Origin: Gillisia sp. CAL575
GTDB taxonomy: Bacteria > Bacteroidota > Bacteroidia > Flavobacteriales > Flavobacteriaceae
Direction of reading: 5' to 3'
DNA length: 64,000 nucleotides
Assembly (NCBI RefSeq): GCF_000403785.1
Contig: NZ_APHJ01000019.1
Coordinates: forward strand, 248,001 to 312,000
Below the pieces are notes generated by a model. The model was given only the letters and a program-made list of their open reading frames with translations. It was not told where the DNA came from and ran no database searches. Positions 1 to 64,000 of the stretch are shown here, piece by piece; position 1 is the stretch's first letter; each line of letters starts with the position of its first letter. A program made the translations under genes and the position numbers.

Positions 1-2
1 CC

Positions 3-746
3 GCTGCATCTAAAGAATATGCATCTAATGGAGCTGCAGCAATGTATTGGCTTGTATTAGCATACTTACTTCATACTATTGGAGAACTTTGTTCTTCCCC
101 AGTTGCATTATCATTCATTACTAAACTTGCGCCAGTGAGATATGCCTCCTTGATGATGGGGGTTTATTTTGCAGCTACTGGTTTAGGAAATAAAGTTGCA
201 GGGGTGATAGGTGAATTTTCACAAGGAGAACCTACAAGTGTAGAATTAATTGCAAGTAGCGGAGAATTAACTCCGTTCTTAAATGCCAAAGATAGTATCC
301 TAGAAAACAGGAAGAATTTTGAGATTAAAACTAAAATATATCCAGAAAATGGAGAGTTTAAAGCAATAGATCTCAATACGAATGAGTCGGTTTTAGACTT
401 AGTGAAATTTGAAAATGAGAATGGGGAAAGTGAGATCGTAAATCTTTTAAATGAAGAGAACGTAACTAAAGAGAACCCTTACATTGCTGTTTTTAGCTTC
501 AGAAATAACGATGAGGAATTAACAAATGAAGAATTAGATTATTCTGGAATTGTAATAATTGATGAAGTTCAAACACAAACCGAATTTAAAACCTTCGTAG
601 GAATAACTATTTTTACCGTACTCTTTGCGTCACTTGTGTTATTGATGCTAAAACCTCTTAAGAGATTGACTCATGGAGCAGAAGATACTGAAAAAGAAAT
701 ACCAGAACAGGAGCAGTATGATCTTGGTGAAAAAGATTTTAATTAA
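3..746 (+). CDS. POT-family peptide transporter, 3' part (5' end outside window)
   Basis: The reading frame is open from the left edge, so this is the C-terminal part of a longer gene; the ATG at 42 is an internal methionine. The protein begins with a segment matching the late transmembrane helices of proton-dependent oligopeptide (POT/PTR2) transporters, including [11 protein letters not shown] and [12 protein letters not shown], which align with HTMGELCLSPV and AIGNKLAGTTGG in the next gene. Between these helices and a final one ([17 protein letters not shown]) lies a charged, soluble stretch of about 130 residues that the neighbouring paralogue lacks. The family imports di- and tripeptides across the inner membrane with protons. 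The next gene follows after 8 bases, so the two are probably co-transcribed. Family assignment is firm; the role of the inserted segment is unknown. Confidence 0.88.
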
Positions 747-754
747 GTATTCTC

Positions 755-2503
755 ATGGCTGTAGATAAAGCATCCTCTGATAATTTTTTTAAGTCTAATG
801 TAATAGGACATCCATCTGGATTATTTGTTTTGTTCTTCACTGAAATGTGGGAGCGTTTCTCTTATTATGGAATGCGTGCACTATTGGTGCTTTTTTTGAC
901 ATCAGCTTTATTTAATGAGGGTTGGGCCTGGCCACGAGAGCATGCACTTGCGTTATATGGAACCTATACTTCTTTGGTGTATTTGACACCTATTTTAGGA
1001 GGATTCCTGGCAGATAAATATCTTGGCTACCGGAATGCGGTCGTAATTGGTGCTTTTCTAATGACTGTGGGTCATGCAAGTATGGCATTGGATACTGAAT
1101 TTATGTTATATGTGGGTTTATTCTTTTTAATATTAGGGAATGGATTCTTTAAGCCTAACATGACTTCTATTATCTCTCATATGTACGAAGGTTATGAAGA
1201 AAAGAAGGATGGAGCATTCACCATTTATTATATGGGTGTTAATGCAGGAGCTTTCTTAGGAATCTTGCTATGTGGTTATGTAGGTGAACAAATTGGATGG
1301 CATTGGGGCTTTGGTCTTGCAGGGATCTTTATGTTCTTAGGTCTATTACAGTTTTATTTTGCTCAAAATATTTTTGGTGAAGTAGGTAAGAAACCCGTTA
1401 AGGGAGCAGAAGAGGTAAGCATAGATAAAACTGTAGATAAGTTAAATCCATTTACATTATTTGATAAAGCATTTATAATAATAAGTGCGGTAATAGGTTT
1501 GGTTTGGATTATTAACGATCCGATGTCTAAAATTGGAGGCACTAACGTATTTGATTTTACCGTGGCAGGGATGGACGGGTCTAATTTTATGATCTTATTC
1601 GCTCTTATTATTTTTATAATACTTTTGGTTTCCAGAATTATTAGGTACAGCCCAATAGTTCGTGATAAAATGATTGCTGTTTCCATCTTTGCCTTTTTTA
1701 CTGTTTTCTTTTGGGCAGCTTTTGAACAAGCTGGTGGTTCTATGACGATTTTTGCAGGAGATTATACAGACAGAGTGCTGGATGGAGGATCTGCAAATAT
1801 CTTTAGAGTTGTAAATACCTTGATCACGATTATTCCATTAGGAATAATTACTTGGGTGCTCTTTAAACTTTTTCAACAGACTTTTAAAAAGTATGCATTA
1901 TCAAATGTGTTTTTAGGAACTAGTTTTCTAATTATATGGGTGCTTGTTGGATTTATGCTTTACAACCAATATCTTCAAGAAAACCCTGAAGTTCCGGCAT
2001 CTTGGTTTAGTGTGCTTAATTCATTATTCATAATAATCTTTGCGCCATTATTCTCTAAATTATGGGAAAGTAAATACAATCCTTCTGTAGCAGTTAAATA
2101 TGGCGCAGGATTGATCTTGTTAGGAGTAGGGTTTTTATCTTTGGCATATGGTGCCTATGGAATCCCATCTGGTGCTAAAGTAGCAGCAGTAAGTATGATT
2201 TGGTTGGTTTTTGCATATTTCTTCCATACCATGGGAGAATTATGTTTGTCTCCAGTAGGATTATCTTATTTGAGTAAGTTGGTTCCAGGAAGAATGATCG
2301 CATTTATGTTTGGAATCTGGTATCTGGCAATCGCTATAGGTAATAAATTAGCAGGAACAACTGGAGGGATGATCGATGCCATTACAAAGGAATATTCATT
2401 ATCCACCTTTTTCTTATTATTTTTTGCAATTCCTGCAGCAGCAGGTGTTCTTATTATAATGTTACATCCATTACTTAAAAAGTTAATGCACGGGATTAAG
2501 TAG
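755..2503 (+). CDS. POT-family proton-dependent di/tripeptide transporter
   Basis: 582 residues, mostly hydrophobic, with the POT/PTR2 layout of about 14 membrane helices. The N-terminal signature FFTEMWERFSYYGMRALLVL and the downstream FFKPNMTSIISHMYE are classic family motifs; ERFSYYG carries the ExxER-type proton-coupling region. The late-helix motif HTMGELCLSPVGLSYLSK is shared with the preceding truncated gene, marking the two as tandem paralogues. The ATG at 755 lies 8 bases after the upstream stop and gives a natural N-terminus. The inferred job is uptake of small peptides in the inner membrane, typical of protein-degrading marine or soil flavobacteria. Length is somewhat above the common 450-550, as is usual for Bacteroidota members. 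Substrate specificity cannot be read from sequence. Confidence 0.93.
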   Translation: MAVDKASSDNFFKSNVIGHPSGLFVLFFTEMWERFSYYGMRALLVLFLTSALFNEGWAWPREHALALYGTYTSLVYLTPILGGFLADKYLGYRNAVVIGAFLMTVGHASMALDTEFMLYVGLFFLILGNGFFKPNMTSIISHMYEGYEEKKDGAFTIYYMGVNAGAFLGILLCGYVGEQIGWHWGFGLAGIFMFLGLLQFYFAQNIFGEVGKKPVKGAEEVSIDKTVDKLNPFTLFDKAFIIISAVIGLVWIINDPMSKIGGTNVFDFTVAGMDGSNFMILFALIIFIILLVSRIIRYSPIVRDKMIAVSIFAFFTVFFWAAFEQAGGSMTIFAGDYTDRVLDGGSANIFRVVNTLITIIPLGIITWVLFKLFQQTFKKYALSNVFLGTSFLIIWVLVGFMLYNQYLQENPEVPASWFSVLNSLFIIIFAPLFSKLWESKYNPSVAVKYGAGLILLGVGFLSLAYGAYGIPSGAKVAAVSMIWLVFAYFFHTMGELCLSPVGLSYLSKLVPGRMIAFMFGIWYLAIAIGNKLAGTTGGMIDAITKEYSLSTFFLLFFAIPAAAGVLIIMLHPLLKKLMHGIK

Positions 2504-2596
2504 AATATTTTGAGATTCTTCATTTATTAATTAATTTTAATAGGATGAAATTTTAATTCGGAATGATATTTGAAAAAGTGTAGAAAAATATTAAAC

Positions 2597-3139
2597 ATGA
2601 AATTATTAGTTACGGGTTTACTTTTCTTATTAAGTTTTACCGCTATTCAAGCTCAGGAAATCAAATGGATGAGCATGAATGAAGCCTTGAAAGCACAGGA
2701 GAAACAACCAAAAAAGATCCTAATGGATGCGTATACAACCTGGTGTGGGCCTTGTAAGTTGATGGATAAGAATACTTTTACCAATAAAGATGTGGTGAAT
2801 TATGTAAACAAGCATTTCTATCCCGTTAAGTTTGATGCAGAAGGGACAGAAGAAGTGTTATATAAAGATTTTAATTATACCAATCCTAACCATGATCCTA
2901 AAAGAAAAGGTAGGAATAGTCAGCATTTTTTAGCGAATGCTTTAAAAATTACTGGATACCCTAGTTTGGTATTTTTTGATGAAAAATCTAATGTTATTGC
3001 TCCAATTGTTGGGTATAGAACTCCAGAGCAATTAGAGATCTTTCTTAAGATGATCGCCAATAACGATTATAAGAAATTAACCTCTGCAGATGCTTGGGGT
3101 AAATATGAAAAAGAGTTCAAAGGAACTTTTAAAGATTAA
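2597..3139 (+). CDS. secreted thioredoxin-like protein
   Basis: 180 residues from the ATG at 2597; a TTG 27 bases upstream would add a charged extension ahead of a good signal peptide (LLVTGLLFLLSFTAIQAQ), so the ATG is preferred. After the signal there is a thioredoxin fold with the active site TTWCGPCKLMD near residue 50 and the cis-proline region ITGYPSLVFFDE. The CGPC site is typical of thioredoxins that reduce disulfides or act in envelope thiol exchange. Family: thioredoxin_7-like periplasmic proteins common in Bacteroidota. It stands alone between the transporters and the convergent comEC. A strong hairpin with a T-run just past its stop, inside the 3' end of comEC, would terminate its transcript. 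Specific substrate unknown. Confidence 0.88.
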   Translation: MKLLVTGLLFLLSFTAIQAQEIKWMSMNEALKAQEKQPKKILMDAYTTWCGPCKLMDKNTFTNKDVVNYVNKHFYPVKFDAEGTEEVLYKDFNYTNPNHDPKRKGRNSQHFLANALKITGYPSLVFFDEKSNVIAPIVGYRTPEQLEIFLKMIANNDYKKLTSADAWGKYEKEFKGTFKD

Positions 3140-3146
3140 GTGTTAG

Positions 3147-5195
3147 TTAGTTTCCTTCAGTAGATATTACTGATTTTATAATAAAAGCTCCCTTTTCGCC
3201 AGTTGCGTGAAAAGGGAGCTTTTTGTTTAGAGCAGATTGTTTCCACTTTTCAATTAGGTTTTTATAGTTACTACCGTCAGCGATTATCTGTTCAGGTTTC
3301 AACTTTAAAATAAGCCGCTCAAGATTTAATTTAGGAGAATTTGTAAGCAAAACAAGTTTCGGGTTAAAATTTGGTAGATCATAAATCCCCAAACTATCCA
3401 CCACTAAAATGTCTTTTCCAGAGAATGAATATATATTTTCAATATTAAAGATAGTATCAATTTTTATCTTATTTCCAATTTCATAATCCTTTATAAAAGA
3501 GGGTTTTTCTTTGATATTGCTAGTGTAATAATCAATCGTATTTTGTTGAGTGATAGCAATATCTGTTTGTCTGGCTCTATGAAAAATCACGAGTTCATTA
3601 TTGGGCTTTTCATACTTCTCAAAAATGAAAACCAGTTGTATAAGTATGATGCTACTAAATAATAGGAGAATGTTTTTAAAGTCATATTTCTTCAGAAGAA
3701 AAGAAATAGAGATTAGAAACAATGAGAATACCACACATAGCACCAATGAAAATGAAATGTCTTTGATTAAAAATATTTCTTTTGAAGCTATATAGGCTAC
3801 AAAATTATTTAAGGCTGAAATCATCCAGGCGTAAGTTTTGGACAATATTATTGGGTCAAATCCGATGAGAATAATTAAAATTAATATAATACCTACAGCC
3901 AAGATCAATCCCATAAATGGTAAAATAAGAATATTGGTTAAGAGGAATAAACCTGGGAATTGATGGAAATAATATAAACTTAAAGGTAATACCCCAATTT
4001 GTGCAGCCAAGGTTACCGAAACTATTTTCCATAGGTATCTAAAAATTTTATTTTCGGTATTTATTATTTTCATAATTGAAGGTTGAAAAACCACAATCGC
4101 GAAAACTGCTGAATAGCTTAACTGAAATCCGACCTGAAATAGGTAAGATGGATTAATGAGCAGAAGAATTAATAGGGAGGCGAATAGAGTGTTTATAATA
4201 CTGGTTCTTCTGTTTAGTTGCATTCCAATAGCAACGAAGGAGAACATGCTTACAGCGCGCACTACAGAAGGTGAAAGACCCGCGATTAATGCAAATCCCC
4301 AGAGCGAAATTAATAAGAACATTGTTTTAACAAATTTCCCATATTTCCATCTATCCATGAATTTTAAAACCCAATTTAATAGGATTAAAATGATCCCTAC
4401 ATGCAACCCAGAAACCGCTAGGATATGGATAACTCCAGCAGCAGCATAGTTCTGCTGAATCTCGGAGGATAGTTCTTGTCTCTGGCCTAATAATAATGCC
4501 TGAATAACAGATAGTTCATCTTTTTTAAAATCTTGTTTTTTAAGATTGACTATTATATGATTTCTTAATTTCCCAGCATAAGATCTTAGTGATATTGGAG
4601 AATTATTTAATATTTCAAACTGAAGATTAGATATGTTGAGTTGCTTGTAAACTCCCAAAACCTTCATATAACGACTGTAATTGAATTGATGTGGATTTAA
4701 GTTTTCTTGAATGTTTTCAAATTGTTTAAGTGTGACAATACGTTGGCCAATCTTAAGCTTAGGGGACAAACTGTCTTTAGATATATTTAAAAGTAATTTC
4801 CCTTCAGCATAGTTTGAATTCAATTCAATAAGCTTCAAAATATATCTATCTTGATATTTCCCGGGTTTCAATATTTCAATCACTTCTGCAACAATAAGAG
4901 AGGGGTCTTCTTTTAATTCAGTGTCAAAAGAATTAATAATGTGATCTAGGTTGTTTTTTGGAAGTTGAGAATAGGAGGTAAGAAATCCTAGATATAGAAA
5001 GACACAGAAGGTCAACACGCCGAAAAGCGGATTTTGAAGAAAACTCCTTTTTGCTAAATAAAAGGAAATTATGAAGCATATAAAAAGTATAGCTCCAGTA
5101 ATTAAAAGTATAACTGAAGAAAATTCTACATAAAAGCCCAATAGTATCCCGACTATTAGAAAAAATGTAAGCTTAATAAGAGTAAAATTATACAA
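3147..5195 (-). CDS. comEC: ComEC/Rec2-family DNA uptake channel protein
   Basis: 682 residues with many membrane helices. The N-terminal part resembles DUF4131; the centre carries the Competence domain signature AAGVIHILAVSGLHVGIILI and the following GFALIAGLSPSVVRAVSMF. ComEC forms the inner-membrane channel that takes up single-stranded DNA in natural transformation. The C-terminal region after the last helices is about 150 residues and is shorter and more divergent than the metallo-beta-lactamase domain of Bacillus ComEC, as is common in Bacteroidota. The only start that precedes the first membrane segment is TTG at 5195, because an in-frame TGA lies two codons upstream and no early ATG exists. 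It follows the NlpC/P60 gene by 40 bases and is probably co-transcribed. Its 3' end contains the terminator of the opposing gene. Confidence 0.88.
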   Translation of the reverse strand: MYNFTLIKLTFFLIVGILLGFYVEFSSVILLITGAILFICFIISFYLAKRSFLQNPLFGVLTFCVFLYLGFLTSYSQLPKNNLDHIINSFDTELKEDPSLIVAEVIEILKPGKYQDRYILKLIELNSNYAEGKLLLNISKDSLSPKLKIGQRIVTLKQFENIQENLNPHQFNYSRYMKVLGVYKQLNISNLQFEILNNSPISLRSYAGKLRNHIIVNLKKQDFKKDELSVIQALLLGQRQELSSEIQQNYAAAGVIHILAVSGLHVGIILILLNWVLKFMDRWKYGKFVKTMFLLISLWGFALIAGLSPSVVRAVSMFSFVAIGMQLNRRTSIINTLFASLLILLLINPSYLFQVGFQLSYSAVFAIVVFQPSIMKIINTENKIFRYLWKIVSVTLAAQIGVLPLSLYYFHQFPGLFLLTNILILPFMGLILAVGIILILIILIGFDPIILSKTYAWMISALNNFVAYIASKEIFLIKDISFSLVLCVVFSLFLISISFLLKKYDFKNILLLFSSIILIQLVFIFEKYEKPNNELVIFHRARQTDIAITQQNTIDYYTSNIKEKPSFIKDYEIGNKIKIDTIFNIENIYSFSGKDILVVDSLGIYDLPNFNPKLVLLTNSPKLNLERLILKLKPEQIIADGSNYKNLIEKWKQSALNKKLPFHATGEKGAFIIKSVISTEGN
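3183..3225 (+). terminator. intrinsic terminator inside convergent comEC
   Basis: A perfect 15-bp inverted repeat (3183-3197 with 3209-3223) with an 11-base loop is followed by Ts on the + strand. It lies 44 bases past the thioredoxin stop and entirely within the last codons of comEC on the other strand. Confidence 0.8.
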
Positions 5196-5235
5196 CCTTC
5201 AGAAAGTCTTAGTTACTCTTGAAGATAGTAAATAA

Positions 5236-5802
5236 TTAGATCACTCGCCTGGCCATGACAAAATGATCAAACCAGTAATTATCTGCTAAAGAAGAAATTA
5301 TAACGCCTTTGGAAGTTGAAGAGTGGATAAATAAGATATGTCCAGGTTGAATTTCTACCACCAAGCCTACATGATTTATCACTTTTTTATTCTTATTGGT
5401 CTCAAAAAATAAAAGATCACCAATATTTACATCTACAAGAGATAATCGCTCACCTTCTAAAGACATTGCTCTAGAGGTCCTTGGTAGTTCTATGTCTTCT
5501 TCTAAAAAAGAGGTGAAGACAAGGCCAGAACAATCCATGCCTTTTTCTGTGGTTCCGCCAAATTTATATTTTGTGCCCTCGAATTTTAGCGCAGTTGATG
5601 TAATATTGTAAACTCTATTGTCTTTTGGTTTCTCTGATGCAGAAGCTGTATGGAGCTTGTTTTCTGGAGACTTATGGTAGATTATGACTTCATTTGCATT
5701 TAAATTTTGCTGAACTACTGCTCTTTTAGATTTAGAGGCACCACAACTGCTTAGTAATAAAGCGACTAGGCTAAAAAACACATAGTAAGATAATCTACTC
5801 AT
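5236..5802 (-). CDS. NlpC/P60 (C40) cell-wall peptidase lipoprotein
   Basis: 188 residues. The N-terminus is a lipoprotein signal (VALLLSSCGASKSK), so the enzyme is probably anchored in the outer membrane. The C-terminal domain is NlpC/P60: catalytic cysteine in KGMDCSGLVFTSF, histidine in INHVGLVVE and a third polar residue near HSSTSKG. Enzymes of this family cut D-gamma-glutamyl-meso-diaminopimelate bonds in peptidoglycan stem peptides; E. coli Spr/MepS is a relative. It sits 9 bases after lpxB and 40 before comEC in one reverse-strand run, so it probably shares their transcript. The exact bond cleaved is inferred from the family. Confidence 0.9.
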   Translation of the reverse strand: MSRLSYYVFFSLVALLLSSCGASKSKRAVVQQNLNANEVIIYHKSPENKLHTASASEKPKDNRVYNITSTALKFEGTKYKFGGTTEKGMDCSGLVFTSFLEEDIELPRTSRAMSLEGERLSLVDVNIGDLLFFETNKNKKVINHVGLVVEIQPGHILFIHSSTSKGVIISSLADNYWFDHFVMARRVI

Positions 5803-5811
5803 ATAAAAACG

Positions 5812-6927
5812 CTATTTCTTAATACTCTTATAAATTAGTTGTGCAGTCTTTTCACTAGCTCCGGCACCCCCTAACTTTCTTTCTAACTCAAAGTAGGCTT
5901 CAAATATTGTATTCCTATTCTCTGGATCTAATATTTTATTCAATTCACTTTTTAATTTTTTCGGATTAAAGTCATTCTGAATTAATTCTGTCACCACTTC
6001 TTTATCCATAATTAAATTAACCAGCGAAATATAGTCTAAATCTACTACCCTTTTTGCGATTTGATAAGAAATTGTACTTCCCTTGTAACAAACTACTTCT
6101 GGCACCTTGAGTAAGGCGGTTTCTAAAGTTGCTGTCCCAGATGTTACGAGGGCTGCCGTAGAAAGGCTTAAAACATCGTAGGTTTTGTTCATGACTAAAT
6201 GAACATTTTTCTTTTTTATAAAAGGTTTATAGAACTCTGGGTCTTGGCTGGGAGCTCCTGCAATAACAAATTGATATTCCTTGAAATCATCTGTAATACT
6301 TAACATGGTTTCTAACATCTTGGAAATCTCTTGTTTTCGACTTCCTGGCAGCAATGCGATAATAGGTCTTTTGTCTAGTTGATATTTTTTTCTGAATTGA
6401 TCTGGAACAACCAATTCCTTTTTAGCGATTGCGTCTAAAAGCGGATGTCCTACAAAATGTACCGGGAACTGATGCTTTTCTTCATAAAATTCCTTTTCAA
6501 AGGGAAGAATTACATACATTTCATTTACATCTCTCTTTATTGCAGAAATTCTATTTTCTTTCCACGCCCAAATCTGTGGAGAAATATAATATTGTGTAGA
6601 AATATTTAGCTCTTTTGCCCATTTAGCAATTCGCATATTAAAGCCTGGATAGTCTATAAAAATTATAGTGTCTGGTTTATAATCTAGAATATCATTTTTA
6701 CAGATCTTAATATTCTTTAGTATGGTTCTTAGATTAGCTATCACTTCTATAAAACCCATAAAGGCTAATTCCCTATAGTGCTTTACCAAAGTTCCCCCCG
6801 CTTCTTGCATAAGGTCTCCACCCCAAAATCTAAATTCTGCCTGTGGATCTACCTTTTTTAAAGCCAGCATTAAATTGGAAGCATGTAAATCTCCAGATGC
6901 TTCACCTGCAATAAGGTAGTATTTCAT
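5812..6927 (-). CDS. lpxB: lipid-A-disaccharide synthase
   Basis: 371 residues, the usual LpxB length. The N-terminal GEASGDLHASNLM is the family signature; FIDYPGFNMRIAKWAKE, YISPQIWAWKENR and ALLPGSRKQEI follow in the expected order for a GT-B, family-19 glycosyltransferase. It joins UDP-2,3-diacylglucosamine and lipid X to give the tetra-acylated disaccharide of lipid A at the inner membrane. It lies in the run surE - small membrane protein - lpxB - NlpC/P60 lipoprotein, an arrangement that ties lipid A and wall genes together. The start is the ATG whose product begins MKYYLIAGEASGD, the canonical beginning of LpxB. Confidence 0.96.
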   Translation of the reverse strand: MKYYLIAGEASGDLHASNLMLALKKVDPQAEFRFWGGDLMQEAGGTLVKHYRELAFMGFIEVIANLRTILKNIKICKNDILDYKPDTIIFIDYPGFNMRIAKWAKELNISTQYYISPQIWAWKENRISAIKRDVNEMYVILPFEKEFYEEKHQFPVHFVGHPLLDAIAKKELVVPDQFRKKYQLDKRPIIALLPGSRKQEISKMLETMLSITDDFKEYQFVIAGAPSQDPEFYKPFIKKKNVHLVMNKTYDVLSLSTAALVTSGTATLETALLKVPEVVCYKGSTISYQIAKRVVDLDYISLVNLIMDKEVVTELIQNDFNPKKLKSELNKILDPENRNTIFEAYFELERKLGGAGASEKTAQLIYKSIKK

Positions 6928-6955
6928 ATTAAGGAATTTTAAGTGTTGAAAGTTA

Positions 6956-7237
6956 TCAAATAAATTTGGTAACTGCTATCACAACGGCCATAAGTACAGT
7001 TGCTAAGAGTACGCCTCTGGCTTTGTAGATCTGATTCTTTTTTATGAAAACAAAAAAAGGAAAAAAGTTTAAGATCGCTCCAAGGGCTATAATTTTCCCT
7101 AAATAATCGTTCTGAAGAGCATTTTGAAGTGTAGCTTCCAAATCCATATTTGAAAACAGGAGAATGTAAAGGAAGATTCCGGCAGCGTTGGCTAATAATC
7201 CAATTAGAAAACCAATAAGGACATGTTTTTTAATCAT
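6956..7237 (-). CDS. small three-helix membrane protein between surE and lpxB
   Basis: 93 residues with three hydrophobic stretches (about 5-30, 45-66 and 75-92) separated by short charged loops. No named family was recognised. It starts with an ATGATTAA overlap of 8 bases with the end of surE, indicating translational coupling, and ends 28 bases before lpxB. Position and coupling suggest a membrane role linked to lipid A or envelope assembly, but that is inference from neighbours only. Coding status is supported by the overlap, the well-formed helices and the absence of other frames. Confidence 0.75.
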   Translation of the reverse strand: MIKKHVLIGFLIGLLANAAGIFLYILLFSNMDLEATLQNALQNDYLGKIIALGAILNFFPFFVFIKKNQIYKARGVLLATVLMAVVIAVTKFI

Positions 7238-8012
7238 TTAGTCCCCAGTCATTAAGATCATTAATATAATGATGTGCAGTAAGGTCAAATTGAACCGGGA
7301 CTACAGATACGTAACCATTTTCTAAAGCCCATTCATCAGTATCCATCCCACTATCTTCATTCACAAATTTACCGGTAAGCCAGTAATAATCTCTTCCCTG
7401 CGGACTTGTTCTTTTGTCAAACTCTTCAACCCAATAGGCTTTTGCTTGCCTACATATTTTAATTCCTTTAATTTCCTTTTCCTTCAACTTAGGTAAATTC
7501 ACATTTAAAACCACACCTTTTGCAAGTCCGTTTTTGAGAACTTTTCGTGTAATTGCTTTTATAAATTTCTTAGTAGGCTCAAAATCTGCGCTTAATGAGT
7601 AATCTAATAATGAAAATCCTATTGCAGGTATTCCTTCAATACCAGCTTCAACAGCCGCACTCATAGTTCCAGAGTAAATGACATTAATAGAAGAGTTAGA
7701 CCCATGATTAATCCCGCTCACACAAAGATCTGGTTTACGGTGTAGAATTTCCTGAGTAGCAATTTTCACACAATCGGCTGGTGTCCCAGAGCAACTATAT
7801 TCTTTATGTGTATATTTTTTGTTTAATTTAATCTCATCACAGTAAAGGGTGTCTGTAATAGTGATTGCATGGCCCATTGCACTTTGTGGCCTATCTGGAG
7901 CTACAACAATCACATCTCCTAATTCTTTCATCACCTCAATTAAAGCACGAATTCCCGGTGCGGTAATTCCATCATCATTTGTAACTAAAATAAGCGGTTT
8001 CTCTTGAGACAT
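7230..8012 (-). CDS. surE: 5'-nucleotidase SurE
   Basis: 260 residues from the ATG at 8012, giving MSQEKPLILVTNDDG; an upstream in-frame codon at 8051 would add 13 unsupported residues. Family signatures are VTNDDGITAPG (metal-binding Asp pair), SGTPADCVKIA and SGINHGSNSS. SurE is a divalent-metal-dependent phosphatase acting on 5'- and 3'-nucleotides and polyphosphate, linked to stationary-phase survival in E. coli. It is the first gene of the reverse-strand run that leads into lpxB and is divergent from the protease gene at 8139. The overlap with the following small gene implies coupled translation. Confidence 0.95.
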   Translation of the reverse strand: MSQEKPLILVTNDDGITAPGIRALIEVMKELGDVIVVAPDRPQSAMGHAITITDTLYCDEIKLNKKYTHKEYSCSGTPADCVKIATQEILHRKPDLCVSGINHGSNSSINVIYSGTMSAAVEAGIEGIPAIGFSLLDYSLSADFEPTKKFIKAITRKVLKNGLAKGVVLNVNLPKLKEKEIKGIKICRQAKAYWVEEFDKRTSPQGRDYYWLTGKFVNEDSGMDTDEWALENGYVSVVPVQFDLTAHHYINDLNDWGLND

Positions 8013-8138
8013 ACGTAAATATTTTAAGGGTGCTAAAATAATAATTCTCAAAGGAAAGCTTATCTTAGTGGTCTAACAAATTAATTGTGCAAATGATGAG
8101 TGTTGGCACAATTATTAGTACATATAGATTGATATTCA

Positions 8139-10295
8139 ATGATGAAATATATTCGCTTTATGAAAAGGAACTATAAATTTTTGGTGTTGGTTTTGCTTAT
8201 GGCAGCCGCATCGTGCAGTTTTACTACAAAATCATTCAATGACCCAAATAAGGATAAATTATTAATTGATCTTATTACCTATGTTCTAGAAAAGGGACAT
8301 TATGATGCTAAGACCATAGATGATGGTTTTTCAAAAGAGGTTTATAAGGATTATTTAGATGCTATAGATCCATTAAAGCGATTTTTCTATGAGGAAGATG
8401 TAAAGGAATTTGTTGTTTATCAAGATAAGATAGATGATCAAATAAGAGGTAAAGATCTCACTTTTTTCAATTTAACTCATGATAGGTTATTGGAAAGAAT
8501 GAAAGAGGTGAGAGGAATATATAAAGAGATATTAGCAGAGCCTTTCGATTTTTCTGAAGATGAAGATATAAATACTAATTATGAGGAGATAGATTATATT
8601 TCTTCCAGAGCAGAATTGAAGGAACGTTGGAGAAAACAATTGAAATTTAGCACGTTGGCTAATTATTATAATAGTAAGGAAGATCAGGAAAAGGCTTTAG
8701 AGAAAGATTCTTCTTTAAAAGTGAAATCAGATGTTGAGCTAGAGAAGGAAGCTAGGGAAGCTATACTTACCTCTATGGATGAATACTTTGATTTCAGTGA
8801 AGAATTAGAGCGTAAAGATTATTTTTCAGTATATATTAATGCTATCGTAGAGGAATTTGATCCTCATACATTCTACTTTGCCCCGCAAGATAAAGATAGA
8901 TTTGACATTGCAATGTCTGGGAAACTAGAAGGAATTGGAGCAAGACTTCAGAAGAAAAGCGACAACATTACCATCATGGAAGTGATCTCTGGCGGTCCAG
9001 CATGGTTAAGTGATAAATTAAGTGAAGGGGATATTATCTTAAAAGTAAAACAAGAAGATGAAGTAAATCCTGTGAGTATTGTGGGTATGCGTTTAGACGA
9101 TGCGGTGAATCTTATAAAAGGCCCGAAAGATTCTAAAGTAACTTTGACAGTTAAGAAAAAGATGATGGGTAATATTGAAGATATTACCATTACAAGAGAT
9201 ATTGTAGAATTAGAAGAGACATATGCGAAATCTGCTTTAGTGAATAAGAACGGAAAAGAATTCGGACTTATAAACTTGCCTAAATTCTATTTTGACATGG
9301 AGAATTATGCAGACAGAAATGCTGCTTCAGATGTTGAGAAGGAAATTATAAGATTGAAAAAAGCAGGAATGGAAGGTCTTGTTTTAGATCTTAGAAACAA
9401 TGGTGGTGGATCACTTAAAACAGTTGTTGATATTGCTGGATTGTTTATTGAAAAAGGTCCTGTGGTACAAGTGAAAAGCAAAGGTGTAGGACAAGAGATC
9501 TTGGAAGATACAGATCCTAGCATTCTATGGGATGGTCCTTTAGTAATATTAGTGAATGAGTTATCAGCTTCAGCTTCAGAAATTCTTGCAGCTGCAATGC
9601 AAGATTACAAAAGAGCAATTATTATTGGAAGTAAACAAACTTATGGAAAGGGTACAGTTCAAAATGTAATAGATCTTAATCAGACTGTAAGAAGTAATGA
9701 ATATGGTGATCTTGGAGCCTTAAAATTAACTACTCAGAAGTTCTACAGAGTTAACGGTGGTTCAACCCAATTAGAAGGTGTTAAAAGTGATGTTGTTGTT
9801 CCAGATAGATATAGCTTCATAGACATTGGAGAGAAAGATTATGAAAATCCATTGCCTTGGGATCAAATAAAAGCAGCTAAATATAAAATCTGGGATGGAT
9901 ATATAGATTTTGAAGATGCTATTAAGAATAGTAACAAAAGAATGTCTAATAACGCTCAATTGAATCTTATTGCTGAAAATGCTAAGTGGGTAAAAGATCA
10001 AAGAGATGAAGAAACTTATCCTTTAAACTATACGGCTTATCAGAATCATAGATTGCTTACAGAAGAAGATGCTAAGAGATTTGATGCTATATCAGACTAT
10101 ACTTCCAATTTATCTTATGAGTCTCTTCCTTATGAAGTTGAATTGTACTCTACTGATACTATTTTGAAAGAAAAGAGAGATAGATGGCATACAAGTTTAA
10201 CTAGTGATGTTTATATAGAAGAAGCTATTAATGTTTTGGAAGATATTAAGATTAATAACATTAAGAGATCTAAAGTAGCCACAATAAAGAATTAA
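8139..10295 (+). CDS. carboxy-terminal (tail-specific) processing protease, S41 family
   Basis: 718 residues from the first ATG; the methionine at 8160 would also give a full signal peptide with a lipoprotein-type cysteine (LVLLMAAASCSF). Domains in order: an N-terminal helical TSP domain, a PDZ domain around GKLEGIGARLQKK, the S41 peptidase core and a C-terminal DUF3340-like tail. The catalytic serine is in NELSASASEILAAAM and the lysine in KQTYGKGTVQ, with the substrate pocket LRNNGGGSL, as in E. coli Prc. Such proteases trim or degrade envelope proteins from their C-termini in the periplasm. It is monocistronic, divergent from surE. The assignment is firm; the substrate is not known. Confidence 0.94.
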   Translation: MMKYIRFMKRNYKFLVLVLLMAAASCSFTTKSFNDPNKDKLLIDLITYVLEKGHYDAKTIDDGFSKEVYKDYLDAIDPLKRFFYEEDVKEFVVYQDKIDDQIRGKDLTFFNLTHDRLLERMKEVRGIYKEILAEPFDFSEDEDINTNYEEIDYISSRAELKERWRKQLKFSTLANYYNSKEDQEKALEKDSSLKVKSDVELEKEAREAILTSMDEYFDFSEELERKDYFSVYINAIVEEFDPHTFYFAPQDKDRFDIAMSGKLEGIGARLQKKSDNITIMEVISGGPAWLSDKLSEGDIILKVKQEDEVNPVSIVGMRLDDAVNLIKGPKDSKVTLTVKKKMMGNIEDITITRDIVELEETYAKSALVNKNGKEFGLINLPKFYFDMENYADRNAASDVEKEIIRLKKAGMEGLVLDLRNNGGGSLKTVVDIAGLFIEKGPVVQVKSKGVGQEILEDTDPSILWDGPLVILVNELSASASEILAAAMQDYKRAIIIGSKQTYGKGTVQNVIDLNQTVRSNEYGDLGALKLTTQKFYRVNGGSTQLEGVKSDVVVPDRYSFIDIGEKDYENPLPWDQIKAAKYKIWDGYIDFEDAIKNSNKRMSNNAQLNLIAENAKWVKDQRDEETYPLNYTAYQNHRLLTEEDAKRFDAISDYTSNLSYESLPYEVELYSTDTILKEKRDRWHTSLTSDVYIEEAINVLEDIKINNIKRSKVATIKN

Positions 10296-10666
10296 AAATT
10301 TTATAAGAGTCTGTTTAAAGAACTGCATTCATCAAAATAGTTAAGATAGTAATCTGAATTATTTCAATATCTAAATCTAATTAGTTGAGATCCTGAAATA
10401 ATTCTTAGTGCAATTCGAATACCATGATGTAAAAGCAAATCTTTTAATCAGGCTCTTTATTATTTCTGCATTTTTCCTATAAATTTCCTATGAAGAGAAA
10501 ATATATTTATCCTGTTATTATACTCCTTGTTGCTTTGCTATTGGTTTTAGTAGAACGATGTAATTAAACACATTCATTCTAAATGCCTTGAATGATCTCG
10601 TTGGTGATTTACGATGATTTTTTGGTTGAAAAACTAAACCTGAAAAACTAAAAACACTATAAGTAA
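10296..10666. other. 371-base intergenic stretch between protease and rodA
   Basis: AT-rich sequence between the ends of two convergent genes. I see no convincing hairpin terminator here. The only coding candidate is the 25-codon open frame listed separately. Confidence 0.5.
10490..10567 (+). CDS. possible 25-residue single-helix microprotein
   Basis: An ATG-started frame of 25 codons ends in TAA. It encodes two or three basic residues (MKRK) followed by one uninterrupted hydrophobic stretch (PVIILLVALLLVLV) and a short ERCN tail. This is the pattern of a small inner-membrane peptide or a minimal signal-like leader. No family is recognised and there is no obvious promoter match, so it may be chance in AT-rich DNA. 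Confidence 0.25.
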   Translation: MKRKYIYPVIILLVALLLVLVERCN

Positions 10667-11914
10667 TTAAAAGGCCAATCTTTCAGAATCTAATTTTACA
10701 AAGATAAAGAGTAGGATAGTAAAGCCCCATAAGCCGGAGCCTCCATAACTAAAGAAAGGAAGTGGGATTCCAACTGTTGGAAAGATCCCTGTTACCATTC
10801 CTATATTTACTAGAAAGTGAACAAAGATAATTCCCACTAAGCTGTATCCATAAACCCTATTAAATGTGGATTTCTGCCGCTCAGCAAGAAATAATAATCG
10901 AAGGAGTAGGAATATAAATAAAAGGACCACGACAGAAGTGCCTAGAAATCCCCATTCCTCACCAACGGTACTAAAAATATAATCGGTGTCTTGTTCTGGT
11001 ACGAATTTTCCTTTGGTTTGCGTTCCTTCTGTCCAGCCTTTCCCTATCCAGCCGCCACTCCCAATAGCAATCTCACTCTGATTAGTGTTATATCCAATTC
11101 CCTTAGCATCTGTTTCTTTTCCTAGAACTATATTAAAACGATCCCTGTGGCGTTGCTCAAATACATTCTGAAAGATATAATCTACAGAATAAGAGAGTGC
11201 AATCGCACCTACAATAATTCCCATTAAAACAAGAGGACTTGGGCGTCTCTTCTTTTTCTGAAGCAAACTTAGTAAGCTAATAATAATGACCGCTATTGCT
11301 ACATACAATGGCCCAAGAACCAAGGTTAATATGAAAATAGCTATTCCCGCAAATCCTAAAAACAAGTAAATTCCAGATAGCCCTTCTCTGTATAGAGGGA
11401 AGAGAAAAGCCGCGTATACCATAGCGCTTCCTGCATCTGGTTGTGGTAAAATAATTAGAGCAGGTAAAACGATGATAAAAAACGCTTTCAACTGATGTGA
11501 AAATAATTTTATATTTGTCTGAATGTCCCCCAGATAATTTGCGAGTGCCAGTGTAGTCGCAACTTTAGCGAATTCTGCAGGTTGGATGCTCACTCCGCCA
11601 AATCCATACCAAGAAGTAGCTCCATTAATGGTTTTTCCAAAGACAAATAGCCCTAGAATTGAAAGTAGAGATATTATATAAAACACACTCGAAAACTTCA
11701 TATAGAATTTCGCCTCTATAGATAATATAATAATGATCATGAACAAACCCAGAATCATCCAAAGAGCTTGTTTTCCGTATATCTCATCGAAATCAAAAAT
11801 CCCAGAAGGAGAATCTCCTAAGGAAGCTGAATAAATATTCATCCACCCAAAGCTTATAAGAAGGAGGTAAATTAAGATAGTAACCCAATCAAAACTAATT
11901 GTGCCTTTCGCCAT
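10667..11914 (-). CDS. rodA: rod shape-determining protein RodA (SEDS glycosyltransferase)
   Basis: 415 residues with about ten membrane helices. SEDS-family hallmarks include SIQPAEFAKVA, GSGGWIGKGWTEGTQ, PEQDTDYIFSTVGEEWG and the terminal GIPLPFFSYGGSG. RodA polymerises peptidoglycan glycan strands for cell elongation in partnership with PBP2. Its start codon shares one base with the stop codon of mrdA (TAATG), so the two are translationally coupled, as expected for subunits of one complex. It is the last gene of the mre cluster. Confidence 0.96.
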   Translation of the reverse strand: MAKGTISFDWVTILIYLLLISFGWMNIYSASLGDSPSGIFDFDEIYGKQALWMILGLFMIIIILSIEAKFYMKFSSVFYIISLLSILGLFVFGKTINGATSWYGFGGVSIQPAEFAKVATTLALANYLGDIQTNIKLFSHQLKAFFIIVLPALIILPQPDAGSAMVYAAFLFPLYREGLSGIYLFLGFAGIAIFILTLVLGPLYVAIAVIIISLLSLLQKKKRRPSPLVLMGIIVGAIALSYSVDYIFQNVFEQRHRDRFNIVLGKETDAKGIGYNTNQSEIAIGSGGWIGKGWTEGTQTKGKFVPEQDTDYIFSTVGEEWGFLGTSVVVLLFIFLLLRLLFLAERQKSTFNRVYGYSLVGIIFVHFLVNIGMVTGIFPTVGIPLPFFSYGGSGLWGFTILLFIFVKLDSERLAF

Positions 11915-13782
11915 TATTTATTAATTGAGAAAGGTTCTCCACTCAGTGGTTTTAAATATTCATCCTCTAAACTATGAGTAAGCACCCAAGTTTCCATATC
12001 TTTTCTAGATATGGTTTTCTTAAGATATTTCTCTATCATTAAACTGGCAATTCTTCCAGCATATCTACCTCCCCAATATCCATTTTCAACAAATACTGCA
12101 ATTGCAATTTTCGGATTATCCACAGGTGCAAATGCTATAAAAATTGAATGATCTGTAAGCTGGGTTCTTTTACCATTTATTTTAGTGAAATTCTCTGCAG
12201 TTCCAGTTTTTCCAGCTATTTCTATTCCTGGAATCTGTAGTGCAGAAGCAGTACCAACTTTATAAACTTGGTGCATTCCTTCAATAACCGGTATAAAATG
12301 CTCACTATCTATAGTAGTAAAGTGTTTTTTAGTATAATCTGGGTCGGAGATTGGTTCTCCTTCAATACTTTTTAGAATATGCGGTGTATAAAACCAACCC
12401 TTATTAGCAATTGTTGCGGTCATATTAGCTAATTGTATAGGAGTCATTAATACTTCTCCCTGTCCAATAGCATTAGAAATTGTTGCTGTTGCAAACCACT
12501 TGTAAGTAGGGTATTCGTATATTTTGTTATAGTATTCGGATGTAGGGATCTTTCCAGATCTTCCAGCTGGTAAATCATACCCTAAAAATTGTCCAAGACC
12601 AAAACTATTTAAATGCTTAGCCCAGGTATCTACACCTTCCTGCGGGGTAGGGTATTTTTCTATGATCCTTCTATAAACATTGGCAAAATAGGCATTACAA
12701 GACTGGGCAATACCCGGAATCATATCTAACGGACTTGCATGAGCGTGACAACCTAATTTTCTACCCCGACCATAAACATAACCTCTGTTACAAGAAAACT
12801 TATCATGAACATCTACAACCCCTTCTTGAAGAGCGATAAGGGCATTGATAGTTTTAAATGGGGACCCTGGAGGATATTCTGCTAATAAACCTCTATCGTA
12901 TAATGGTTTTGCAATTGTGTCGTAATATAATTTTGTGAAATTTGCAGATCGTTGTCTTCCCATTAGGAGGGCAGGATCATAACTCGGCGCTGTAATAAGT
13001 GATAAAATTTCACCAGTAGCTGGTTCTATCGCTACAATTCCACCACGTTTATTCTCCATCAATTTTTCACCGTATGCTTGTAACATTCCATCTATAGAGA
13101 TATTAACGTCTTTTCCCTTTTTTGGTAATGTATCAAAAATGCCTTCTTTAAAAGGGCCAATATCTCTGTTAAATCTATCCTTTTGAATATACTTTACTCC
13201 TTTGATACCTCTAAGCAATTCTTCATATTGACCTTCAACCCCTTGTTTTCCTATTAAATCTCCAGAAATATAATAAGGATTATTATCAATTATTTTATTA
13301 TTTACTTCAGCGATATAACCTAGAACATTAGAGCCATTATCGGTTTGATAATCTCGTAAAGATCGCTTCTGAATATAGAAACCTGGGTATTTTCGCATTT
13401 TTTCCTGAAGATAAGCATACTCAGATTTTGTAAGCTGAGGTACTATGATCGATGGAAGTCTAGGCGAATATATTTTTGCTTTATCTAGTTTCTTTGAAAG
13501 TTCCTCTGGAGTAAGTTTTAAGATGGTGCAAAATTCAGCAGTATCAAATGGCTTTACATTTCTTGGTATCGCCATCACATCATACGACGGCTGGTTAGAA
13601 ACTAATAACTCCCCATTTCTATCGAAAATGTATCCTCGTTGAGGATAATCATAAACCACCTTTATTGCGTTATCTTCACTTAAACGTGCAAAAGATTCAT
13701 CCACAATTTGCAAATAGAATAATCGGCCTAGAAAAATAAAACCAGTAGTAATAATTATAATATACAGCAGCAGCCTTCTCAT
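11914..13782 (-). CDS. mrdA: penicillin-binding protein 2 (elongasome transpeptidase)
   Basis: 622 residues: one N-terminal membrane anchor, a pedestal/dimerisation domain (from YPQRGYIFDRNGELLVSN) and a class B transpeptidase domain. Active-site motifs are present: SxxK in PPGSPFKTINAL, SxN in AQSCNAYFANV and KTG in EIAGKTGTAEN. PBP2 crosslinks peptidoglycan during side-wall growth with RodA and the MreBCD scaffold. It overlaps mreD by 4 bases upstream and rodA by 1 base downstream. Length and motif spacing are normal, and no missing catalytic residue was seen. Confidence 0.96.
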   Translation of the reverse strand: MRRLLLYIIIITTGFIFLGRLFYLQIVDESFARLSEDNAIKVVYDYPQRGYIFDRNGELLVSNQPSYDVMAIPRNVKPFDTAEFCTILKLTPEELSKKLDKAKIYSPRLPSIIVPQLTKSEYAYLQEKMRKYPGFYIQKRSLRDYQTDNGSNVLGYIAEVNNKIIDNNPYYISGDLIGKQGVEGQYEELLRGIKGVKYIQKDRFNRDIGPFKEGIFDTLPKKGKDVNISIDGMLQAYGEKLMENKRGGIVAIEPATGEILSLITAPSYDPALLMGRQRSANFTKLYYDTIAKPLYDRGLLAEYPPGSPFKTINALIALQEGVVDVHDKFSCNRGYVYGRGRKLGCHAHASPLDMIPGIAQSCNAYFANVYRRIIEKYPTPQEGVDTWAKHLNSFGLGQFLGYDLPAGRSGKIPTSEYYNKIYEYPTYKWFATATISNAIGQGEVLMTPIQLANMTATIANKGWFYTPHILKSIEGEPISDPDYTKKHFTTIDSEHFIPVIEGMHQVYKVGTASALQIPGIEIAGKTGTAENFTKINGKRTQLTDHSIFIAFAPVDNPKIAIAVFVENGYWGGRYAGRIASLMIEKYLKKTISRKDMETWVLTHSLEDEYLKPLSGEPFSINK

Positions 13783-14285
13783 CGTCTTTTCGGTTTAAAT
13801 AATGTCAAACTAATCAAGACTAAAAGTATAGTGAAAATACTTGTGAAAAATGTCTTTTGAAGTATTAAATATATGTGTGAGAAGCTGAACATTTCCAGAA
13901 TAAATAGCAATAGATTGTGAAGCACCACCACAAGAATAATATAACTTAGTCGGGCTCCATATGGTGTGTTGGATAATTTTACTGTTTGGTAATCGTAACT
14001 GATTCCGAATGAGAACCGTAATATTATTGGCCGTATATATGCTATAAATACACATGCTGCCGCATGTATCCCTCCGCTATCCTCAAAAGTATCTATACTT
14101 AGTCCTAATAAAAAAGCCACAATCATGAATAAACCTTGTGGAGTATTAAAAGGATATACAATTAAAAACAGGATATATAGATACGGATTTATGAAACCCG
14201 AAAAATTGATGTTATTAAGAAGTAACACTTGTAATAAAACCAAGACCACAAACCGGATGCTATTTGAAATAATTGTATTAGTCAT
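13779..14285 (-). CDS. mreD: rod shape-determining protein MreD
   Basis: 168 residues and almost wholly hydrophobic, with five or six membrane helices. The sequence is divergent, as MreD usually is, but features such as NPYLYILFLIVYPF and FLLGLSIDTFEDSGGIHAAA match Bacteroidota MreD. It is a membrane component of the elongasome linking MreC with PBP2/RodA. Identification rests on size, topology and position between mreC and mrdA, with overlaps of 8 bases and 4 bases respectively. A second frame overlapping it on the same strand is not coding. Confidence 0.9.
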   Translation of the reverse strand: MTNTIISNSIRFVVLVLLQVLLLNNINFSGFINPYLYILFLIVYPFNTPQGLFMIVAFLLGLSIDTFEDSGGIHAAACVFIAYIRPIILRFSFGISYDYQTVKLSNTPYGARLSYIILVVVLHNLLLFILEMFSFSHIYLILQKTFFTSIFTILLVLISLTLFKPKRR

Positions 14286-15099
14286 CTATTTCCTCCAGTT
14301 CTTTTATTTCTTTTCTGTCTTTATTTACAATTACATAGACATGACCAATATTGGTCATATCATTAAACAATTTAATGTCTATAGTGTAATAACTTCCATT
14401 TTCATCTAATTCAAAACCTACTATATTCCCAACAGGAATACCTCGTGGGAAAATTAATGACTTCCCTCCGGTAATAATCGTATCTCCTTTTTTAATAGGA
14501 GCTAATCTAGGAACATCCGTTAACTGAACAATGTTAGGATCCTTACCATTCCATACCAAAGAACCAAAATGATTGGTCTTTTTAAGTTGAGCATTTATCT
14601 TGGAGTCACTGTTTAAAATAGAGATCACTCTAGAATAATTTTTAGACGCGTTGTCTATTATCCCTACTATCCCTTGGCTGGTAACTACGCCAGACTCAGG
14701 AATTATATTATCTTTTCTTCCTTTATCTAATGTGATATAATTATCTACTTTAGAGTAATTATTGTTTATAACACGAGCAGTTCTAAATTCATAAATACCT
14801 TCGTAGACAGTAGAATCTATAAAAGTGTCATTAAATAAAGTATCTGGAATATTAGAGAGTTTGTTCCGTAATAAATTATTCTCTTCCAGAAGGCGTTCAT
14901 TATATTCTTCTAGATAGAAATAAGATTGAATGCTATTGGCTTTTTTATAAATACCACCTGTTATAAAATTGGCAGAACTTATAAATTTACTTTTATGAAA
15001 TGAGTGAGATTGTATAGTCAAAAATAAAGATAGACCAAACAGCAACAGAAATAAAATGTTATTCTTATTGCGGATAAGAAAATTGAAAATCTGCTGCAT
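14278..15099 (-). CDS. mreC: rod shape-determining protein MreC
   Basis: 273 residues: short cytoplasmic N-terminus, one membrane helix (ILFLLLFGLSLFLTI), a coiled-coil region (about 60-85, NERLLEENNLLRNKL) and the periplasmic beta domain with GVVTSQGIVGIIDNASKNYS and GDTIITGGKSLIFPRGIPVG, both typical of MreC. It is the periplasmic scaffold that activates PBP2. It follows mreB by 9 bases and overlaps mreD by 8, so the four genes form a tight operon. Confidence 0.95.
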   Translation of the reverse strand: MQQIFNFLIRNKNNILFLLLFGLSLFLTIQSHSFHKSKFISSANFITGGIYKKANSIQSYFYLEEYNERLLEENNLLRNKLSNIPDTLFNDTFIDSTVYEGIYEFRTARVINNNYSKVDNYITLDKGRKDNIIPESGVVTSQGIVGIIDNASKNYSRVISILNSDSKINAQLKKTNHFGSLVWNGKDPNIVQLTDVPRLAPIKKGDTIITGGKSLIFPRGIPVGNIVGFELDENGSYYTIDIKLFNDMTNIGHVYVIVNKDRKEIKELEEIDD

Positions 15100-15108
15100 T
15101 GGTTAATC

Positions 15109-16137
15109 CTACTTTATCAATATTCCTTTGTAACGGCTTAAGTTTTTAAGGCATATTCCAGTTCCTCGTACTACCGCTCTTAGTGGATCTTCTGCAATAT
15201 ATACAGGAAGATCTGTTTTTAAGGACAAACGTTTATCTAAACCTCTTAACATAGATCCTCCCCCTGCAAGATAGATCCCGGTATTGTAGATATCAGCGGC
15301 TAATTCTGGTGGGGTCTGAGATAAAGTTTCCATCACCGCATCTTCTATTCTTAAAATAGATTTATCTAATGCTTTTGCGATTTCTCTATAAGATATTTGA
15401 ACTTGTTTCGGTTTTCCAGTAAGTAGATCTCTACCTTGAACACTCATTTCCTCTGGTGGAATCTCAAGATCTTCAGTAGCAGCACCTATTTGAATTTTAA
15501 TTTTTTCAGCAGTACGCTCACCAACATATAAATTATGTTGCGTGCGCATATAATAAACAATGTCATTAGTAAAAACATCTCCTGCAATTTTCACAGATTT
15601 ATCGCAAACGATTCCTCCAAGAGCGATCACTGCAATTTCTGTAGTACCACCTCCTATATCCACGATCATGTTTCCTTTTGGTTGCATAATATCTATCCCA
15701 ATACCAATTGCAGCTGCCATTGGTTCATGAATAAGATAAACCTCTTTTCCATTAACACGTTCTGCACTTTCTTTTACGGCTCTCATTTCCACTTCTGTAA
15801 TTCCAGAAGGGATACAAATAACCATTCTAAGTGCTGGAGTGAACATCTTTTTCTTTAATGCCGGGATCTCTTTGATAAACATACTTATCATTTTTTCACT
15901 GGCATCAAAATCGGCAATTACTCCGTCTTTTAATGGGCGAATAGTTTTGATGTTCTCATGGGTTTTCCCTTGCATCATTGCCGCTTCCTTTCCAACGGCA
16001 ATAATTTTACCCGTTGTCCTGTCTCTGGCTACAATAGATGGACTATCTACTACTACTTTATCGTTGTGAATTACCAACGTATTGGCAGTTCCTAAATCTA
16101 TTGCTATTTCTTCAATGAGAAAATCAAAAAATCCCAT
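15109..16137 (-). CDS. mreB: actin-like rod shape-determining protein MreB
   Basis: 342 residues, the normal length. Actin-fold signatures include IDLGTANTLVIHNDKVVVD (phosphate 1), IPSGITEVEMRAVKES, MIVDIGGGTTEIAVIALGG (phosphate 2) and GIYLAGGGSMLRGLDK (adenosine). MreB polymerises under the inner membrane and directs the insertion of new wall. It lies 35 bases downstream of purH and 9 upstream of mreC. The short gap to purH suggests that the promoter for the whole run is upstream of purH, though an internal promoter cannot be excluded. Confidence 0.97.
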   Translation of the reverse strand: MGFFDFLIEEIAIDLGTANTLVIHNDKVVVDSPSIVARDRTTGKIIAVGKEAAMMQGKTHENIKTIRPLKDGVIADFDASEKMISMFIKEIPALKKKMFTPALRMVICIPSGITEVEMRAVKESAERVNGKEVYLIHEPMAAAIGIGIDIMQPKGNMIVDIGGGTTEIAVIALGGIVCDKSVKIAGDVFTNDIVYYMRTQHNLYVGERTAEKIKIQIGAATEDLEIPPEEMSVQGRDLLTGKPKQVQISYREIAKALDKSILRIEDAVMETLSQTPPELAADIYNTGIYLAGGGSMLRGLDKRLSLKTDLPVYIAEDPLRAVVRGTGICLKNLSRYKGILIK

Positions 16138-16172
16138 AATTCTTTTGTTGAGGTTAGGTAAATGTACTGAAA

Positions 16173-17699
16173 TTAATGTTTAAAATGGCGAGTACCAGTC
16201 ATTACCATTGCCATATTATGTTGGTTGCAATAATCGATACTTAATTGATCTTTTATAGAGCCTCCAGGCTGAATTACTGCTGTAATTCCTGCATTATCTG
16301 CAATCTCTACACAATCTGGAAAGGGGAAAAAAGCATCACTTGCCATTACAGATCCTTTAAGATCGAAATTAAATGACTTTGCTTTTTCAATACTATGCGT
16401 TAAAGCGTCTACTCTGGATGTCTGCCCAGTACCACTTGCCAGTAATTGTTTGTTTTTTGCTAGAACGATTGTGTTAGATTTTGTGTGTTTGCAAATTTTA
16501 GATGCAAAAATCATATCATTTAACTCATTAGAGCTAGGTTTATTGTTTGTTACTTCCGTTAAATCTGCTTTAGAATCTGTCTTAAGATCCTTATCTTGAA
16601 CCAAGACCCCATTTAAGCAAGTTCTAACTAGTTTTTGAGGCAATTCTTGTTCTTTCTGAATTAGAATAATTCTGTTCTTTTTCCCTTTTAAAGCTACTAG
16701 TGCTTCTGAAGAAAAAGAAGGAGCAATCACCACTTCACAAAATAACTGATGAATTTCTTCTGCAGTAGCTTTATCAATTTCAGTATTGCTAATTAATACT
16801 CCACCAAAAGCAGACACAGGATCTCCCGCTAAAGCATCGTTATAAGCTTCTAAAATAGTATCTCTTTGCGCTAACCCGCAAGCGTTATTATGTTTTAAAA
16901 TAGCAAATGTTGGATCGTCATTTTTAAATTCGTTCATCAAATTTACAGCAGCATCTACATCTAATAAATTATTGTACGAAAGTTCTTTTCCATGTAATTG
17001 ATCAAAAATAGCTTCAAAATCTCCAAAGAAAGTCCCTTTTTGATGTGGATTCTCACCATATCTTAATTCTTTTCCTTTGTTGAAACTTTGTTTGAACGTA
17101 TCGTCTTCAGAGTTAAAAAAGTTAAAAATAGCAGTATCATAATGAGAAGATACCTGGAAAGATTTTCCAGCAAATTTCTTTCTGTCCTCTAAAGAAGTTT
17201 CTCCTTTATTTACTGAAAGTAATTCTAAAAACTCTGAATAATCATCTACAGAAGAAACACAAAGCACATCCTTAAAATTCTTAGCTGCTGCTCTAATAAG
17301 AGAAATTCCTCCAATGTCTATTTTTTCAATGATATCTGTTTCAGAAGCTCCAGAAGCTACCGTTTTTTCAAATGGATAAAGATCCACAATCACAATGTCT
17401 AATTGAGGGATTTCATACTCCTTCATTTCTGCAACATCACTTTCATTATCCTGCCTGTTAAGAATCCCGCCAAAAACTTTTGGGTGTAAAGTTTTAACTC
17501 GACCTCCTAAGATAGAAGGATAAGAAGTTAGATCTTCTACAGGAATAACAGTGATCCCAAGATCTTTAATGAATTTTTCTGTACCACCAGTAGAATAAAT
17601 AGTGATTCCCAGTTCATCCATTTTCTTAACTATGGGTGCTAATCCGTCTTTACTGAATACCGAAATTAAAGCAGATTTCGCCGTTTTTAGATTGCTCAT
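16173..17699 (-). CDS. purH: bifunctional AICAR formyltransferase/IMP cyclohydrolase
   Basis: 508 residues. The N-terminal MGS-like IMP cyclohydrolase domain contains SVFSKDGL, STGGTEKFIKD, GGRVKTLHPKVFGGIL and LYPFEKTV. The C-terminal AICAR transformylase domain contains ELRYGENPHQ and ILKHNNACGLA, the latter with the catalytic Lys-His pair. It performs the last two steps of de novo purine synthesis, AICAR to FAICAR to IMP. It is the first gene of the reverse-strand run into mreB. A TAnnTTTG promoter element lies 23-30 bases upstream of the start. Confidence 0.97.
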   Translation of the reverse strand: MSNLKTAKSALISVFSKDGLAPIVKKMDELGITIYSTGGTEKFIKDLGITVIPVEDLTSYPSILGGRVKTLHPKVFGGILNRQDNESDVAEMKEYEIPQLDIVIVDLYPFEKTVASGASETDIIEKIDIGGISLIRAAAKNFKDVLCVSSVDDYSEFLELLSVNKGETSLEDRKKFAGKSFQVSSHYDTAIFNFFNSEDDTFKQSFNKGKELRYGENPHQKGTFFGDFEAIFDQLHGKELSYNNLLDVDAAVNLMNEFKNDDPTFAILKHNNACGLAQRDTILEAYNDALAGDPVSAFGGVLISNTEIDKATAEEIHQLFCEVVIAPSFSSEALVALKGKKNRIILIQKEQELPQKLVRTCLNGVLVQDKDLKTDSKADLTEVTNNKPSSNELNDMIFASKICKHTKSNTIVLAKNKQLLASGTGQTSRVDALTHSIEKAKSFNFDLKGSVMASDAFFPFPDCVEIADNAGITAVIQPGGSIKDQLSIDYCNQHNMAMVMTGTRHFKH

Positions 17700-17721
17700 T
17701 GTGTTGTGTTTGTTAAGCTTG

Positions 17722-17729
17722 CAAAAGTA
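17722..17729 (-). promoter_or_regulatory. candidate -7 element for purH-mre-rodA
   Basis: Read on the reverse strand this is TACTTTTG, an exact match to the Bacteroidota TAnnTTTG element, 23 bases from the purH start. No clear -33 TTG was found. Confidence 0.45.
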
Positions 17730-17842
17730 ATTAAATCGCTATTAATTATAAAGTTCTAGAGTTTTATTTCTTAAAATAAATGTAACGAAAATATACACTA
17801 GGCGTCTTATCTTTAATCTATGCAAAAACACCAGTTTTTTCT

Positions 17843-19096
17843 ATGCTAATATATCTAAGGCTATTAACAGAAAGTTTTAATTTCGCTGTCAGTGCGTTAA
17901 GAAACAATAAATTACGCACCTTTCTTTCCTTGTTGGGGGTAACCATTGGTATATTTTCCATTATTGCGGTTCTTGCCGCAGTAGATTCCTTACAGCGAGA
18001 AATTAAGGGAAGTTTAAGCTCTCTGGATAACAGCACTATCATTGTAATGCGTTTTAATTTCGGGCCTTCAGAGATCCCTCGTTGGAAAAGAGAACAATTC
18101 CCAGATGTTTCTTATGATGAATATCAATACTTGGAAAAAAATCTACCGGATGTGGAAGCGATAGATTACGCTTTGAATGTTGGGAGAGAAACTATAAAAT
18201 TTGAAGAAAAAACTGTTTCTCAAGTAGAAATTGGAGCTGTTACCCATAATTATTATCAAATTGAAGCGCTACAACTTGCAGAAGGACGATTTTTTAATGA
18301 GGCAGAATCTGTAAGTGGAACTCATGTAATAATTTTGGGTCATGAGATTGCTCAAAATCTTTTTGGAGAAAGTGCTCCTTTAGGAAAGCAAATTAGAATG
18401 TACGGCCAAAGATTTACGGTAATTGGCGTGCTTAAGAAAGAAGGAGCAGGATTGTTTGGTGGTTCTAAGGATACATCAGCTTTCTTACCTGTAAATGTGA
18501 TTAGACGTATTTATGGAGATAATAACAAAGCTGCTTTTCCGCAAATAATTATAAAACCAGATGAAGGAGTAGATAATGCTGAATTTATCGCGGTATTAAC
18601 TCAGAAACTACGTAATTATAGGGCATTAAAGCCAGACGAAATCAGTAATTTCTTTGTGAATCAGTTGCAAGGTTTTGCCGACCTTATAGATAATATTACT
18701 GGGCAACTTAATTTAATGGGATTGGTTATTAGTGGGTTCTCCTTACTAGTTGGTGGCTTTGGGATAGCAAACATCATGTTTGTAAGTGTAAAAGAACGAA
18801 CCAATTTAATAGGAATTCAAAAATCCTTAGGAGCTAAGAATAAGTTTATTTTGTTTCAGTTCTTATTTGAAGCAGTAATCCTTGCGATAATTGGAGGTTT
18901 AATAGGGGTGTTCCTAGTATGGATAGTTTCGCTATTGGCCTCTCAATTCACTGGAGATTTTGAATTTATTTTATCCCCATGGAATATGTTTATAGGCACA
19001 ATGGTTTCAGCAGTTATTGGATTGATCTCAGGAATAATACCTGCAATCGCTGCTTCTAAATTGGATCCTGTTGAGGCTATTAGAACTGGAATGTAA
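17843..19096 (+). CDS. ABC transporter permease of the MacB/FtsX type
   Basis: 417 residues. One N-terminal helix (TFLSLLGVTIGIFSIIAVLAA) precedes a periplasmic MacB_PCD domain of about 220 residues, and three C-terminal helices form the FtsX domain, including GFGIANIMFVSVKERTNLIG and the terminal SKLDPVEAIRTGM. Such permeases work with a separate ATPase and usually an adaptor in lipoprotein, peptide or drug export, or in mechanotransmission. No ATPase gene is adjacent here, so the partner must be elsewhere. It is divergent from purH and convergent with the GAF gene. Confidence 0.9.
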   Translation: MLIYLRLLTESFNFAVSALRNNKLRTFLSLLGVTIGIFSIIAVLAAVDSLQREIKGSLSSLDNSTIIVMRFNFGPSEIPRWKREQFPDVSYDEYQYLEKNLPDVEAIDYALNVGRETIKFEEKTVSQVEIGAVTHNYYQIEALQLAEGRFFNEAESVSGTHVIILGHEIAQNLFGESAPLGKQIRMYGQRFTVIGVLKKEGAGLFGGSKDTSAFLPVNVIRRIYGDNNKAAFPQIIIKPDEGVDNAEFIAVLTQKLRNYRALKPDEISNFFVNQLQGFADLIDNITGQLNLMGLVISGFSLLVGGFGIANIMFVSVKERTNLIGIQKSLGAKNKFILFQFLFEAVILAIIGGLIGVFLVWIVSLLASQFTGDFEFILSPWNMFIGTMVSAVIGLISGIIPAIAASKLDPVEAIRTGM

Positions 19097-19152
19097 TATA
19101 TAACTCAAGGTCTAGAGTTTCGAGTTCAAAATTCAAAGCAATAATTTTCCTT

Positions 19153-19180
19153 AAACCTCAAACTTGAAACCTCAAACTTG
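19153..19180. repeat. two tandem copies of a 14-base unit between convergent genes
   Basis: AAACCTCAAACTTG occurs twice head to tail, followed by a partial third copy. It lies in the 98-base gap between the ABC permease and the GAF gene. An imperfect inverted counterpart (GAGTTTCGAGTTC, around 19115) lies upstream, so a folded RNA or terminator function is possible. Confidence 0.55.
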
Positions 19181-19194
19181 AAACTTTAAACACG

Positions 19195-19653
19195 TTATCC
19201 TAAGATCTTCGCGATTTCCTCGTTTACAAACTCTAAGAATAATTCATCCTCTTTAGAAAATGGATCTGCGGTATGAGAGTCTATATCTATTTGCCCAATG
19301 TTTTCTCCATTAACAAATAAAGGCACAACAATCTCTGCTTTCACGTAAATACTACAAGCAATATAATTGTCTTGAGCTTTAACATCTGGCACCACAAAAT
19401 TTTTGTTAGTAACAGCTACTTGTCCGCAAATTCCTTTTCCAAAAGGAATAATTAGGTGATCTGTAGGTTCTCCAGCAAAAGCTCTTAATTTAAGTTCGTT
19501 CTTATCTCCATTTTTAAAATAGAATCCTACCCAATCGTAATAAGAAATATTTTTCTCTAATAATTCGCAAATTTCTGTAAGTCTGTGATCTACAGATAGA
19601 TTTTTAGATTCTATAATAGAAAGAACCTCAGATTTTAATTTTTGAAAAGACAT
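19195..19653 (-). CDS. GAF-domain protein, free methionine-R-sulfoxide reductase-like
   Basis: 152 residues forming one GAF domain. GKGICGQVA (Cys76) and DNYIACSIYVKAEIVVPL (Cys100) match the two cysteines of fRMsr (E. coli YebR Cys94 and Cys118), with the same 24-residue spacing. The position equivalent to the third YebR cysteine (Cys84) is not a cysteine here. The enzyme would reduce free methionine-(R)-sulfoxide in the cytoplasm; a GAF protein without this activity is the alternative. It is divergently arranged with exosortase F, and a TAnnTTTG element precedes it. Confidence 0.85.
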   Translation of the reverse strand: MSFQKLKSEVLSIIESKNLSVDHRLTEICELLEKNISYYDWVGFYFKNGDKNELKLRAFAGEPTDHLIIPFGKGICGQVAVTNKNFVVPDVKAQDNYIACSIYVKAEIVVPLFVNGENIGQIDIDSHTADPFSKEDELFLEFVNEEIAKILG

Positions 19654-19669
19654 GCTGCTAATTTTTGTT

Positions 19670-19677
19670 CAAAAGTA
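19670..19677 (-). promoter_or_regulatory. candidate -7 element for the GAF gene
   Basis: TACTTTTG on the reverse strand, 17 bases upstream of the start; an exact TAnnTTTG match. No clear -33 element. Confidence 0.4.
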
Positions 19678-19714
19678 TTAAAAAGTATTAGTACAGTCCC
19701 CTATGTATTTTCTA

Positions 19715-19722
19715 TAAATTTG
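19715..19722 (+). promoter_or_regulatory. candidate -7 element for the exosortase gene
   Basis: TAAATTTG, an exact TAnnTTTG match, 19 bases before the TTG start of the exosortase. Together with 19670-19677 it makes a compact divergent promoter region. Confidence 0.4.
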
Positions 19723-19740
19723 TTAAAATCAAGTTTTTAA

Positions 19741-20298
19741 TTGCTTCAATTATTTAAAAAATATAGATCGGTTTTACAATTCATTCTCATTTTTATGGGA
19801 AGCTATTTTATATTTTCGATTTTATATAGTGGATATCTTTCCTTTTCTGAAAATTCTAAATACTATCCCGACTTTTTTACACATTTAGTAGCCTTACAAA
19901 GTGAATCTGTAATAGAATCTTTTGGATATTCTTCAAAAATAATGATCCATCCAGATGAGGCATCACTCAAATTATACGTTAATAAAATTTTTCTTGCAAG
20001 AATCGTAGAAGGATGTAATTCTATAAGCATCATTATATTATTCATATCCTTTATACTTTCTTTTTTCGCCAAGTTCAAAATAAGCTTACTTTTTATTTTA
20101 TCAGGTTCGGTGCTTATTTACATCGCAAATATTTTAAGAATTGTTATCTTGGCTATAGGTATTTATGAGTATCCACAATACACAACTTTTTTGCACACAA
20201 TTGTTTTTCCGCTTATAATTTACGGTACCGTATTTATTTTATGGGTTTTTTGGGTTCGATTATTTTCTAAAAATACAGTAGATGAAAAAGCGGTATAA
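19741..20298 (+). CDS. xrtF: exosortase family protein XrtF
   Basis: 185 residues with five or six membrane helices. The exosortase catalytic triad is visible: Cys92 in IVEGCNSISI, Arg133 in IANILRIVILA and His152 in FLHTIVFP. Exosortases are membrane cysteine proteases/transpeptidases that process C-terminal sorting signals, thought to couple secretion with attachment to surface polymer. The F subtype is flavobacterial and is recognised here by the exosortase F-associated gene that follows and overlaps it by 17 bases. The start is TTG at 19741, because a TAA stop immediately precedes it and the next methionine lies inside the first helix. No protein with an obvious sorting signal was seen next to it. 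Confidence 0.88.
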   Translation: MLQLFKKYRSVLQFILIFMGSYFIFSILYSGYLSFSENSKYYPDFFTHLVALQSESVIESFGYSSKIMIHPDEASLKLYVNKIFLARIVEGCNSISIIILFISFILSFFAKFKISLLFILSGSVLIYIANILRIVILAIGIYEYPQYTTFLHTIVFPLIIYGTVFILWVFWVRLFSKNTVDEKAV

Positions 20299-20728
20299 AA
20301 TTATTATGATCTCCTTCCTAGTTATCTTGCTAGCAATGGTACGCTTTTTTGAGAATCAATTATTTTATGATCCCTTGTTAGAATTTTATGAGGCAGATTA
20401 TTTACATAACTCCTTTCCATACTTCGAGACTGGTAAATTGTTTGCTAATGTTCTTTTAAGATATTTAATCAATACAATTATATCATTAGGGATTTTATAT
20501 GTAACTTTTTTTGATAAGAATATTTTAGAATTCTCTGTTTATCTATATTCTATCTTTTTTGTAATCTGTTTTACCGCGTTCGTTTTCTTGATTTTTGAAA
20601 TAGAAAGTGAAAACTTTTTAGCTCTTTTTTATGTCAGAAGATTTTTAATACATCCAATCCTTGTTTTGATTTTAATGCCAGCATTCTATTATTACAGGCG
20701 GAAAAATGTCCATGAAATTAAAAGTTAA
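20282..20728 (+). CDS. exosortase F-associated membrane protein
   Basis: 148 residues with four hydrophobic segments and basic ends; features include FFENQLFYDPLLEFY near the N-terminus and VRRFLIHPILVLILMPAF near the C-terminus. It matches the flavobacterial family that always accompanies exosortase F (TIGR04127-type). It begins within the last 17 bases of the exosortase gene, so translation is coupled. The molecular role is unknown; a partner or chaperone of the exosortase is the natural inference. Confidence 0.82.
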   Translation: MKKRYKIIMISFLVILLAMVRFFENQLFYDPLLEFYEADYLHNSFPYFETGKLFANVLLRYLINTIISLGILYVTFFDKNILEFSVYLYSIFFVICFTAFVFLIFEIESENFLALFYVRRFLIHPILVLILMPAFYYYRRKNVHEIKS

Positions 20729-20839
20729 TCCTGAAAACTTATAAGTTACCTCTTCAATTTTATTTTAGCTTTGCATGTAATGTTATATCCTATGCTTACT
20801 GATATAGAGTGAAGTATATTCTTTTTAACAATTATTGTT

Positions 20840-20847
20840 TATATTTG
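20840..20847 (+). promoter_or_regulatory. candidate -7 element very close to a start codon
   Basis: TATATTTG, an exact TAnnTTTG match, ends 6 bases before the ATG at 20854. The expected transcription start would fall at or next to the ATG, implying a leaderless or nearly leaderless message. Confidence 0.35.
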
Positions 20848-20853
20848 CTTATA

Positions 20854-21270
20854 ATGAAAAAAGGTGTTCAGAAATATTCTTCTTTGATTCTTGCGCTATT
20901 AGTGCTGGTTTCCACTTTTTCCTTTACTATAGAAAAACATTTTTGTGGAGATTTATTGGTAGATCAAGCTGTTTTTTCTAAAGTTAAAGATTGTGGGATG
21001 AGTTCCCATAATATGGATAGTATGATGAATTCTGGTATGCTCTCAGACTCTTGTTGTACCAATACACATGTTGCAATAGACGGTCAAGATGAATTAAAGA
21101 TTTCTTTTGATAATTTGAATCTGGATCAGCAGGTTTTTATTGCAGCCTTTTCAGTTTCCTTTATTGAACTTTTTGAAAATTCTCTAGAACAAGTAATTCC
21201 TTTTAAAGATTATTCTCCACCCATACTGGTCACAGATATCCATTTGATGGACCAGGTATTCCTTATCTGA
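20854..21270 (+). CDS. HYC_CC_PP family periplasmic protein
   Basis: 138 residues from the ATG at 20854. An upstream GTG would add 15 residues before the signal peptide and is not favoured. After the signal there is IEKHFCGDLL, then a Met/His/Ser cluster (GMSSHNMDSMMNSGM), a CC pair (SDSCCTNTH) and a YSPPILV motif: the pattern that names the family. Such proteins occur next to CusA-type metal efflux genes in Bacteroidota. Cys, His and Met residues suggest periplasmic copper binding, but biochemical function is not established. It opens the copper island, 126 bases upstream of cusA. Confidence 0.82.
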   Translation: MKKGVQKYSSLILALLVLVSTFSFTIEKHFCGDLLVDQAVFSKVKDCGMSSHNMDSMMNSGMLSDSCCTNTHVAIDGQDELKISFDNLNLDQQVFIAAFSVSFIELFENSLEQVIPFKDYSPPILVTDIHLMDQVFLI

Positions 21271-21396
21271 TTTTAAATAATTTTTATTGAACTAACTGCC
21301 AATAAGCAGTGGGTTTAAGCTATGTCGTAGTCTGATTTCTCATCATTCTTCTTCGACCAAAAACTTAGTTTTTTGAAATTTATTTAAATAGAATTC

Positions 21397-24300
21397 ATGT
21401 TTAACAAACTCATAAAATATTTCCTGTATAATCGACTGGTAACCATAATGTTACTTGTGTTTTTTGTCGGTTGGGGATTAGTAACTGCTCCCTTTGATTG
21501 GGATACAGGATTTTTACCTAAAGATTCTGTCCCGGTAGATGCGATTCCAGATATTGGTGAGAACCAGCAAATCGTTTTTACAGATTGGCCAGGCCGCTCC
21601 CCGCAAGATATCGAAGATCAGATCACGTATCCTATGACTACCACTTTGCTAGGTATTTCTGGAGTAAAGTCTATTAGAAGTACCTCCATGTTTGGTTTTT
21701 CTATAGTGTATGTGATTTTTGAAGAGGATGTAGAATTTTACTGGTCTAGAACCCGGGTTCTGGAAAAATTGAATTCCCTACCAGCGGACCTTTTACCGGA
21801 TGGTGTACAGCCAACATTGGGTCCAGATGCCACCGGGTTAGGACAAGTCTATTGGTATACATTGGAAGGTCGTGACCCACAAGGTAATGTTACTGGTGGA
21901 TGGGATCTAAATGAATTAAGATCCATTCAGGATTATTATGTGAAGTTAGGATTAAGTGGAACATCTGGTGTTTCTGAAGTCGCTTCGGTAGGTGGTTTTG
22001 TACAGGAATATCAAATAGATGTAAATCCTGATGCCTTAAAGGCCTATAACATAGGGATAGATCAGGTGATGATGGCTGTCAAAAATTCCAACAGGGATAT
22101 TGGCGCCAAAACCTTAGAGATAAACAAGGTGGAATATCTGGTTCGCGGACTTGGATATATCGAATCTGTAGAAGATATCGAGAATTCTGTTGTAATGGCT
22201 ACAGATAATAAGCCAGTTCTAATAAAAGATCTTGGGGTAGTACACTTAGGGCCCGCAGAACGTCGTGGGATACTCGATAAAGGAGGAGCCGAAGTAGTTG
22301 GGGGGGTGGTAGTAGCTAGATATGGCTCAAATCCGCTTCAGGTTATTAAGAACACCAAGGAGAAAATTAAGGAGATCTCTGCTGGCTTACCACAAAAGAC
22401 ACTGGCAGATGGAACTGTAAGTAAGCTTACAATTGTTCCATTTTATGATAGAACCCAATTAATTGGTGAAACTATCGGGACTTTAGAGAGTGCGCTTTCC
22501 CATGAAATTTTAATAAGTATAATCGTAATTATTGTACTTGTTCTTAACCTTAGAGCTTCTTTACTTATTTCAAGTTTATTGCCGGTGGCGGTACTTGTAA
22601 CCTTTATTGCAATGCGATATTTTGGTGTAGATGCCAATGTGGTTGCATTATCTGGAATCGCAATTGCTATAGGGGTCATGGTAGATGTCGGGATTGTATT
22701 TGTAGAAAATATTATCAGGCATCTGGAAATGAAAAAGAATGAAGGGGCGAAGGACGAAAAATTATTGAGTATAATATATAATGCTACTATGGAGGTTGCT
22801 CCAGCAGTAACAACAGCTTTGGCTACAACGATCGTAAGTTTTCTTCCAGTATTCTTTATGGAACATGCCGAGGGAAAATTATTTAGACCCTTAGCTTTTA
22901 CAAAGACTTTTGCCTTAGGGGCTGCCTTTTTAATCGGGATGTTAATTTTGCCGATGCTTTCTTATTTCGCGTTTAATATTCGAATCCAAAAAGAACGTGT
23001 AGCAAGGATTTGGAATATTGTGCTAATTGTAGCGGGATTATTTTTAGCCATCTACTTTAGTTTTTGGCTTCCATTAGCTCTTGTTTTAATTGGTGTAATA
23101 AAATTATTAGAGCACAAAAATCCGGAGTTCTTAGGGAAACATTCCTCTCTAATTACGATCATCGTTATTCTTGGTGTTACCTTATTCTTTCTTACAGAAG
23201 AATGGGTGCCTCTGGGTCACCAAAGCTCACTTTTTTCCAATTATATTTTTGTAATTGTACTCTTAGCGGTTACCCTTGTGATCCTCATGGGAATAGTTAA
23301 ATTTTATAAGCCTATTTTAAATTGGTGTTTGTTGCATAAAGGAACTTTTTTACTCCTTCCATTAATTACAATCTTCTTTGGAGTATTAATTTGGTTAGGC
23401 TTTCCTAAAATTTTCGCACCAGTAGGCGATGGGTTTAATAAAATAGGCTGGAATATAAGATCAACTTCTGGATGGAGCGGTATGGCGCATACATTTCCGG
23501 GAGTAGGAAAAGAATTCATGCCATCTTTGAACGAAGGAAGCTTTTTACTAATGCCTACTTCTATGCCTCACGCTGGAGTTGAGGCCTCCAAAAAAACCTT
23601 ACAACAACTGGATATAGCGATTACAGATATCCCGGAAGTTGAAGTTGTGGTTGGAAAATTAGGAAGGATAGAAAGCGCTTTAGACCCTGCCCCTATTTCC
23701 ATGTACGAGAACATCATAAATTACAAGTCTGAATATGCTTTGGATGGAGATGGAGATCCTATAGCTTTTAGAGTAGATGATGATCGAAGGTATATTCTAA
23801 AATCGGGAGATTCATTAACTAATGAACAAGCACTGGAGCAACGTGTATCGATTGAGGATTTAATAGAAGATGAGGATGGTGACTATTATAGAAACTGGAG
23901 ATCTCATATAAAAAGTCCGGATGATATTTGGAATGAGATCGTAAATCGAACTAATATTCCGGGAGTTACTTCTGCCCCTAAACTTCAGCCTATAGAAACC
24001 CGATTGGTGATGCTGCAAACTGGGATGCGTGCACCTATGGGAATTAAAGTTTATGGGCCAGACCTTCAAACAATTCAAGAATTCGGATTGGAGCTGGAAG
24101 ATCTTTTAAAGCAAGTTCCATCTGTTAAAGCCGAAGCAGTTTTTGCTGATAGAACAGTTGGTAAACCATATTTAGAAATAGATATAGACAGAATTGCAAT
24201 TGGGAGATATGGCTTAACTATAGAAGAGGTTCAGCAAACTTTGGAAACTGCGATTGGGGGGATGGAAATTACCACCACAGTAGAAGGTAGAGAGCGCTAT

Positions 24301-25242
24301 GATGTAAGAGTGCGTTATCCAAGAGAATTAAGGGACGATCCAGAGAGTATTAAAAAAATATTAGTGCCTACAAAATCCGGGGCTCAAATTCCGTTAGGGG
24401 AATTAGCCGATCTTACATACACCCGAGGACCTCAAATGATAAAGAGTGAAGACACCTTCTTGGTGGGATATGTTCTTTTTGATAAAAGAGATGGATATGC
24501 TGAGGTAAACGTGGTAGATGATGCTAACAAATTCATCAAGGAGAAAATAGATTCTGGAGCTTTGATAGTTCCATCGGGGATTAGTTATAAGTTTTCTGGG
24601 AATTATGAAAATCAGGTACGAGCGGTAAAACGTTTAGCTATTGTAATTCCAATAAGTTTGGTAATAATTTTCTTGTTATTGTATTTTCAATTCAAGACCA
24701 TAATTGCCTCTACAATCCACTTTTCAGGAGTATTTGTAGCCTTTGCAGGTGGGTTTATAATGATCTGGTTATATGGGCAAGGATGGTTTATGGACTTCTC
24801 GGTTTCAGGAATGAATATGAGAGACCTGTTCCAAATGCATGATATCAATTTGAGTGTTGCTGTATGGGTAGGTTTTATTGCCTTATTCGGTATTGCTACA
24901 GATGATGGAGTTCTTATGGGAACTTATATTCATCAGGTTTTTGAAAAAAGAAATCCTCAAACAGTAAAAGCGGTGAGAGCTGCGGTGATGGAAGCTGGAC
25001 TTAAGAGAGTTCGTCCTGCAATGATGACAACTGCGGTAACGATTATTGCATTATTTCCGGTATTAACTTCTACCGGTAAAGGTTCCGATATTATGGTGCC
25101 TATGGCAATTCCGATTGTTGGAGGTATGATCATTCAGATCATGACCATTTTTGTAGTGCCGGTATTACAAGCCTATTGGAGAGAATCAGTAGTAAAGAAG
25201 AATCCGCCTAAAGAATCATTACTTGAGGCTAAAGAATTATAG
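21397..25242 (+). CDS. cusA: CusA/CzcA-family heavy-metal efflux RND pump
   Basis: 1281 residues, an inner-membrane RND transporter that drives metal ions out through a tripartite complex. Family signs are DWPGRSPQDIEDQITYPM near the N-terminus, the proton-relay helix GIAIAIGVMVDVGIVFVENI, PSLNEGSFLLMPTSMPHAG and IATDDGVLMGTYIH in the C-terminal half. It is about 230 residues longer than E. coli CusA. The extra length includes additional hydrophobic stretches after the sixth helix (about 530-660) and an acidic insert near 775-845. The following genes are a TolC-like channel and a CusB-like adaptor, so the substrate is probably Cu(I)/Ag(I), but Zn/Co/Cd cannot be excluded by sequence alone. 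The TolC gene follows after 3 bases. Confidence 0.93.
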   Translation: MFNKLIKYFLYNRLVTIMLLVFFVGWGLVTAPFDWDTGFLPKDSVPVDAIPDIGENQQIVFTDWPGRSPQDIEDQITYPMTTTLLGISGVKSIRSTSMFGFSIVYVIFEEDVEFYWSRTRVLEKLNSLPADLLPDGVQPTLGPDATGLGQVYWYTLEGRDPQGNVTGGWDLNELRSIQDYYVKLGLSGTSGVSEVASVGGFVQEYQIDVNPDALKAYNIGIDQVMMAVKNSNRDIGAKTLEINKVEYLVRGLGYIESVEDIENSVVMATDNKPVLIKDLGVVHLGPAERRGILDKGGAEVVGGVVVARYGSNPLQVIKNTKEKIKEISAGLPQKTLADGTVSKLTIVPFYDRTQLIGETIGTLESALSHEILISIIVIIVLVLNLRASLLISSLLPVAVLVTFIAMRYFGVDANVVALSGIAIAIGVMVDVGIVFVENIIRHLEMKKNEGAKDEKLLSIIYNATMEVAPAVTTALATTIVSFLPVFFMEHAEGKLFRPLAFTKTFALGAAFLIGMLILPMLSYFAFNIRIQKERVARIWNIVLIVAGLFLAIYFSFWLPLALVLIGVIKLLEHKNPEFLGKHSSLITIIVILGVTLFFLTEEWVPLGHQSSLFSNYIFVIVLLAVTLVILMGIVKFYKPILNWCLLHKGTFLLLPLITIFFGVLIWLGFPKIFAPVGDGFNKIGWNIRSTSGWSGMAHTFPGVGKEFMPSLNEGSFLLMPTSMPHAGVEASKKTLQQLDIAITDIPEVEVVVGKLGRIESALDPAPISMYENIINYKSEYALDGDGDPIAFRVDDDRRYILKSGDSLTNEQALEQRVSIEDLIEDEDGDYYRNWRSHIKSPDDIWNEIVNRTNIPGVTSAPKLQPIETRLVMLQTGMRAPMGIKVYGPDLQTIQEFGLELEDLLKQVPSVKAEAVFADRTVGKPYLEIDIDRIAIGRYGLTIEEVQQTLETAIGGMEITTTVEGRERYDVRVRYPRELRDDPESIKKILVPTKSGAQIPLGELADLTYTRGPQMIKSEDTFLVGYVLFDKRDGYAEVNVVDDANKFIKEKIDSGALIVPSGISYKFSGNYENQVRAVKRLAIVIPISLVIIFLLLYFQFKTIIASTIHFSGVFVAFAGGFIMIWLYGQGWFMDFSVSGMNMRDLFQMHDINLSVAVWVGFIALFGIATDDGVLMGTYIHQVFEKRNPQTVKAVRAAVMEAGLKRVRPAMMTTAVTIIALFPVLTSTGKGSDIMVPMAIPIVGGMIIQIMTIFVVPVLQAYWRESVVKKNPPKESLLEAKEL

Positions 25243-25245
25243 AAC

Positions 25246-26508
25246 ATGAAAAATATAAAAATATATACCCTTTGTTTTTCTGTGCTCATGATATTGGGAA
25301 TTCAGAATATGAAAGCCCAGGAATCGCTGGAAGAATACTTGGAAATTGCGGTAAATAACAACCCGAAATTAAAATCGGAATATGCCCAGTTTGAAGCGGC
25401 GATGAGAAAATCGCCACAGGTTTCCAGCCTGCCAGATCCTACTCTAACAATGAGTGGGTTAGGGAGAATGGTAGAGACCAGAGTGGGGGCGCAAGAAGCT
25501 AGGTTTAATATCATGCAAATGTTCCCTTGGTTTGGAACTTTAAAAGCACGTGAAAATGCTGCAAATTTAATGGCAGAGGCTAAATTTCAATCTTATTTAA
25601 ATTCTCAAAACGAATTAATTTTTGAAGTTAAATCTGCCTATGCCGAGCTATATAATTTGTCTGAAGTGATCAAGATCAAAGAGGAAAATTTAGGCATTCT
25701 GGATTCTTATAGAGAATTAGCTTTAAGCAGATTCAAAAGTGGCGGGGGCGCCATGGTGAATGTTATAAAAGTAGATATAGACAGAGATGGATCTTCTACA
25801 GAGATTGAGCTACTAAAAGATCAAAAAAAACCCTTAGAAGTTAGATTTAATTTATTGCTCAACCGTGAAGCAACTTCAGCAGTTATAATAAAAGACACTT
25901 TGAATGTTTCAACCGTTTTGGAAGAGGGTAATTATGAAGAGCAACTTCAAAATCATCCTATGATAACGGGACTAAAAAAGCAGAAAGAATCATATATAGC
26001 ACAAGAGATTGTGGCTGAAAAGGAGGGCTTACCTAACATTGGCTTGGGAGTAGATTATTCTATTATTTCAAAGAGAACAGATTCTAACCCTGAAGGAAAT
26101 GGGATGGATGCCTTTATGCCAATGGTTTCAGTGAGCTTGCCAATTTTCAGAAAAAAATATAAAGCAGCTAAAGAAGAGGCTAAATTCATGGCTGTAAGTA
26201 TGGAGAATGAAATACAGGACGTTAAGAACGAACTGGTCTCTACTTTAGAAATGACCTTATATGAATTGAAAAAATCTAAACGTCTTATAGAGTTATATAA
26301 CAAGCAGCTACAAAGTTCTTCCCAAGCAAATAAACTTTATGTTTCCTCATTTAGCAATGCTACCGGGGATTTTGAAGAGGTGCTGCGAATTAATCAGGAT
26401 ATTTTAATGTTGCAAACTCAAAAGATAGAGGCTATAAAAGACGGATTTATTGCAAATGCAAAATTAAAATATTTGCTTTTTGAAACTCAAAATAAATATT
26501 ACAAATAA
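25246..26508 (+). CDS. TolC-family outer-membrane efflux channel (CusC-like)
   Basis: 420 residues with a signal peptide ending near MKAQE, then long alpha-helical, coiled-coil repeats typical of TolC-type outer-membrane factors (EYLEIAVNNNPKLKSEYAQF, FEVKSAYAELYNLSEV, TLYELKKSKRLIELYNKQL). It is shorter than CusC and lacks an obvious lipid-anchor cysteine. It sits 3 bases after cusA and 22 before the adaptor gene, completing a tripartite efflux set. It would carry metal across the outer membrane. Confidence 0.9.
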   Translation: MKNIKIYTLCFSVLMILGIQNMKAQESLEEYLEIAVNNNPKLKSEYAQFEAAMRKSPQVSSLPDPTLTMSGLGRMVETRVGAQEARFNIMQMFPWFGTLKARENAANLMAEAKFQSYLNSQNELIFEVKSAYAELYNLSEVIKIKEENLGILDSYRELALSRFKSGGGAMVNVIKVDIDRDGSSTEIELLKDQKKPLEVRFNLLLNREATSAVIIKDTLNVSTVLEEGNYEEQLQNHPMITGLKKQKESYIAQEIVAEKEGLPNIGLGVDYSIISKRTDSNPEGNGMDAFMPMVSVSLPIFRKKYKAAKEEAKFMAVSMENEIQDVKNELVSTLEMTLYELKKSKRLIELYNKQLQSSSQANKLYVSSFSNATGDFEEVLRINQDILMLQTQKIEAIKDGFIANAKLKYLLFETQNKYYK

Positions 26509-26530
26509 TAGCATCCATAAATATAAAATC

Positions 26531-28279
26531 ATGGAAAATAAAAAGATAATTATAATTGTAATCGCCACTCTAATAGTAGGAGCTGGCTTAGGTTGGTTAC
26601 TAAAACCTTCCAGTGCAGCATCGGAAAATGTGGCTATGGAATCTGCTGAAGGACATGATCATGAAGGAGATTCTGTAGCGGAAATTTGGACTTGTTCTAT
26701 GCACCCACAGATAAGACAATCGGAACCGGGAGCATGTCCAATATGCGGAATGGACCTAATTCCCTTAAAAACGGAAGACGCCGGAGGCGATCCCGATAGC
26801 TACCAGATGAGTGAAAATGCTATTAAGTTAGCAAACATTACTTCAGAAATAGTGGGAACGGGAAGTGCATCAAAAGAATTAAGACTGAATGGAAAAGTTC
26901 AAGTAGACGAAAGAAATTCCTATTCCCAATCTACCCATATTCCCGGGAGAATAGAGCAGCTCTCAATTAATTTCACGGGTGAAAAAGTAAGCAGGGGACA
27001 AACCTTGGCTATGGTGTATTCTCCGGAATTGGTTAATGCTCAAGAGGAATTATTACAGGCAGCAAGCATTAAAGCTAGTCAGCCGGAATTATTTGAAGCA
27101 GCAAAAGAGAAATTAAGAAATTGGAAAATAGGGAATTCCCAGATCGACCGTATCCTGGCAAATGGTAAAGCTATCCAGCGATTTCCAATTGGAGCAGATG
27201 TAAACGGTATTGTTACTGAAAAAATAGTGGAATTGGGAGACTATGTAGAACGCGGAATGCCACTTTACGAAATCTCTGATCTTTCTAAAGTTTGGGTGCT
27301 TTTTGATCTTTATGAAAGTGAATTGGCGTGGGTTAAGGAAGGGAGTAAGGTTAAGTATACTGTGAATTCTATACCAGGAGAAACCTTCGAAGGAACTATA
27401 AGTTTTGTGGATCCTATTATTAACTCCCAAACCAGAGTTGCATCGGCAAGAATAGAGGTAAATAATAAGGACGGAAGATTAAAACCAGAAATGTTTGTTT
27501 CGGGAATAGTGAAAAATGAAGGTTCTAAAACGGACACTCAGGAAATTGTAATTCCGAAGTCGGCAGTGTTATGGACAGGAACCAGATCTGTGGTTTATAT
27601 GAAAGAAATTGTAAATGGAAGATCAAGTTTTAAATTAAGGGAAATAGTTTTAGGCCCGGGTTTAGGGGATTCTTATATAGTTAAGGAAGGACTAACCTCT
27701 GGGGAGGAAATTGTTACTAACGGTACTTTTACAGTAGATGCTGCTGTTCAGCTTTCAGGGAGACCAAGTATGATGAGTCCTAAATCGGAATCAACAACAA
27801 AAACATCAGATTCTTTTGTGAAAGTTGCTATTTCAGAAAATGAAAAACAGGAATTTGAGGGTATTTTGACTAATTACCTAAAGATTAAAGACGCACTTGT
27901 AGAAGACGATTATTCTTCAGCAAAAAAGTTGAATTCCAAAGTTAATGATCAGATAAATAACATTAACAAATCTCAATTTAATAATGAGGCAGGGAAGATC
28001 TGGGAAAGTTTTCAGAAAGAATTGCTAGCCTCTACAAATACAATGGCAACTGCTAAGGATATTAAAGAGATGAGAAACAATTTTGATGAGTTTTCTGAAA
28101 CTATGATTGGTATGGTTAAAACGTTTCAATTAACGAGTAAAGAGCTTTATGTGTTGCACTGTCCTATGGTAGATAGCAATAAGGGATCCGATTGGTTGAG
28201 TGCTTCTTCAGAAATAAAGAACCCTTTTTACGGGAGTGCTATGTTAACCTGCGGGGAATTAAAATCTACAATTAAATGA
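26531..28279 (+). CDS. cusB: CusB-like efflux adaptor with heavy-metal-binding and DUF3347 domains
   Basis: 582 residues from the ATG at 26531; upstream codons in frame overlap the TolC gene and precede no signal, so they are not favoured. Layout: N-terminal membrane anchor (5-24), a heavy-metal-binding module (about 52-79, WTCSMHPQIRQSEPGACP then ICGMDLIPL), the RND adaptor region with lipoyl, alpha-hairpin and beta-barrel segments, and a C-terminal DUF3347 domain (about 440-582) ending HCPM, KGSDWL, KNPFYGSAM and CGEL. The adaptor bridges the pump and the channel in the periplasm, and the two metal modules would hand over or sense copper. Its stop overlaps the next small gene (ATGA). Confidence 0.92.
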   Translation: MENKKIIIIVIATLIVGAGLGWLLKPSSAASENVAMESAEGHDHEGDSVAEIWTCSMHPQIRQSEPGACPICGMDLIPLKTEDAGGDPDSYQMSENAIKLANITSEIVGTGSASKELRLNGKVQVDERNSYSQSTHIPGRIEQLSINFTGEKVSRGQTLAMVYSPELVNAQEELLQAASIKASQPELFEAAKEKLRNWKIGNSQIDRILANGKAIQRFPIGADVNGIVTEKIVELGDYVERGMPLYEISDLSKVWVLFDLYESELAWVKEGSKVKYTVNSIPGETFEGTISFVDPIINSQTRVASARIEVNNKDGRLKPEMFVSGIVKNEGSKTDTQEIVIPKSAVLWTGTRSVVYMKEIVNGRSSFKLREIVLGPGLGDSYIVKEGLTSGEEIVTNGTFTVDAAVQLSGRPSMMSPKSESTTKTSDSFVKVAISENEKQEFEGILTNYLKIKDALVEDDYSSAKKLNSKVNDQINNINKSQFNNEAGKIWESFQKELLASTNTMATAKDIKEMRNNFDEFSETMIGMVKTFQLTSKELYVLHCPMVDSNKGSDWLSASSEIKNPFYGSAMLTCGELKSTIK

Positions 28280-28407
28280 AAAAATGCTGTCAAGTAGATG
28301 ATCCGAAACCAAAATCGAAATTTAAAAAATGGAGTGTCAGATTGATTTATGGAATAGTTTCATTCACCTTAATATTCTTAGCCCTAAAACAAGTATTAAA
28401 CTTTTAA
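28276..28407 (+). CDS. 43-residue membrane microprotein with CC motif
   Basis: ATG overlaps the cusB stop (ATGA), and the frame runs 43 codons to TAA, 10 bases before the next gene. The product starts MKKCCQVDDPKPK, is basic up to residue 18, then has one membrane helix (LIYGIVSFTLIFLALK). The vicinal cysteines at 4 and 5 would face the cytoplasm. Coupling to cusB argues that it is translated. No named family recognised; a small copper-binding or pump-associated subunit is a guess from context. Confidence 0.6.
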   Translation: MKKCCQVDDPKPKSKFKKWSVRLIYGIVSFTLIFLALKQVLNF

Positions 28408-28417
28408 AAATAGAATC

Positions 28418-29005
28418 ATGAAAAAAACAATTTTAACAAGCTTTATAGCCATAATTAGTTTAGCTGCGTTTTCACAAAATGAGCATGCAAATCATAATAT
28501 AAATGCTGAAACTAAACAAGATTCCACCACACCTAAAAAAGTATTGAGTCCGCACACCAGTGCAATGGCTATGGTAGGAGACGCACATGTGCACATAGAT
28601 TATTCTTCTCCAAGTGTCAGAAATAGGATGGTTTTTGGAGGTTTGGTTGGCTATAATACAGTTTGGCAAGCTGGAGCTCATAAAGCAACTTGGATAGAAA
28701 CCAACAAAAATTTGAAGATAGGCGGTAAAACTTTACCTGCCGGGAAATATGGATTTTTCTTAGTTCCCGGAAAAAAAGAGTGGAAAGTAATGTTCAATTC
28801 TAAATGGGATCAGCATGGTAAGGATGAATATAGTGAAGCAGAGGATGTTTTAGTTACAAGTGTAGTTGTAAAGACGCTAGATATTACTCAAGAAGTACTT
28901 ACCTATAAGGTTAATGATAATAAGAACAACAAAGGTGTGATCTCTTTAGCTTGGGAAAATTCTAAAATTGAGATTCCGTTCGAGGTTCTGGTATCTAAAA
29001 AATAA
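28418..29005 (+). CDS. DUF2911 domain secreted protein
   Basis: 195 residues with a signal peptide (SFIAIISLAAFSQ). The DUF2911 domain fills the rest: SPHTSAMAMVGDAHVHIDYS, RMVFGGLVGYNTVWQAGA, TLPAGKYGFFLVPGK and EYSEAEDVLV. This is a Bacteroidota envelope family of unknown biochemical function. An N-terminal NEHANHN stretch with several histidines is present after the signal. It lies within the copper island between the adaptor gene and a cysteine-rich lipoprotein, but DUF2911 proteins also occur outside metal loci. Confidence 0.87.
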   Translation: MKKTILTSFIAIISLAAFSQNEHANHNINAETKQDSTTPKKVLSPHTSAMAMVGDAHVHIDYSSPSVRNRMVFGGLVGYNTVWQAGAHKATWIETNKNLKIGGKTLPAGKYGFFLVPGKKEWKVMFNSKWDQHGKDEYSEAEDVLVTSVVVKTLDITQEVLTYKVNDNKNNKGVISLAWENSKIEIPFEVLVSKK

Positions 29006-29051
29006 ATCAACATAAAATTTAAGAGTAAAAACATTTTAATAAAAATAGATC

Positions 29052-29489
29052 ATGAAAAATATAATTAAAAAGATAAGCCTAGTACTTGTTTTAAGCATTG
29101 CCTTTGTGGGATGTAAAAATTCGCAAGAAGAAAATAAGGATCAAATGACACTTGAAGAAGCTCCTGCAACACAGGAGAAAAAAGAGATTTTAGCCTCAAA
29201 TTATCAGTTAGGGGATCATATTCCTAACGAATTGGTTTGTATGGTAAATAACGCCTATATGGGAACCCCACAAATCCAGGTTCCAGTAGGTGGGAAAACT
29301 TATTATGGTTGTTGCGATATGTGCGTAGGTAAATTGAATAATGATGAAAATGCCAGAATGGGGCAAGACCCATTGAGTGGTAAAATGATAGATAAATCTC
29401 AAGCTTATATAATTCTTTCTAATGAGGATGGAGCAGTTGCTTATTTTGAATCTGAGGATTCTTATAAGAAGTATAAAAATCAACTGTAA
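29052..29489 (+). CDS. lipoprotein with TRASH/YHS-like cysteine motif
   Basis: 145 residues; lipoprotein signal LVLSIAFVGCKNSQEEN. The mature part has ELVCMVNNAYMG followed by GKTYYGCCDMCVGKL, a C...CCxxC arrangement resembling the treble-clef of TRASH/YHS metal domains, in which a first cysteine precedes a YYGCC-type turn. Such domains bind copper or other soft metals. Two more methionines lie close by (ARMGQDPLSGKM). It stands between DUF2911 and the first HMA-AraC regulator. Copper binding at the outer membrane is the likely role; the family name is tentative. Confidence 0.75.
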   Translation: MKNIIKKISLVLVLSIAFVGCKNSQEENKDQMTLEEAPATQEKKEILASNYQLGDHIPNELVCMVNNAYMGTPQIQVPVGGKTYYGCCDMCVGKLNNDENARMGQDPLSGKMIDKSQAYIILSNEDGAVAYFESEDSYKKYKNQL

Positions 29490-29542
29490 GAATGCAGTAA
29501 TAAACTGCTAGTTCAATTTCAATAATTTAATTTCAAATTATC

Positions 29543-30157
29543 ATGACTAAAGAATTCTTCATCAAAAATATGGTTTGCGATCGATGCATCAAGGTGGTAA
29601 GAAATGAATTGACTGCTGAAGGCATGCATGTTTTGGAGGTTTTTTTAGGAAGGGTAATAATAGAATCGGAAGATGAGGTTTTAGATAAGCAGAAATTGAA
29701 CAAGGTTTTGGATGCAAATGGGTTTTCACTAATAGGCAGTCCCGATGCAGTAATTTCTGAAGCGGTTAAAATTGAATTGATCACACTATTAAATAAGGTA
29801 CCACTTAATATTGGAGGAAAACTCTCAGACTTGCTTTCAGCAAAATTGAATTCTGACTACTCTAAAATTAGCAAGATTTTTTCGATTACTGAAAAGATTA
29901 CCATTGAGAAGTATTTTATAAAGTTAAAGATTGAGAAAGTAAAGGAATTAATCCAATCTCAGGAACATAACTTTACAGAGATAAGTCAGTTGTTGGATTA
30001 TAATAATATGAATTATTTATCCCGTCAATTTAAAAGTGAAACAGGTATGAGTTTAACGGAATACAAGGGTTTAAATGAAGATTTTAGGAATTCTTTAGAC
30101 CAAATTGTAAAAAATATTCCTAAAATGTTAACAACAAGAGTCCTAGCTATACTATAA
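29543..30157 (+). CDS. AraC-type regulator with N-terminal HMA-like CxxC domain (copy 1)
   Basis: 204 residues. Residues 1-70 resemble a heavy-metal-associated (HMA) fold: FFIKNMVCDRCIKVVRNEL has the metal site CxxC at Cys12 and Cys15, followed by the beta-alpha-beta pattern of Atx1-like domains. Residues about 80-175 form an AraC/XylS DNA-binding region with both helix-turn-helices; the second contains FTEISQLLDYNNMNYLSRQF and the closing GMSLTEYKG. I infer a cytoplasmic regulator that senses Cu(I) by the HMA-like domain and controls island genes. A paralogue with the same layout lies at 38634. It is 53 bases past the lipoprotein gene and 27 before a DUF3347 gene that has its own promoter match. 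Confidence 0.82.
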   Translation: MTKEFFIKNMVCDRCIKVVRNELTAEGMHVLEVFLGRVIIESEDEVLDKQKLNKVLDANGFSLIGSPDAVISEAVKIELITLLNKVPLNIGGKLSDLLSAKLNSDYSKISKIFSITEKITIEKYFIKLKIEKVKELIQSQEHNFTEISQLLDYNNMNYLSRQFKSETGMSLTEYKGLNEDFRNSLDQIVKNIPKMLTTRVLAIL

Positions 30158-30162
30158 TTTTG
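30155..30162 (+). promoter_or_regulatory. candidate -7 element for the DUF3347 lipoprotein gene
   Basis: TAATTTTG followed by C, an exact TAnnTTTG match, starts at the stop codon of the regulator and ends 22 bases before the next ATG. No clear -33 element, which could suit an activator-dependent promoter. Confidence 0.4.
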
Positions 30163-30184
30163 CAGTCAACCAAAAACTAATCAA

Positions 30185-30733
30185 ATGAAAACCAAAATTT
30201 TAAGTCTCAGTATGGTCTCTTTAATCGCTATTGGTTTTACATCTTGTGGTGAAGATGTGAAAAAGCAGACTGTGGAAATTAATACTCCGAAAGAAATAAA
30301 AAAATCGGAAAAAAAGACAGCAGATGTGGCTGATCAAGATTTTATTGATGGAATGACAGGAAAAGTTTGGCATAACTATCTGGAAATTAAAATGGCACTT
30401 ACCAATGCTGATGCTGGTACTGTTAAAGATGTTGCAGGTGAAATGGCTGAAGCCTTTTCAGAGGAACGTGCAGAAATGAAATCTTTAGCAAAGGAAATGG
30501 CAGTTACAGATGATATTGAAAAGCAGCGCGCATTATTCGCTCAATTTACTGATAAGGCAGGACCTATGTTTGAAGATGCTTTATCTGGGGGAACTATTTA
30601 TAAAAAGTTCTGCCCAATGGCTTTTAATAATAAGGGAGCATATTGGTATGCAGATGTAGAAGGGATCTCTAACCCTTATTTTGGATCTAAAATGCCTAAT
30701 TGTGGGTCAATTAGCAAAACCATCAAAAAATAA
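30185..30733 (+). CDS. DUF3347 lipoprotein (copy A)
   Basis: 182 residues. Lipoprotein signal ends IAIGFTSCGEDV. The mature part is helical and ends with the metal-site-like block seen four times in this window: KFCPMAFNNKGAYWYAD, then ISNPYFGSKMPNCG. Cys, Met and a second Cys at fixed spacing suggest a soft-metal site. The domain is known as DUF3347 and is also the C-terminus of the adaptor at 26531. Likely a periplasm-facing copper binder; no enzymatic role is visible. It is the first gene after regulator copy 1. Confidence 0.83.
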   Translation: MKTKILSLSMVSLIAIGFTSCGEDVKKQTVEINTPKEIKKSEKKTADVADQDFIDGMTGKVWHNYLEIKMALTNADAGTVKDVAGEMAEAFSEERAEMKSLAKEMAVTDDIEKQRALFAQFTDKAGPMFEDALSGGTIYKKFCPMAFNNKGAYWYADVEGISNPYFGSKMPNCGSISKTIKK

Positions 30734-30766
30734 AATCATCTTGTACTAACTATAAAATCAGAAAAA

Positions 30767-31258
30767 ATGAATTCAGAAGAAAAAAATCATAAGGAAATGA
30801 GTGGAAATTACGGAAAGTTTTTCTTGATGCTTGGTTTATCATTTGTTGCCATGTATATCACAATGTACTTGAACACCTATGAGTGGGACCATGTCTATTT
30901 TAGTCTTACAAGATTTTATATGAGTAGTATGGGTATTGCTGCCATGGCTGTAATTATGTTATCTCTCATGCTAAATATGTATAAAAACAAGAAAAAGAAC
31001 ATGGCAATTTTTGTCGGAAGCTTTTTACTATTTGTTAGTGCGTTAGGACTTGTAAGAGCACAGGCCCCAATTATTGGGGATGTGCTTTGGATGAAAGCCA
31101 TGATTCCCCATCACTCCATTGCCATTTTAGTAAGTGAGCGGGCAGATATACAAGACCCAGAGGTTAAAAAACTAGCTGAGGAAATTATTGAAGCTCAAGC
31201 TAGGGAAATAGCTCAAATGAAAAAGATGCTATATAGATTAGAAAATGCTGAGAAATAA
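30767..31258 (+). CDS. DUF305 membrane protein
   Basis: 163 residues. Three membrane helices (about 13-31, 44-66 and 73-95) are followed by a C-terminal helical region with KAMIPHHSIAILVSERADI and IIEAQAREIAQMKKMLYRL, the DUF305 signature including the conserved HH pair. DUF305 proteins often accompany copper resistance genes and are proposed to bind metal in the envelope, with the His pair as candidate ligands. This version has more membrane helices than typical secreted DUF305 proteins. It ends 5 bases before a strong terminator. Confidence 0.85.
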   Translation: MNSEEKNHKEMSGNYGKFFLMLGLSFVAMYITMYLNTYEWDHVYFSLTRFYMSSMGIAAMAVIMLSLMLNMYKNKKKNMAIFVGSFLLFVSALGLVRAQAPIIGDVLWMKAMIPHHSIAILVSERADIQDPEVKKLAEEIIEAQAREIAQMKKMLYRLENAEK

Positions 31259-31263
31259 TAAGG

Positions 31264-31297
31264 AAAATGCCCAAATCTATAATTTGGGCATTTTTTT
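31264..31297 (+). terminator. intrinsic terminator after DUF305 gene
   Basis: A 12-bp perfect stem (31265-31276 with 31282-31293), 5-base loop, then a run of Ts. It separates the cusA-to-DUF305 block from the multicopper oxidase block. Confidence 0.88.
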
Positions 31298-31366
31298 AAC
31301 TCACAGAATACCATAGAAAAATAATGAGGTCAATTTGATCTCAGCTATTGATTGAATAAAGAAATT

Positions 31367-33964
31367 ATGAAAAAGAAATATTATTTAAATTTTATAGTTC
31401 TGCTTTTTGTAGGCGTGCTGGGTTTTTCTCAAAATCCAGAAGCTAGAGAAGGGAATCCTGATAATTTGCCAGAGCACGAGTACACTTTGACCCTTAAAGA
31501 GGAAATGGTGAATAAGGCAGGTAAAGATGTAATGGGGATGACGGTTAATGGAGGCATTCCAGGACCTATTCTCAATTTTAAAGAAGGAGAATATGCTGTT
31601 ATTTACGTAAAAAATGATATGAGTGTAGAGACTTCTATTCACTGGCATGGAATGATCTTGCCTAATTTCTTTGATGGAGTGCCCTATTTAACAACCCCGC
31701 CTATAGAACCTGGACATACTTTTAAATATGAATTTCCTATAAACCAATCTGGTACCTATTGGTATCATTCTCATACAATGTTACAAGAACAAAGTGGTGT
31801 ATTTGGATCAATTGTAATTCAACCTAAGGAAAAAACATTGGATTATGATAAAGAGTTAGTATTAATGCTTTCAGACTGGACCAATGAGAAGCCTAAGAAT
31901 GTTCTTAGAAATCTTAAAAGAGGGAATGAGTGGTATAGCATGAAAAAGGGAACTTCTACGCCTTTAAACCAAGTAATTGCTCGTGGTGCCTTAGGTGCCC
32001 AAGTTGATTTTTGGAGACAAAGAATGGAAGGAGCAGATATCGCTGATGTGTATTACCCAGCTTTTTTAATTAATGGGGAAGAGAAAGTCGAGTATCCTGA
32101 ATTTAAAGCGGGGGAAAAAGTACGATTAAGAATTATAGATGGTTCTGCCTCTACTTCTTTTTGGATGACATTTGGTGGTGAAACCCCAACTTTAATCTCT
32201 GCAGATGGATTAGATGTAGTTCCAGTTAAGAAAAATAAAACTTTTATTGGGGTCGCAGAAACTTACGATTTTATAGTGGAGATCCCTCAAGATGGGAAAA
32301 TTGAATTCAGAATTACAGCACAAGATGGATCTGGAACAGCTTCATCCTTTTTAGGATCCGGGAAAATTTTAGAAGCATTAGATGTTCCTAGGCCAGATAA
32401 AATTGCGATGATGCAAAAAATGGCAAAGATGAAAATGAAAATGGGCGCTCCTGCATTAAAGGCTAATCCTGGGAAAGATGAGCGATATGAGATGAAAGAG
32501 AAATACGGCATGCAGATGGACGGTATGCAAATGGACGGTATGCAGATGGATGGCATGAATCATTCTAAAGAGTTTATGAACAAAATGAACGATGTGAAAC
32601 CAGCTCTTCAACATAAAAAACCGAAAGACACCGTTCAGCATAATACAAAACATGTAGAACTGCCAAGTATTTCTAAGCCCATGGATGATATGGATCATAC
32701 CATGATGAGGAAAGATACTATGAATATGGATCACTCTAAAATGGAAATGAAGAAAGGTACCATGTTGATGGACCACTCCAAAATGGATCACACTAATATG
32801 GAGATGAAGAAGGATACCATGATGATGGATCATTCTAAGATGGAAATGAAGAAGGATACCATGATGATGGACCATTCCAAAATGGATATGGAAGATTCAT
32901 CAAAAATGGATATGAGTAACGATAGGAAAAAGGGCGGTATGCAAGGAATGGAGATGTTTTCAGAATATAATTATGATTATTTGAAATCACCTGAAAAAAC
33001 CACGTACGATAAAGATTTTCCTGTAAATGAGATCCTATTAAATCTTACAGGGAACATGAACAGATATATCTGGAGTATGAATGGAGTGCCACTTTCAGAA
33101 ACCGATAAGATTAAAATTAAAGGTGGAGAGGTTACTAGAATTACTTTGAACAACTTGACTATGATGCATCATCCAATGCACTTGCATGGGCATTTCTTTA
33201 GAGTAATTAATGAAAACGGAGAATACTCACCACTAAAACATACGGTAAATGTGCCTCCAATGAAGGAGATCACTATAGAATTTTATGGAGATGAATATGG
33301 AGATTGGTTCTTTCATTGTCATATCCTATATCACATGATGGGAGGTATGGCAAGAGTAATTAGCTATGATACCCCTAGAGATGAGCGTTTAAAAGAGCAT
33401 CCTGTTTCAAAATTAGTGGACGAAACAGATATGTGGTATTCATGGGGAATAGTAGATGCCGCTTCTCATATGACAGAATTAAATTTGGTAACTTCTAATA
33501 TTCGAAATCAATTTAATGTAACCGCAGAATATGGTTGGAATAAAAATTTGGAAGCTGAAGTAAGTTATGAGCGTTACTTATTTGACTATTTACGGGTTTT
33601 TGGTGGGGTGAATATAGAAAATGAAATGGAAGATAGTCTAGAGGAGCTAAATACAACTGCAATAGCCGGAATTAGATATTTAACACCTTACCTATTTAAT
33701 TTAGATGTTAGAATTGATAGTGAACTACGTCCGCAAATAAGTTTAAGTAGAGAAATAATGATATTTCCAAGAACGGCCATTTTTGGAGTATATGAATATC
33801 AAGCAGATTTTGGTTGGGTAAATGATTTACCTGCCGGTGATAATTTTGAAAAAGAAGTGACTTGGAGCGCTGGGATGGAATATTTCTTATCTAGAAATTT
33901 CTCTTTAATGGGAAGTTATGATAATAGGTTTGGTGCCGGTGGAGGACTATCAATAAGATTTTAA
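31367..33964 (+). CDS. multicopper oxidase (CopA-like) with Met/His repeats and C-terminal barrel-like domain
   Basis: 865 residues from the ATG at 31367, which gives a clean signal peptide; a TTG five codons upstream is possible. Three cupredoxin domains: HWHG at 92-95 and YHSH near 130 in the first, HPMHLHGH (602-609) and FHCHILYH (649-656) in the last, with type-1 ligands Cys651, His656 and Met661. Between domains 2 and 3 (about 380-510) lies a Met/His/Asp-rich insert made of tandem repeats. After Met661 about 185 residues resemble the outer-membrane CopB/PcoB type, with alternating strands and a final aromatic in GGGLSIRF. It would oxidise Cu(I) to Cu(II) outside the cytoplasm; the tail may anchor it to the outer membrane. 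Confidence 0.88.
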   Translation: MKKKYYLNFIVLLFVGVLGFSQNPEAREGNPDNLPEHEYTLTLKEEMVNKAGKDVMGMTVNGGIPGPILNFKEGEYAVIYVKNDMSVETSIHWHGMILPNFFDGVPYLTTPPIEPGHTFKYEFPINQSGTYWYHSHTMLQEQSGVFGSIVIQPKEKTLDYDKELVLMLSDWTNEKPKNVLRNLKRGNEWYSMKKGTSTPLNQVIARGALGAQVDFWRQRMEGADIADVYYPAFLINGEEKVEYPEFKAGEKVRLRIIDGSASTSFWMTFGGETPTLISADGLDVVPVKKNKTFIGVAETYDFIVEIPQDGKIEFRITAQDGSGTASSFLGSGKILEALDVPRPDKIAMMQKMAKMKMKMGAPALKANPGKDERYEMKEKYGMQMDGMQMDGMQMDGMNHSKEFMNKMNDVKPALQHKKPKDTVQHNTKHVELPSISKPMDDMDHTMMRKDTMNMDHSKMEMKKGTMLMDHSKMDHTNMEMKKDTMMMDHSKMEMKKDTMMMDHSKMDMEDSSKMDMSNDRKKGGMQGMEMFSEYNYDYLKSPEKTTYDKDFPVNEILLNLTGNMNRYIWSMNGVPLSETDKIKIKGGEVTRITLNNLTMMHHPMHLHGHFFRVINENGEYSPLKHTVNVPPMKEITIEFYGDEYGDWFFHCHILYHMMGGMARVISYDTPRDERLKEHPVSKLVDETDMWYSWGIVDAASHMTELNLVTSNIRNQFNVTAEYGWNKNLEAEVSYERYLFDYLRVFGGVNIENEMEDSLEELNTTAIAGIRYLTPYLFNLDVRIDSELRPQISLSREIMIFPRTAIFGVYEYQADFGWVNDLPAGDNFEKEVTWSAGMEYFLSRNFSLMGSYDNRFGAGGGLSIRF
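32510..32554 (+). repeat. three tandem 15-base units encoding MQMDG
   Basis: ATGCAGATGGACGGT occurs three times with single-base differences, followed by another ATG, inside the oxidase gene. Each unit encodes Met-Gln-Met-Asp-Gly. Confidence 0.85.
32714..32890 (+). repeat. four tandem 36-57-base units encoding Met/His/Lys-rich blocks
   Basis: Units at 32714-32755, 32756-32812, 32813-32854 and 32855-32890 each encode a variant of DTMMMDHSKMEMKK. Two units have the 42-base length, one carries a 15-base insert and the last is short. Near identity of the third and fourth starts suggests recent duplication. Confidence 0.82.
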
Positions 33965-33985
33965 TTTAATTACAAATAAAAAAAC

Positions 33986-34378
33986 ATGAACATGAATTAT
34001 TATTTTAATAAAACAGTAAAAGGAAATTTTGAAGATATAATAGATAAAGTTTCCAAAGAATTAGAGAAAGAAGGATTCGGTGTTTTAACCGATATAGATC
34101 TTAAGGCAACTTTTAAAAAGAAGCTCGATGTAGATTTTCAGAATTACAGAATTTTGGGGGCATGTAATGCGCCTTATGCTCATAAAGCATTAGCTGCAGA
34201 AGATAAGGTAGGAACTATGCTGCCATGTAATGTGATTGTTCAGCAACTCGATGACAATTCCATTGAAATTGCAGCAGTTAATCCTATAGCTTCGATGCAA
34301 GCCATTAACAATTCAGAATTAAAGGAAATAGCTGATGAAATTTCAGAAAAATTAAAAAAGGTTATCAATAATATTTAA
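33986..34378 (+). CDS. DUF302 domain protein
   Basis: 130 residues without a signal peptide. The DUF302 domain has KELEKEGFGVLTDIDLKATF and NYRILGACNAPYAHKALAAE followed by GTMLPCNVIVQQL. The two cysteines (in LGACN and LPCN) are regular features. DUF302 proteins are widespread, often near sulfur or metal genes, and their reaction is not established. It follows the oxidase by 21 bases and precedes a DUF3347 lipoprotein by 10, so it is in their operon. A cytoplasmic soft-metal or thiol role is a guess from context. Confidence 0.87.
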   Translation: MNMNYYFNKTVKGNFEDIIDKVSKELEKEGFGVLTDIDLKATFKKKLDVDFQNYRILGACNAPYAHKALAAEDKVGTMLPCNVIVQQLDDNSIEIAAVNPIASMQAINNSELKEIADEISEKLKKVINNI

Positions 34379-34388
34379 AATAAACAGG

Positions 34389-35006
34389 ATGAAAAATATA
34401 AAATCAATACTAAGCGTAATGCTTATCACAATCCTAACTTTCACAGTAACTTCATGTCGAGATACCAAGAAAGAGGATGATAATGGGATGGATCATGACG
34501 ATATGGAGATGGAACATGATGATATGGATATGAATGACTCCTCAATGAATTCAGCCGAAAATAAGGGAATGACTCAAGACAAATCGGCATCAGATGCTAT
34601 TGTTACAAACTATTTAGAAATAAAAAATGCCTTGGTTGCAGATAATACCGAAGCTGCTGCATCTTCAGGAGGAAAACTAGTAAGTGTTTTTGAAGCATTT
34701 GAGGTTTCTAATTATTCAGAAGCAGAACAAAAAGAACTTAAGGAGATTATAGAAAACGCTAAGGAGCAAGCAGAACATATTGCAGATAGCCCAGTGGACC
34801 ACCAAAGAGAGCATTTTGAAATTTTAAGTAAAGACGTGGTAGATCTTATTGCAATTACTGGAACGAATAAAACTTTGTATCAAGATTTTTGCCCTATGTA
34901 TAATGACGGGAAAGGTGCTATTTGGTTAAGTGAAATCAAAGAGATTAAAAATCCTTTCTATGGAAGCAAAATGCTTACTTGTGGAACTATGCAAAAAGAG
35001 ATCTAA
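34389..35006 (+). CDS. DUF3347 lipoprotein with Asp/His/Met-rich linker (copy B)
   Basis: 205 residues. Lipoprotein signal LTFTVTSCRDTKK is followed by an acidic, His/Met-rich stretch (MDHDDMEMEHDDMDMNDS), a likely metal-binding linker. The rest is the DUF3347 domain, ending DFCPMYNDGKGAIWLSE, then KNPFYGSKMLTCG. The final block is closest in wording to that of the adaptor at 26531. It ends directly before the GTG start of the next gene with no gap. Likely a copper-binding outer-membrane lipoprotein. Confidence 0.84.
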   Translation: MKNIKSILSVMLITILTFTVTSCRDTKKEDDNGMDHDDMEMEHDDMDMNDSSMNSAENKGMTQDKSASDAIVTNYLEIKNALVADNTEAAASSGGKLVSVFEAFEVSNYSEAEQKELKEIIENAKEQAEHIADSPVDHQREHFEILSKDVVDLIAITGTNKTLYQDFCPMYNDGKGAIWLSEIKEIKNPFYGSKMLTCGTMQKEI

Positions 35007-35462
35007 GTGATCAAAATCTTAAAAGTAATAGCCACCATTGCTTTGACTGCGCTCATCGGAATTCAATTTATTCCAACTTCGCGTAATCAAAGTGATGTTG
35101 TACCTGTTACCGATTTTATTAATAATTATAATCCGCCAAAAGAAGTAGCCAGTATTTTGCGAACTTCTTGTTACGATTGTCATAGTAACAATACAAATTA
35201 TCCTTGGTATAACAAGATCCAACCTGTAGCTTGGTATCTAGAAGATCACGTAAGCCACGGAAAAGAAGAATTCAACTTTAGTGAATTTGGAGACTATTCA
35301 GATAGACGTAAAAAGAGTAAACTAAAATCTTTATTAAGGCAAGTAGAACAAGATGAAATGCCATTAGATCCTTACACTTTAATTCATAGTGATGCGAAGA
35401 TTTCGGAATCTGAAAAAGAATTGTTACTTGGATGGGTGAATAAAGTACTTGAAAGTATTTAG
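35007..35462 (+). CDS. haem-binding domain protein, CxxCH (copy 1)
   Basis: 151 residues, GTG start immediately after the stop of the preceding gene, fixed by homology with the ATG-started copy at 35785. An N-terminal helix (VIATIALTALIGIQFIPTS) anchors it, followed by a single c-type haem motif CYDCHSNNTNYPWYNKIQP. This is the haem-bd family (PF14376-like) common in Bacteroidota. The haem would sit in the periplasm and could pass electrons to or from copper enzymes. Conserved MPLDPY near the C-terminus may hold the axial methionine. Confidence 0.85.
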   Translation: MIKILKVIATIALTALIGIQFIPTSRNQSDVVPVTDFINNYNPPKEVASILRTSCYDCHSNNTNYPWYNKIQPVAWYLEDHVSHGKEEFNFSEFGDYSDRRKKSKLKSLLRQVEQDEMPLDPYTLIHSDAKISESEKELLLGWVNKVLESI

Positions 35463-35784
35463 AATACAGGATTACTAAAGTCCTTAAGGGGAAGTAAATA
35501 GCTTATTGTTTAATTAGTTAGTTAATTGTAAATTTTCTTTTCATTTAAGGGCTTTTTATTTAATTGAATGCATTTTTTAATTGCATTATACGAAAATGTA
35601 TTTCTAGTAATTACACAAAATTGTTTTGAACATTTTAGTAGTATAGATAATATAAAAGATGAAGTAAATGCCAATATTTTAATTTAAGATTTCAAATTGA
35701 TGAGTGAAAATGCTTAATTATCGCAGTTTTTAATAGGTAAATTATTAAGTTTGAAGACCATCAATTAATCTAATTTAATAAAAA
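35463..35784. other. 322-base AT-rich gap between haem protein copies
   Basis: No open frame of note. A weak inverted repeat around 35563-35585 (AATGCA with TGCATT) is visible. I found no exact TAnnTTTG element at a suitable distance from the next start. Confidence 0.4.
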
Positions 35785-36246
35785 ATGAAAATTTTAAAAA
35801 TTCTGGCCATAGTTGCCCTAATAGCATTAATAGTAATTCAATTTTTTCCTAAAAAATATAATCAGTCTGAAACAATTCCTGCTTCAGATTTTATTGCGTC
35901 ATATAATCCGCCAAAGGAAGTTGAATCTATATTACGGGCTTCTTGTTATAATTGCCATAGCAACAATACTGAATATCCTTGGTACAACAAGATTCAGCCA
36001 GTAAATTGGTATTTGGCAGACCATGTAGATGAAGGTAAAAGTGAACTTAATTTTAGCGATTTTGGTAACTACTCTCAAAAGAGAAAAGTCCATAAACTTG
36101 AAGAAGCTATAAAAGAGGTGAAAAATGATAAGATGCCTTTAGAGGAATATGTCTGGTTGCACCAAGATGCAGGTTTATCTGATGTGGAAAAGAAAACGCT
36201 AATGGATTGGTTAGGGACATTGGAGGCCGTTGATCAAATAAATTAA
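35785..36246 (+). CDS. haem-binding domain protein, CxxCH (copy 2)
   Basis: 153 residues. Same layout as the gene at 35007: N-terminal helix (ILAIVALIALIVIQFFPKK), haem motif CYNCHSNNTEYPWYNKIQP and a C-terminal helical part with KMPLEEYVWLH. More than half of the residues match copy 1 by eye, so this is a tandem duplication. The two are split by 322 bases, whereas copy 1 is fused to the DUF3347 operon. Probably an inner-membrane-anchored periplasmic monohaem protein; redox partner unknown. Confidence 0.85.
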   Translation: MKILKILAIVALIALIVIQFFPKKYNQSETIPASDFIASYNPPKEVESILRASCYNCHSNNTEYPWYNKIQPVNWYLADHVDEGKSELNFSDFGNYSQKRKVHKLEEAIKEVKNDKMPLEEYVWLHQDAGLSDVEKKTLMDWLGTLEAVDQIN

Positions 36247-36282
36247 ACTATTTAAATATACAGGTTGAGCCAGTTTTAAAAT

Positions 36283-36441
36283 TCTCATAATCTTAGAAAA
36301 GGAAGGTTACGGAATCAAGGTTTTAAAGAGATTGTCAATCGGGTGGGTCATTTAACAAGAGAATTGAAACATCGAGAAAAAGAACAGCATTTTAAATTTG
36401 GCACTTATTTCGTGACAGGAAATGGCTTAAAAATTCTGTAA
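36283..36441 (+). pseudogene. possible decayed coding fragment
   Basis: In this 217-base gap one frame stays open for about 52 codons without a usable start (containing GHLTRELKHREKEQHFKF), while an overlapping frame reads LEKEGYGIKVLK just before it. A single frameshift would join the two. The first part vaguely resembles the KELEKEGFGVLTD segment of the DUF302 gene nearby. No family could be assigned, and chance is possible. Confidence 0.25.
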
Positions 36442-36463
36442 TTATTAATTAAATTATAATAAT

Positions 36464-37033
36464 ATGAAAAATGTATTTCGATTATCAATGGTAGCACTTC
36501 TAAGTTTAATTACTATTAGCTGTGGAACTACGCAAACGGCAGCTGAGGCATTAGTAGAAAATGACTTTAGGAATGATGTTTACAAGGAAATAGTAAATGA
36601 TGAAGCTAAATTTATGGAATTTTTGAACGTAGCTCATGCTAGCAAGGAGGCAGATTCTTGGTTAATGAAAGACCATATGCAAATGATGGAAAATGGGAAA
36701 ATGATGGAGGTTATGAAAGCGAATCCAGAGATGCAGGAAAAAATGAAGAAAATGATGCAGGAAAAAATGGAGAAGGATCCTGAAATGCAAAAGAAGATGA
36801 TGGAAAAAATGAAATCTAAAATGATGGAGGATCCAACCATGAAAGAAGCAATGATGGAAAATATGCATGCTGAAATGAAGGCTAATCCAGAAATGGCTGA
36901 AAAGATGATGGAGAAAATGATCAACTTCTTTCATGAAAACCCAGAAATGATGGAGAAAATGCAAGCTAAAATGAAAGCCCATCAAGCTGAAATGGAAAAA
37001 CAACAAAAAGCCGATAAAAAGAAAAAACAGTAA
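36464..37033 (+). CDS. methionine-rich helical lipoprotein
   Basis: 189 residues. The lipoprotein signal ends LLSLITISCGTTQ. From about residue 60 the protein is a long, charged helix with repeated MMEKM, NPEMQEKM and DPEMQKKMMEKM units; by hand count about 33 methionines follow the signal, against few cysteines and histidines. Met-rich clusters of MxxM and MM type bind Cu(I) in CopA, CusB and PcoE-type proteins. It would be an outer-membrane copper sink facing the periplasm. No enzymatic domain is present. Its 3' side is closed by an 18-bp hairpin. Confidence 0.75.
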   Translation: MKNVFRLSMVALLSLITISCGTTQTAAEALVENDFRNDVYKEIVNDEAKFMEFLNVAHASKEADSWLMKDHMQMMENGKMMEVMKANPEMQEKMKKMMQEKMEKDPEMQKKMMEKMKSKMMEDPTMKEAMMENMHAEMKANPEMAEKMMEKMINFFHENPEMMEKMQAKMKAHQAEMEKQQKADKKKKQ

Positions 37034-37089
37034 TTAAAAGTCAAACTCCTAAAGAGCGAACTTGATTTTAAGTTACTATGAGCATTACT

Positions 37090-37134
37090 ATAAATGAAGT
37101 ATTCTGGGATGTTTTGCCAGAATACTTCATTTAT
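37090..37134. terminator. perfect 18-bp hairpin after the Met-rich gene
   Basis: Arms 37090-37107 and 37117-37134 are perfectly complementary with a 9-base loop. There is no long T-run (TATAAC follows), so it may stabilise the 3' end of the message rather than terminate on its own. Confidence 0.6.
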
Positions 37135-37235
37135 TATAACTAATTAATTCTGATAAAAAATAATTGGCATTTTACCAATTTCTTGCTTGTTCTATAATTC
37201 CAAGAATTAAAAGCATAAATATTAAGTAGTATTTA

Positions 37236-37955
37236 ATGATTAACAGACACACAGCTAAAAAAATTAGAAAGACACACCGCTACCTGGGTTTATTTATTGG
37301 AATTCAGTTTCTAATGTGGACCATTAGTGGACTCTATTTTAGTTGGACAGATTTAGATGAAATTCATGGAGATCAGTTTCTTAGGGCAAAAGTAGAAAAG
37401 GCAACTTTTAGTGATCTATTGAGTCCATCTGAACTCAAGCTAAATTCAAAAATAGCATCGTTAGAATTAATACAGATTGGTGAAAAACCATTTTATTGGA
37501 TAAACAATACGATACTTTTTGACGCCACGGATGGAACAAAAATTGAAGGAATATCGCAGAAGGATGCTTTGGCAGTTGCAAGTCAGCATGTTTTAAACGA
37601 GCTTGAAGTTCTGAATATCGAGAAAATTAGCAATACAGATAATCACCATGAATATCGTGGAAAGCCTTTGCCTGCATATGTGATTTCTTATAATTCTTCT
37701 GATAACATAAAAGCATATGTTGCCGTAGAAAATGGTAAATTTGAAAGTATTAGACATCGAGATTGGCGATGGTTCGATTTTTTATGGATGACTCATACTA
37801 TGGACTATGACGGTCGGGATGATTTTAATAATATAATTCTGAGAGCCTTCTCCTTATTAGGTTTATTAACTGTTTTGAGCGGGTTTACCCTGTGGTATAC
37901 TTCATCACCGAGTATTAGAAAGATTTTAAATAGAAAAAAAAAGAAAAATAAATGA
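37236..37955 (+). CDS. PepSY-type membrane protein
   Basis: 239 residues. An N-terminal helix after basic residues (HRYLGLFIGIQFLMWTISG) and a C-terminal helix (LLGLLTVLSGFTLWYTSS) flank a periplasmic region with two PepSY-like segments, the second containing AYVAVENGKFESIRHRDWRW. This is the layout of the short PepSY-TM proteins found in iron and copper uptake or reduction loci. It overlaps the next gene by 4 bases (ATGA), so it is coupled to DUF3347 copy C. Role inferred: electron transfer or support of metal reduction at the membrane; not proven. Confidence 0.82.
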   Translation: MINRHTAKKIRKTHRYLGLFIGIQFLMWTISGLYFSWTDLDEIHGDQFLRAKVEKATFSDLLSPSELKLNSKIASLELIQIGEKPFYWINNTILFDATDGTKIEGISQKDALAVASQHVLNELEVLNIEKISNTDNHHEYRGKPLPAYVISYNSSDNIKAYVAVENGKFESIRHRDWRWFDFLWMTHTMDYDGRDDFNNIILRAFSLLGLLTVLSGFTLWYTSSPSIRKILNRKKKKNK

Positions 37956-38533
37956 AAAAGCAAATTAGAAATGTATTCATGATTGCTGCATTAGTAGCAA
38001 GTTTTGGATTTTATTCTTGTGGAGAGAACAAGAATAAAAATGAAGAAACAACCACAGTAATGGATGAAGAAATGAATTCTGAAGAGAAAACAGATTCTAC
38101 AGATATAATAAATGTCGAGGAAGTGATAAATGTTCAGTTTAAAGAAACTACCACTCAATCTGTTTTCAAACATTATATCGGGATTAAATCTGCATTAGTG
38201 GCATCAAATAATGCAGAAGCACAGCAGCACGCAACTATGTTACTGGAAAGTTTAAAAGAAATTGAGGCTGAGCAGACCTTATTAAATGCTACTATGCAAT
38301 TAGTTGAAGCAACAGACATAAATAAGCAAAGAGAAGCTTTCTCAAAAATCACAAAAGAGATGGAAGGGGTTATTACCGGCGCTATTTCTTCTGGAGAGAT
38401 TTATAAGCAGTTTTGTCCAATGGCTTTTGAAGGAAAAGGGGACTATTGGTACTCTACATCTTCAGAAATAAGAAACCCGTATTTTGGTGATAAAATGCTA
38501 AAATGTGGTAGGGTAGAAGAAGTGATAAATTAA
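37952..38533 (+). CDS. DUF3347 lipoprotein (copy C)
   Basis: 193 residues. Lipoprotein signal ASFGFYSCGENKNK, a Glu/Asp/Met-containing linker, then the DUF3347 domain ending QFCPMAFEGKGDYWYST, then RNPYFGDKMLKCG. It starts within the stop of the PepSY gene. It is most like copy A at 30185 in the CPMAF segment. It is followed by a nested hairpin and the second HMA-AraC gene, mirroring copy A beside regulator copy 1. Confidence 0.84.
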   Translation: MKKQIRNVFMIAALVASFGFYSCGENKNKNEETTTVMDEEMNSEEKTDSTDIINVEEVINVQFKETTTQSVFKHYIGIKSALVASNNAEAQQHATMLLESLKEIEAEQTLLNATMQLVEATDINKQREAFSKITKEMEGVITGAISSGEIYKQFCPMAFEGKGDYWYSTSSEIRNPYFGDKMLKCGRVEEVIN

Positions 38534-38549
38534 TAGTATTCACAGAAGT

Positions 38550-38611
38550 CAAAGCCTATCACTTCAGCATATTCAATTTATGAAGTTGAATAGATAGGCT
38601 TTGCTTTTTTT
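38550..38611 (+). terminator. nested hairpin with T-run just before regulator copy 2
   Basis: Outer stem CAAAGCCTATC (38550-38560) pairs with 38593-38603 and is followed by CTTTTTTT. Inside, two shorter stems (38561-38566 with 38581-38586; 38570-38576 with 38586-38592) share position 38586 and so cannot both form fully. It lies 22 bases before the inferred start of the regulator. Confidence 0.75.
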
Positions 38612-38633
38612 GGGAATTCAATATTTCAATAAT

Positions 38634-39200
38634 TTGAATAATAAGGAGTTACATATTAAAAATATGGTTTGTGATCGTTGTATAATCTCAGTACGAGAGA
38701 TATTACAGCGCAATAATATTGTGTTCTTAAATATTTCATTGGGAACTATCGAACTTCAAAGTGATATGGATCCTGATCAGATAGAGGAGCTTCAAAATGA
38801 ATTTAAACAAGTGGGTTTTGAGATACTTTCAGAAAAAAATGAGCGTATCGTTAAGCAGATTAAGGCGATCATTTTAAAAGAAATTTTTGATGCCGACTCT
38901 AATTCACATCAGAACTTGTCTGTTACATTAAAAGAAAACCTCCATTTTGATTATAGCCATTTGAGTTCTATATTTTCTAAAACTGAAGGGAAAAGTATTC
39001 AAACTTATCAAAATGAACTCAAGATAGAGCGCATAAAAGAATTACTGGAATATGATGAACTCAGTATTTCAGAAATTGCAGATAAATTAGGATTTGGAAG
39101 TGCCGCCTATCTTTCTACTCAATTCAAAAAGATTACAGGAACTACTCCTTCTAAATATAAGATTTCTAAAAAAAACCGAAATACACTAGATACTTTTTAA
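38634..39200 (+). CDS. AraC-type regulator with N-terminal HMA-like CxxC domain (copy 2)
   Basis: 188 residues from TTG at 38634, chosen because it gives NNKELHIKNMVCDRC, matching TKEFFIKNMVCDRC of copy 1; earlier codons lie inside the terminator hairpin. The HMA-like domain has Cys13 and Cys16. The C-terminal half is a canonical AraC region: LKIERIKELLEYDELSISEI, KLGFGSAAYLSTQFKKITG and TTPSKYK. A Cu(I)-sensing transcription factor is inferred. The second helix-turn-helix is closer to the AraC consensus than in copy 1. It ends 30 bases before the ion channel gene and may be co-transcribed with it. Confidence 0.8.
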   Translation: MNNKELHIKNMVCDRCIISVREILQRNNIVFLNISLGTIELQSDMDPDQIEELQNEFKQVGFEILSEKNERIVKQIKAIILKEIFDADSNSHQNLSVTLKENLHFDYSHLSSIFSKTEGKSIQTYQNELKIERIKELLEYDELSISEIADKLGFGSAAYLSTQFKKITGTTPSKYKISKKNRNTLDTF

Positions 39201-39230
39201 TTCAAATTTTTTAAAAAATCATTTTGAGTG

Positions 39231-40226
39231 ATGGCTTATCTTCTAATTGTAATTGGAACGATCATATATGTAAGTATTGTATTAGATATTCTAAAAACAA
39301 CTCTTTCAATGCAGGGTGGTGGATGGCTAACAAGCAATTTTTCTCATTTGTTTTGGAAACTAATGCTAAAGTTGTCCGGTAGAAACGGGAAATCTAAATT
39401 ACTTGCTCGGGCGGGATTCTACCTTTTAATTCTAATTATTTTAATTTGGGTGTCTTCTCTTGCGCTCAGTTTGTTTTTATTATTACAATCTGATATAGAT
39501 TCTGTTGTAAACTCTGCTAAAATACCCGCATCAGCTTTAGAAAAATTATATTATTCCGGGTATATACTTTCCACTTTAGGAATTGGAGATTTCACACCCT
39601 CAAACAATCTGTGGCGTATTATTACCGATCTATACTCATTTACGGGGCTTATTTTAATAACGATGTCCGTCACCTATTTTATTCCAGTTTTATCTGCTAT
39701 AATTAAACAAAGAAAACTTGGTATAAATTTGAGTAGCCTGGGAAATAGCCCCCAAGAAATTATCTTGAATGCTTGGAATGGGATAGACTATGATTTTTTT
39801 AAATTACAGCTTCTAACTCTGTCTGACGCACTCTTGGAGCACAATCAAAACCATAGAGCATATCCAGTAATTCACTTTTTTCATAATAACGATAAAGAAC
39901 ATTCAGTAGTATTACAAATTGCACGTTTACATGAGGCTATTTGTATACTGGAGAAGTGTTTGAGTCCGGAGTGTTCTATACCTAAGCAGGAAATTTCTTC
40001 TATAAAAACTGCCCTTAATAATTATATAAATGTGGTTCGAGAAGTATCTAATATCAATTTTATTAATAGTTCGCCAATTACGCCAGATTTAAATATGCTG
40101 AAAGAAAAAAATATGCTAAGGTCCAACTTAAATGGTTTCGATTTTTCTGAGACTGTACAGGAAGATAGACAGTTCTTTTTAACTTTAGTAGTTAATGACG
40201 GGTGGGAATGGAAAGATGTATTTTAA
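39231..40226 (+). CDS. two-helix ion channel protein (potassium-channel-like pore)
   Basis: 331 residues from the ATG at 39231 (a GTG lies one codon upstream). Helices at about 4-20, 63-90 and 130-152 surround a pore loop with ILSTLGIGDFTPSN; LGIGD stands in for the TVGYGD selectivity filter of K+ channels. The last 170 residues are cytoplasmic and helical with no recognised RCK domain. Ion channel family (PF07885-like) members of this sort are present in many bacteria. Its place in a copper island, directly behind a metal-responsive regulator, is unusual. Ion selectivity cannot be stated with confidence given the altered filter. Confidence 0.78.
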   Translation: MAYLLIVIGTIIYVSIVLDILKTTLSMQGGGWLTSNFSHLFWKLMLKLSGRNGKSKLLARAGFYLLILIILIWVSSLALSLFLLLQSDIDSVVNSAKIPASALEKLYYSGYILSTLGIGDFTPSNNLWRIITDLYSFTGLILITMSVTYFIPVLSAIIKQRKLGINLSSLGNSPQEIILNAWNGIDYDFFKLQLLTLSDALLEHNQNHRAYPVIHFFHNNDKEHSVVLQIARLHEAICILEKCLSPECSIPKQEISSIKTALNNYINVVREVSNINFINSSPITPDLNMLKEKNMLRSNLNGFDFSETVQEDRQFFLTLVVNDGWEWKDVF

Positions 40227-40364
40227 GAATGATTGGCAATAAATACATATAGGGTTTATAAAGTTATTCTAAAGTTCACATAGTAAGTCTTCTAGGGCTT
40301 AGTAAAAGCCATATTATCGTAAAATCTTACCATAATTTTAAAAGTCTTTATTGTTTCTATTAGG

Positions 40365-40372
40365 TAACTTTG
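40365..40372 (+). promoter_or_regulatory. candidate -7 element for the four-helix copper protein
   Basis: TAACTTTG, an exact TAnnTTTG match, ends 22 bases before the ATG at 40395. No -33 TTG at standard spacing. Confidence 0.45.
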
Positions 40373-40394
40373 GGTGAACCTTAAAACCAAAGTT

Positions 40395-40715
40395 ATGAGA
40401 AATGAGAAAATGATACATGCGCTTGGGAACTGTATAAACAAGTGCAACTACTGCGGAGATGCTTGTTTAGATGAGGAAAATGTAAAGATGATGGTTACTT
40501 GCATCCGAACAGACAAAGTTTGCGCAGAAGTATGCAGTACTTTAAATCAATTATTAGCCACGGATTATAAAGATGTAGATGATCTTATAAAATATTGCAT
40601 TAAGGTATGTAATGCATGTGCAGACGAGTGTGAAAAACATGAGCATGATCACTGTAAGGAATGTGCACAAGCTTGTAGAGAATGTGCACGTGTATGCGAA
40701 GCGCATTTGGCTTAA
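40395..40715 (+). CDS. cysteine-rich four-helix bundle copper-binding protein (DUF326/Csp-like)
   Basis: 106 residues from the ATG at 40395. No signal peptide, so cytosolic. Sixteen cysteines by hand count lie in helical CxxxC spacing (NCINKCNYCGDACLDE, YCIKVCNACADECEKHEHDH, CKECAQACRECARVCEAH). This is the pattern of Csp copper storage proteins, in which cysteines line the inside of a four-helix bundle and bind many Cu(I) ions; cytosolic Csp3 is the closest type. A HEHDH segment adds histidines. It sits before copA with its own promoter match, consistent with storing Cu(I) before export. Confidence 0.88.
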   Translation: MRNEKMIHALGNCINKCNYCGDACLDEENVKMMVTCIRTDKVCAEVCSTLNQLLATDYKDVDDLIKYCIKVCNACADECEKHEHDHCKECAQACRECARVCEAHLA

Positions 40716-40736
40716 ATATCAATAATTAATATCATT

Positions 40737-40763
40737 AAAAACCCGGATCATTCTGGGTTTTTC
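40737..40763 (+). terminator. terminator-like hairpin directly upstream of copA
   Basis: AAAAACCC pairs with GGGTTTTT around a 10-base loop (with extra G-T pairing inside), followed by C and a T. The copA ATG begins 13 bases later, leaving no room for a promoter between. Confidence 0.72.
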
Positions 40764-40776
40764 TAATTCTGAATAA

Positions 40777-43494
40777 ATGAAACATAGCTATACTATCTCT
40801 GGAATGACTTGTAATGGGTGCAGAGCTCATGTGGAAAAAATCTTACAAAAAGTTGAAGGTGTAATAGATGCATCGGTAAATCTTGAAAAAGCTGAAGCAG
40901 AAATTGAAATGGATTCTCATATTAAATTGAGTCAATTTCAAAAAGCTTTAAAAGAAGACGGGGGAGGTTATGAGATACATGAACCTGGAAAAACTATGAC
41001 TCATACATATAATATTACGGGAATGACTTGTAATGGCTGTAGAACACATGTAGAGAAAGTTTTAAATGCTGTAGAGGGAGTTTCTAAAGCAACGGTAAAT
41101 TTAGAAAACAAGGAAGCCATTATAGAAATGGAATCTTATATTAAGATTCAGAAATTTCAGCAGGAATTAGAGAAAGAAGGAGGAACTTATCAAATATATA
41201 GTCATGGAAAAGCGCCAAAATCAGAAGAAAACGGATCTTCCAAAGCTTTAGAAAATGGGAACGGAACCTTTTATTGTCCTATGCACTGTGAAGGTGATAA
41301 AACTTATGATAAACATGGGGACTGCCCTGTGTGTGGGATGGACCTTGTGGAAGAAATGAGTTTAAAATCTTCTGCCACCCAGTATACATGTCCAATGCAT
41401 CCGGAAATCGTTGAAGATGAGCCAGGAGATTGCCCAATTTGTGGGATGGATCTTGTTCCTATGGAAGCAGATGTTTCTGCAGAAGCAAAAACGTATCAAA
41501 AGCTTCTCAAAAAATTTAAGATTGCGGTACTGTTTACAGTACCAATCTTTCTGATCGCGATGTCTGAAATGATTCCTGGGAACCCGCTTTATGACTGGCT
41601 AGATATGAAAACCTGGAACTGGATCCAGTTGGGTCTTTCTATTCCTGTGGTATTCTATGCAACCTGGATGTTCTTTGAAAGGGCATATAGATCTATAATC
41701 ACATGGAACCTTAATATGTTCACCTTGATAGGAATAGGTGCGGGTGTGGCTTGGGTGTTTAGTGTTTTTGGATTACTATTTCCAGATCTTTTTCCAGATC
41801 AGTTTAAAACAGAAATGGGTACTGTTCATGTTTACTTTGAAGCGGCTACAGTTATTTTAACACTAGTTCTTTTGGGTCAGCTTTTAGAAGCAAGAGCGCA
41901 TAGTAGAACAAATGGAGCCATAAAAGAACTTTTAAAGCTTGCTCCTAATAAGGCCTATAAGATTGTTGATGGAGTAGAACAAGAAGTGCCTACAGATCAA
42001 ATTATGGTGGGCGATCTTTTACGTGTAAAACCGGGTGATAAGATCCCAGTAGACGGTACGATAGAAAAAGGACAAAGTAGTTTAGATGAGTCTATGATTA
42101 CCGGCGAGCCAATTCCAGTAGATAAAATTGTGGGTGATAAAGTGAGTTCAGGGACTATCAATGGGAACCAAAGCTTTACCATGATAGCCGAGAAAGTTGG
42201 AAATGAAACTTTACTGGCTCAAATTATAAAGATGGTGAATGATGCTAGTAGATCTCAAGCTCCAATTCAAAAACTAGCCGATAAGATCTCCGGTTATTTT
42301 GTTCCAATTGTAGTATTAATTTCTGTAATAACTTTTGTTATCTGGGCTATTTATGGGCCAGAACCAGTTTATGCTTATGCAATGATTAACGCGATAGCAG
42401 TTTTGATAATAGCATGCCCTTGTGCTTTAGGATTGGCTACACCAATGTCTGTAATGGTAGGTGTTGGGAAAGGAGCTCAAAATGGGGTGTTAATAAAAAA
42501 TGCGGAGGCTTTGGAGCAAATGAACAAGATAGAAGTACTTATAATAGATAAAACGGGAACTATTACTGAAGGGAAACCTTCTGTAGAAAAAGTGGTCGCC
42601 TTATCTTCTACTTATTCTGAAGATGAGGTACTCAAGTATATAAGTTCTGTAAATGCATTGAGCGAGCATCCACTTGCTCAAGCCACAGTAAATTATTCTA
42701 AGGAGAAAAAGCTAAACTTAGTGGAAGCTTCCAATTTCAATTCGGTCACTGGAAAGGGAGTGACTGGAGAAATAGAAGGAAAGAAGGTAGCAATTGGGAA
42801 TGAAAAATTAATGATAGACTCTAAAGCTAAAATCACTCCAGAATTTAAGAGTCAGGTTGAAAGCGAGCAGGAGCAAGGAAAAACTGTTTCTTATGTTGCT
42901 GTAAGTAATGAAATTGTGGGATATATAACCATTACAGATCCTATTAAGAAAACTAGCGCTCAAGCTATTAAGGAGTTAATGGATGATGGTATAAAAGTAA
43001 TAATGCTTACTGGAGATAATGAAAAAACAGCAAAAGCAGTTGCAGATCAGTTACATCTTTCCGGATATAAAGCAGGGATGCTTCCAGAAGATAAATTGAA
43101 TGAAGTAAAACGTCTTCAAGAAGAAGGCAAGTTAGTGGCTATGGCAGGTGATGGAATTAATGATGCTCCTGCTCTAGCACAATCTAATGTGGGTATCGCA
43201 ATGGGTACAGGAACAGATGTAGCTATTGAAAGCGCAAAGATTACCTTAGTAAAAGGTGATTTACAAGGTGTTGTAAAGGCTAAAAATTTAAGTGATAAAG
43301 TAATGACAAATATTAAACAGAATTTGTTTTTTGCTCTTATCTATAACACGGTTGGAGTGCCAATAGCTGCGGGAGTTCTTTACCCAGTATTTGGTTTATT
43401 ATTATCTCCAATGATCGCTGCCTTAGCAATGAGTTTTAGCTCGGTTTCTGTAATTGGTAATGCATTAAGATTGAAAAATGTTAAGCTAGATTGA
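40777..43494 (+). CDS. copA: Cu(I)-translocating P1B-type ATPase
   Basis: 905 residues. Two N-terminal HMA domains ([13 protein letters not shown] at 9-21 and [13 protein letters not shown] at about 82-94), then two heavy-metal-binding modules (FYCPMHCEG...[11 protein letters not shown], and [20 protein letters not shown]). The ATPase core has the metal-transport motif CPC at 547-549 in [13 protein letters not shown], phosphorylation site DKTGT at 591, SEHPLAQA and GDGINDAP. It pumps Cu(I) from cytosol to periplasm. The tandem of two HMA and two binding modules makes it longer than the usual 750-830. A strong bidirectional terminator follows. Confidence 0.97.
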
Positions 43495-43507
43495 GAGATA
43501 TAAATTA

Positions 43508-43546
43508 TAAAAAAAGGCGGGATGTATTAGACATCCCGCCTTTTTG
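43508..43546. terminator. bidirectional terminator between convergent copA and Spy-like gene
   Basis: A perfect 15-bp stem (43511-43525 with 43531-43545) with 5-base loop, A-run on one side and T-run on the other, serves both strands. Confidence 0.92.
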
Positions 43547-43565
43547 ATTTTTACCTAAAAAAAAA

Positions 43566-44048
43566 TTAGCCTCTTCTTTGCTTATTACCCCTTTTCCTGT
43601 TTTCACCACCTCTTTTATTAAGATCATCTTTCTTCATCATATGATGTTTTTTAGAAGCATGTTTCTTCGTCATATATTTCCATTTCTTGAACTGATCTTC
43701 ATTTAAGATCTTTTTCATCTTTTCTTGCTGTGCCAGCTGCACGTCTAAACGACCGTTCATTATTTTAAAACGATCCTTTTCTGCTTTCGCATCGTCTTTC
43801 ATCGCCTTGTGCTCTGCCATCATCTTATCATGTTCTTTTGCATTTTCAGTAAAAAGCTTTTTAAGATCGTTTTGTTGAGACTGATTTAGATCTAATTTTA
43901 ATGCCATCTTTTTAGACATTAACGTTGCTCTTTGCTCGCCAGTCATTTCAGGCGTCTCTTTATGATGTTTTCTTTCCTGTATTTGATCTTTTTGAGCAAA
44001 GGTTGCCATAGAGAATAACATCATTGCTATAATTCCTAAGTTTTTCAT
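43566..44048 (-). CDS. Spy/CpxP-like periplasmic protein (copy 1)
   Basis: 160 residues. Signal peptide MLFSMATFAQ, then a helical, highly charged protein with LKLDLNQSQQNDLKKLF and MKKILNEDQFKKWKYM, the LTxxQ-like pattern of Spy/CpxP proteins. The C-terminus is very basic and His-rich (KKHASKKHHMMKKDD). Spy-type proteins are periplasmic chaperones or metal sensors in envelope stress. It shares sequence with the gene at 44778. It is convergent with copA, suggesting expression in the same stress. Exact function unproven. Confidence 0.75.
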   Translation of the reverse strand: MKNLGIIAMMLFSMATFAQKDQIQERKHHKETPEMTGEQRATLMSKKMALKLDLNQSQQNDLKKLFTENAKEHDKMMAEHKAMKDDAKAEKDRFKIMNGRLDVQLAQQEKMKKILNEDQFKKWKYMTKKHASKKHHMMKKDDLNKRGGENRKRGNKQRRG

Positions 44049-44212
44049 TTTTTAAAAGTTTTTATATTCACTTATAAGACTGGAATTATTTCTTTTGGTT
44101 TAATGTAGACTTAATAAGTATCTATTAAATAGAGTATTCTATATATGTTTCTCAGTAATTGAACATAAAAATTCTTTTAAAGCTTTAGTATATAAATCCC
44201 GAGGATATCAAT

Positions 44213-44243
44213 AAAAAACCTGTAGCGGAAGGGCTGACAGGTT
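44213..44243 (-). terminator. reverse-strand terminator after the decayed gene
   Basis: AACCTGT (44217-44223) pairs with ACAGGTT (44237-44243); the reverse-strand transcript then runs into six Ts. It lies 24 bases past the stop of the pseudogene fragment. Confidence 0.7.
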
Positions 44244-44266
44244 GTAGTATTTACACTAAACAACTA

Positions 44267-44467
44267 TTAACTTTTAGTAATAGGGTTTAGAATTAAATCT
44301 ATTCTCTTAAAAGAATCTAAACGATGAAATTTATTAAGTTGATTTTTAGTTCTGTTAACAGCACTCGTAACGTCAAGTTGTTGCGTAACTATAATTTTGC
44401 GAACTACAGATGGTATTTAACTTTGATACACATCTATAAAACTTCTGGTAAATTGAGAAATATATCA
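44267..44467 (-). pseudogene. decayed C-terminus of a second met-zincin (DUF5117-type) gene
   Basis: Read on the reverse strand, 66 codons before a TAA align without gaps to the last 66 residues of the intact metalloprotease at 45440-47941. Thirty positions are identical by hand count, including a run in FKRIDLILNPI and RTKNQL/VNR segments, and the fragment ends at the same place. Two in-frame stops interrupt it (44465-44467 and 44417-44419), and similarity fades upstream. The catalytic part is missing. This explains part of the 729-base gap at 44049-44777, which otherwise holds only hairpins. Confidence 0.85.
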
Positions 44468-44491
44468 TGATCTGAGATCATAGTATAATTG

Positions 44492-44518
44492 AAAAAGCCA
44501 CTGTAGGGAAGTGGCTTT
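44492..44518 (-). terminator. hairpin with reverse-strand T-run
   Basis: AAAGCCACT (44494-44502) pairs with AGTGGCTTT (44510-44518) around a 7-base loop. On the reverse strand it is followed by Ts. No intact gene ends next to it. Confidence 0.6.
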
Positions 44519-44622
44519 AAGGGTAGATATAACCTAGATTAGAAATTCTCCATTTATATCTAGTACTTCTTAGACTTCCAGATTATAAAAAGGTTTAAAT
44601 CATTTAAAATTTTTTTAGAATT

Positions 44623-44651
44623 AAAAACCCACTAAAATAAATTAGTGGGTT
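44623..44651 (-). terminator. terminator downstream of Spy-like copy 2
   Basis: AACCCACTA (44626-44634) pairs with TAGTGGGTT (44643-44651); the reverse transcript continues into Ts. It lies about 127 bases past the stop of the gene at 44778. Confidence 0.72.
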
Positions 44652-44777
44652 CTAAACAATGAAAGCAATTTTTAATATTTGCAATCGGCTTTTTATTTTG
44701 TCAATGGTTTTGTGAATTAATTACAAGATAAACAATAAAAAAATTAATTGTTTATCGAAATCCTCGAATAATTAAGA

Positions 44778-45317
44778 TTATTGTTTATTTGAATCATCGT
44801 CATAATCTTTTTTCTTCACTTTCATGTCATCTCCCTTCATTTTAGCCTTATCATGGTGCATCTTTGTTTTCTCGTCATGCATCATCTTCATTTCTTCTTT
44901 ATGCATAGATTCCCATTTTGTATATTGATTTTCATTAAGAATTTCTCTCACTTCTTCTTTGAAATCATCCTGAATTTTCATTTTTTGCTTATGCATTTCG
45001 GCTTTTTCTTTAGACATATCTTCAGCATCTTCATTGGCCATTTCTTCTTTATGTTCAGACTTTAATTCTTTCATGGCTTCCCATCTTTTTAATTGAGCTC
45101 TTTTTAAATCTGCTTTCTGTTCAGTATTCAAATTAAATTTTGTTGCCATTTTATCAGAATACATAGTCGCATCTTCATCATGAGACATCGTTTTCATATG
45201 TTTCATTTCTTTGTGCTTCATATGATCCTTGTCTTTATCCTTCTGATCATTTTCTACTTGTGCAAAAGTTGTAAAAGAGAACATTATCATCATTATAAAT
45301 AAACTTATATTTTTCAT
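44778..45317 (-). CDS. Spy/CpxP-like periplasmic protein, Met/His/Lys-rich (copy 2)
   Basis: 179 residues from the start at 45317; upstream in-frame codons would add 13 residues before a good signal peptide (LFIMMIMFSFTTFAQ). The mature N-terminus is rich in His, Met and Asp (DKDHMKHKEMKHMKTMSHD). The core shows KFNLNTEQKADLKRAQL and REILNENQYTKWESM, matching LKLDLNQSQQNDLKKLF and KILNEDQFKKWKYM of copy 1. The C-terminus again has Met/His/Asp clusters. A periplasmic copper-binding chaperone of Spy type is inferred. It is the last recognisable gene of the copper island. Confidence 0.74.
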   Translation of the reverse strand: MKNISLFIMMIMFSFTTFAQVENDQKDKDKDHMKHKEMKHMKTMSHDEDATMYSDKMATKFNLNTEQKADLKRAQLKRWEAMKELKSEHKEEMANEDAEDMSKEKAEMHKQKMKIQDDFKEEVREILNENQYTKWESMHKEEMKMMHDEKTKMHHDKAKMKGDDMKVKKKDYDDDSNKQ

Positions 45318-45385
45318 AATACAAAATTTAATAGTTAAACATTTAAAAATAAGCAATGTAGCTGTTTGTAATTATTATTTAACAT

Positions 45386-45417
45386 AAAAAAGCTATCGTT
45401 GTTAAAACGATAGCTTT
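45386..45417 (-). terminator. terminator after the met-zincin gene
   Basis: AAAGCTATCGTT (45389-45400) pairs perfectly with AACGATAGCTTT (45406-45417), loop of 5; the reverse strand continues with Ts. It lies 23 bases past the stop. Confidence 0.88.
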
Positions 45418-45439
45418 AATTCTTAACGTTTAAAAGGTA

Positions 45440-47941
45440 TTAACCTTTAGCGATCGGATTCAAGATTAAATCGATCCTTTTTAAAGCATCTTGTAAATGA
45501 TATCTCGTTAATCTATCGTTAGATCTATTTACAGAATTTTTAATGTTTCCTTGAAGGGTTACTAATTCTCCTCTAACAATAGGTCTAATATCACTGTTAG
45601 CTACATCTACATTACTTCTGGATAATCTACTTCTATAGCGAGCTGGAATTGGAGTTTGCTCTTCAGTCATTAAATATTCCATTCGTTGCAGGTAAGCTCT
45701 CTGTAAATTTCTTCTATAAAGATCTATAGAATTACCTCTATTCAACTCACTCCAAACCCCTGTTCTAAGATCAGTCATCATACTTAACAATGAATATGCA
45801 TCTCTTCCATTGATATCAGAATTTTCCATAAGCCTTGCCATCCTTCCGAAGTCTAATAAGTTATTCATGCTTCTTTCTTGAAATCCACGAACTCTTTCTA
45901 AGTTTCCATCAAATTCAACTTTATTAAAGATCTCTTGATCTATTAGCCATTCTGGAGTTGTGAATAATTCCTTCTGAAGAAAAGCCATAGCTTCTTTTTG
46001 TTTTGCAGTTGAAACATGTGTGTAAACAGCACCTTCTTGATCGTAAGTCTTGTAGTTTTGATAAACACCACCAATATTAGCAGTAACATGTCCCATATAG
46101 CGGTTATATTGGCTAAGAACCTGTTCGTAAAGATCATTAAGATCTTCATAGTCTTTCCCATCTTCTGCAGTCCACTCTATAAGGTTTGGAACAATTCTTT
46201 TGAGATTTGCAATTCCGTATTGGCTTGCAAGAACAGCATCGTCGCCAAGATCTTCAGTTTGAGAACTAGGATCTATTACTCCGCTTTGTTGACTTCCGAA
46301 GCGATACATTGGGTCATTCTGATGTTTTAAGATCCAAGAATCTAAAGTCTGCTTTTCTTCAGTTGCAGATTTATCTAATAGAGGTTTGTAACCCCAGGCA
46401 ATTGCATATTTATCGTAAGTTCCTATTTCTGGCATTAGTGCTACATCTCCATCTCCCGGTTGGGCAACATAGTTAAAACGAGCATAATCCATTATAGAAG
46501 GAGCAGTTCCGTACTTTTTTGTAAACTCTGGATCTCTAAGGTCTTCTACAGAATAGGCAACACTACTTCCCATGTTATGAGGCAATCCTAATGTATGTCC
46601 TACTTCGTGAGAAGAAACAAATCTTATTAATCTTCCCATTACTTCATCCTTGAATTGTACTCCACGAGCATCTTCATTGATAGCCGCAGTTTGTACAAAG
46701 AACCAATTTCTTAGCAAGGTCATAACATTATGATACCAGTTGATATCAGATTCTAATATCTCACCAGAACGAGGATCACTCACGTGTGGACCATTTGCAT
46801 TAGGAATTGGAGATGCCAAATATCTAACTACAGAGTATCTTGCATCTTCAGGACTCCAGTCTGGATCTTCTTCCTTAGTAGGCGCATCTTTAGCTATAAT
46901 AGCATTTTTAAAACCAGCTGCTTCAAAAGCTACTTGCCAGTCTTCGATACCTTGTTTAATAAACGGCACCCATTGTTTAGGAGTCGCTCTATCTATATAA
47001 TAAATGATCTGTTTTTTTGGTTCTACTAATTCTCCATTCTTGAATTTCTCTAGATCTTCATCTTTAACTTCCAATCTCCATCTGTCGAGATATTTAATAG
47101 TTTTGCTTTTTTGAGCATCCAAACCATAATCTACTTGACCTCTTGCAAACCATCCAACACGCTGATCGAAATATCTACGCTTCATAGGAACTTTTGGTAA
47201 CAAGATCATAGAATTACTAAATTCTAAAGAAATAGACCCTGTACTCTCATTAGAAGGAGCATTTGATGCATTGTAAGTTTTTACGTGACGAACTTCAATA
47301 TTTTCAGGAAAACTCTTAATTGTATCTACGTAAGATCTTGCATCGTCTAAACGAGAAACCTTGTATTCTTTTCTATCTCTGTCTGGCAATCCTAAAGCCA
47401 TTACATCTTTTGAATAAAGATCTGTAACGTCTATTACATAGTTCTGGCTTAGTGAGTCTTTGTGGAAAGCTTTGATGGGAAAAGCTTGTAATATAGGTTC
47501 AAAGTTAGAATTAGCCACGGCTTCATGAACTGGTAAAGAATCTGCCGCAAAAACCTCATGAGATACCACTCTTAACAGGATCTGGTTACTCTTCTTTTCC
47601 CATTTATGAACTTGTGTATCCTGCTTACCTCCTCCAAAACCAATCCCGTTTGCGGTTTTAGCAATTCTGGTAACAGTAAGCATTTCACGATTTAAAAGAC
47701 TGTCTGGAATTTCGTAAAAATAATTTTCGTCTACTTTGTGAACAGTAAATAAACCTTTGTCAGATTTAGCATCTTTAGTGATAACCTTGTCATAAGGTTT
47801 AACACCATTTTTGTCTTTGGATTCCGATTTTGCTGTTGCTTGTGCCGTCGCCTTCTTTTCTTTAGGCTGAAAAACGGCACAACCGGAAACAGAAATTGAC
47901 AAGGCTATTAATAATAGCTTGTGGGAGAACTGTTTGGTCAT
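45440..47941 (-). CDS. zinc-dependent met-zincin lipoprotein (DUF5117/DUF5118 type)
   Basis: 833 residues. Lipoprotein signal LSISVSGCAVFQPKE. An N-terminal DUF5118 segment and a DUF5117 region precede a metzincin-type active site HEVGHTLGLPHNMGSS (HExxHxxGxxH), with a later methionine turn near PSIMDYARFNYVAQP. The C-terminal domain ends LKRIDLILNPIAKG. Members of this family are common secreted or surface metalloproteases of Bacteroidota with unknown substrates. It is transcribed away from lysS and towards the copper island, with its own terminator. A broken copy of its last 66 codons lies about 1 kb downstream. Confidence 0.9.
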   Translation of the reverse strand: MTKQFSHKLLLIALSISVSGCAVFQPKEKKATAQATAKSESKDKNGVKPYDKVITKDAKSDKGLFTVHKVDENYFYEIPDSLLNREMLTVTRIAKTANGIGFGGGKQDTQVHKWEKKSNQILLRVVSHEVFAADSLPVHEAVANSNFEPILQAFPIKAFHKDSLSQNYVIDVTDLYSKDVMALGLPDRDRKEYKVSRLDDARSYVDTIKSFPENIEVRHVKTYNASNAPSNESTGSISLEFSNSMILLPKVPMKRRYFDQRVGWFARGQVDYGLDAQKSKTIKYLDRWRLEVKDEDLEKFKNGELVEPKKQIIYYIDRATPKQWVPFIKQGIEDWQVAFEAAGFKNAIIAKDAPTKEEDPDWSPEDARYSVVRYLASPIPNANGPHVSDPRSGEILESDINWYHNVMTLLRNWFFVQTAAINEDARGVQFKDEVMGRLIRFVSSHEVGHTLGLPHNMGSSVAYSVEDLRDPEFTKKYGTAPSIMDYARFNYVAQPGDGDVALMPEIGTYDKYAIAWGYKPLLDKSATEEKQTLDSWILKHQNDPMYRFGSQQSGVIDPSSQTEDLGDDAVLASQYGIANLKRIVPNLIEWTAEDGKDYEDLNDLYEQVLSQYNRYMGHVTANIGGVYQNYKTYDQEGAVYTHVSTAKQKEAMAFLQKELFTTPEWLIDQEIFNKVEFDGNLERVRGFQERSMNNLLDFGRMARLMENSDINGRDAYSLLSMMTDLRTGVWSELNRGNSIDLYRRNLQRAYLQRMEYLMTEEQTPIPARYRSRLSRSNVDVANSDIRPIVRGELVTLQGNIKNSVNRSNDRLTRYHLQDALKRIDLILNPIAKG

Positions 47942-48008
47942 GTAAAAAGTTTTAGTTGAATAATTCTTTGAATATAAGACGTAGCTTTCGTTTAGTGAAA
48001 CTAAAAAC

Positions 48009-48036
48009 GAAAAAAGGCTACCTCTTGGTAGCCTTT
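48009..48036 (-). terminator. terminator after lysS
   Basis: AAAGGCTACC (48013-48022) pairs with GGTAGCCTTT (48027-48036), loop of 4; the reverse strand runs into six Ts. It lies about 60 bases beyond the lysS stop. Confidence 0.88.
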
Positions 48037-48094
48037 AGACTGAATTATTATAAAAGGGTTTAATTTATTCAGAAATAAACTTAAAATTTAACAT

Positions 48095-49795
48095 TTAGAA
48101 CCATTTTTCAACTTCTTCTAATTGAAGGGCAGGTATAGATAATTTATTCTTTTTTCTTAACCCATTTAATTTTTGGTGTACTTGAGTTGCCTTGTTTTCT
48201 TTAAGTTTTGAAACACTCATAAATTCATTCATCACTACTTCTACCCAATCCTGTGGCACTCCTATTTTGATAAAATCTTCTGGTTTTGGAGCAGCTGCTT
48301 TCTTTTCTGGTTTCATTTGAGGGAAGAAAAGTACTTCTTGGATAGATTGGTTATTAGTTAGAAACATAATCAACCTATCCATTCCAATACCCATTCCAGA
48401 TGTTGGAGGCATTCCGTATTCTAAAGCGCGTAAAAAATCGTAATCTATAACGCCAGTCGCTTCATCGTCACCTTTTTTAGCCAATTCCATCTGATGCTCA
48501 AAGCGTTCACGTTGATCTATAGGATCATTTAATTCAGAATAAGCATTCGCTATTTCTTTTCCACACACCATTAACTCAAAACGCTCCGTTAACTCAGGAT
48601 TGTCTCTATGCTCTTTACAAAGCGGACTCATTTCTTTTGGATAGTCTATAATATAGGTTGGCTGAATATAATTACCCTCACATTTTTCACCAAATATTTC
48701 ATCGATAAGCTTGCCTTTACCCATGGTGTCATCAACATCAACTCCCATGTTTTTGGCAGCTTCTCTTATTTCAGATTCACTCTTTCCGGTAATATCAAAA
48801 TCAGTAAAATGCTTAATAGAATCTGCCATGGTCACTCGTGCATACGGAGCTTTAAAATCTATTTCGTGTTTCCCGAAAGTAGCTTTTGTAGTTCCATTTA
48901 CGGCTATAGCACAATGCTCTAAAAGTCGTTCGCAAAATTCCATCATCCAATTGTAATCTTTGTATGCTACATAGATTTCCATGGCTGTAAACTCTGGATT
49001 ATGCGTTCTGTCCATTCCCTCATTTCTGAAGTTTTTAGAGAACTCATAAACTCCATCAAATCCACCAACGATCAATCTTTTTAGATACAATTCGTTCGCA
49101 ATTCTCATATATAGAGGCATGTCCAATGCATTATGATGTGTCATAAATGGTCTTGCCGCAGCTCCACCAGGAATTGGCTGAAGCACTGGAGTTTCAACTT
49201 CAAAATAACCAGCCTCATTAAAGAAATTACGCATGGCATTAAAAAGCTTAGTTCTCTTCACAAAAACTTCTTTCACTTTTGGATTTACAACAAGATCTGC
49301 ATAGCGTTGTCTATATCGCTGTTCTGGATCATTAAATTCATCAAAAACATTACCCTCTTTGTCTGTTTTAGGAAGTGGGAGTGGACGTAATGACTTACTT
49401 AGTAAAGAAAATTCTTTTACCATGATAGTTTTTTCACCTACTTGTGTGGTGAAAAGCTCTCCGTGGATCCCTATAAAATCACCTATATCAAGTAATTTTT
49501 TATATACGTCGTTGTATTTACTTTTATCTTCATCAGGACAAATTTCATCTCTGTTGAAGTATACCTGGATCTTCCCCTCAGAATCCTGGATCTCTGCAAA
49601 AGATGCTTTTCCTTGAATTCGTCTGGACATTAATCGACCTGCAACTACTACCTTTTTACCTTCTTCGAATTTAGATTTGATCTTTGCGGTAGTATGATCT
49701 ACCGGAAATAGATCTGCCGGATAAGGATTGATGCCTAATTTTCTAAGAGAAGCTAATTTTTCTCTTCTTACAATTTCTTGTTCAGATAGCTGCAT
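48095..49795 (-). CDS. lysS: lysyl-tRNA synthetase, class II
   Basis: 566 residues. An N-terminal OB-fold anticodon-binding domain (GRLMSRRIQGKASFAEIQD) is followed by the class II core with motif 2 FRNEGMDRTHNPEFTAMEIY and motif 3 GMGIGMDRLIMFLTN; PGGAAARPF is typical of LysRS. It charges tRNA-Lys with lysine. About 60 extra residues at the C-terminus (from about 500, ending ALQLEEVEKWF) extend beyond the E. coli protein and are common in Bacteroidota. It has a complete-looking promoter upstream and a terminator downstream, so it is monocistronic. Confidence 0.97.
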   Translation of the reverse strand: MQLSEQEIVRREKLASLRKLGINPYPADLFPVDHTTAKIKSKFEEGKKVVVAGRLMSRRIQGKASFAEIQDSEGKIQVYFNRDEICPDEDKSKYNDVYKKLLDIGDFIGIHGELFTTQVGEKTIMVKEFSLLSKSLRPLPLPKTDKEGNVFDEFNDPEQRYRQRYADLVVNPKVKEVFVKRTKLFNAMRNFFNEAGYFEVETPVLQPIPGGAAARPFMTHHNALDMPLYMRIANELYLKRLIVGGFDGVYEFSKNFRNEGMDRTHNPEFTAMEIYVAYKDYNWMMEFCERLLEHCAIAVNGTTKATFGKHEIDFKAPYARVTMADSIKHFTDFDITGKSESEIREAAKNMGVDVDDTMGKGKLIDEIFGEKCEGNYIQPTYIIDYPKEMSPLCKEHRDNPELTERFELMVCGKEIANAYSELNDPIDQRERFEHQMELAKKGDDEATGVIDYDFLRALEYGMPPTSGMGIGMDRLIMFLTNNQSIQEVLFFPQMKPEKKAAAPKPEDFIKIGVPQDWVEVVMNEFMSVSKLKENKATQVHQKLNGLRKKNKLSIPALQLEEVEKWF

Positions 49796-49838
49796 GTTGT
49801 TTTTTAATTTGTGTCTTATCTTCAGGGATAAGAAGTTG

Positions 49839-49869
49839 CAAATATAATCACATTCAATTAACTAGTCAA
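49839..49869 (-). promoter_or_regulatory. lysS promoter of Bacteroidota type
   Basis: On the reverse strand TTG (49867-49869) is followed after 20 bases by TATATTTG (49839-49846), matching the -33/-7 consensus with normal spacing. The start codon of lysS is 43 bases further on. Confidence 0.72.
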
Positions 49870-49930
49870 TTTCAAATTCATAGGATTTAGAAAGAATAAT
49901 CGCAAGAATTTTTCAGCTAGTTTTAATTGG

Positions 49931-49938
49931 TATCTTTG
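49931..49938 (+). promoter_or_regulatory. candidate -7 element for Pmp3-lipB
   Basis: TATCTTTG followed by TG, an exact TAnnTTTG match, 27 bases before the ATG at 49966. It is divergent from the lysS promoter 60 bases away. No clear -33 TTG. Confidence 0.5.
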
Positions 49939-49965
49939 TGCCTTCAAATTATAAATGAAGGATAA

Positions 49966-50121
49966 ATGAGTGTTTGGAGAGTAGTTCTATCAGTGTTGTT
50001 TCCCCCATTGGCGGTATACGACAAAGGTTGTGGTTCAATTTTAATTGTGCTAATTCTAACATTACTGGGTTGGATTCCAGGGGTGATTGCTGCTTTAATC
50101 ATTTTAAATAACAGGAAATGA
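49966..50121 (+). CDS. YqaE/Pmp3-family small membrane protein
   Basis: 51 residues. MSVWRVVLSVLFPPLAVYDK, then GCGSILIVLILTLLGWIPG and a short basic end: the Pmp3 family layout of two membrane helices around a PPLAV turn. The family is linked to membrane potential and salt or stress tolerance in yeast, plants and bacteria. A preceding ATG at 49955 runs into a stop after four codons and is not the start. Its TGA overlaps the lipB ATG by 4 bases, so lipB translation is coupled to it. Confidence 0.88.
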   Translation: MSVWRVVLSVLFPPLAVYDKGCGSILIVLILTLLGWIPGVIAALIILNNRK

Positions 50122-50828
50122 TGAACAAATTGGTAGAAGTTCAAAATCTTGGGTTAAAAGATTACAAGGAAACTTGGGAGTATCAAGAGCAGTTATTTCA
50201 ATCTATTGTAGATTTAAAGATTAGAAATAGGAGAGAAGAACTTTCTCTAGAAACACATAATTATTTATTATTGGTGGAACATCCGCACGTCTACACCATG
50301 GGTAAAAGTGGTGATCTCGATCATTTATTACTTACTGATGCTCAACTTGAAGAGAAGAATGCCAAATATTATAAAATAAATCGTGGTGGAGATATTACGT
50401 ATCACGGCCCTGGGCAATTGGTGGGATATCCAATTTTAGATCTGGATAATTTTTTTACAGATATTCATAAATACCTTCGGTTTTTAGAAGAAGTGATCAT
50501 CCTCACTTTAAAGGATTACGGATTGAAGCCAGATAGAAGTCTTGGTGAAACCGGGGTTTGGTTAGATGTGGGAACTCCGTTTGCTAGAAAGATCTGTGCA
50601 ATGGGTGTTCGTGCCAGCCGCTGGGTGACTATGCATGGTTTCGCGCTGAATATAAATGCAGATCTTGGATATTTCGATAATATTGTTCCCTGCGGAATTC
50701 GTGGAAAAACAGTGACCTCTCTAAATGTAGAGTTAGGAGTAAGAAAAGTTGATCTTGCTGAAGTAGAGCAAAAACTTCTACATCATTTCTCTACTGTGTT
50801 TGAGGCAGAGCTTAAAATGTCCAATTAA
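50118..50828 (+). CDS. lipB: octanoyl-[acyl-carrier-protein]:protein N-octanoyltransferase
   Basis: 236 residues. LipB signatures: RGGDITYHGPGQLVGYPILD, and the catalytic cysteine and lysine in NIVPCGIRGKTVTSLNVE. It moves octanoyl from ACP to the lipoyl domains of 2-oxoacid dehydrogenases and the glycine cleavage H protein, the first step of lipoate synthesis. Two ATGs are adjacent (50118 and 50121). It overlaps the Pmp3-type gene upstream and stops only 3 bases before the convergent gene at 50832. Confidence 0.96.
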   Translation: MMNKLVEVQNLGLKDYKETWEYQEQLFQSIVDLKIRNRREELSLETHNYLLLVEHPHVYTMGKSGDLDHLLLTDAQLEEKNAKYYKINRGGDITYHGPGQLVGYPILDLDNFFTDIHKYLRFLEEVIILTLKDYGLKPDRSLGETGVWLDVGTPFARKICAMGVRASRWVTMHGFALNINADLGYFDNIVPCGIRGKTVTSLNVELGVRKVDLAEVEQKLLHHFSTVFEAELKMSN

Positions 50829-50831
50829 TTA

Positions 50832-51515
50832 TTATTTATTAAATGCTGTTAGCAAACTGCTACTAGTTAAATTGCCATTCCCATTGTAGTCTTCTTGCTT
50901 TACCATTCCAATTCCTTTGGAAAGCCATTGTTTAGCAGTGCCACTTTTGGTTATTCCCATTTTAAATTCTGAAGTATACGTAATTACCACACATTCAAAA
51001 GTCCCCGCTGGTGTTTTAATTGTTTCTTCTCCAGTAACACTTCGATTGATCATAGCCACATTCATTTTCATATTCATTCCGCCCATATTCATGGTCATTT
51101 CCATATTGGAATCAGGAAGTTGGTCGCCTACATTTAAATTATTCGGAATTTCAATATTATTCCCTGTGATCTCAAGCTCCATGTCCTTGTATTGCTCTAT
51201 TAATTGTGGGCTCATCATAGACCTAAAATCTATGGATATTTTATCTCCTTTGCAACTTACCTCGTAATTCGATGTGGCTATTAATTTTCCTTTTTCATCT
51301 TTTACAGTAGAAGTAATTTCAGCTATTTTTATTCCGTTATTATTACTCACCTTTTTAATTTCGTAATCCACAACAGCAACAGGTCTATCTTTCTTGTCGT
51401 AGGATGTGATTTGTGAAGTAATGCCTTCTTCCATGGCAAAATAACTGTTACAATCTTGCGCGTTTACAATGAAACTGCATGCTACGATCAGGCAGATAAA
51501 TGAAAAAGTTCTCAT
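50832..51515 (-). CDS. TapB-like/DUF3108-like secreted protein
   Basis: 227 residues with a signal peptide (FICLIVACSFIVNAQD). The mature protein begins CNSYFAMEEGITSQITSYDK and contains PDSNMEMTMNMGGMNMKM and a conserved TPAGTFECVVITYTSE segment with a cysteine, features of the TapB family in Bacteroidota, distantly like DUF3108. A beta-sandwich periplasmic or outer-membrane-associated role is expected; function not established. The Met-rich stretch could bind metal but is outside the copper island. It converges on lipB with a 3-base gap and no separate terminator seen. Confidence 0.75.
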   Translation of the reverse strand: MRTFSFICLIVACSFIVNAQDCNSYFAMEEGITSQITSYDKKDRPVAVVDYEIKKVSNNNGIKIAEITSTVKDEKGKLIATSNYEVSCKGDKISIDFRSMMSPQLIEQYKDMELEITGNNIEIPNNLNVGDQLPDSNMEMTMNMGGMNMKMNVAMINRSVTGEETIKTPAGTFECVVITYTSEFKMGITKSGTAKQWLSKGIGMVKQEDYNGNGNLTSSSLLTAFNK

Positions 51516-51731
51516 AATACTAAGTTTAGTTATTACTTAATTAGTTGTTTGAGGGGGTGGGGATGTCTTGGGGAACCTAAAAATCTTCAGGATATGTTCA
51601 ATAAATTGAAGTAATTTGTCAAATTTTTTTGTCAGGTAATTATGCTTAAATCGCTAATAATCAATATTTTAATTATGATAAATTTAAGCTAAATCATCAA
51701 AATCGGCACTATTTTTTATGATTATTTGAGT

Positions 51732-54182
51732 TTAAAAATTATAGAGTATAACTTCATTTCCTTCTCCCACAATTAAAGCGGTTTTGGAAACTCCTTTATT
51801 AGTGCTAGTTATTCCTGAAAGACCAATACCATAAGTCGGGAAATTTGGAAGCAATTCTCCCTTATCATTAAAGAGGTATACTTTTTTTGCCTGAGTGTCT
51901 GCTATAGAAATATAGCTTTTCCCATTAAGCCTATAAATTGATGGGGCGGAATAAAGCCCGTAGTCTAACTCAATTTCTTTATTATTTATATTTAATTTAT
52001 TATCAGAGAGCAGCACCAATAGATTTTCATAAGCGATAATTTTCAAATCATTACTTCCCTTTGCTTGTTCTTTGCTTATTTTTCCCTTAGAATCAATTTT
52101 TAATAACTTGCCGTCTTCAGCTAGAGAAACAAAATTGTTTTTATTTTCAAACCAAGCATTTTCAGAAAAATCTATATCTCCTTTTACTGCAATTCGCTCT
52201 TTTCCTTGTCTACTTAATATATGTAGTTTCCCATTCTTTTCTGGAACTACTATGTAATCCTTATTTTTTATTCTGAAGTGTTTTGGTGGTTGAATTATAT
52301 CAGAAGTAGCACCTTTAAAATCGAAGCCATTTACAGTTTCACCTCTGGAATCATACATAAGAAGTTTATTCTTTTGTGTGATCACAAATCTATAGTTCCT
52401 GTTATTGTCATAGTCGAAAATAGCAAGTGGCTGTGTAATAAGATCGTTAAATTTTAAAGGGAAACCTCGGCTTTCTTTTCCCTTAGCATCTAACACGTAA
52501 AATTTATTTAAGGTGGCAAACGCAAGCTCTTGAACACCATTTTTATTGATATCTATTTGTTGGAACTCCCCTAATATTTTGCTCTCTAATTGTATCTTCC
52601 ATAGGGTTTTTCCTTGATTAGAAACTGCGTGTAGCACATTATTAATATCTTGAAATACAATGGCAGATTTATTATTAGAAGTAGTATACAAAAACGGATT
52701 GCCTGAGATGATTTCAGGCAAACTGATAGTGACTGTTTTTTTAATTTCTGAATTTTTTCCAGAGCTTGCTTTTCCAATGCTCCCATGTATATGAGAAAAA
52801 CCGTCACTTGTTACAAACTGAAGGGCAGAATAACTGAAATCATCAGTAAAATTTTCAGAAAAGGAATTGGAAATTTGAAAGGCTATGGAAGTATAAGTTT
52901 TATCCTTATTGAAGTTTGGTGTACTTACAATTAATAACGAAGAAGATTCAGCGAGATCTCCTTGGAGAGCGAGGAATGCTTCGTTTTTTGAATACGTACT
53001 ATTATTTTGAAAATTGCTAATTATCAATTCTAATGTTTTCTGATCTTTAGAATAGACTAGGAAGTTTTCAATAAATGCATATTTGCTAAACCCTTCTACA
53101 TGGATAATTGGTTCTAAGAATTTTAAATAATTATTTTCAGAGATAGAATAGATAGAAACTCCGCGATAGTCAGTTATTAATGCATCAGAAGCTGGTAAGG
53201 CTTCTTTTGCCAATTGAGCGTCAGTTGTATTTAAAGCTATAGCAATATTTTTTCCTAAATAAATCTCACCTGCTTCTTTCGTGAAGTTCAATAGATTATT
53301 GTCATTTATAACGAGACTGTCTTTCTTAAACTTTTTCAGATTAAATTCTAAATTCTTGAAATCTTTATAAGTGAAGGAATAGAAACCTTCAGCAGAAATG
53401 GGAACAATGTTCTGAAGTTCATTTTTTTGATGTTGAACATTTTTAAAAATATCCAAAAGATTTATTGAATCTGTACTAGAAACAGCAATTCCGTTAAATC
53501 TCATTTTTTCAGAAGACAGGTCAAGATCTACAACACTCCATTCTGAAATAGGTGTGGTTATAAACGTATTAGCAGTACTATTAAGTTGTGATTCAAATTT
53601 ATTTTTTGAATGTTTTATAAAGATTGAAGTTTTATCTAAGGATGTTGAGGCAATTGCTTTTTTAAAAGATTCAGTCCGGGCATCATTAGATTGGGAATGA
53701 TTTATAGCTTCAATTAGTAAAGATTTAGAGGAGCTGGCCAGTAAGGTGTTATTTATAAAGACAGAATAAGTTATATTATTATCTATTGTGATCTTCTTAT
53801 AGTCCAGATCCTTTGTAGAAATACTTTCAATAGAGAAATTTGGATGCTTGTGAAGCAGTAAGGTATCTTTTTTAGCTTCGGCAATTACGAGATAATTATA
53901 GGAAGAAGAATCTTTTCTAGAATAAACAATCAAGGACTTCGTAGGCTCAATAAGCTTAGCATATCCCGTAAGGCCTGAAACATTAAACTTGGATTCTAAA
54001 GTATTTTTATTGAAAAGATCAGAGCTATCTAGTTGCGAGATAAAAAAAGGAATATCATTTGAAGATATAATATAGGAGGAGTTCTCTGGAACAAAGTCAA
54101 ATAGGTCAGAGGTGTTGTTTTGAGCTTGCTCACAAGAGATTAAAGTAAAAACAACCCATAAGGCTGTCAATAATTTGTTCAT
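51732..54182 (-). CDS. large lipoprotein with DUF3352-like N-part and propeller-like C-part
   Basis: 816 residues. Lipoprotein signal LWVVFTLISCEQAQNN. The first about 480 residues resemble DUF3352-type proteins (FVPENSSYIISSNDIPFF). The last 320 contain repeated short beta units with Gly/Asp turns (AVSNQGKTLWKIQLES, LDAKGKESRGFPLKF, MYDSRGETVNGFDF, LSRQGKERIAV), the pattern of a beta-propeller of the PQQ or FG-GAP sort. No catalytic residues are evident. It lies 29 bases after rnhB on the same strand and is probably co-transcribed. Likely a surface or periplasmic scaffold; function unknown. Confidence 0.7.
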   Translation of the reverse strand: MNKLLTALWVVFTLISCEQAQNNTSDLFDFVPENSSYIISSNDIPFFISQLDSSDLFNKNTLESKFNVSGLTGYAKLIEPTKSLIVYSRKDSSSYNYLVIAEAKKDTLLLHKHPNFSIESISTKDLDYKKITIDNNITYSVFINNTLLASSSKSLLIEAINHSQSNDARTESFKKAIASTSLDKTSIFIKHSKNKFESQLNSTANTFITTPISEWSVVDLDLSSEKMRFNGIAVSSTDSINLLDIFKNVQHQKNELQNIVPISAEGFYSFTYKDFKNLEFNLKKFKKDSLVINDNNLLNFTKEAGEIYLGKNIAIALNTTDAQLAKEALPASDALITDYRGVSIYSISENNYLKFLEPIIHVEGFSKYAFIENFLVYSKDQKTLELIISNFQNNSTYSKNEAFLALQGDLAESSSLLIVSTPNFNKDKTYTSIAFQISNSFSENFTDDFSYSALQFVTSDGFSHIHGSIGKASSGKNSEIKKTVTISLPEIISGNPFLYTTSNNKSAIVFQDINNVLHAVSNQGKTLWKIQLESKILGEFQQIDINKNGVQELAFATLNKFYVLDAKGKESRGFPLKFNDLITQPLAIFDYDNNRNYRFVITQKNKLLMYDSRGETVNGFDFKGATSDIIQPPKHFRIKNKDYIVVPEKNGKLHILSRQGKERIAVKGDIDFSENAWFENKNNFVSLAEDGKLLKIDSKGKISKEQAKGSNDLKIIAYENLLVLLSDNKLNINNKEIELDYGLYSAPSIYRLNGKSYISIADTQAKKVYLFNDKGELLPNFPTYGIGLSGITSTNKGVSKTALIVGEGNEVILYNF

Positions 54183-54211
54183 ATAAAAGAGATTTTCACA
54201 AAAGTACTAAG

Positions 54212-54811
54212 TTACAGCTCTAATTTTAACTGATCGGGTAGCAATTTAAAACTTAATCTATGATATTTTGTAATACCATATTTTCTAATTGCCGCTCGGT
54301 GTTCTTTTGTGGGATAGCCTTTATTCTGTTTCCAGTTATACATTGGGAATTCTTCATGAATTAAATTCATAAACTCATCTCTATATGTTTTTGCCAGAAT
54401 GGATGCTGCGGCAATATTTAAATATTTGCCATCTCCTTTTATAATACATAGATGCGGTATATTATTATAGTTCTTAAACCTATTTCCATCTACCAGTATG
54501 TGATCTGGAATAGTATTCATGTTATTTATTGCTTGGTGCATTCCTAAAATAGAGGCATTTAAAATATTAATTTTATCGATCTCTGCATTAAAAACATGGG
54601 AAACACCAAATGACACCGCTTTCTCCTGAATAATTTTTTTTAAAATATTTCTCTTATTTGATTTAACGATCTTGGAATCATTTAAAAAAGAATTTTTAAA
54701 CTTCTTAGGCAGAATAACACTTGCAGCGGTGACAGGACCCGCAAGGCAGCCTCTTCCAGCCTCGTCAGTTCCACATTCTAAGCCGGATTGTTTATGAGAA
54801 TTTAATAACAT
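54212..54811 (-). CDS. rnhB: ribonuclease HII
   Basis: 199 residues from the ATG at 54811, giving [20 protein letters not shown]; an upstream start would add 13 residues. RNase HII signatures are [14 protein letters not shown] (catalytic Asp and Glu), [15 protein letters not shown] and [10 protein letters not shown], with [15 protein letters not shown] downstream. It removes ribonucleotides from RNA-DNA hybrids in replication and repair. It precedes the 816-residue lipoprotein gene by 29 bases. Confidence 0.96.
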
Positions 54812-54981
54812 TTTGCAAATTTTACATTTATTTCTAAGAACTCCACGCAACCTTCTTATAAATATTGCATCTAAGAAATAGCGTAGTGTTAAGATTTTAA
54901 CACATCAAGACTTCAAATAATATTGTTTTATTCAATATTTATTAGGATTTTTGGCGCTGGCTAATTCAAATTAACATAATA

Positions 54982-57900
54982 ATGGAAAAAAGATTAAATG
55001 GAATTCTAACGCTATTTTTAGCGTTTGTGGTGCAATTAACCTTTGCACAAGACAAAACCGTGACAGGTACTGTTACGGATGGAGATGGAATAACACTTCC
55101 GGGTGTAAATGTAATCGTGCAGGGTACAAATAAAGGTACCCAAACCGATTTTGATGGTAATTATACCATACAAACCTCTTCAGGACAAATCCTAGTATTT
55201 AGTTACATAGGATTTGCTAACCAAAAAATTACTGTGGGAACAAGTAATAATGTTAACGTAAGTCTAGCAGTAGATGCTTCAGCATTAGATGAAGTTATCG
55301 TTGTAGGGTATGGAACTGCTACCAAACAATCATTTGCGGGAACGGCAACAACTATCGATGCTGAAAAGCTTGAGGTAAAAGCTGTTTCAAATATCTCACA
55401 AGCACTTGCGGGTGAGGTTGCGGGGGTAAATGTTATTAATACATCTGGGCAACCGGGTACTACTTCTACAATTAGAATTAGAGGTTTTGGATCGGTAAAT
55501 GGAAACCGTGATCCTCTTTATGTTGTTGATGGTGTTCCATTTACTACGGGTAGTGGCCAACTTAACTCGATTAACCCTTCAGATATTAAAACTACAACTG
55601 TACTTAAAGATGCATCTGCAACTGCAATTTATGGTTCTAGGGGTGCAAATGGAGTAATTTTGATTACAACTAAATCTGGTTCTAGTACAGGTGATGATTA
55701 TATTGAAGTTGATGTAAGAACAGGTGTTAACGCTCAAATTATACCTCGTTACGATGTAATTCGTTCTCCTGAAACTTATACTGAGTTAGTATATGAAGGA
55801 ATTAAGAATCGCGGGTTTATTAACGGAGTTGCAAACCCTGCAGATTATGCAGCAGGATTACTTTTTTCTGATAATTACATTCCAGTTGGATATAATCTTT
55901 TTAATGTTGCTAACGGTGCAGAATTAATAGATCCTGAAACAGGAAGAATTCGTGAAGGTGTTACGAGAAAGTATACTCCAGAAAGCTATATAGATGAAGC
56001 TTTTAATTCAGCTATTAGAACTGAAGCAAATGTTCGTTTTGGTGGTGGAGATGAAAAAACTACTTATTTTGCTTCTTTTGGATATCTTAATGATGATGGT
56101 TATGCAATAAACACAGGGTATGACAGATATACTACTCGTTTAAATGTTAGCTCTAAAGTTAAAGAATGGTTAAAAGTTGGAGCTAATATTGGTTATGCTT
56201 ATTCTGAAAGTTTAAATAATGGGCAGACGGTAGGTTCTGAGAACGTATTTGAATTTGCAGATAAAACTGCACCAATTTTTGGTGTGTTTCTAAGAGATGA
56301 AAATGGTGAATTGGTTCCAGATCCTATTTTTGGAGGTAATCAAATAGATTACGGAAGTTCTTCAGGATTTAGAACTAGACCACAGTCTGATAACTTAAAT
56401 CCAATTGGATCTGCTTTATATGATTTTGATGGAACAGAAAGAAATGAACTAAACGGTAGTTTTTCATTAGATTTTGATATTACTCAAGATTTAAAATTCG
56501 AAACTAGGTTTGGTGCTCAATACTCTATAGATAGAAGAACCGATGTTCAAAACCCATTCTATGGTACTGCTGTAGGAGATGGAGGAACTATATTTAAGCA
56601 AGACAATGAAAGATTAACTACAAACTTCCTTCAGTTGTTACGTTATAGCAAACAGTTTGGAGATCATACTATTGAAGTTTTGGCTGCTCACGAATCAAAT
56701 GATTTCGAAAGAAATTATAATGATGCTTATAAAACAAAAGCGGTGGCTTCGGATATTTATGAGTTAAATAATTATGTTGTTTCACCTAGTCCTGATTCCG
56801 GATATAATGAGGGTAGAGCTATTGAATCTTACTTTAGTCAGATCAATTACGATTTCTTAGATAAATATTACTTAACGGGATCTGTACGTCGTGATGGTTC
56901 TTCTAGGTTTGTTAATGAGAAATGGGGAACTTTCGGTTCTGTAGGAGCAGCATGGATTGTTTCTAATGAGGACTTTCTATATAATAATGATATAGTTAGT
57001 TTCCTTAAATTAAAAGCATCTTATGGGGTGTTAGGTGATGAAGCTCAGACGGATGCTAATGGTAACCCTGTGTATTATCCTGGTTATGACACATTCAATA
57101 TCAACAACCTTAATGATGGTATTTCACTTTCTGCAAGAGACAATGGAAACCCAGATTTAACTTGGGAAACTTCAAAAATGTTTCAGGTAGGTACTGAGTT
57201 TAGTTTAGGACAGTGGTTAGATGGTTCTGTGGATTATTACGTTAAAAACACTACAGACCAAATCTTTAATAGAAGAGTTGGACCATCTCAAGGAATTGCC
57301 ATTATAACTGTTAATGATGGAGATTTAAGAAACACTGGTTTAGAATTTAACTTAACTGGTCATGTATTTAAATCAGAAGATTTTAATTTGAACCTAAACA
57401 TAAACGGTGAAATTCTTACCAATGAAATCACTAGAATGCCTATAGACCCTTCTACAGGTGAAGAAAGAATATTAGATCCACAAGGTGTTTTTGCTTATTC
57501 TGAAGGTCGTTCAATTTTCGACATTTATGTAAGAGAATATGCAGGTGTAGATCCATCTAATGGAGCTCCACTTTGGTACCAATACTTTAATGATGCAAAT
57601 GGTAACGGCTTGTTAGATAATGGGGAAGAAGGAATTTCTACTTTAACTCCTTATTTAGCAGCAAATCCAGATGCTGTGATCGCAAGAACTATTACTAGAA
57701 CCTATGCAAATGCTACAGATAAGTATATTGATAAATCTTCTATTCCAGATGTAAGAGGTGGTTTTAGATTGGGAGGAAACTACAAGAACTTTAATTTCTC
57801 TTCTCAGTTTATTTATAGTCTTGGAGGGTATTCATATGATGGTCAATATGCTGAGTTAATGAGTGATCGTTTTGGTGCCGTAGGTAATAACTACCATACA

Positions 57901-58236
57901 GATATCCTTAATAGATGGCAAAATCCAGGAGATATTACTAGTGTGCCTGCACTTACTGACAACAGAATAGTGAATGGAACATCTACTTCAGATCGTTTTG
58001 TGACAAGTACAGACTATCTTGCACTTAATAATGTGTTGTTAGGATATACTTTGAATGAAGAAAAGTTAGGTAATAGTGGAATAGATTATGTAAATTTATT
58101 CGTGTCTGGAGATAACTTATTTGCTAAGACCGCCAGAGATGGTTTTCTTCCAAATACTACTGAAACGGGTAACTCAGGACGACGTTTATATGCACCACTT
58201 ACCACTTTTACAATGGGTGTAAGAGTTAAATTCTAA
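54982..58236 (+). CDS. SusC/RagA-family TonB-linked outer-membrane receptor
   Basis: 1084 residues. Signal peptide ending LTFAQ; a carboxypeptidase-D-like regulatory domain (TGTVTDGDGITLPGVNVIVQ); a TonB-box region and plug (DEVIVVGYGTATKQSFAG, SQALAGEVAGVNVI, DPLYVVDGVPF, GSRGANGVILITTKSG); then a 22-strand barrel ending in a C-terminal Phe. SusC proteins import oligosaccharides, peptides or other ligands with TonB energy. It is followed 12 bases later by its SusD partner. No glycoside hydrolase or peptidase is near, so the ligand is unknown. No extra N-terminal signalling domain is present, so it does not signal to an anti-sigma factor. Confidence 0.96.
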   Translation: MEKRLNGILTLFLAFVVQLTFAQDKTVTGTVTDGDGITLPGVNVIVQGTNKGTQTDFDGNYTIQTSSGQILVFSYIGFANQKITVGTSNNVNVSLAVDASALDEVIVVGYGTATKQSFAGTATTIDAEKLEVKAVSNISQALAGEVAGVNVINTSGQPGTTSTIRIRGFGSVNGNRDPLYVVDGVPFTTGSGQLNSINPSDIKTTTVLKDASATAIYGSRGANGVILITTKSGSSTGDDYIEVDVRTGVNAQIIPRYDVIRSPETYTELVYEGIKNRGFINGVANPADYAAGLLFSDNYIPVGYNLFNVANGAELIDPETGRIREGVTRKYTPESYIDEAFNSAIRTEANVRFGGGDEKTTYFASFGYLNDDGYAINTGYDRYTTRLNVSSKVKEWLKVGANIGYAYSESLNNGQTVGSENVFEFADKTAPIFGVFLRDENGELVPDPIFGGNQIDYGSSSGFRTRPQSDNLNPIGSALYDFDGTERNELNGSFSLDFDITQDLKFETRFGAQYSIDRRTDVQNPFYGTAVGDGGTIFKQDNERLTTNFLQLLRYSKQFGDHTIEVLAAHESNDFERNYNDAYKTKAVASDIYELNNYVVSPSPDSGYNEGRAIESYFSQINYDFLDKYYLTGSVRRDGSSRFVNEKWGTFGSVGAAWIVSNEDFLYNNDIVSFLKLKASYGVLGDEAQTDANGNPVYYPGYDTFNINNLNDGISLSARDNGNPDLTWETSKMFQVGTEFSLGQWLDGSVDYYVKNTTDQIFNRRVGPSQGIAIITVNDGDLRNTGLEFNLTGHVFKSEDFNLNLNINGEILTNEITRMPIDPSTGEERILDPQGVFAYSEGRSIFDIYVREYAGVDPSNGAPLWYQYFNDANGNGLLDNGEEGISTLTPYLAANPDAVIARTITRTYANATDKYIDKSSIPDVRGGFRLGGNYKNFNFSSQFIYSLGGYSYDGQYAELMSDRFGAVGNNYHTDILNRWQNPGDITSVPALTDNRIVNGTSTSDRFVTSTDYLALNNVLLGYTLNEEKLGNSGIDYVNLFVSGDNLFAKTARDGFLPNTTETGNSGRRLYAPLTTFTMGVRVKF

Positions 58237-58248
58237 AAAAAAACGAAA

Positions 58249-59772
58249 ATGAAAAATTTATTAAAACTAACAGGTGTTGCTGCAATACTGCTCTTTGGAG
58301 TAAGTTGTAGTGAAGACTACCTAGAAAAGCAGCCATCTGAGTTTCTAACAGCAGACCAGGTTGAAGAGGCTGCGAAAACTAATCCCGCAGTACTTGAAGG
58401 TACTTTGGCAGGTATTTATTCATTGATGTTCGAATCTGGATCAGGAGGAACTACAAGCCATACAGATTTCGGTCAGAAAGCATACGATATCTTTGGAGAT
58501 ATGTTATCTGGAGATGCAGCTCTTTCTGTGAGTTCATTTGGATGGTACCGTGCCGACATTACAGAATTTCAGGCACCGCTTGATTTCACAAGACAAACAA
58601 ATTATCAGCCTTGGAGATACTACTATCGTATTATTAGATCTACAAACGTTGTAATTGCTGGACTTGGAGGAAATGATGTAACGCCAGAATTAGAGGCTAA
58701 TAAGTACATCATGGGACAAGCAAAAGCTTTAAGAGCTCATTCATATTTTTATTTGACACAATACTACCAGAATGCTTACGATCCTGCACAGGAAATTCTT
58801 CCTATCTATCTTGATCCGGCAGATGAAAATGGCCCTAAAGTGGCAGCTTCTGTTATATACGATCAGATAGAAAAGGATTTAAACGATGCAATTACCTTAC
58901 TTGATGGTTTTGGTCGTACGGCTAAAAATCAAGTTAATCAAGATGTAGCAAAGGGTATTTTAGCATATGTTCACGCTGCTAAAGGAGAATGGCAAGAAGT
59001 TAAAACACTTACCAATGATGTAATTACTTCCGGGGCTTACTCAATTGTTAGTAGAACTGAAGCAGTTAGAATGATGCATGACGGTCCGGATACAGAGCCT
59101 TACGGTGGTGGATTTAATGATGCTAATACTTCAGGTTGGATGTGGGGTGTAGATATTACTTCAGATTCGGGTGTTGGTTTGTTATCCTGGTGGGGACAAA
59201 TGGACTACTTTTCTTATAGTTATGCAGGATTTGGAGATAACAAAGCTATAGATGCGGGTCTTTATGCGCAATTTAAAGAGGGTGATATAAGAAAAAATCA
59301 ATTTAATCAAACTACTACTAGTTCAAACTACTTACAACCTTTTAATAAATTTTTTGAGGAGGCAAGACAACCAAGGGGATCATCTCAGGTTATTACTTCA
59401 GATTTAATTTATATGAGAGTTGCTGAAATGTACCTTCTTAATGCTGAAGCGAATGCAAATTTAGGAATGGATTTGGAAGCTCAAACTTCTTTGAAAGCAC
59501 TTTTAGATCTACGTGTGGATGACTCATCTTATATTGATGGTCTCTCTGGTGCTGCGCTTGTTAGTGAAGTATATCTTCAAACAAGGCTTGAATTATGGGG
59601 TGAAGGAAAAAGTTATTTAGCTTTAAAGAGAAATAAAGGGACTGTAGTAAGAGGATCTAATCATCTTTCTTTTGTAGGGGAATCTATTCGTTTTGATGAT
59701 GAAAGATTGACTTTTGAGATTCCTGAAGCGGAAATTTTATTTAACCCTTTCGTTAGTACTCAAAATAACTAA
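58249..59772 (+). CDS. SusD/RagB-family outer-membrane lipoprotein
   Basis: 507 residues. Lipoprotein signal ILLFGVSCSEDYLEKQP, which is the typical SusD opening. TPR-like helices follow (GQAKALRAHSYFYLTQYYQN is a family hallmark), and the C-terminal part has IYMRVAEMYLLNAEANANLG and LWGEGKSYLALKRNKGT. It caps the SusC channel at the cell surface and binds the ligand. Coupled to the susC-like gene upstream. Ligand cannot be read from sequence. Confidence 0.95.
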   Translation: MKNLLKLTGVAAILLFGVSCSEDYLEKQPSEFLTADQVEEAAKTNPAVLEGTLAGIYSLMFESGSGGTTSHTDFGQKAYDIFGDMLSGDAALSVSSFGWYRADITEFQAPLDFTRQTNYQPWRYYYRIIRSTNVVIAGLGGNDVTPELEANKYIMGQAKALRAHSYFYLTQYYQNAYDPAQEILPIYLDPADENGPKVAASVIYDQIEKDLNDAITLLDGFGRTAKNQVNQDVAKGILAYVHAAKGEWQEVKTLTNDVITSGAYSIVSRTEAVRMMHDGPDTEPYGGGFNDANTSGWMWGVDITSDSGVGLLSWWGQMDYFSYSYAGFGDNKAIDAGLYAQFKEGDIRKNQFNQTTTSSNYLQPFNKFFEEARQPRGSSQVITSDLIYMRVAEMYLLNAEANANLGMDLEAQTSLKALLDLRVDDSSYIDGLSGAALVSEVYLQTRLELWGEGKSYLALKRNKGTVVRGSNHLSFVGESIRFDDERLTFEIPEAEILFNPFVSTQNN

Positions 59773-59793
59773 TCGATCTTAAAAACTATTAAA

Positions 59794-60501
59794 ATGATAA
59801 AACACTTTTTAAAATTATTCGTAGTTCTATTATCACTCGGGCTTGTTACAAGTTGTGATTATGATGATGAGATTGCAAACCCTGAATATGTAAGCTTACA
59901 ATTTTCTCCTACTGCAGGGGAGAATGTAGGAGTGGAAGTAGGTGGTTCCACCAATTATGATGTAAAAGTTTATTCTGCAAATATTAAGAATGAAGACAGA
60001 ACTTTTAACGTTGTGGTTCTTCCAACTACAACTCTTGGCGCTAGTGGTTATACTGTTCCTGGAACAGTTACTATACCAGGTGGTACTAACGAGGGAACTC
60101 TTAGTATTTCTGTTTCAGATGTTGGCTTAGGAGTTGCTGGAAAAAGCCTTTTCCTTGGATTAGAAGCAGATCCTAGTTTTACTGCTGGGTCTCCTGTAAG
60201 ATTAAATGTTGCTAGAGTATGTCCTGGAAAGGAATTCGTAGTAAATCTTACTTTAGACGCTTATCCAAGTGAAACTGGTTGGGAGTTAATTGACTCTGAT
60301 GGTGTTACTGTTCTTAAAGTAACAACTGCTACTGCAACAAGATCTTTATGTATTGCTTCTGGTACTTATACCTTTATCCTTACGGATTCTTATGGTGATG
60401 GTATTGCAGATGGAGGAGCTACATTAACGTATGCAGGTGAAGTACTTGCTACTTTAAGTGGAGATTTTGGAACTGAAACTAGCGTTGAAGTTACTTTCTA
60501 A
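59794..60501 (+). CDS. surface lipoprotein with beta-sandwich-like and DSYGDG domains
   Basis: 235 residues. Lipoprotein signal LSLGLVTSCDYDDE. The N-terminal half is beta-rich and resembles a Calx-beta or immunoglobulin-like domain. The C-terminal half includes LTLDAYPSETGWELIDSDG and YTFILTDSYGDGIADGG, a motif found in many flavobacterial secreted proteins and likely a Ca-binding turn. Two cysteines (in RVCPGK and RSLCIAS) may form a disulfide. It is third in the SusCD operon, where such lipoproteins often act as extra ligand-binding surface proteins. Function inferred from position only. Confidence 0.72.
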   Translation: MIKHFLKLFVVLLSLGLVTSCDYDDEIANPEYVSLQFSPTAGENVGVEVGGSTNYDVKVYSANIKNEDRTFNVVVLPTTTLGASGYTVPGTVTIPGGTNEGTLSISVSDVGLGVAGKSLFLGLEADPSFTAGSPVRLNVARVCPGKEFVVNLTLDAYPSETGWELIDSDGVTVLKVTTATATRSLCIASGTYTFILTDSYGDGIADGGATLTYAGEVLATLSGDFGTETSVEVTF

Positions 60502-60526
60502 TTTTGTAACATTAATTATAATTATG

Positions 60527-60563
60527 AAAGGTGGTTTGATTTATTTCAAATCACCTTTTTTTT
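60527..60563 (+). terminator. terminator of the SusCD operon
   Basis: GAAAGGTGGTTTGA pairs with TCAAATCACCTTT (one G-T pair) around a 7-base loop, followed by eight Ts. It closes the SusC-SusD-lipoprotein unit 25 bases past the last stop. Confidence 0.85.
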
Positions 60564-60575
60564 GTTTTTATACTT

Positions 60576-61892
60576 ATGAGAATTAAAATATTAATATTTT
60601 TAGTGGGCTTTGGTTTTTATTCCTGCCAAAGCGATGATGATTTTCAGCCTACCATTGTAGAAGAGGAAGAAGAGGAAGTGATTGTAATAGATACTGTTGC
60701 TACAGATATTGCCGGTAATGTGATAGTTTTTAAACAAGATAAAATACAAGATGGATATGTTTTAGTAAATGATGCTAGTAACAATAGAGTGTATATGATG
60801 GAGAAGAAGGAGTCAGAAATTCTATATGAATGGAATCTTCCTTCAGGTATTGGAAATGATGCAGAATTACTGGAAAACGGAAATCTATTAGTTGCATTAA
60901 CGGTAGAGGATCCAGCTTACACCTTTGGAGGTTTTGGCGGTAGGTTTGCTATAATCGCTCCTTCTGGAGAATTGCTCTGGGATTATACGTACTCCAATGA
61001 TGTTAATTTAGCGCATCATGATGTAGAAATGTTACCAAATGGGAATGTTTTGTTTGTGGCCTGGGAGAAAAAAACCGAAGAAGATTTAACCTCAATTGGT
61101 TATACGGGTGAATTTACGACAGTTTACGCTGAAAAGATTATTGAGATCGATCCCATTTCAAACCAAATTGTTTGGCAATGGAATGTATGGGACCATCTAG
61201 TGCAAGATGTAGATAATCTTTTGGATAATTATGGTGTCATTTCAGATTTTCCTGAAAAGGTTAATATAAATTATGAGGACCCATTAAAGGAAGGGAATTA
61301 CAATGGTGATATTTTTCATGCCAATGCTTTAGAATATGATGCAGCGAATGATCTTATTTATCTAAGTGTAAACTATTTTAGTGAAGTCTGGGTAATTGAT
61401 CATAGCACAACTCAATTAGAGGTGTTTACTTCTAGTGGTGGAAATTATGAAAAAGGTGGCGATCTAGTTTACCGCTTTGGTAACCCAGAGGCTTACAATA
61501 ATGTAGGCGAAAGAATGTTTTTCCATAACCACAATCCAAACTTAGTTCCCGGCGGAAATTCTTTATTGGTGTTTTCGAATGGACTTCTAGCACTGGATCC
61601 ACACTCGACTGTCTATGAACTGGAAATTCCTGCTAAATTTGACTTAAAAGCTAATAAAGAGAATAAATTAGAGGTTAAATGGAGTTTTAGTGATCCAGAT
61701 CTGTTTTCGCCAAAAGTATCTGGAGCTTACAGGTTACCTAACGGGAATACTTTAATTACTCAAGGTAATTTTGGGTTTTGGGAGGTTACTGAAACTAAAG
61801 AAGTAGTTTGGAGATTCGAGGGACAAGGTTTTTTTTGGCGTGGATATCCTTATCAAAAGACTAGCAATGGAATTATCAATCTGGGACTGTAA
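60576..61892 (+). CDS. arylsulfotransferase-like (ASST) lipoprotein
   Basis: 438 residues. Signal FLVGFGFYSCQSDDD with a lipid-anchor cysteine, then an acidic linker (EEEEEEVIVIDT) and a propeller domain. Features of the arylsulfotransferase family are LAHHDVEMLPNGNVLFVAWE, FHANALEYDAANDLIYLSV and the late FFHNHNPNLVPGGNSLLVFS. True ASSTs transfer sulfate between phenolic donors and acceptors in the periplasm through a catalytic histidine. Some homologues in Bacteroidota may only bind. It has its own terminators on both sides, so it is a separate unit next to the SusCD operon. Confidence 0.8.
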   Translation: MRIKILIFLVGFGFYSCQSDDDFQPTIVEEEEEEVIVIDTVATDIAGNVIVFKQDKIQDGYVLVNDASNNRVYMMEKKESEILYEWNLPSGIGNDAELLENGNLLVALTVEDPAYTFGGFGGRFAIIAPSGELLWDYTYSNDVNLAHHDVEMLPNGNVLFVAWEKKTEEDLTSIGYTGEFTTVYAEKIIEIDPISNQIVWQWNVWDHLVQDVDNLLDNYGVISDFPEKVNINYEDPLKEGNYNGDIFHANALEYDAANDLIYLSVNYFSEVWVIDHSTTQLEVFTSSGGNYEKGGDLVYRFGNPEAYNNVGERMFFHNHNPNLVPGGNSLLVFSNGLLALDPHSTVYELEIPAKFDLKANKENKLEVKWSFSDPDLFSPKVSGAYRLPNGNTLITQGNFGFWEVTETKEVVWRFEGQGFFWRGYPYQKTSNGIINLGL

Positions 61893-61908
61893 AGTTTATT
61901 ATAAAATT

Positions 61909-61934
61909 AGCCACCCTAGTTGGGTGGTTTTTTT
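61909..61934 (+). terminator. terminator after the ASST-like gene
   Basis: CCACCC (61911-61916) pairs with GGGTGG (61922-61927) with flanking A/G-T pairs, then a run of Ts. Confidence 0.82.
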
Positions 61935-61997
61935 GTTTCAACAAACTACAGTTACCTTGATAGAATTATTATATTTTTGGTCTACATTTAAATTTTC

Positions 61998-63917
61998 ATG
62001 AGAAAACTTATTATTTTATTTTTTTTAATTTTTTCTATCAGTTCATTCGGGCAAAGAAAACTTGGATTTGGCAGTGGTGGATCTCAAGAAGACAATAATG
62101 TTAGTAATACAATAAAAAAAGATACGGTTCCAAAACCACCCATTGCAGCATATAAAATATTTACCGTTTCAGGAGATTCTACCTTTGTAGATACTACATT
62201 AACAATACAAAAAGATTACAAATTCAATTATCTAAGAAAAGATAATTTTGAATTAGTCCCTTTCGCCAATGTTGGGCAAACCTATAATAAGCTTGCTCAT
62301 GATTTCAGTAAGAGCGATCTAATCCCAGATTTAGGAGCCAGAGCGAGGCATTATAACTTTATGGAAGTAGAGGATATCAATTATTTCAAAGTTCCCACTC
62401 CACTTACCGAGCTCTATTTTAAAACCGTGCCAGAGCAAGGTCAAACCTTAGATGCCTTCTTTACCATTAATACATCAGAAAGATTAAATTTCTCTGTAGC
62501 ATATAAAGGTTTACGTTCCTTAGGTAAATATCAAAATGTATTAACGAGTACGGGGAACTTTAGAGCTACACTCAATTACGCAACGCTAAGTAATAAATAC
62601 AGGCTTAAAACTCATTTCGTTTCTCAAGATCTGCTAAACCAAGAGAATGGTGGGCTAACAGATCAGGCTTTAGACCAATATATTGGAAAAGAAACAGAGT
62701 TTGATGATAGATCTATCTTAGAAGTTAAATTTGAGAATGCAGAAAACATTTTATATGGAAAGCGGTTCTTCCTGGCTCAGGAATATGATCTTGCAAACGG
62801 AAAAAATAATAGACTTACCATTAATCATGAATTAGACTTTAGTGATAAGAAGTACATTTTTAAACAAGACGCGCCAGTCGAAATTTTTGGAACTTCTTTT
62901 AAAACCACTGATCTTAGGGATAGGGTGAAGCTAAGAAATATAAGTAATATTGCTGGAGTTACATATGCAAACACTACTCTTGGGAAACTGAAAATAAAAG
63001 CAGGGCTTACAAACTATAACTACGGCTACAATTCCGTTTTTGTTTTAGAGGATCAAACTATTACCAACAGAATTATAGGAGAGAATTACGCGGCAGGAGC
63101 AGAGTATACTAAAAACTTTGGACCTTTAAAGATGTATGGAGACTTTATGGTTAATGTAGCTGGGGATTTTAGTGGTCATAATTTCTTGGCTGGGGCAAAT
63201 TATTTTATTAATAAGAATAACCAAGTTACAGCTGAACTTAGAAGTAATGAGAGTGCCCCTAATTTCAATTTTCAGCTCTATCAAAGTGATTACATTAATT
63301 ACAACTGGCAAACAGATTTTGAAAACACCACCACTCAAAGTTTATCTGTGAAATTGGAATCTGCTAATTTGGCGAATGTAGATGCTAGTTTTACCCGAAT
63401 AACAAATTATGCATATTTCTCCTCTAATGATCCTGGCTATACTAAACCTTTTCAGGATAATGAGGACATCAACTATTTTAAGTTGAAAGCAAGTAAGGAG
63501 TTTCATTACGGTAAATTCGCGTTGGATAATACCGTGATGTATCAAAAGGTGATTAATGGGGAAGATGTTTTAAATATCCCAGATTTCACAACGCGGAATA
63601 CACTTTATTATAGCGACCACTGGTTTAAACGAGCGCTTTATTTACAAACCGGCTTTACATTAAAGTATTTCTCTAGCTACCAAATGGATGGTTACGATCC
63701 TGTATTGGCAGAATTCTATGTTCAAAACGAACAAGAATTTGGAGCCTTCCCGGTTGTAGATTTCTTTTTCAATGCAAAGGTTAAGCAAACAAGGATCTTT
63801 TTTAAGCTAGAACATCTAAACTCTTTAATAAACAGTAATAATAATTTCGCTGCTCCAGAACATCCCTATCGAGATTTCTTGGTGAGATTTGGTCTTGTCT
63901 GGGATTTCTTTCTTTAA
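61998..63917 (+). CDS. putative beta-barrel porin (Porin_10-type)
   Basis: 639 residues. Signal peptide ends ISSFGQ. A short Ser/Gly/Thr and Lys-rich region is followed by FELVPFANVGQTYNKLAHDF, ARARHYNFMEVEDINYFKVP, and a long series of amphipathic strands ending in aromatic residues (GLVWDFFL). This is the layout of the family of flavobacterial putative porins (PF14121-like). It would form a passive pore in the outer membrane. It follows its own terminator-bounded gap and is probably monocistronic. Confidence 0.83.
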   Translation: MRKLIILFFLIFSISSFGQRKLGFGSGGSQEDNNVSNTIKKDTVPKPPIAAYKIFTVSGDSTFVDTTLTIQKDYKFNYLRKDNFELVPFANVGQTYNKLAHDFSKSDLIPDLGARARHYNFMEVEDINYFKVPTPLTELYFKTVPEQGQTLDAFFTINTSERLNFSVAYKGLRSLGKYQNVLTSTGNFRATLNYATLSNKYRLKTHFVSQDLLNQENGGLTDQALDQYIGKETEFDDRSILEVKFENAENILYGKRFFLAQEYDLANGKNNRLTINHELDFSDKKYIFKQDAPVEIFGTSFKTTDLRDRVKLRNISNIAGVTYANTTLGKLKIKAGLTNYNYGYNSVFVLEDQTITNRIIGENYAAGAEYTKNFGPLKMYGDFMVNVAGDFSGHNFLAGANYFINKNNQVTAELRSNESAPNFNFQLYQSDYINYNWQTDFENTTTQSLSVKLESANLANVDASFTRITNYAYFSSNDPGYTKPFQDNEDINYFKLKASKEFHYGKFALDNTVMYQKVINGEDVLNIPDFTTRNTLYYSDHWFKRALYLQTGFTLKYFSSYQMDGYDPVLAEFYVQNEQEFGAFPVVDFFFNAKVKQTRIFFKLEHLNSLINSNNNFAAPEHPYRDFLVRFGLVWDFFL

Positions 63918-63931
63918 TTTTTTTTGTTTTT

Positions 63932-64000
63932 CTTGGGCGTTTCTCCTCGCGAAACTCAGGGCCGGGCTTTCCGCTTGTAGTCCCAATTGCACGAAGTTTC
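63932..64000. repeat. start of a GC-rich dispersed-repeat-like element
   Basis: The last 70 bases are about 55 percent G+C by hand count, in an AT-rich genome. They start TTGGGCGTTTC, contain a small hairpin (GTTTC/GAAAC), and continue with GGGCCGGGCTTTCCGCTTG. This wording resembles intergenic repeats found in many flavobacterial genomes. It is cut by the window edge. Confidence 0.45.

Follow-up and report, generated by a model that had tools for sequence, protein, structure and literature searches.

HMA-AraC fusion proteins as probable copper sensors of Bacteroidota, with a conserved site downstream of their genes

Two HMA-AraC genes in a copper-resistance cluster

The stretch of Gillisia DNA analyzed here (the window, 64 kb) carries a copper-resistance cluster that contains two genes for HMA-AraC fusion regulators, both on the forward strand. 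Reg1 (29543-30157, 204 aa) begins with ATG and Reg2 (38634-39200, 188 aa) with TTG; the latter start is supported by six genus relatives, in which the codon at this position is TTG in three, ATG in two and GTG in one, and translation may also begin farther upstream, at 38601. The two proteins are 35% identical (E 2e-29). An earlier note on this DNA had described both genes and their shared NMVCDRC motif, and the coordinates, the HTH_18 matches and the predicted fold bear this out. Its observation that a DUF3347 lipoprotein gene stands beside each regulator also holds: copy A (30185-30733; Pfam 34.2 bits, cut-off 25.5) follows Reg1, and copy C (37952-38533; 53.4 bits, same cut-off) precedes Reg2. 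Further neighbors on the forward strand are genes for a DUF305 protein (30767-31258; Pfam 46.1 bits), a Met/His-rich repeat protein (31352-33964) that we take from its sequence to be multicopper oxidase-like, a Cys-rich DUF326 protein (40374-40715; Pfam 60.0 bits), and the P1B-type ATPase CopA with two N-terminal HMA domains (40777-43494; PF00403; TIGR01511 580.4 bits, cut-off 397). A third paralogue in the same genome has SLRC in place of CDRC and no copper gene within the 3.5 kb examined.

Both regulators carry an AraC-type double-HTH domain, at residues 98-175 of Reg1 (29834-30067; HTH_18 38.0 bits) and residues 103-176 of Reg2 (38940-39161; 62.3 bits), against a Pfam cut-off of 33.6 bits, and their AlphaFold2 models match AraC-type folds in the PDB. 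This domain is what they share with E. coli AraC and the XylS family. Regulators of that family typically, though not universally, have an N-terminal cupin ligand domain; the putative sensor here is HMA-like instead, and neither protein matched the Pfam cupin (AraC_binding) model at E ≤ 1.

The HMA-like domains span residues 1-64 of Reg1 (29543-29734) and 1-66 of Reg2 (38634-38831). NMVCDRC supplies each with an M-x-C-x-x-C metal site, in which CDRC occupies residues 12-15 of Reg1 (29576-29587) and 13-16 of Reg2 (38670-38681). Scores against the Pfam HMA model (PF00403) were below its cut-off of 24.8 bits, at 17.7 bits for Reg2 and 13.4 bits for the N-terminal piece of Reg1 alone; profile comparison of the CxxC N-domains with the HMA domains of CopA gave 94.8% probability (E 5.4e-8). 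The HMA fold, which the earlier note had set as a test of its reading, is predicted by AlphaFold2 for both N-domains, with strands and helices in the order E-H-E-E-H (in Reg1, E2-8, H13-25, E29-34, E37-41 and H45-58). Foldseek matched the isolated domains to HMA proteins with a probability of 0.98-1.00, yet with E-values of only 0.015-0.085. The Reg1 domain matched CopZ, HAH1 and Atx1, with TM by target of 0.74 for CopZ 6ff2 and 0.73-0.75 for 2qif (both at E 0.015-0.021), 0.75 for Atx1 2xmv and 0.66 for HAH1; the Reg2 domain matched HMA7 (3dxs, TM 0.60), TTHA1718 and 2l3m. We regard both N-domains as predicted ferredoxin-like HMA folds; an ordinary AraC protein with a chance CxxC was considered and rejected. 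The predicted beta-alpha-beta-beta-alpha fold and the M-x-C-x-x-C site are common to CopZ, Atx1, HAH1 and the CopA HMA domains, whereas the fusion to a DNA-binding domain, the Arg of CxRC and the sub-cut-off Pfam score set the HMA-AraC proteins apart.

Cysteines and copper context among relatives

Across Bacteroidota, relatives are widespread (194 of 392 genomes of the phylum), and the idea that the design is peculiar to this island was rejected. We examined 219 members, from 199 of 201 loci, in which one Gillisia genome was counted twice (L050 and L266). Loci L050-129 were picked by similarity and motif from the 80 matches listed, which biases the sample; L186-265 and L286-305 represent about 100 of more than 150 matches listed, and 20 genus regions were added. 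The CxxC is kept in 180/219 members and the Arg of CxRC in 189/219. The 39 rows without CxxC include two doubtful ones, L212 (a gap at the motif) and L250:10988 (a long spurious frame), both of which were left out of the tree.

Copper genes were labeled by phmmer with the window proteins plus sequence signatures, applied to mechanically called genes. These labels under-call small HMA proteins (eight neighbors of 60-79 aa were unlabeled, and the six shown were all HMA-like), and stand-alone DUF3347 proteins are often labeled CusB. So labeled, a copper gene lay within 5 kb of 151/180 CxxC members versus 0/39 others, a contrast that is confounded by descent and reflects no more than 3-5 changes on the tree. 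The phylum sample by itself gave 55/70 versus 0/38; Fisher statistics on either set of counts are not those of independent events. An independent-pairs test of CxxC against copper context yielded three pairs, with no difference in copper context within any of them, and was without power. Both cysteines are present in all 151 copper-linked members, in keeping with the conservation that the earlier note had made its reading depend on; the range around the other 29 CxxC members is free of labeled copper genes, and some of these members lie on short contigs.

DUF3347 as a neighbor proved local to the window. Elsewhere, a regulator usually has a Cu-type P-type ATPase or small HMA protein as its neighbor, and CusB, multicopper oxidase and DUF326 also occur. 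Several soft metals bind to HMA CxxC sites, and instead of Cu(I) the signal might be Zn, Cd, Hg or Ag. When the nearest P-type ATPases were sorted by what we take to be the Cu-type (P1B-1) and Zn-type signatures, 107/120 were Cu-type, none had the Zn-type pattern used, and 13/120 were unclassified. The unclassified cases leave some room for another metal; the Cu-type majority, together with the CusB, multicopper oxidase and DUF326 neighbors, makes one very improbable and points to copper. In a separate genome draw, the motif pattern was found in 49/168 class genomes. ATPases were split into high- and lower-scoring at about E 1e-165, a value chosen in this analysis. A high-scoring copper ATPase was among the matches listed for 40/49 pattern genomes (absent from those of the other nine) versus 25/119 pattern-free genomes. 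The pattern lay within 5 kb of 25/79 listed high-scoring ATPases versus 1/71 listed lower-scoring ones, and only 24 of 60 pattern places were within 5 kb of a high-scoring ATPase among the matches listed.

A conserved site downstream of the CxxC regulators

The gap just 3' of CxxC regulators often holds a conserved site, which is new in this analysis: two direct half-sites 21 bp apart, with the consensus AAATnnTRTAA and a constant distance to a TAnnTTTG -7 element. A downstream motif search that included 20 coding bases was dominated by the conserved protein tail; the rerun without them gave this general form, with an EM score of 313.7 versus 68.8-72.9 in five shuffles. Upstream of the regulators, a motif search of 92 deduplicated regions returned A/T runs only. 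Two-fold cross-validation placed the site in 54/98 gaps after CxxC regulators versus 26/606 other gaps, with controls at 2% (reverse strand) and 3% (shuffled). Of 81 sites, 67% had the second half-site at exactly -21, compared with ~1% at other offsets, and 23 of the 30 occurrences of TAnnTTTG around 85 sites fell at +37. Where copA or a small HMA gene was directly 3' of the regulator, the site preceded it in 45/54 and 13/14 cases, respectively, these being the same gaps as in training. On a Pontibacter actiniarum plasmid outside the training set, the best site lay 33 bp 3' of a CxxC regulator.

The site might belong to some other factor, with the HMA-AraC proteins merely traveling with copper genes, and it does occur in 9/63 promoters of other copper genes. 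Its concentration directly after the regulator gene, on one strand, and a direct-repeat layout as expected of an AraC-type dimer speak for the adjacent protein instead. So does its presence after some paralogues without copper context, which ties the site to the protein family and not to copper genes: scores of at least 9 were reached in 6/22 SxxC-type and 2/17 other members (shuffles, 0). In L281, one of the strongest sites (25.7) stands between an SxxC member and an ice-binding-like gene. For the copper-sensor reading itself, this spread of the site beyond CxxC members is a point against. Among the 23 non-window genus loci, three have general-type sites (24.2-25.7), located after a CxxC regulator in L280, after this SxxC one in L281 and after a broken family reading frame in L282. 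We give the other factor very little credence and take the HMA-AraC protein as the candidate binder.

A further possibility is that copper genes are controlled without direct copper sensing, the HMA domain being a docking or dimerization module that reports the status of CopZ or CopA by contact. HMA domains of chaperone-ATPase pairs dock with each other, a stand-alone chaperone often comes directly after the regulator, and the Pfam HMA scores are weak. On pSLIN02, a site of score 20.7 and a CopZ-like gene come after a family-like AraC gene whose first 45 residues lack Cys; of the top-five sites in that stretch, none lies after its CxxC regulator. It is not obvious why docking by itself would require both cysteines, which all examined copper-gene-linked members retain, and we consider docking unlikely relative to direct sensing of Cu(I).

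Promoters of the sigma-ABfr type have TTTG at -33 and TAnnTTTG at -7 (PMC10620806). The -33 TTTG was found in 0/26 promoters with the site and a -7 element, partly by construction (the site model spans these bases); these promoters thus look activator-dependent, with the same reservation. Apo-protein seated over the -33 region, which the proximal half-site overlaps, could instead block RNA polymerase until released by Cu(I). AraC-type proteins at a -33-overlapping position are mostly activators, and with the -33 element lacking, such copper-relieved repression seems quite unlikely; activation remains our preferred reading.

In the window, a diverged form of the site precedes DUF326-copA (candidate operator A) and DUF3347-DUF305 (candidate operator B), on the forward strand. 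Operator A (40314-40346) has a distal half-site TTATCGTAA (40314-40322) and a proximal core CCATAATTTTAAAAG from 40330, at a spacing of 19 bp that has diverged from 21; its -7 element TAACTTTG (40365-40372), 35 nt past the core, fits TAnnTTTG, and DUF326 is the first gene beyond. Its genus-model score of 23.0 is the best in the window, and it was outside the training set of that model, which included sites of close relatives. Operator B (30102-30136) lies inside the 3' end of Reg1, with the direct half-sites AAATTGTAA (30102-30110) and AAATGTTAA (30123-30131) 21 bp apart in the genus footprint and a -7-like element TAATTTTG (30155-30162) 35 nt past the core; DUF3347 copy A is the first gene beyond. 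It ranks second in the window by the genus model and was itself in the training set.

Operator A is the only zero-mismatch match to core plus -7 element in the 3.64-Mb genome. The genome-wide pattern search gave this one match at 0 mismatches, three at 2 (one of them site B), and 19 at up to 3 mismatches versus 14 for the reversed control, so that only site A stands out by pattern alone. With the general model, other places in the window rank first; sites A and B rest on the genus model. With a score of 14 and a -7 element required, that model found 1/155 other CxxC loci in other lineages, and the genus form is therefore not general. Beyond A and B, no window match of the genus model scoring at least 9 had a -7 element at the right distance. 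The earlier note's proposal that the regulators act on island promoters thus finds support at two promoters, through candidate sites A and B, and is left unsupported for the cus operon and elsewhere in the island; its interpretation as a whole is partly supported.

Proposed mechanism and known copper regulators

We propose, at odds of roughly three in four, that CxxC members of the Reg1/Reg2 family are Cu(I)-sensing one-component activators, with an HMA sensor and an AraC domain acting on downstream half-sites. Cytosolic Cu(I) would be sensed by the Atx1/CopZ-like HMA domain via M-x-C-x-R-C, and the C-terminal AraC-type domain would bind the direct half-sites just past its own gene. The proximal half-site would take the place of the -33 box, so the metal-loaded protein would replace the missing -33 contact and activate downstream copper genes (those for CopA, CopZ, DUF326 and DUF3347 proteins). 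AraC acts from the I1/I2 half-sites, of which the proximal one overlaps the -33/-35 region. The candidate direct half-sites described here, 21 bp apart with one overlapping -33/-35, resemble this arrangement, and action as class-II type activators is the best reading; unlike in the AraC/XylS family, the site is at the regulator's own 3' end. The domain composition, the fold prediction, the conservation of the cysteines, the copper neighborhood and the site with its spacing and position are computed results; Cu(I) as the ligand, activation instead of repression, and binding of the site by the adjacent protein are inferred. CxxC relatives stand mostly beside copper pumps and often have the control site after them, and are therefore probably copper sensors, which would bind Cu(I).

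The HMA-AraC proteins would do the same job as CueR (MerR), CsoR, CopY and CusRS, namely regulating copA and the cus genes in response to copper. Those regulators have DNA-binding folds other than the AraC type, and none of their models was among the matches listed for Reg1 or Reg2 (for Reg2, the best 25 of 34 NCBIfam matches). The CueR model exceeded its strict cut-off (147.4 bits) in 0/198 phylum genomes, which is weak evidence by itself as only 1/14 control genomes passed; sub-cut-off matches were present in 124/198, the strongest at 137.6 bits outside the class and 75.9 inside. The CsoR model exceeded its cut-off in 5/50 class genomes of the draw.

The literature searched held no description of HMA-AraC regulators. 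A 2024 study of Bizionia argentinensis (PMC11213822) describes a comparable flavobacterial set of copper genes, for CopA, CusB, multicopper oxidase and a copper-binding four-helix protein. It reports that MerR- and CopY-type proteins lacked the copper site and proposes ArsR-SmtB proteins for cytoplasmic regulation; its main text does not contain the term AraC (PMC11213822).

By contrast with matches to the CueR and CsoR models, HMA-AraC relatives are common in Bacteroidota, and in many Bacteroidia these proteins may be the chief copper sensors of the cytosol. A bolder version, which we hold only tentatively and with considerable doubt, has them sense cytosolic Cu(I) by default in a large part of Bacteroidota: two HMA domains bridged by Cu(I) at their CxxC sites, as in dimeric CopZ, would set the AraC domains on the 21-bp repeat at the end of the regulator's gene and turn on adjacent copper export, and Cys-loss sisters would keep the scaffold, and some the site, in the service of other stress genes. 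If the sensing role is true, these proteins would constitute a new metal-sensor class, and their DNA site would be usable for predicting copper regulons. A copper-chaperone fold would have been turned into a transcription switch, for which the Cys-loss relatives would serve as natural controls.

Two regulators with an HMA-like head

The earlier note described two copper-island genes as fusions of an HMA-like head carrying NMVCDRC to an AraC tail, and this architecture held. Reg1 (29543-30157, 204 aa) and Reg2 (38634-39200, 188 aa), which share 35% identity, both have IKNMVCDRC in the N-domain and an AraC-type C-terminal domain above the Pfam cut-off. Matches to the Pfam HMA model were sub-cut-off for both, and a PF00403 search of their own genome returned one protein besides the two ATPase domains, and neither regulator; the sensor half therefore escapes family annotation. 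The proposed HMA fold was borne out by prediction: AlphaFold2 models built from window proteins and proteins of related loci (mean pLDDT 88.1 for Reg1, 86.7 for Reg2) both had the predicted strand and helix order of an HMA fold. Foldseek matched the Reg1 model to CopZ, HAH1, Atx1 and ATP7B (E 0.015-0.047) and the Reg2 model to HMA7, ATP7B and other HMA domains (E 0.02-0.085), with many AraC-type domains for both; judging by titles, the best 50 matches per search included no HMA-AraC protein. Profile comparison with CopA HMA domains gave CxxC N-domains 94.8% probability, the SxxC clade N-domain 45.2% and a third clade 5.8%.

The island holds further genes. In the CusB-like adaptor (26531-28279), an HMBD is accompanied by a DUF3347 domain at the C-terminus, and the three DUF3347 lipoproteins that stand alone therefore resemble separated copies of the CusB tail. 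Met/His-rich tandem repeats of the MDHSKMEMKK type (32505-32944) lie within a multicopper oxidase-like gene. Two lipoprotein-like ORFs had no Pfam match: one Met-rich (36464-37033, 189 aa), with similar ORFs in several genus islands, and one containing cysteines (CCDMC; 29052-29489) that adjoins Reg1.

Distribution and copper neighbourhood of the family

Relatives, with or without CxxC, were present in 15 of 16 genus genomes (E 1e-12), 126 of 249 family genomes (E 1e-15) and 194 of 392 phylum genomes (E 1e-12). Names at no fewer than 80 loci from a contig scan were all of Bacteroidota, as were the genera of the 30 plasmid records (of 72,556) with a relative. Gillisia mitskevichiae (83%) was the closest named organism among the matches listed. 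Five other genus genomes have Reg1-like and Reg2-like genes 3-10 kb apart.

The 201 loci, window included, yielded 219 full-length members, most of which retain the metal site: 180 CxxC, 21 SxxC, 11 NxxC and 7 other. A copper gene (P-type ATPase, small HMA, CusA, CusB, DUF3347 or multicopper oxidase) lay within 5 kb of 151/180 CxxC members versus 0/39 others, and in the phylum sample of 55/70 versus 0/38; by descent, this contrast represents only 3-5 changes on the tree, and an independent-pairs test was without power. Of the 120 nearest P-type ATPases, 107 had a Cu-type signature and 13 were unclassified. Members without a CxxC cysteine neighbour response regulators and genes that we take, from sequence, to be Dps-like, CsbD-like and YtxH-like. 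Most probably, the CxxC branch responds to Cu(I).

Several variants were seen. A second clade (L207, L213, L226 and L231, 7 kb into each locus) has KFDINTIC in place of KNMVCxRC; it has lost the metal site but not the HMA-AraC scaffold, and a small response regulator commonly adjoins. Three loci carry a second regulator with KGMVCxRC directly 3' of the first (L056:10642-11193, L095:10662-11195, L099:10657-11214). In L234, L241, L242 and L252, the gene immediately 3' of the regulator encodes a stand-alone CopZ-like protein (65-70 aa) that resembles the regulator's N-domain; such proteins may represent the origin of the fused domain.

A conserved DNA site 3' of the regulator

Genus alignments 3' of Reg1-type and Reg2-type genes share one core, CCAWAATTTTAAMA; in either promoter class it precedes a -7-like element by 35 nt. 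Across the 64 kb, the genus model scored highest (23.0) at 40329-40346 in the DUF326-copA promoter, which was absent from its training set; second best was the promoter after Reg1, a site that was in the training set. An ion-channel-like gene (39228-40226) separates Reg2 from the first site; in 13 further loci, most of them from the genus, DUF326 comes directly after the regulator, within 260 bp.

Run on 95 gaps from other lineages, expectation maximization independently recovered a related motif, TCCAAAATTnTGTAACA, read along transcription. It scored 313.7 (80 starts) versus 68.8-72.9 in five dinucleotide shuffles (40 starts), and occurred in 74 of the 95 gaps, 72 on one strand. Under two-fold cross-validation by locus (score at least 10), the site was found in 54/98 gaps after CxxC regulators versus 26/606 other gaps, 1/41 before CxxC regulators, 1/13 after non-CxxC members and 9/63 before other copper genes. 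When copA or a small HMA gene directly followed the regulator, the site lay between in 45/54 and 13/14 cases, respectively (neither held out). On a Pontibacter actiniarum plasmid, the best site is 33 bp 3' of the CxxC regulator.

Of 81 sites, 67% have another half-site exactly 21 bp upstream (other offsets, ~1%), and 23 of the 30 occurrences of TAnnTTTG, the sigma-ABfr -7 element (PMC10620806), from -60 to +120 around 85 sites fall 37 nt from the site start. TTTG at -33 was found in 0/26 promoters with both site and -7 element, partly because the site model spans those bases. The window sites are a diverged form (half-sites 19 bp apart in the DUF326-copA promoter, CCA to -7 35 rather than 36 nt), and the general model picks neither in a window scan. 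The general layout probably matches class-II activation by an AraC protein, with the proximal half-site standing in for the -33 box; site and regulator protein are connected by position only.

A separate genome draw agrees in part with the copper association. A DNA pattern for the regulators' cysteine motif occurred in 49 of 168 class genomes; a high-scoring copper ATPase was present in 40/49 genomes with it versus 25/119 without, and only 24 of 60 pattern places were within 5 kb of such an ATPase among those listed.

Exceptions, known sensors and proposed mechanism

With the general model at a score of at least 9 after the gene (CxxC gaps being partly in training), sites followed 80/151 CxxC members with copper genes, 5/29 without, 6/22 SxxC-type and 2/17 other members; no shuffled gap reached this score. 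In L281, the site between the SxxC member and an ice-binding-like gene scores 25.7. Thus the site tracks the family's DNA-binding half, and the metal site tracks copper context. The window's genome has a third paralogue (L006:1468-2037; G000:C20:105029-105595) with SLRC replacing CDRC, beside what is presumably an ice-binding gene of DUF3494 type; L281, a genus relative, has the same pair, with the strong conserved site between.

One AraC gene of family length is, by its sequence, an exception to the CxxC rule, outside the 201-locus sample. On pSLIN02 of Spirosoma linguale (L314:9365-10287), it lacks cysteine throughout residues 1-45, and the plasmid's best site lies 26 bp 3' of it, followed by a CopZ-like gene (KCGGC); none of the top five sites follows the plasmid's CxxC regulator. 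This member and the sites after SxxC members reduce our confidence in the copper-sensor reading slightly, to roughly three in four.

CueR was above its curated cut-off in 0/198 phylum genomes, a strict threshold that 1/14 control genomes pass; sub-cut-off MerR matches were common, the best inside the class reaching 75.9 bits versus 147.4. CsoR exceeded its cut-off in 61/198 phylum genomes and 5/50 of those in the class. For Bizionia argentinensis, PMC11213822 reports neither a CueR nor a CopY that has the copper site. Among the open-access papers listed, none describes HMA-AraC copper regulators in its title or abstract opening, and a term search of PMC3878776 did not return 'copper'.

Because the site rarely precedes the regulator itself (1/41), the protein would be produced at a basal level or along with upstream neighbours. 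Cu(I) is the centre of pairing between HMA chaperones. The CxxC would take up Cu(I), a dimer might form when Cu(I) bridges two HMA domains, and the loaded regulator would then activate the promoter starting at its own gene's 3' end. One Foldseek match, PDB 2qif, is titled as a metallochaperone with a tetranuclear Cu(I) cluster. The HMA-AraC finding is real and larger than first stated: these regulators form a family that is widespread and has a conserved DNA site of its own.
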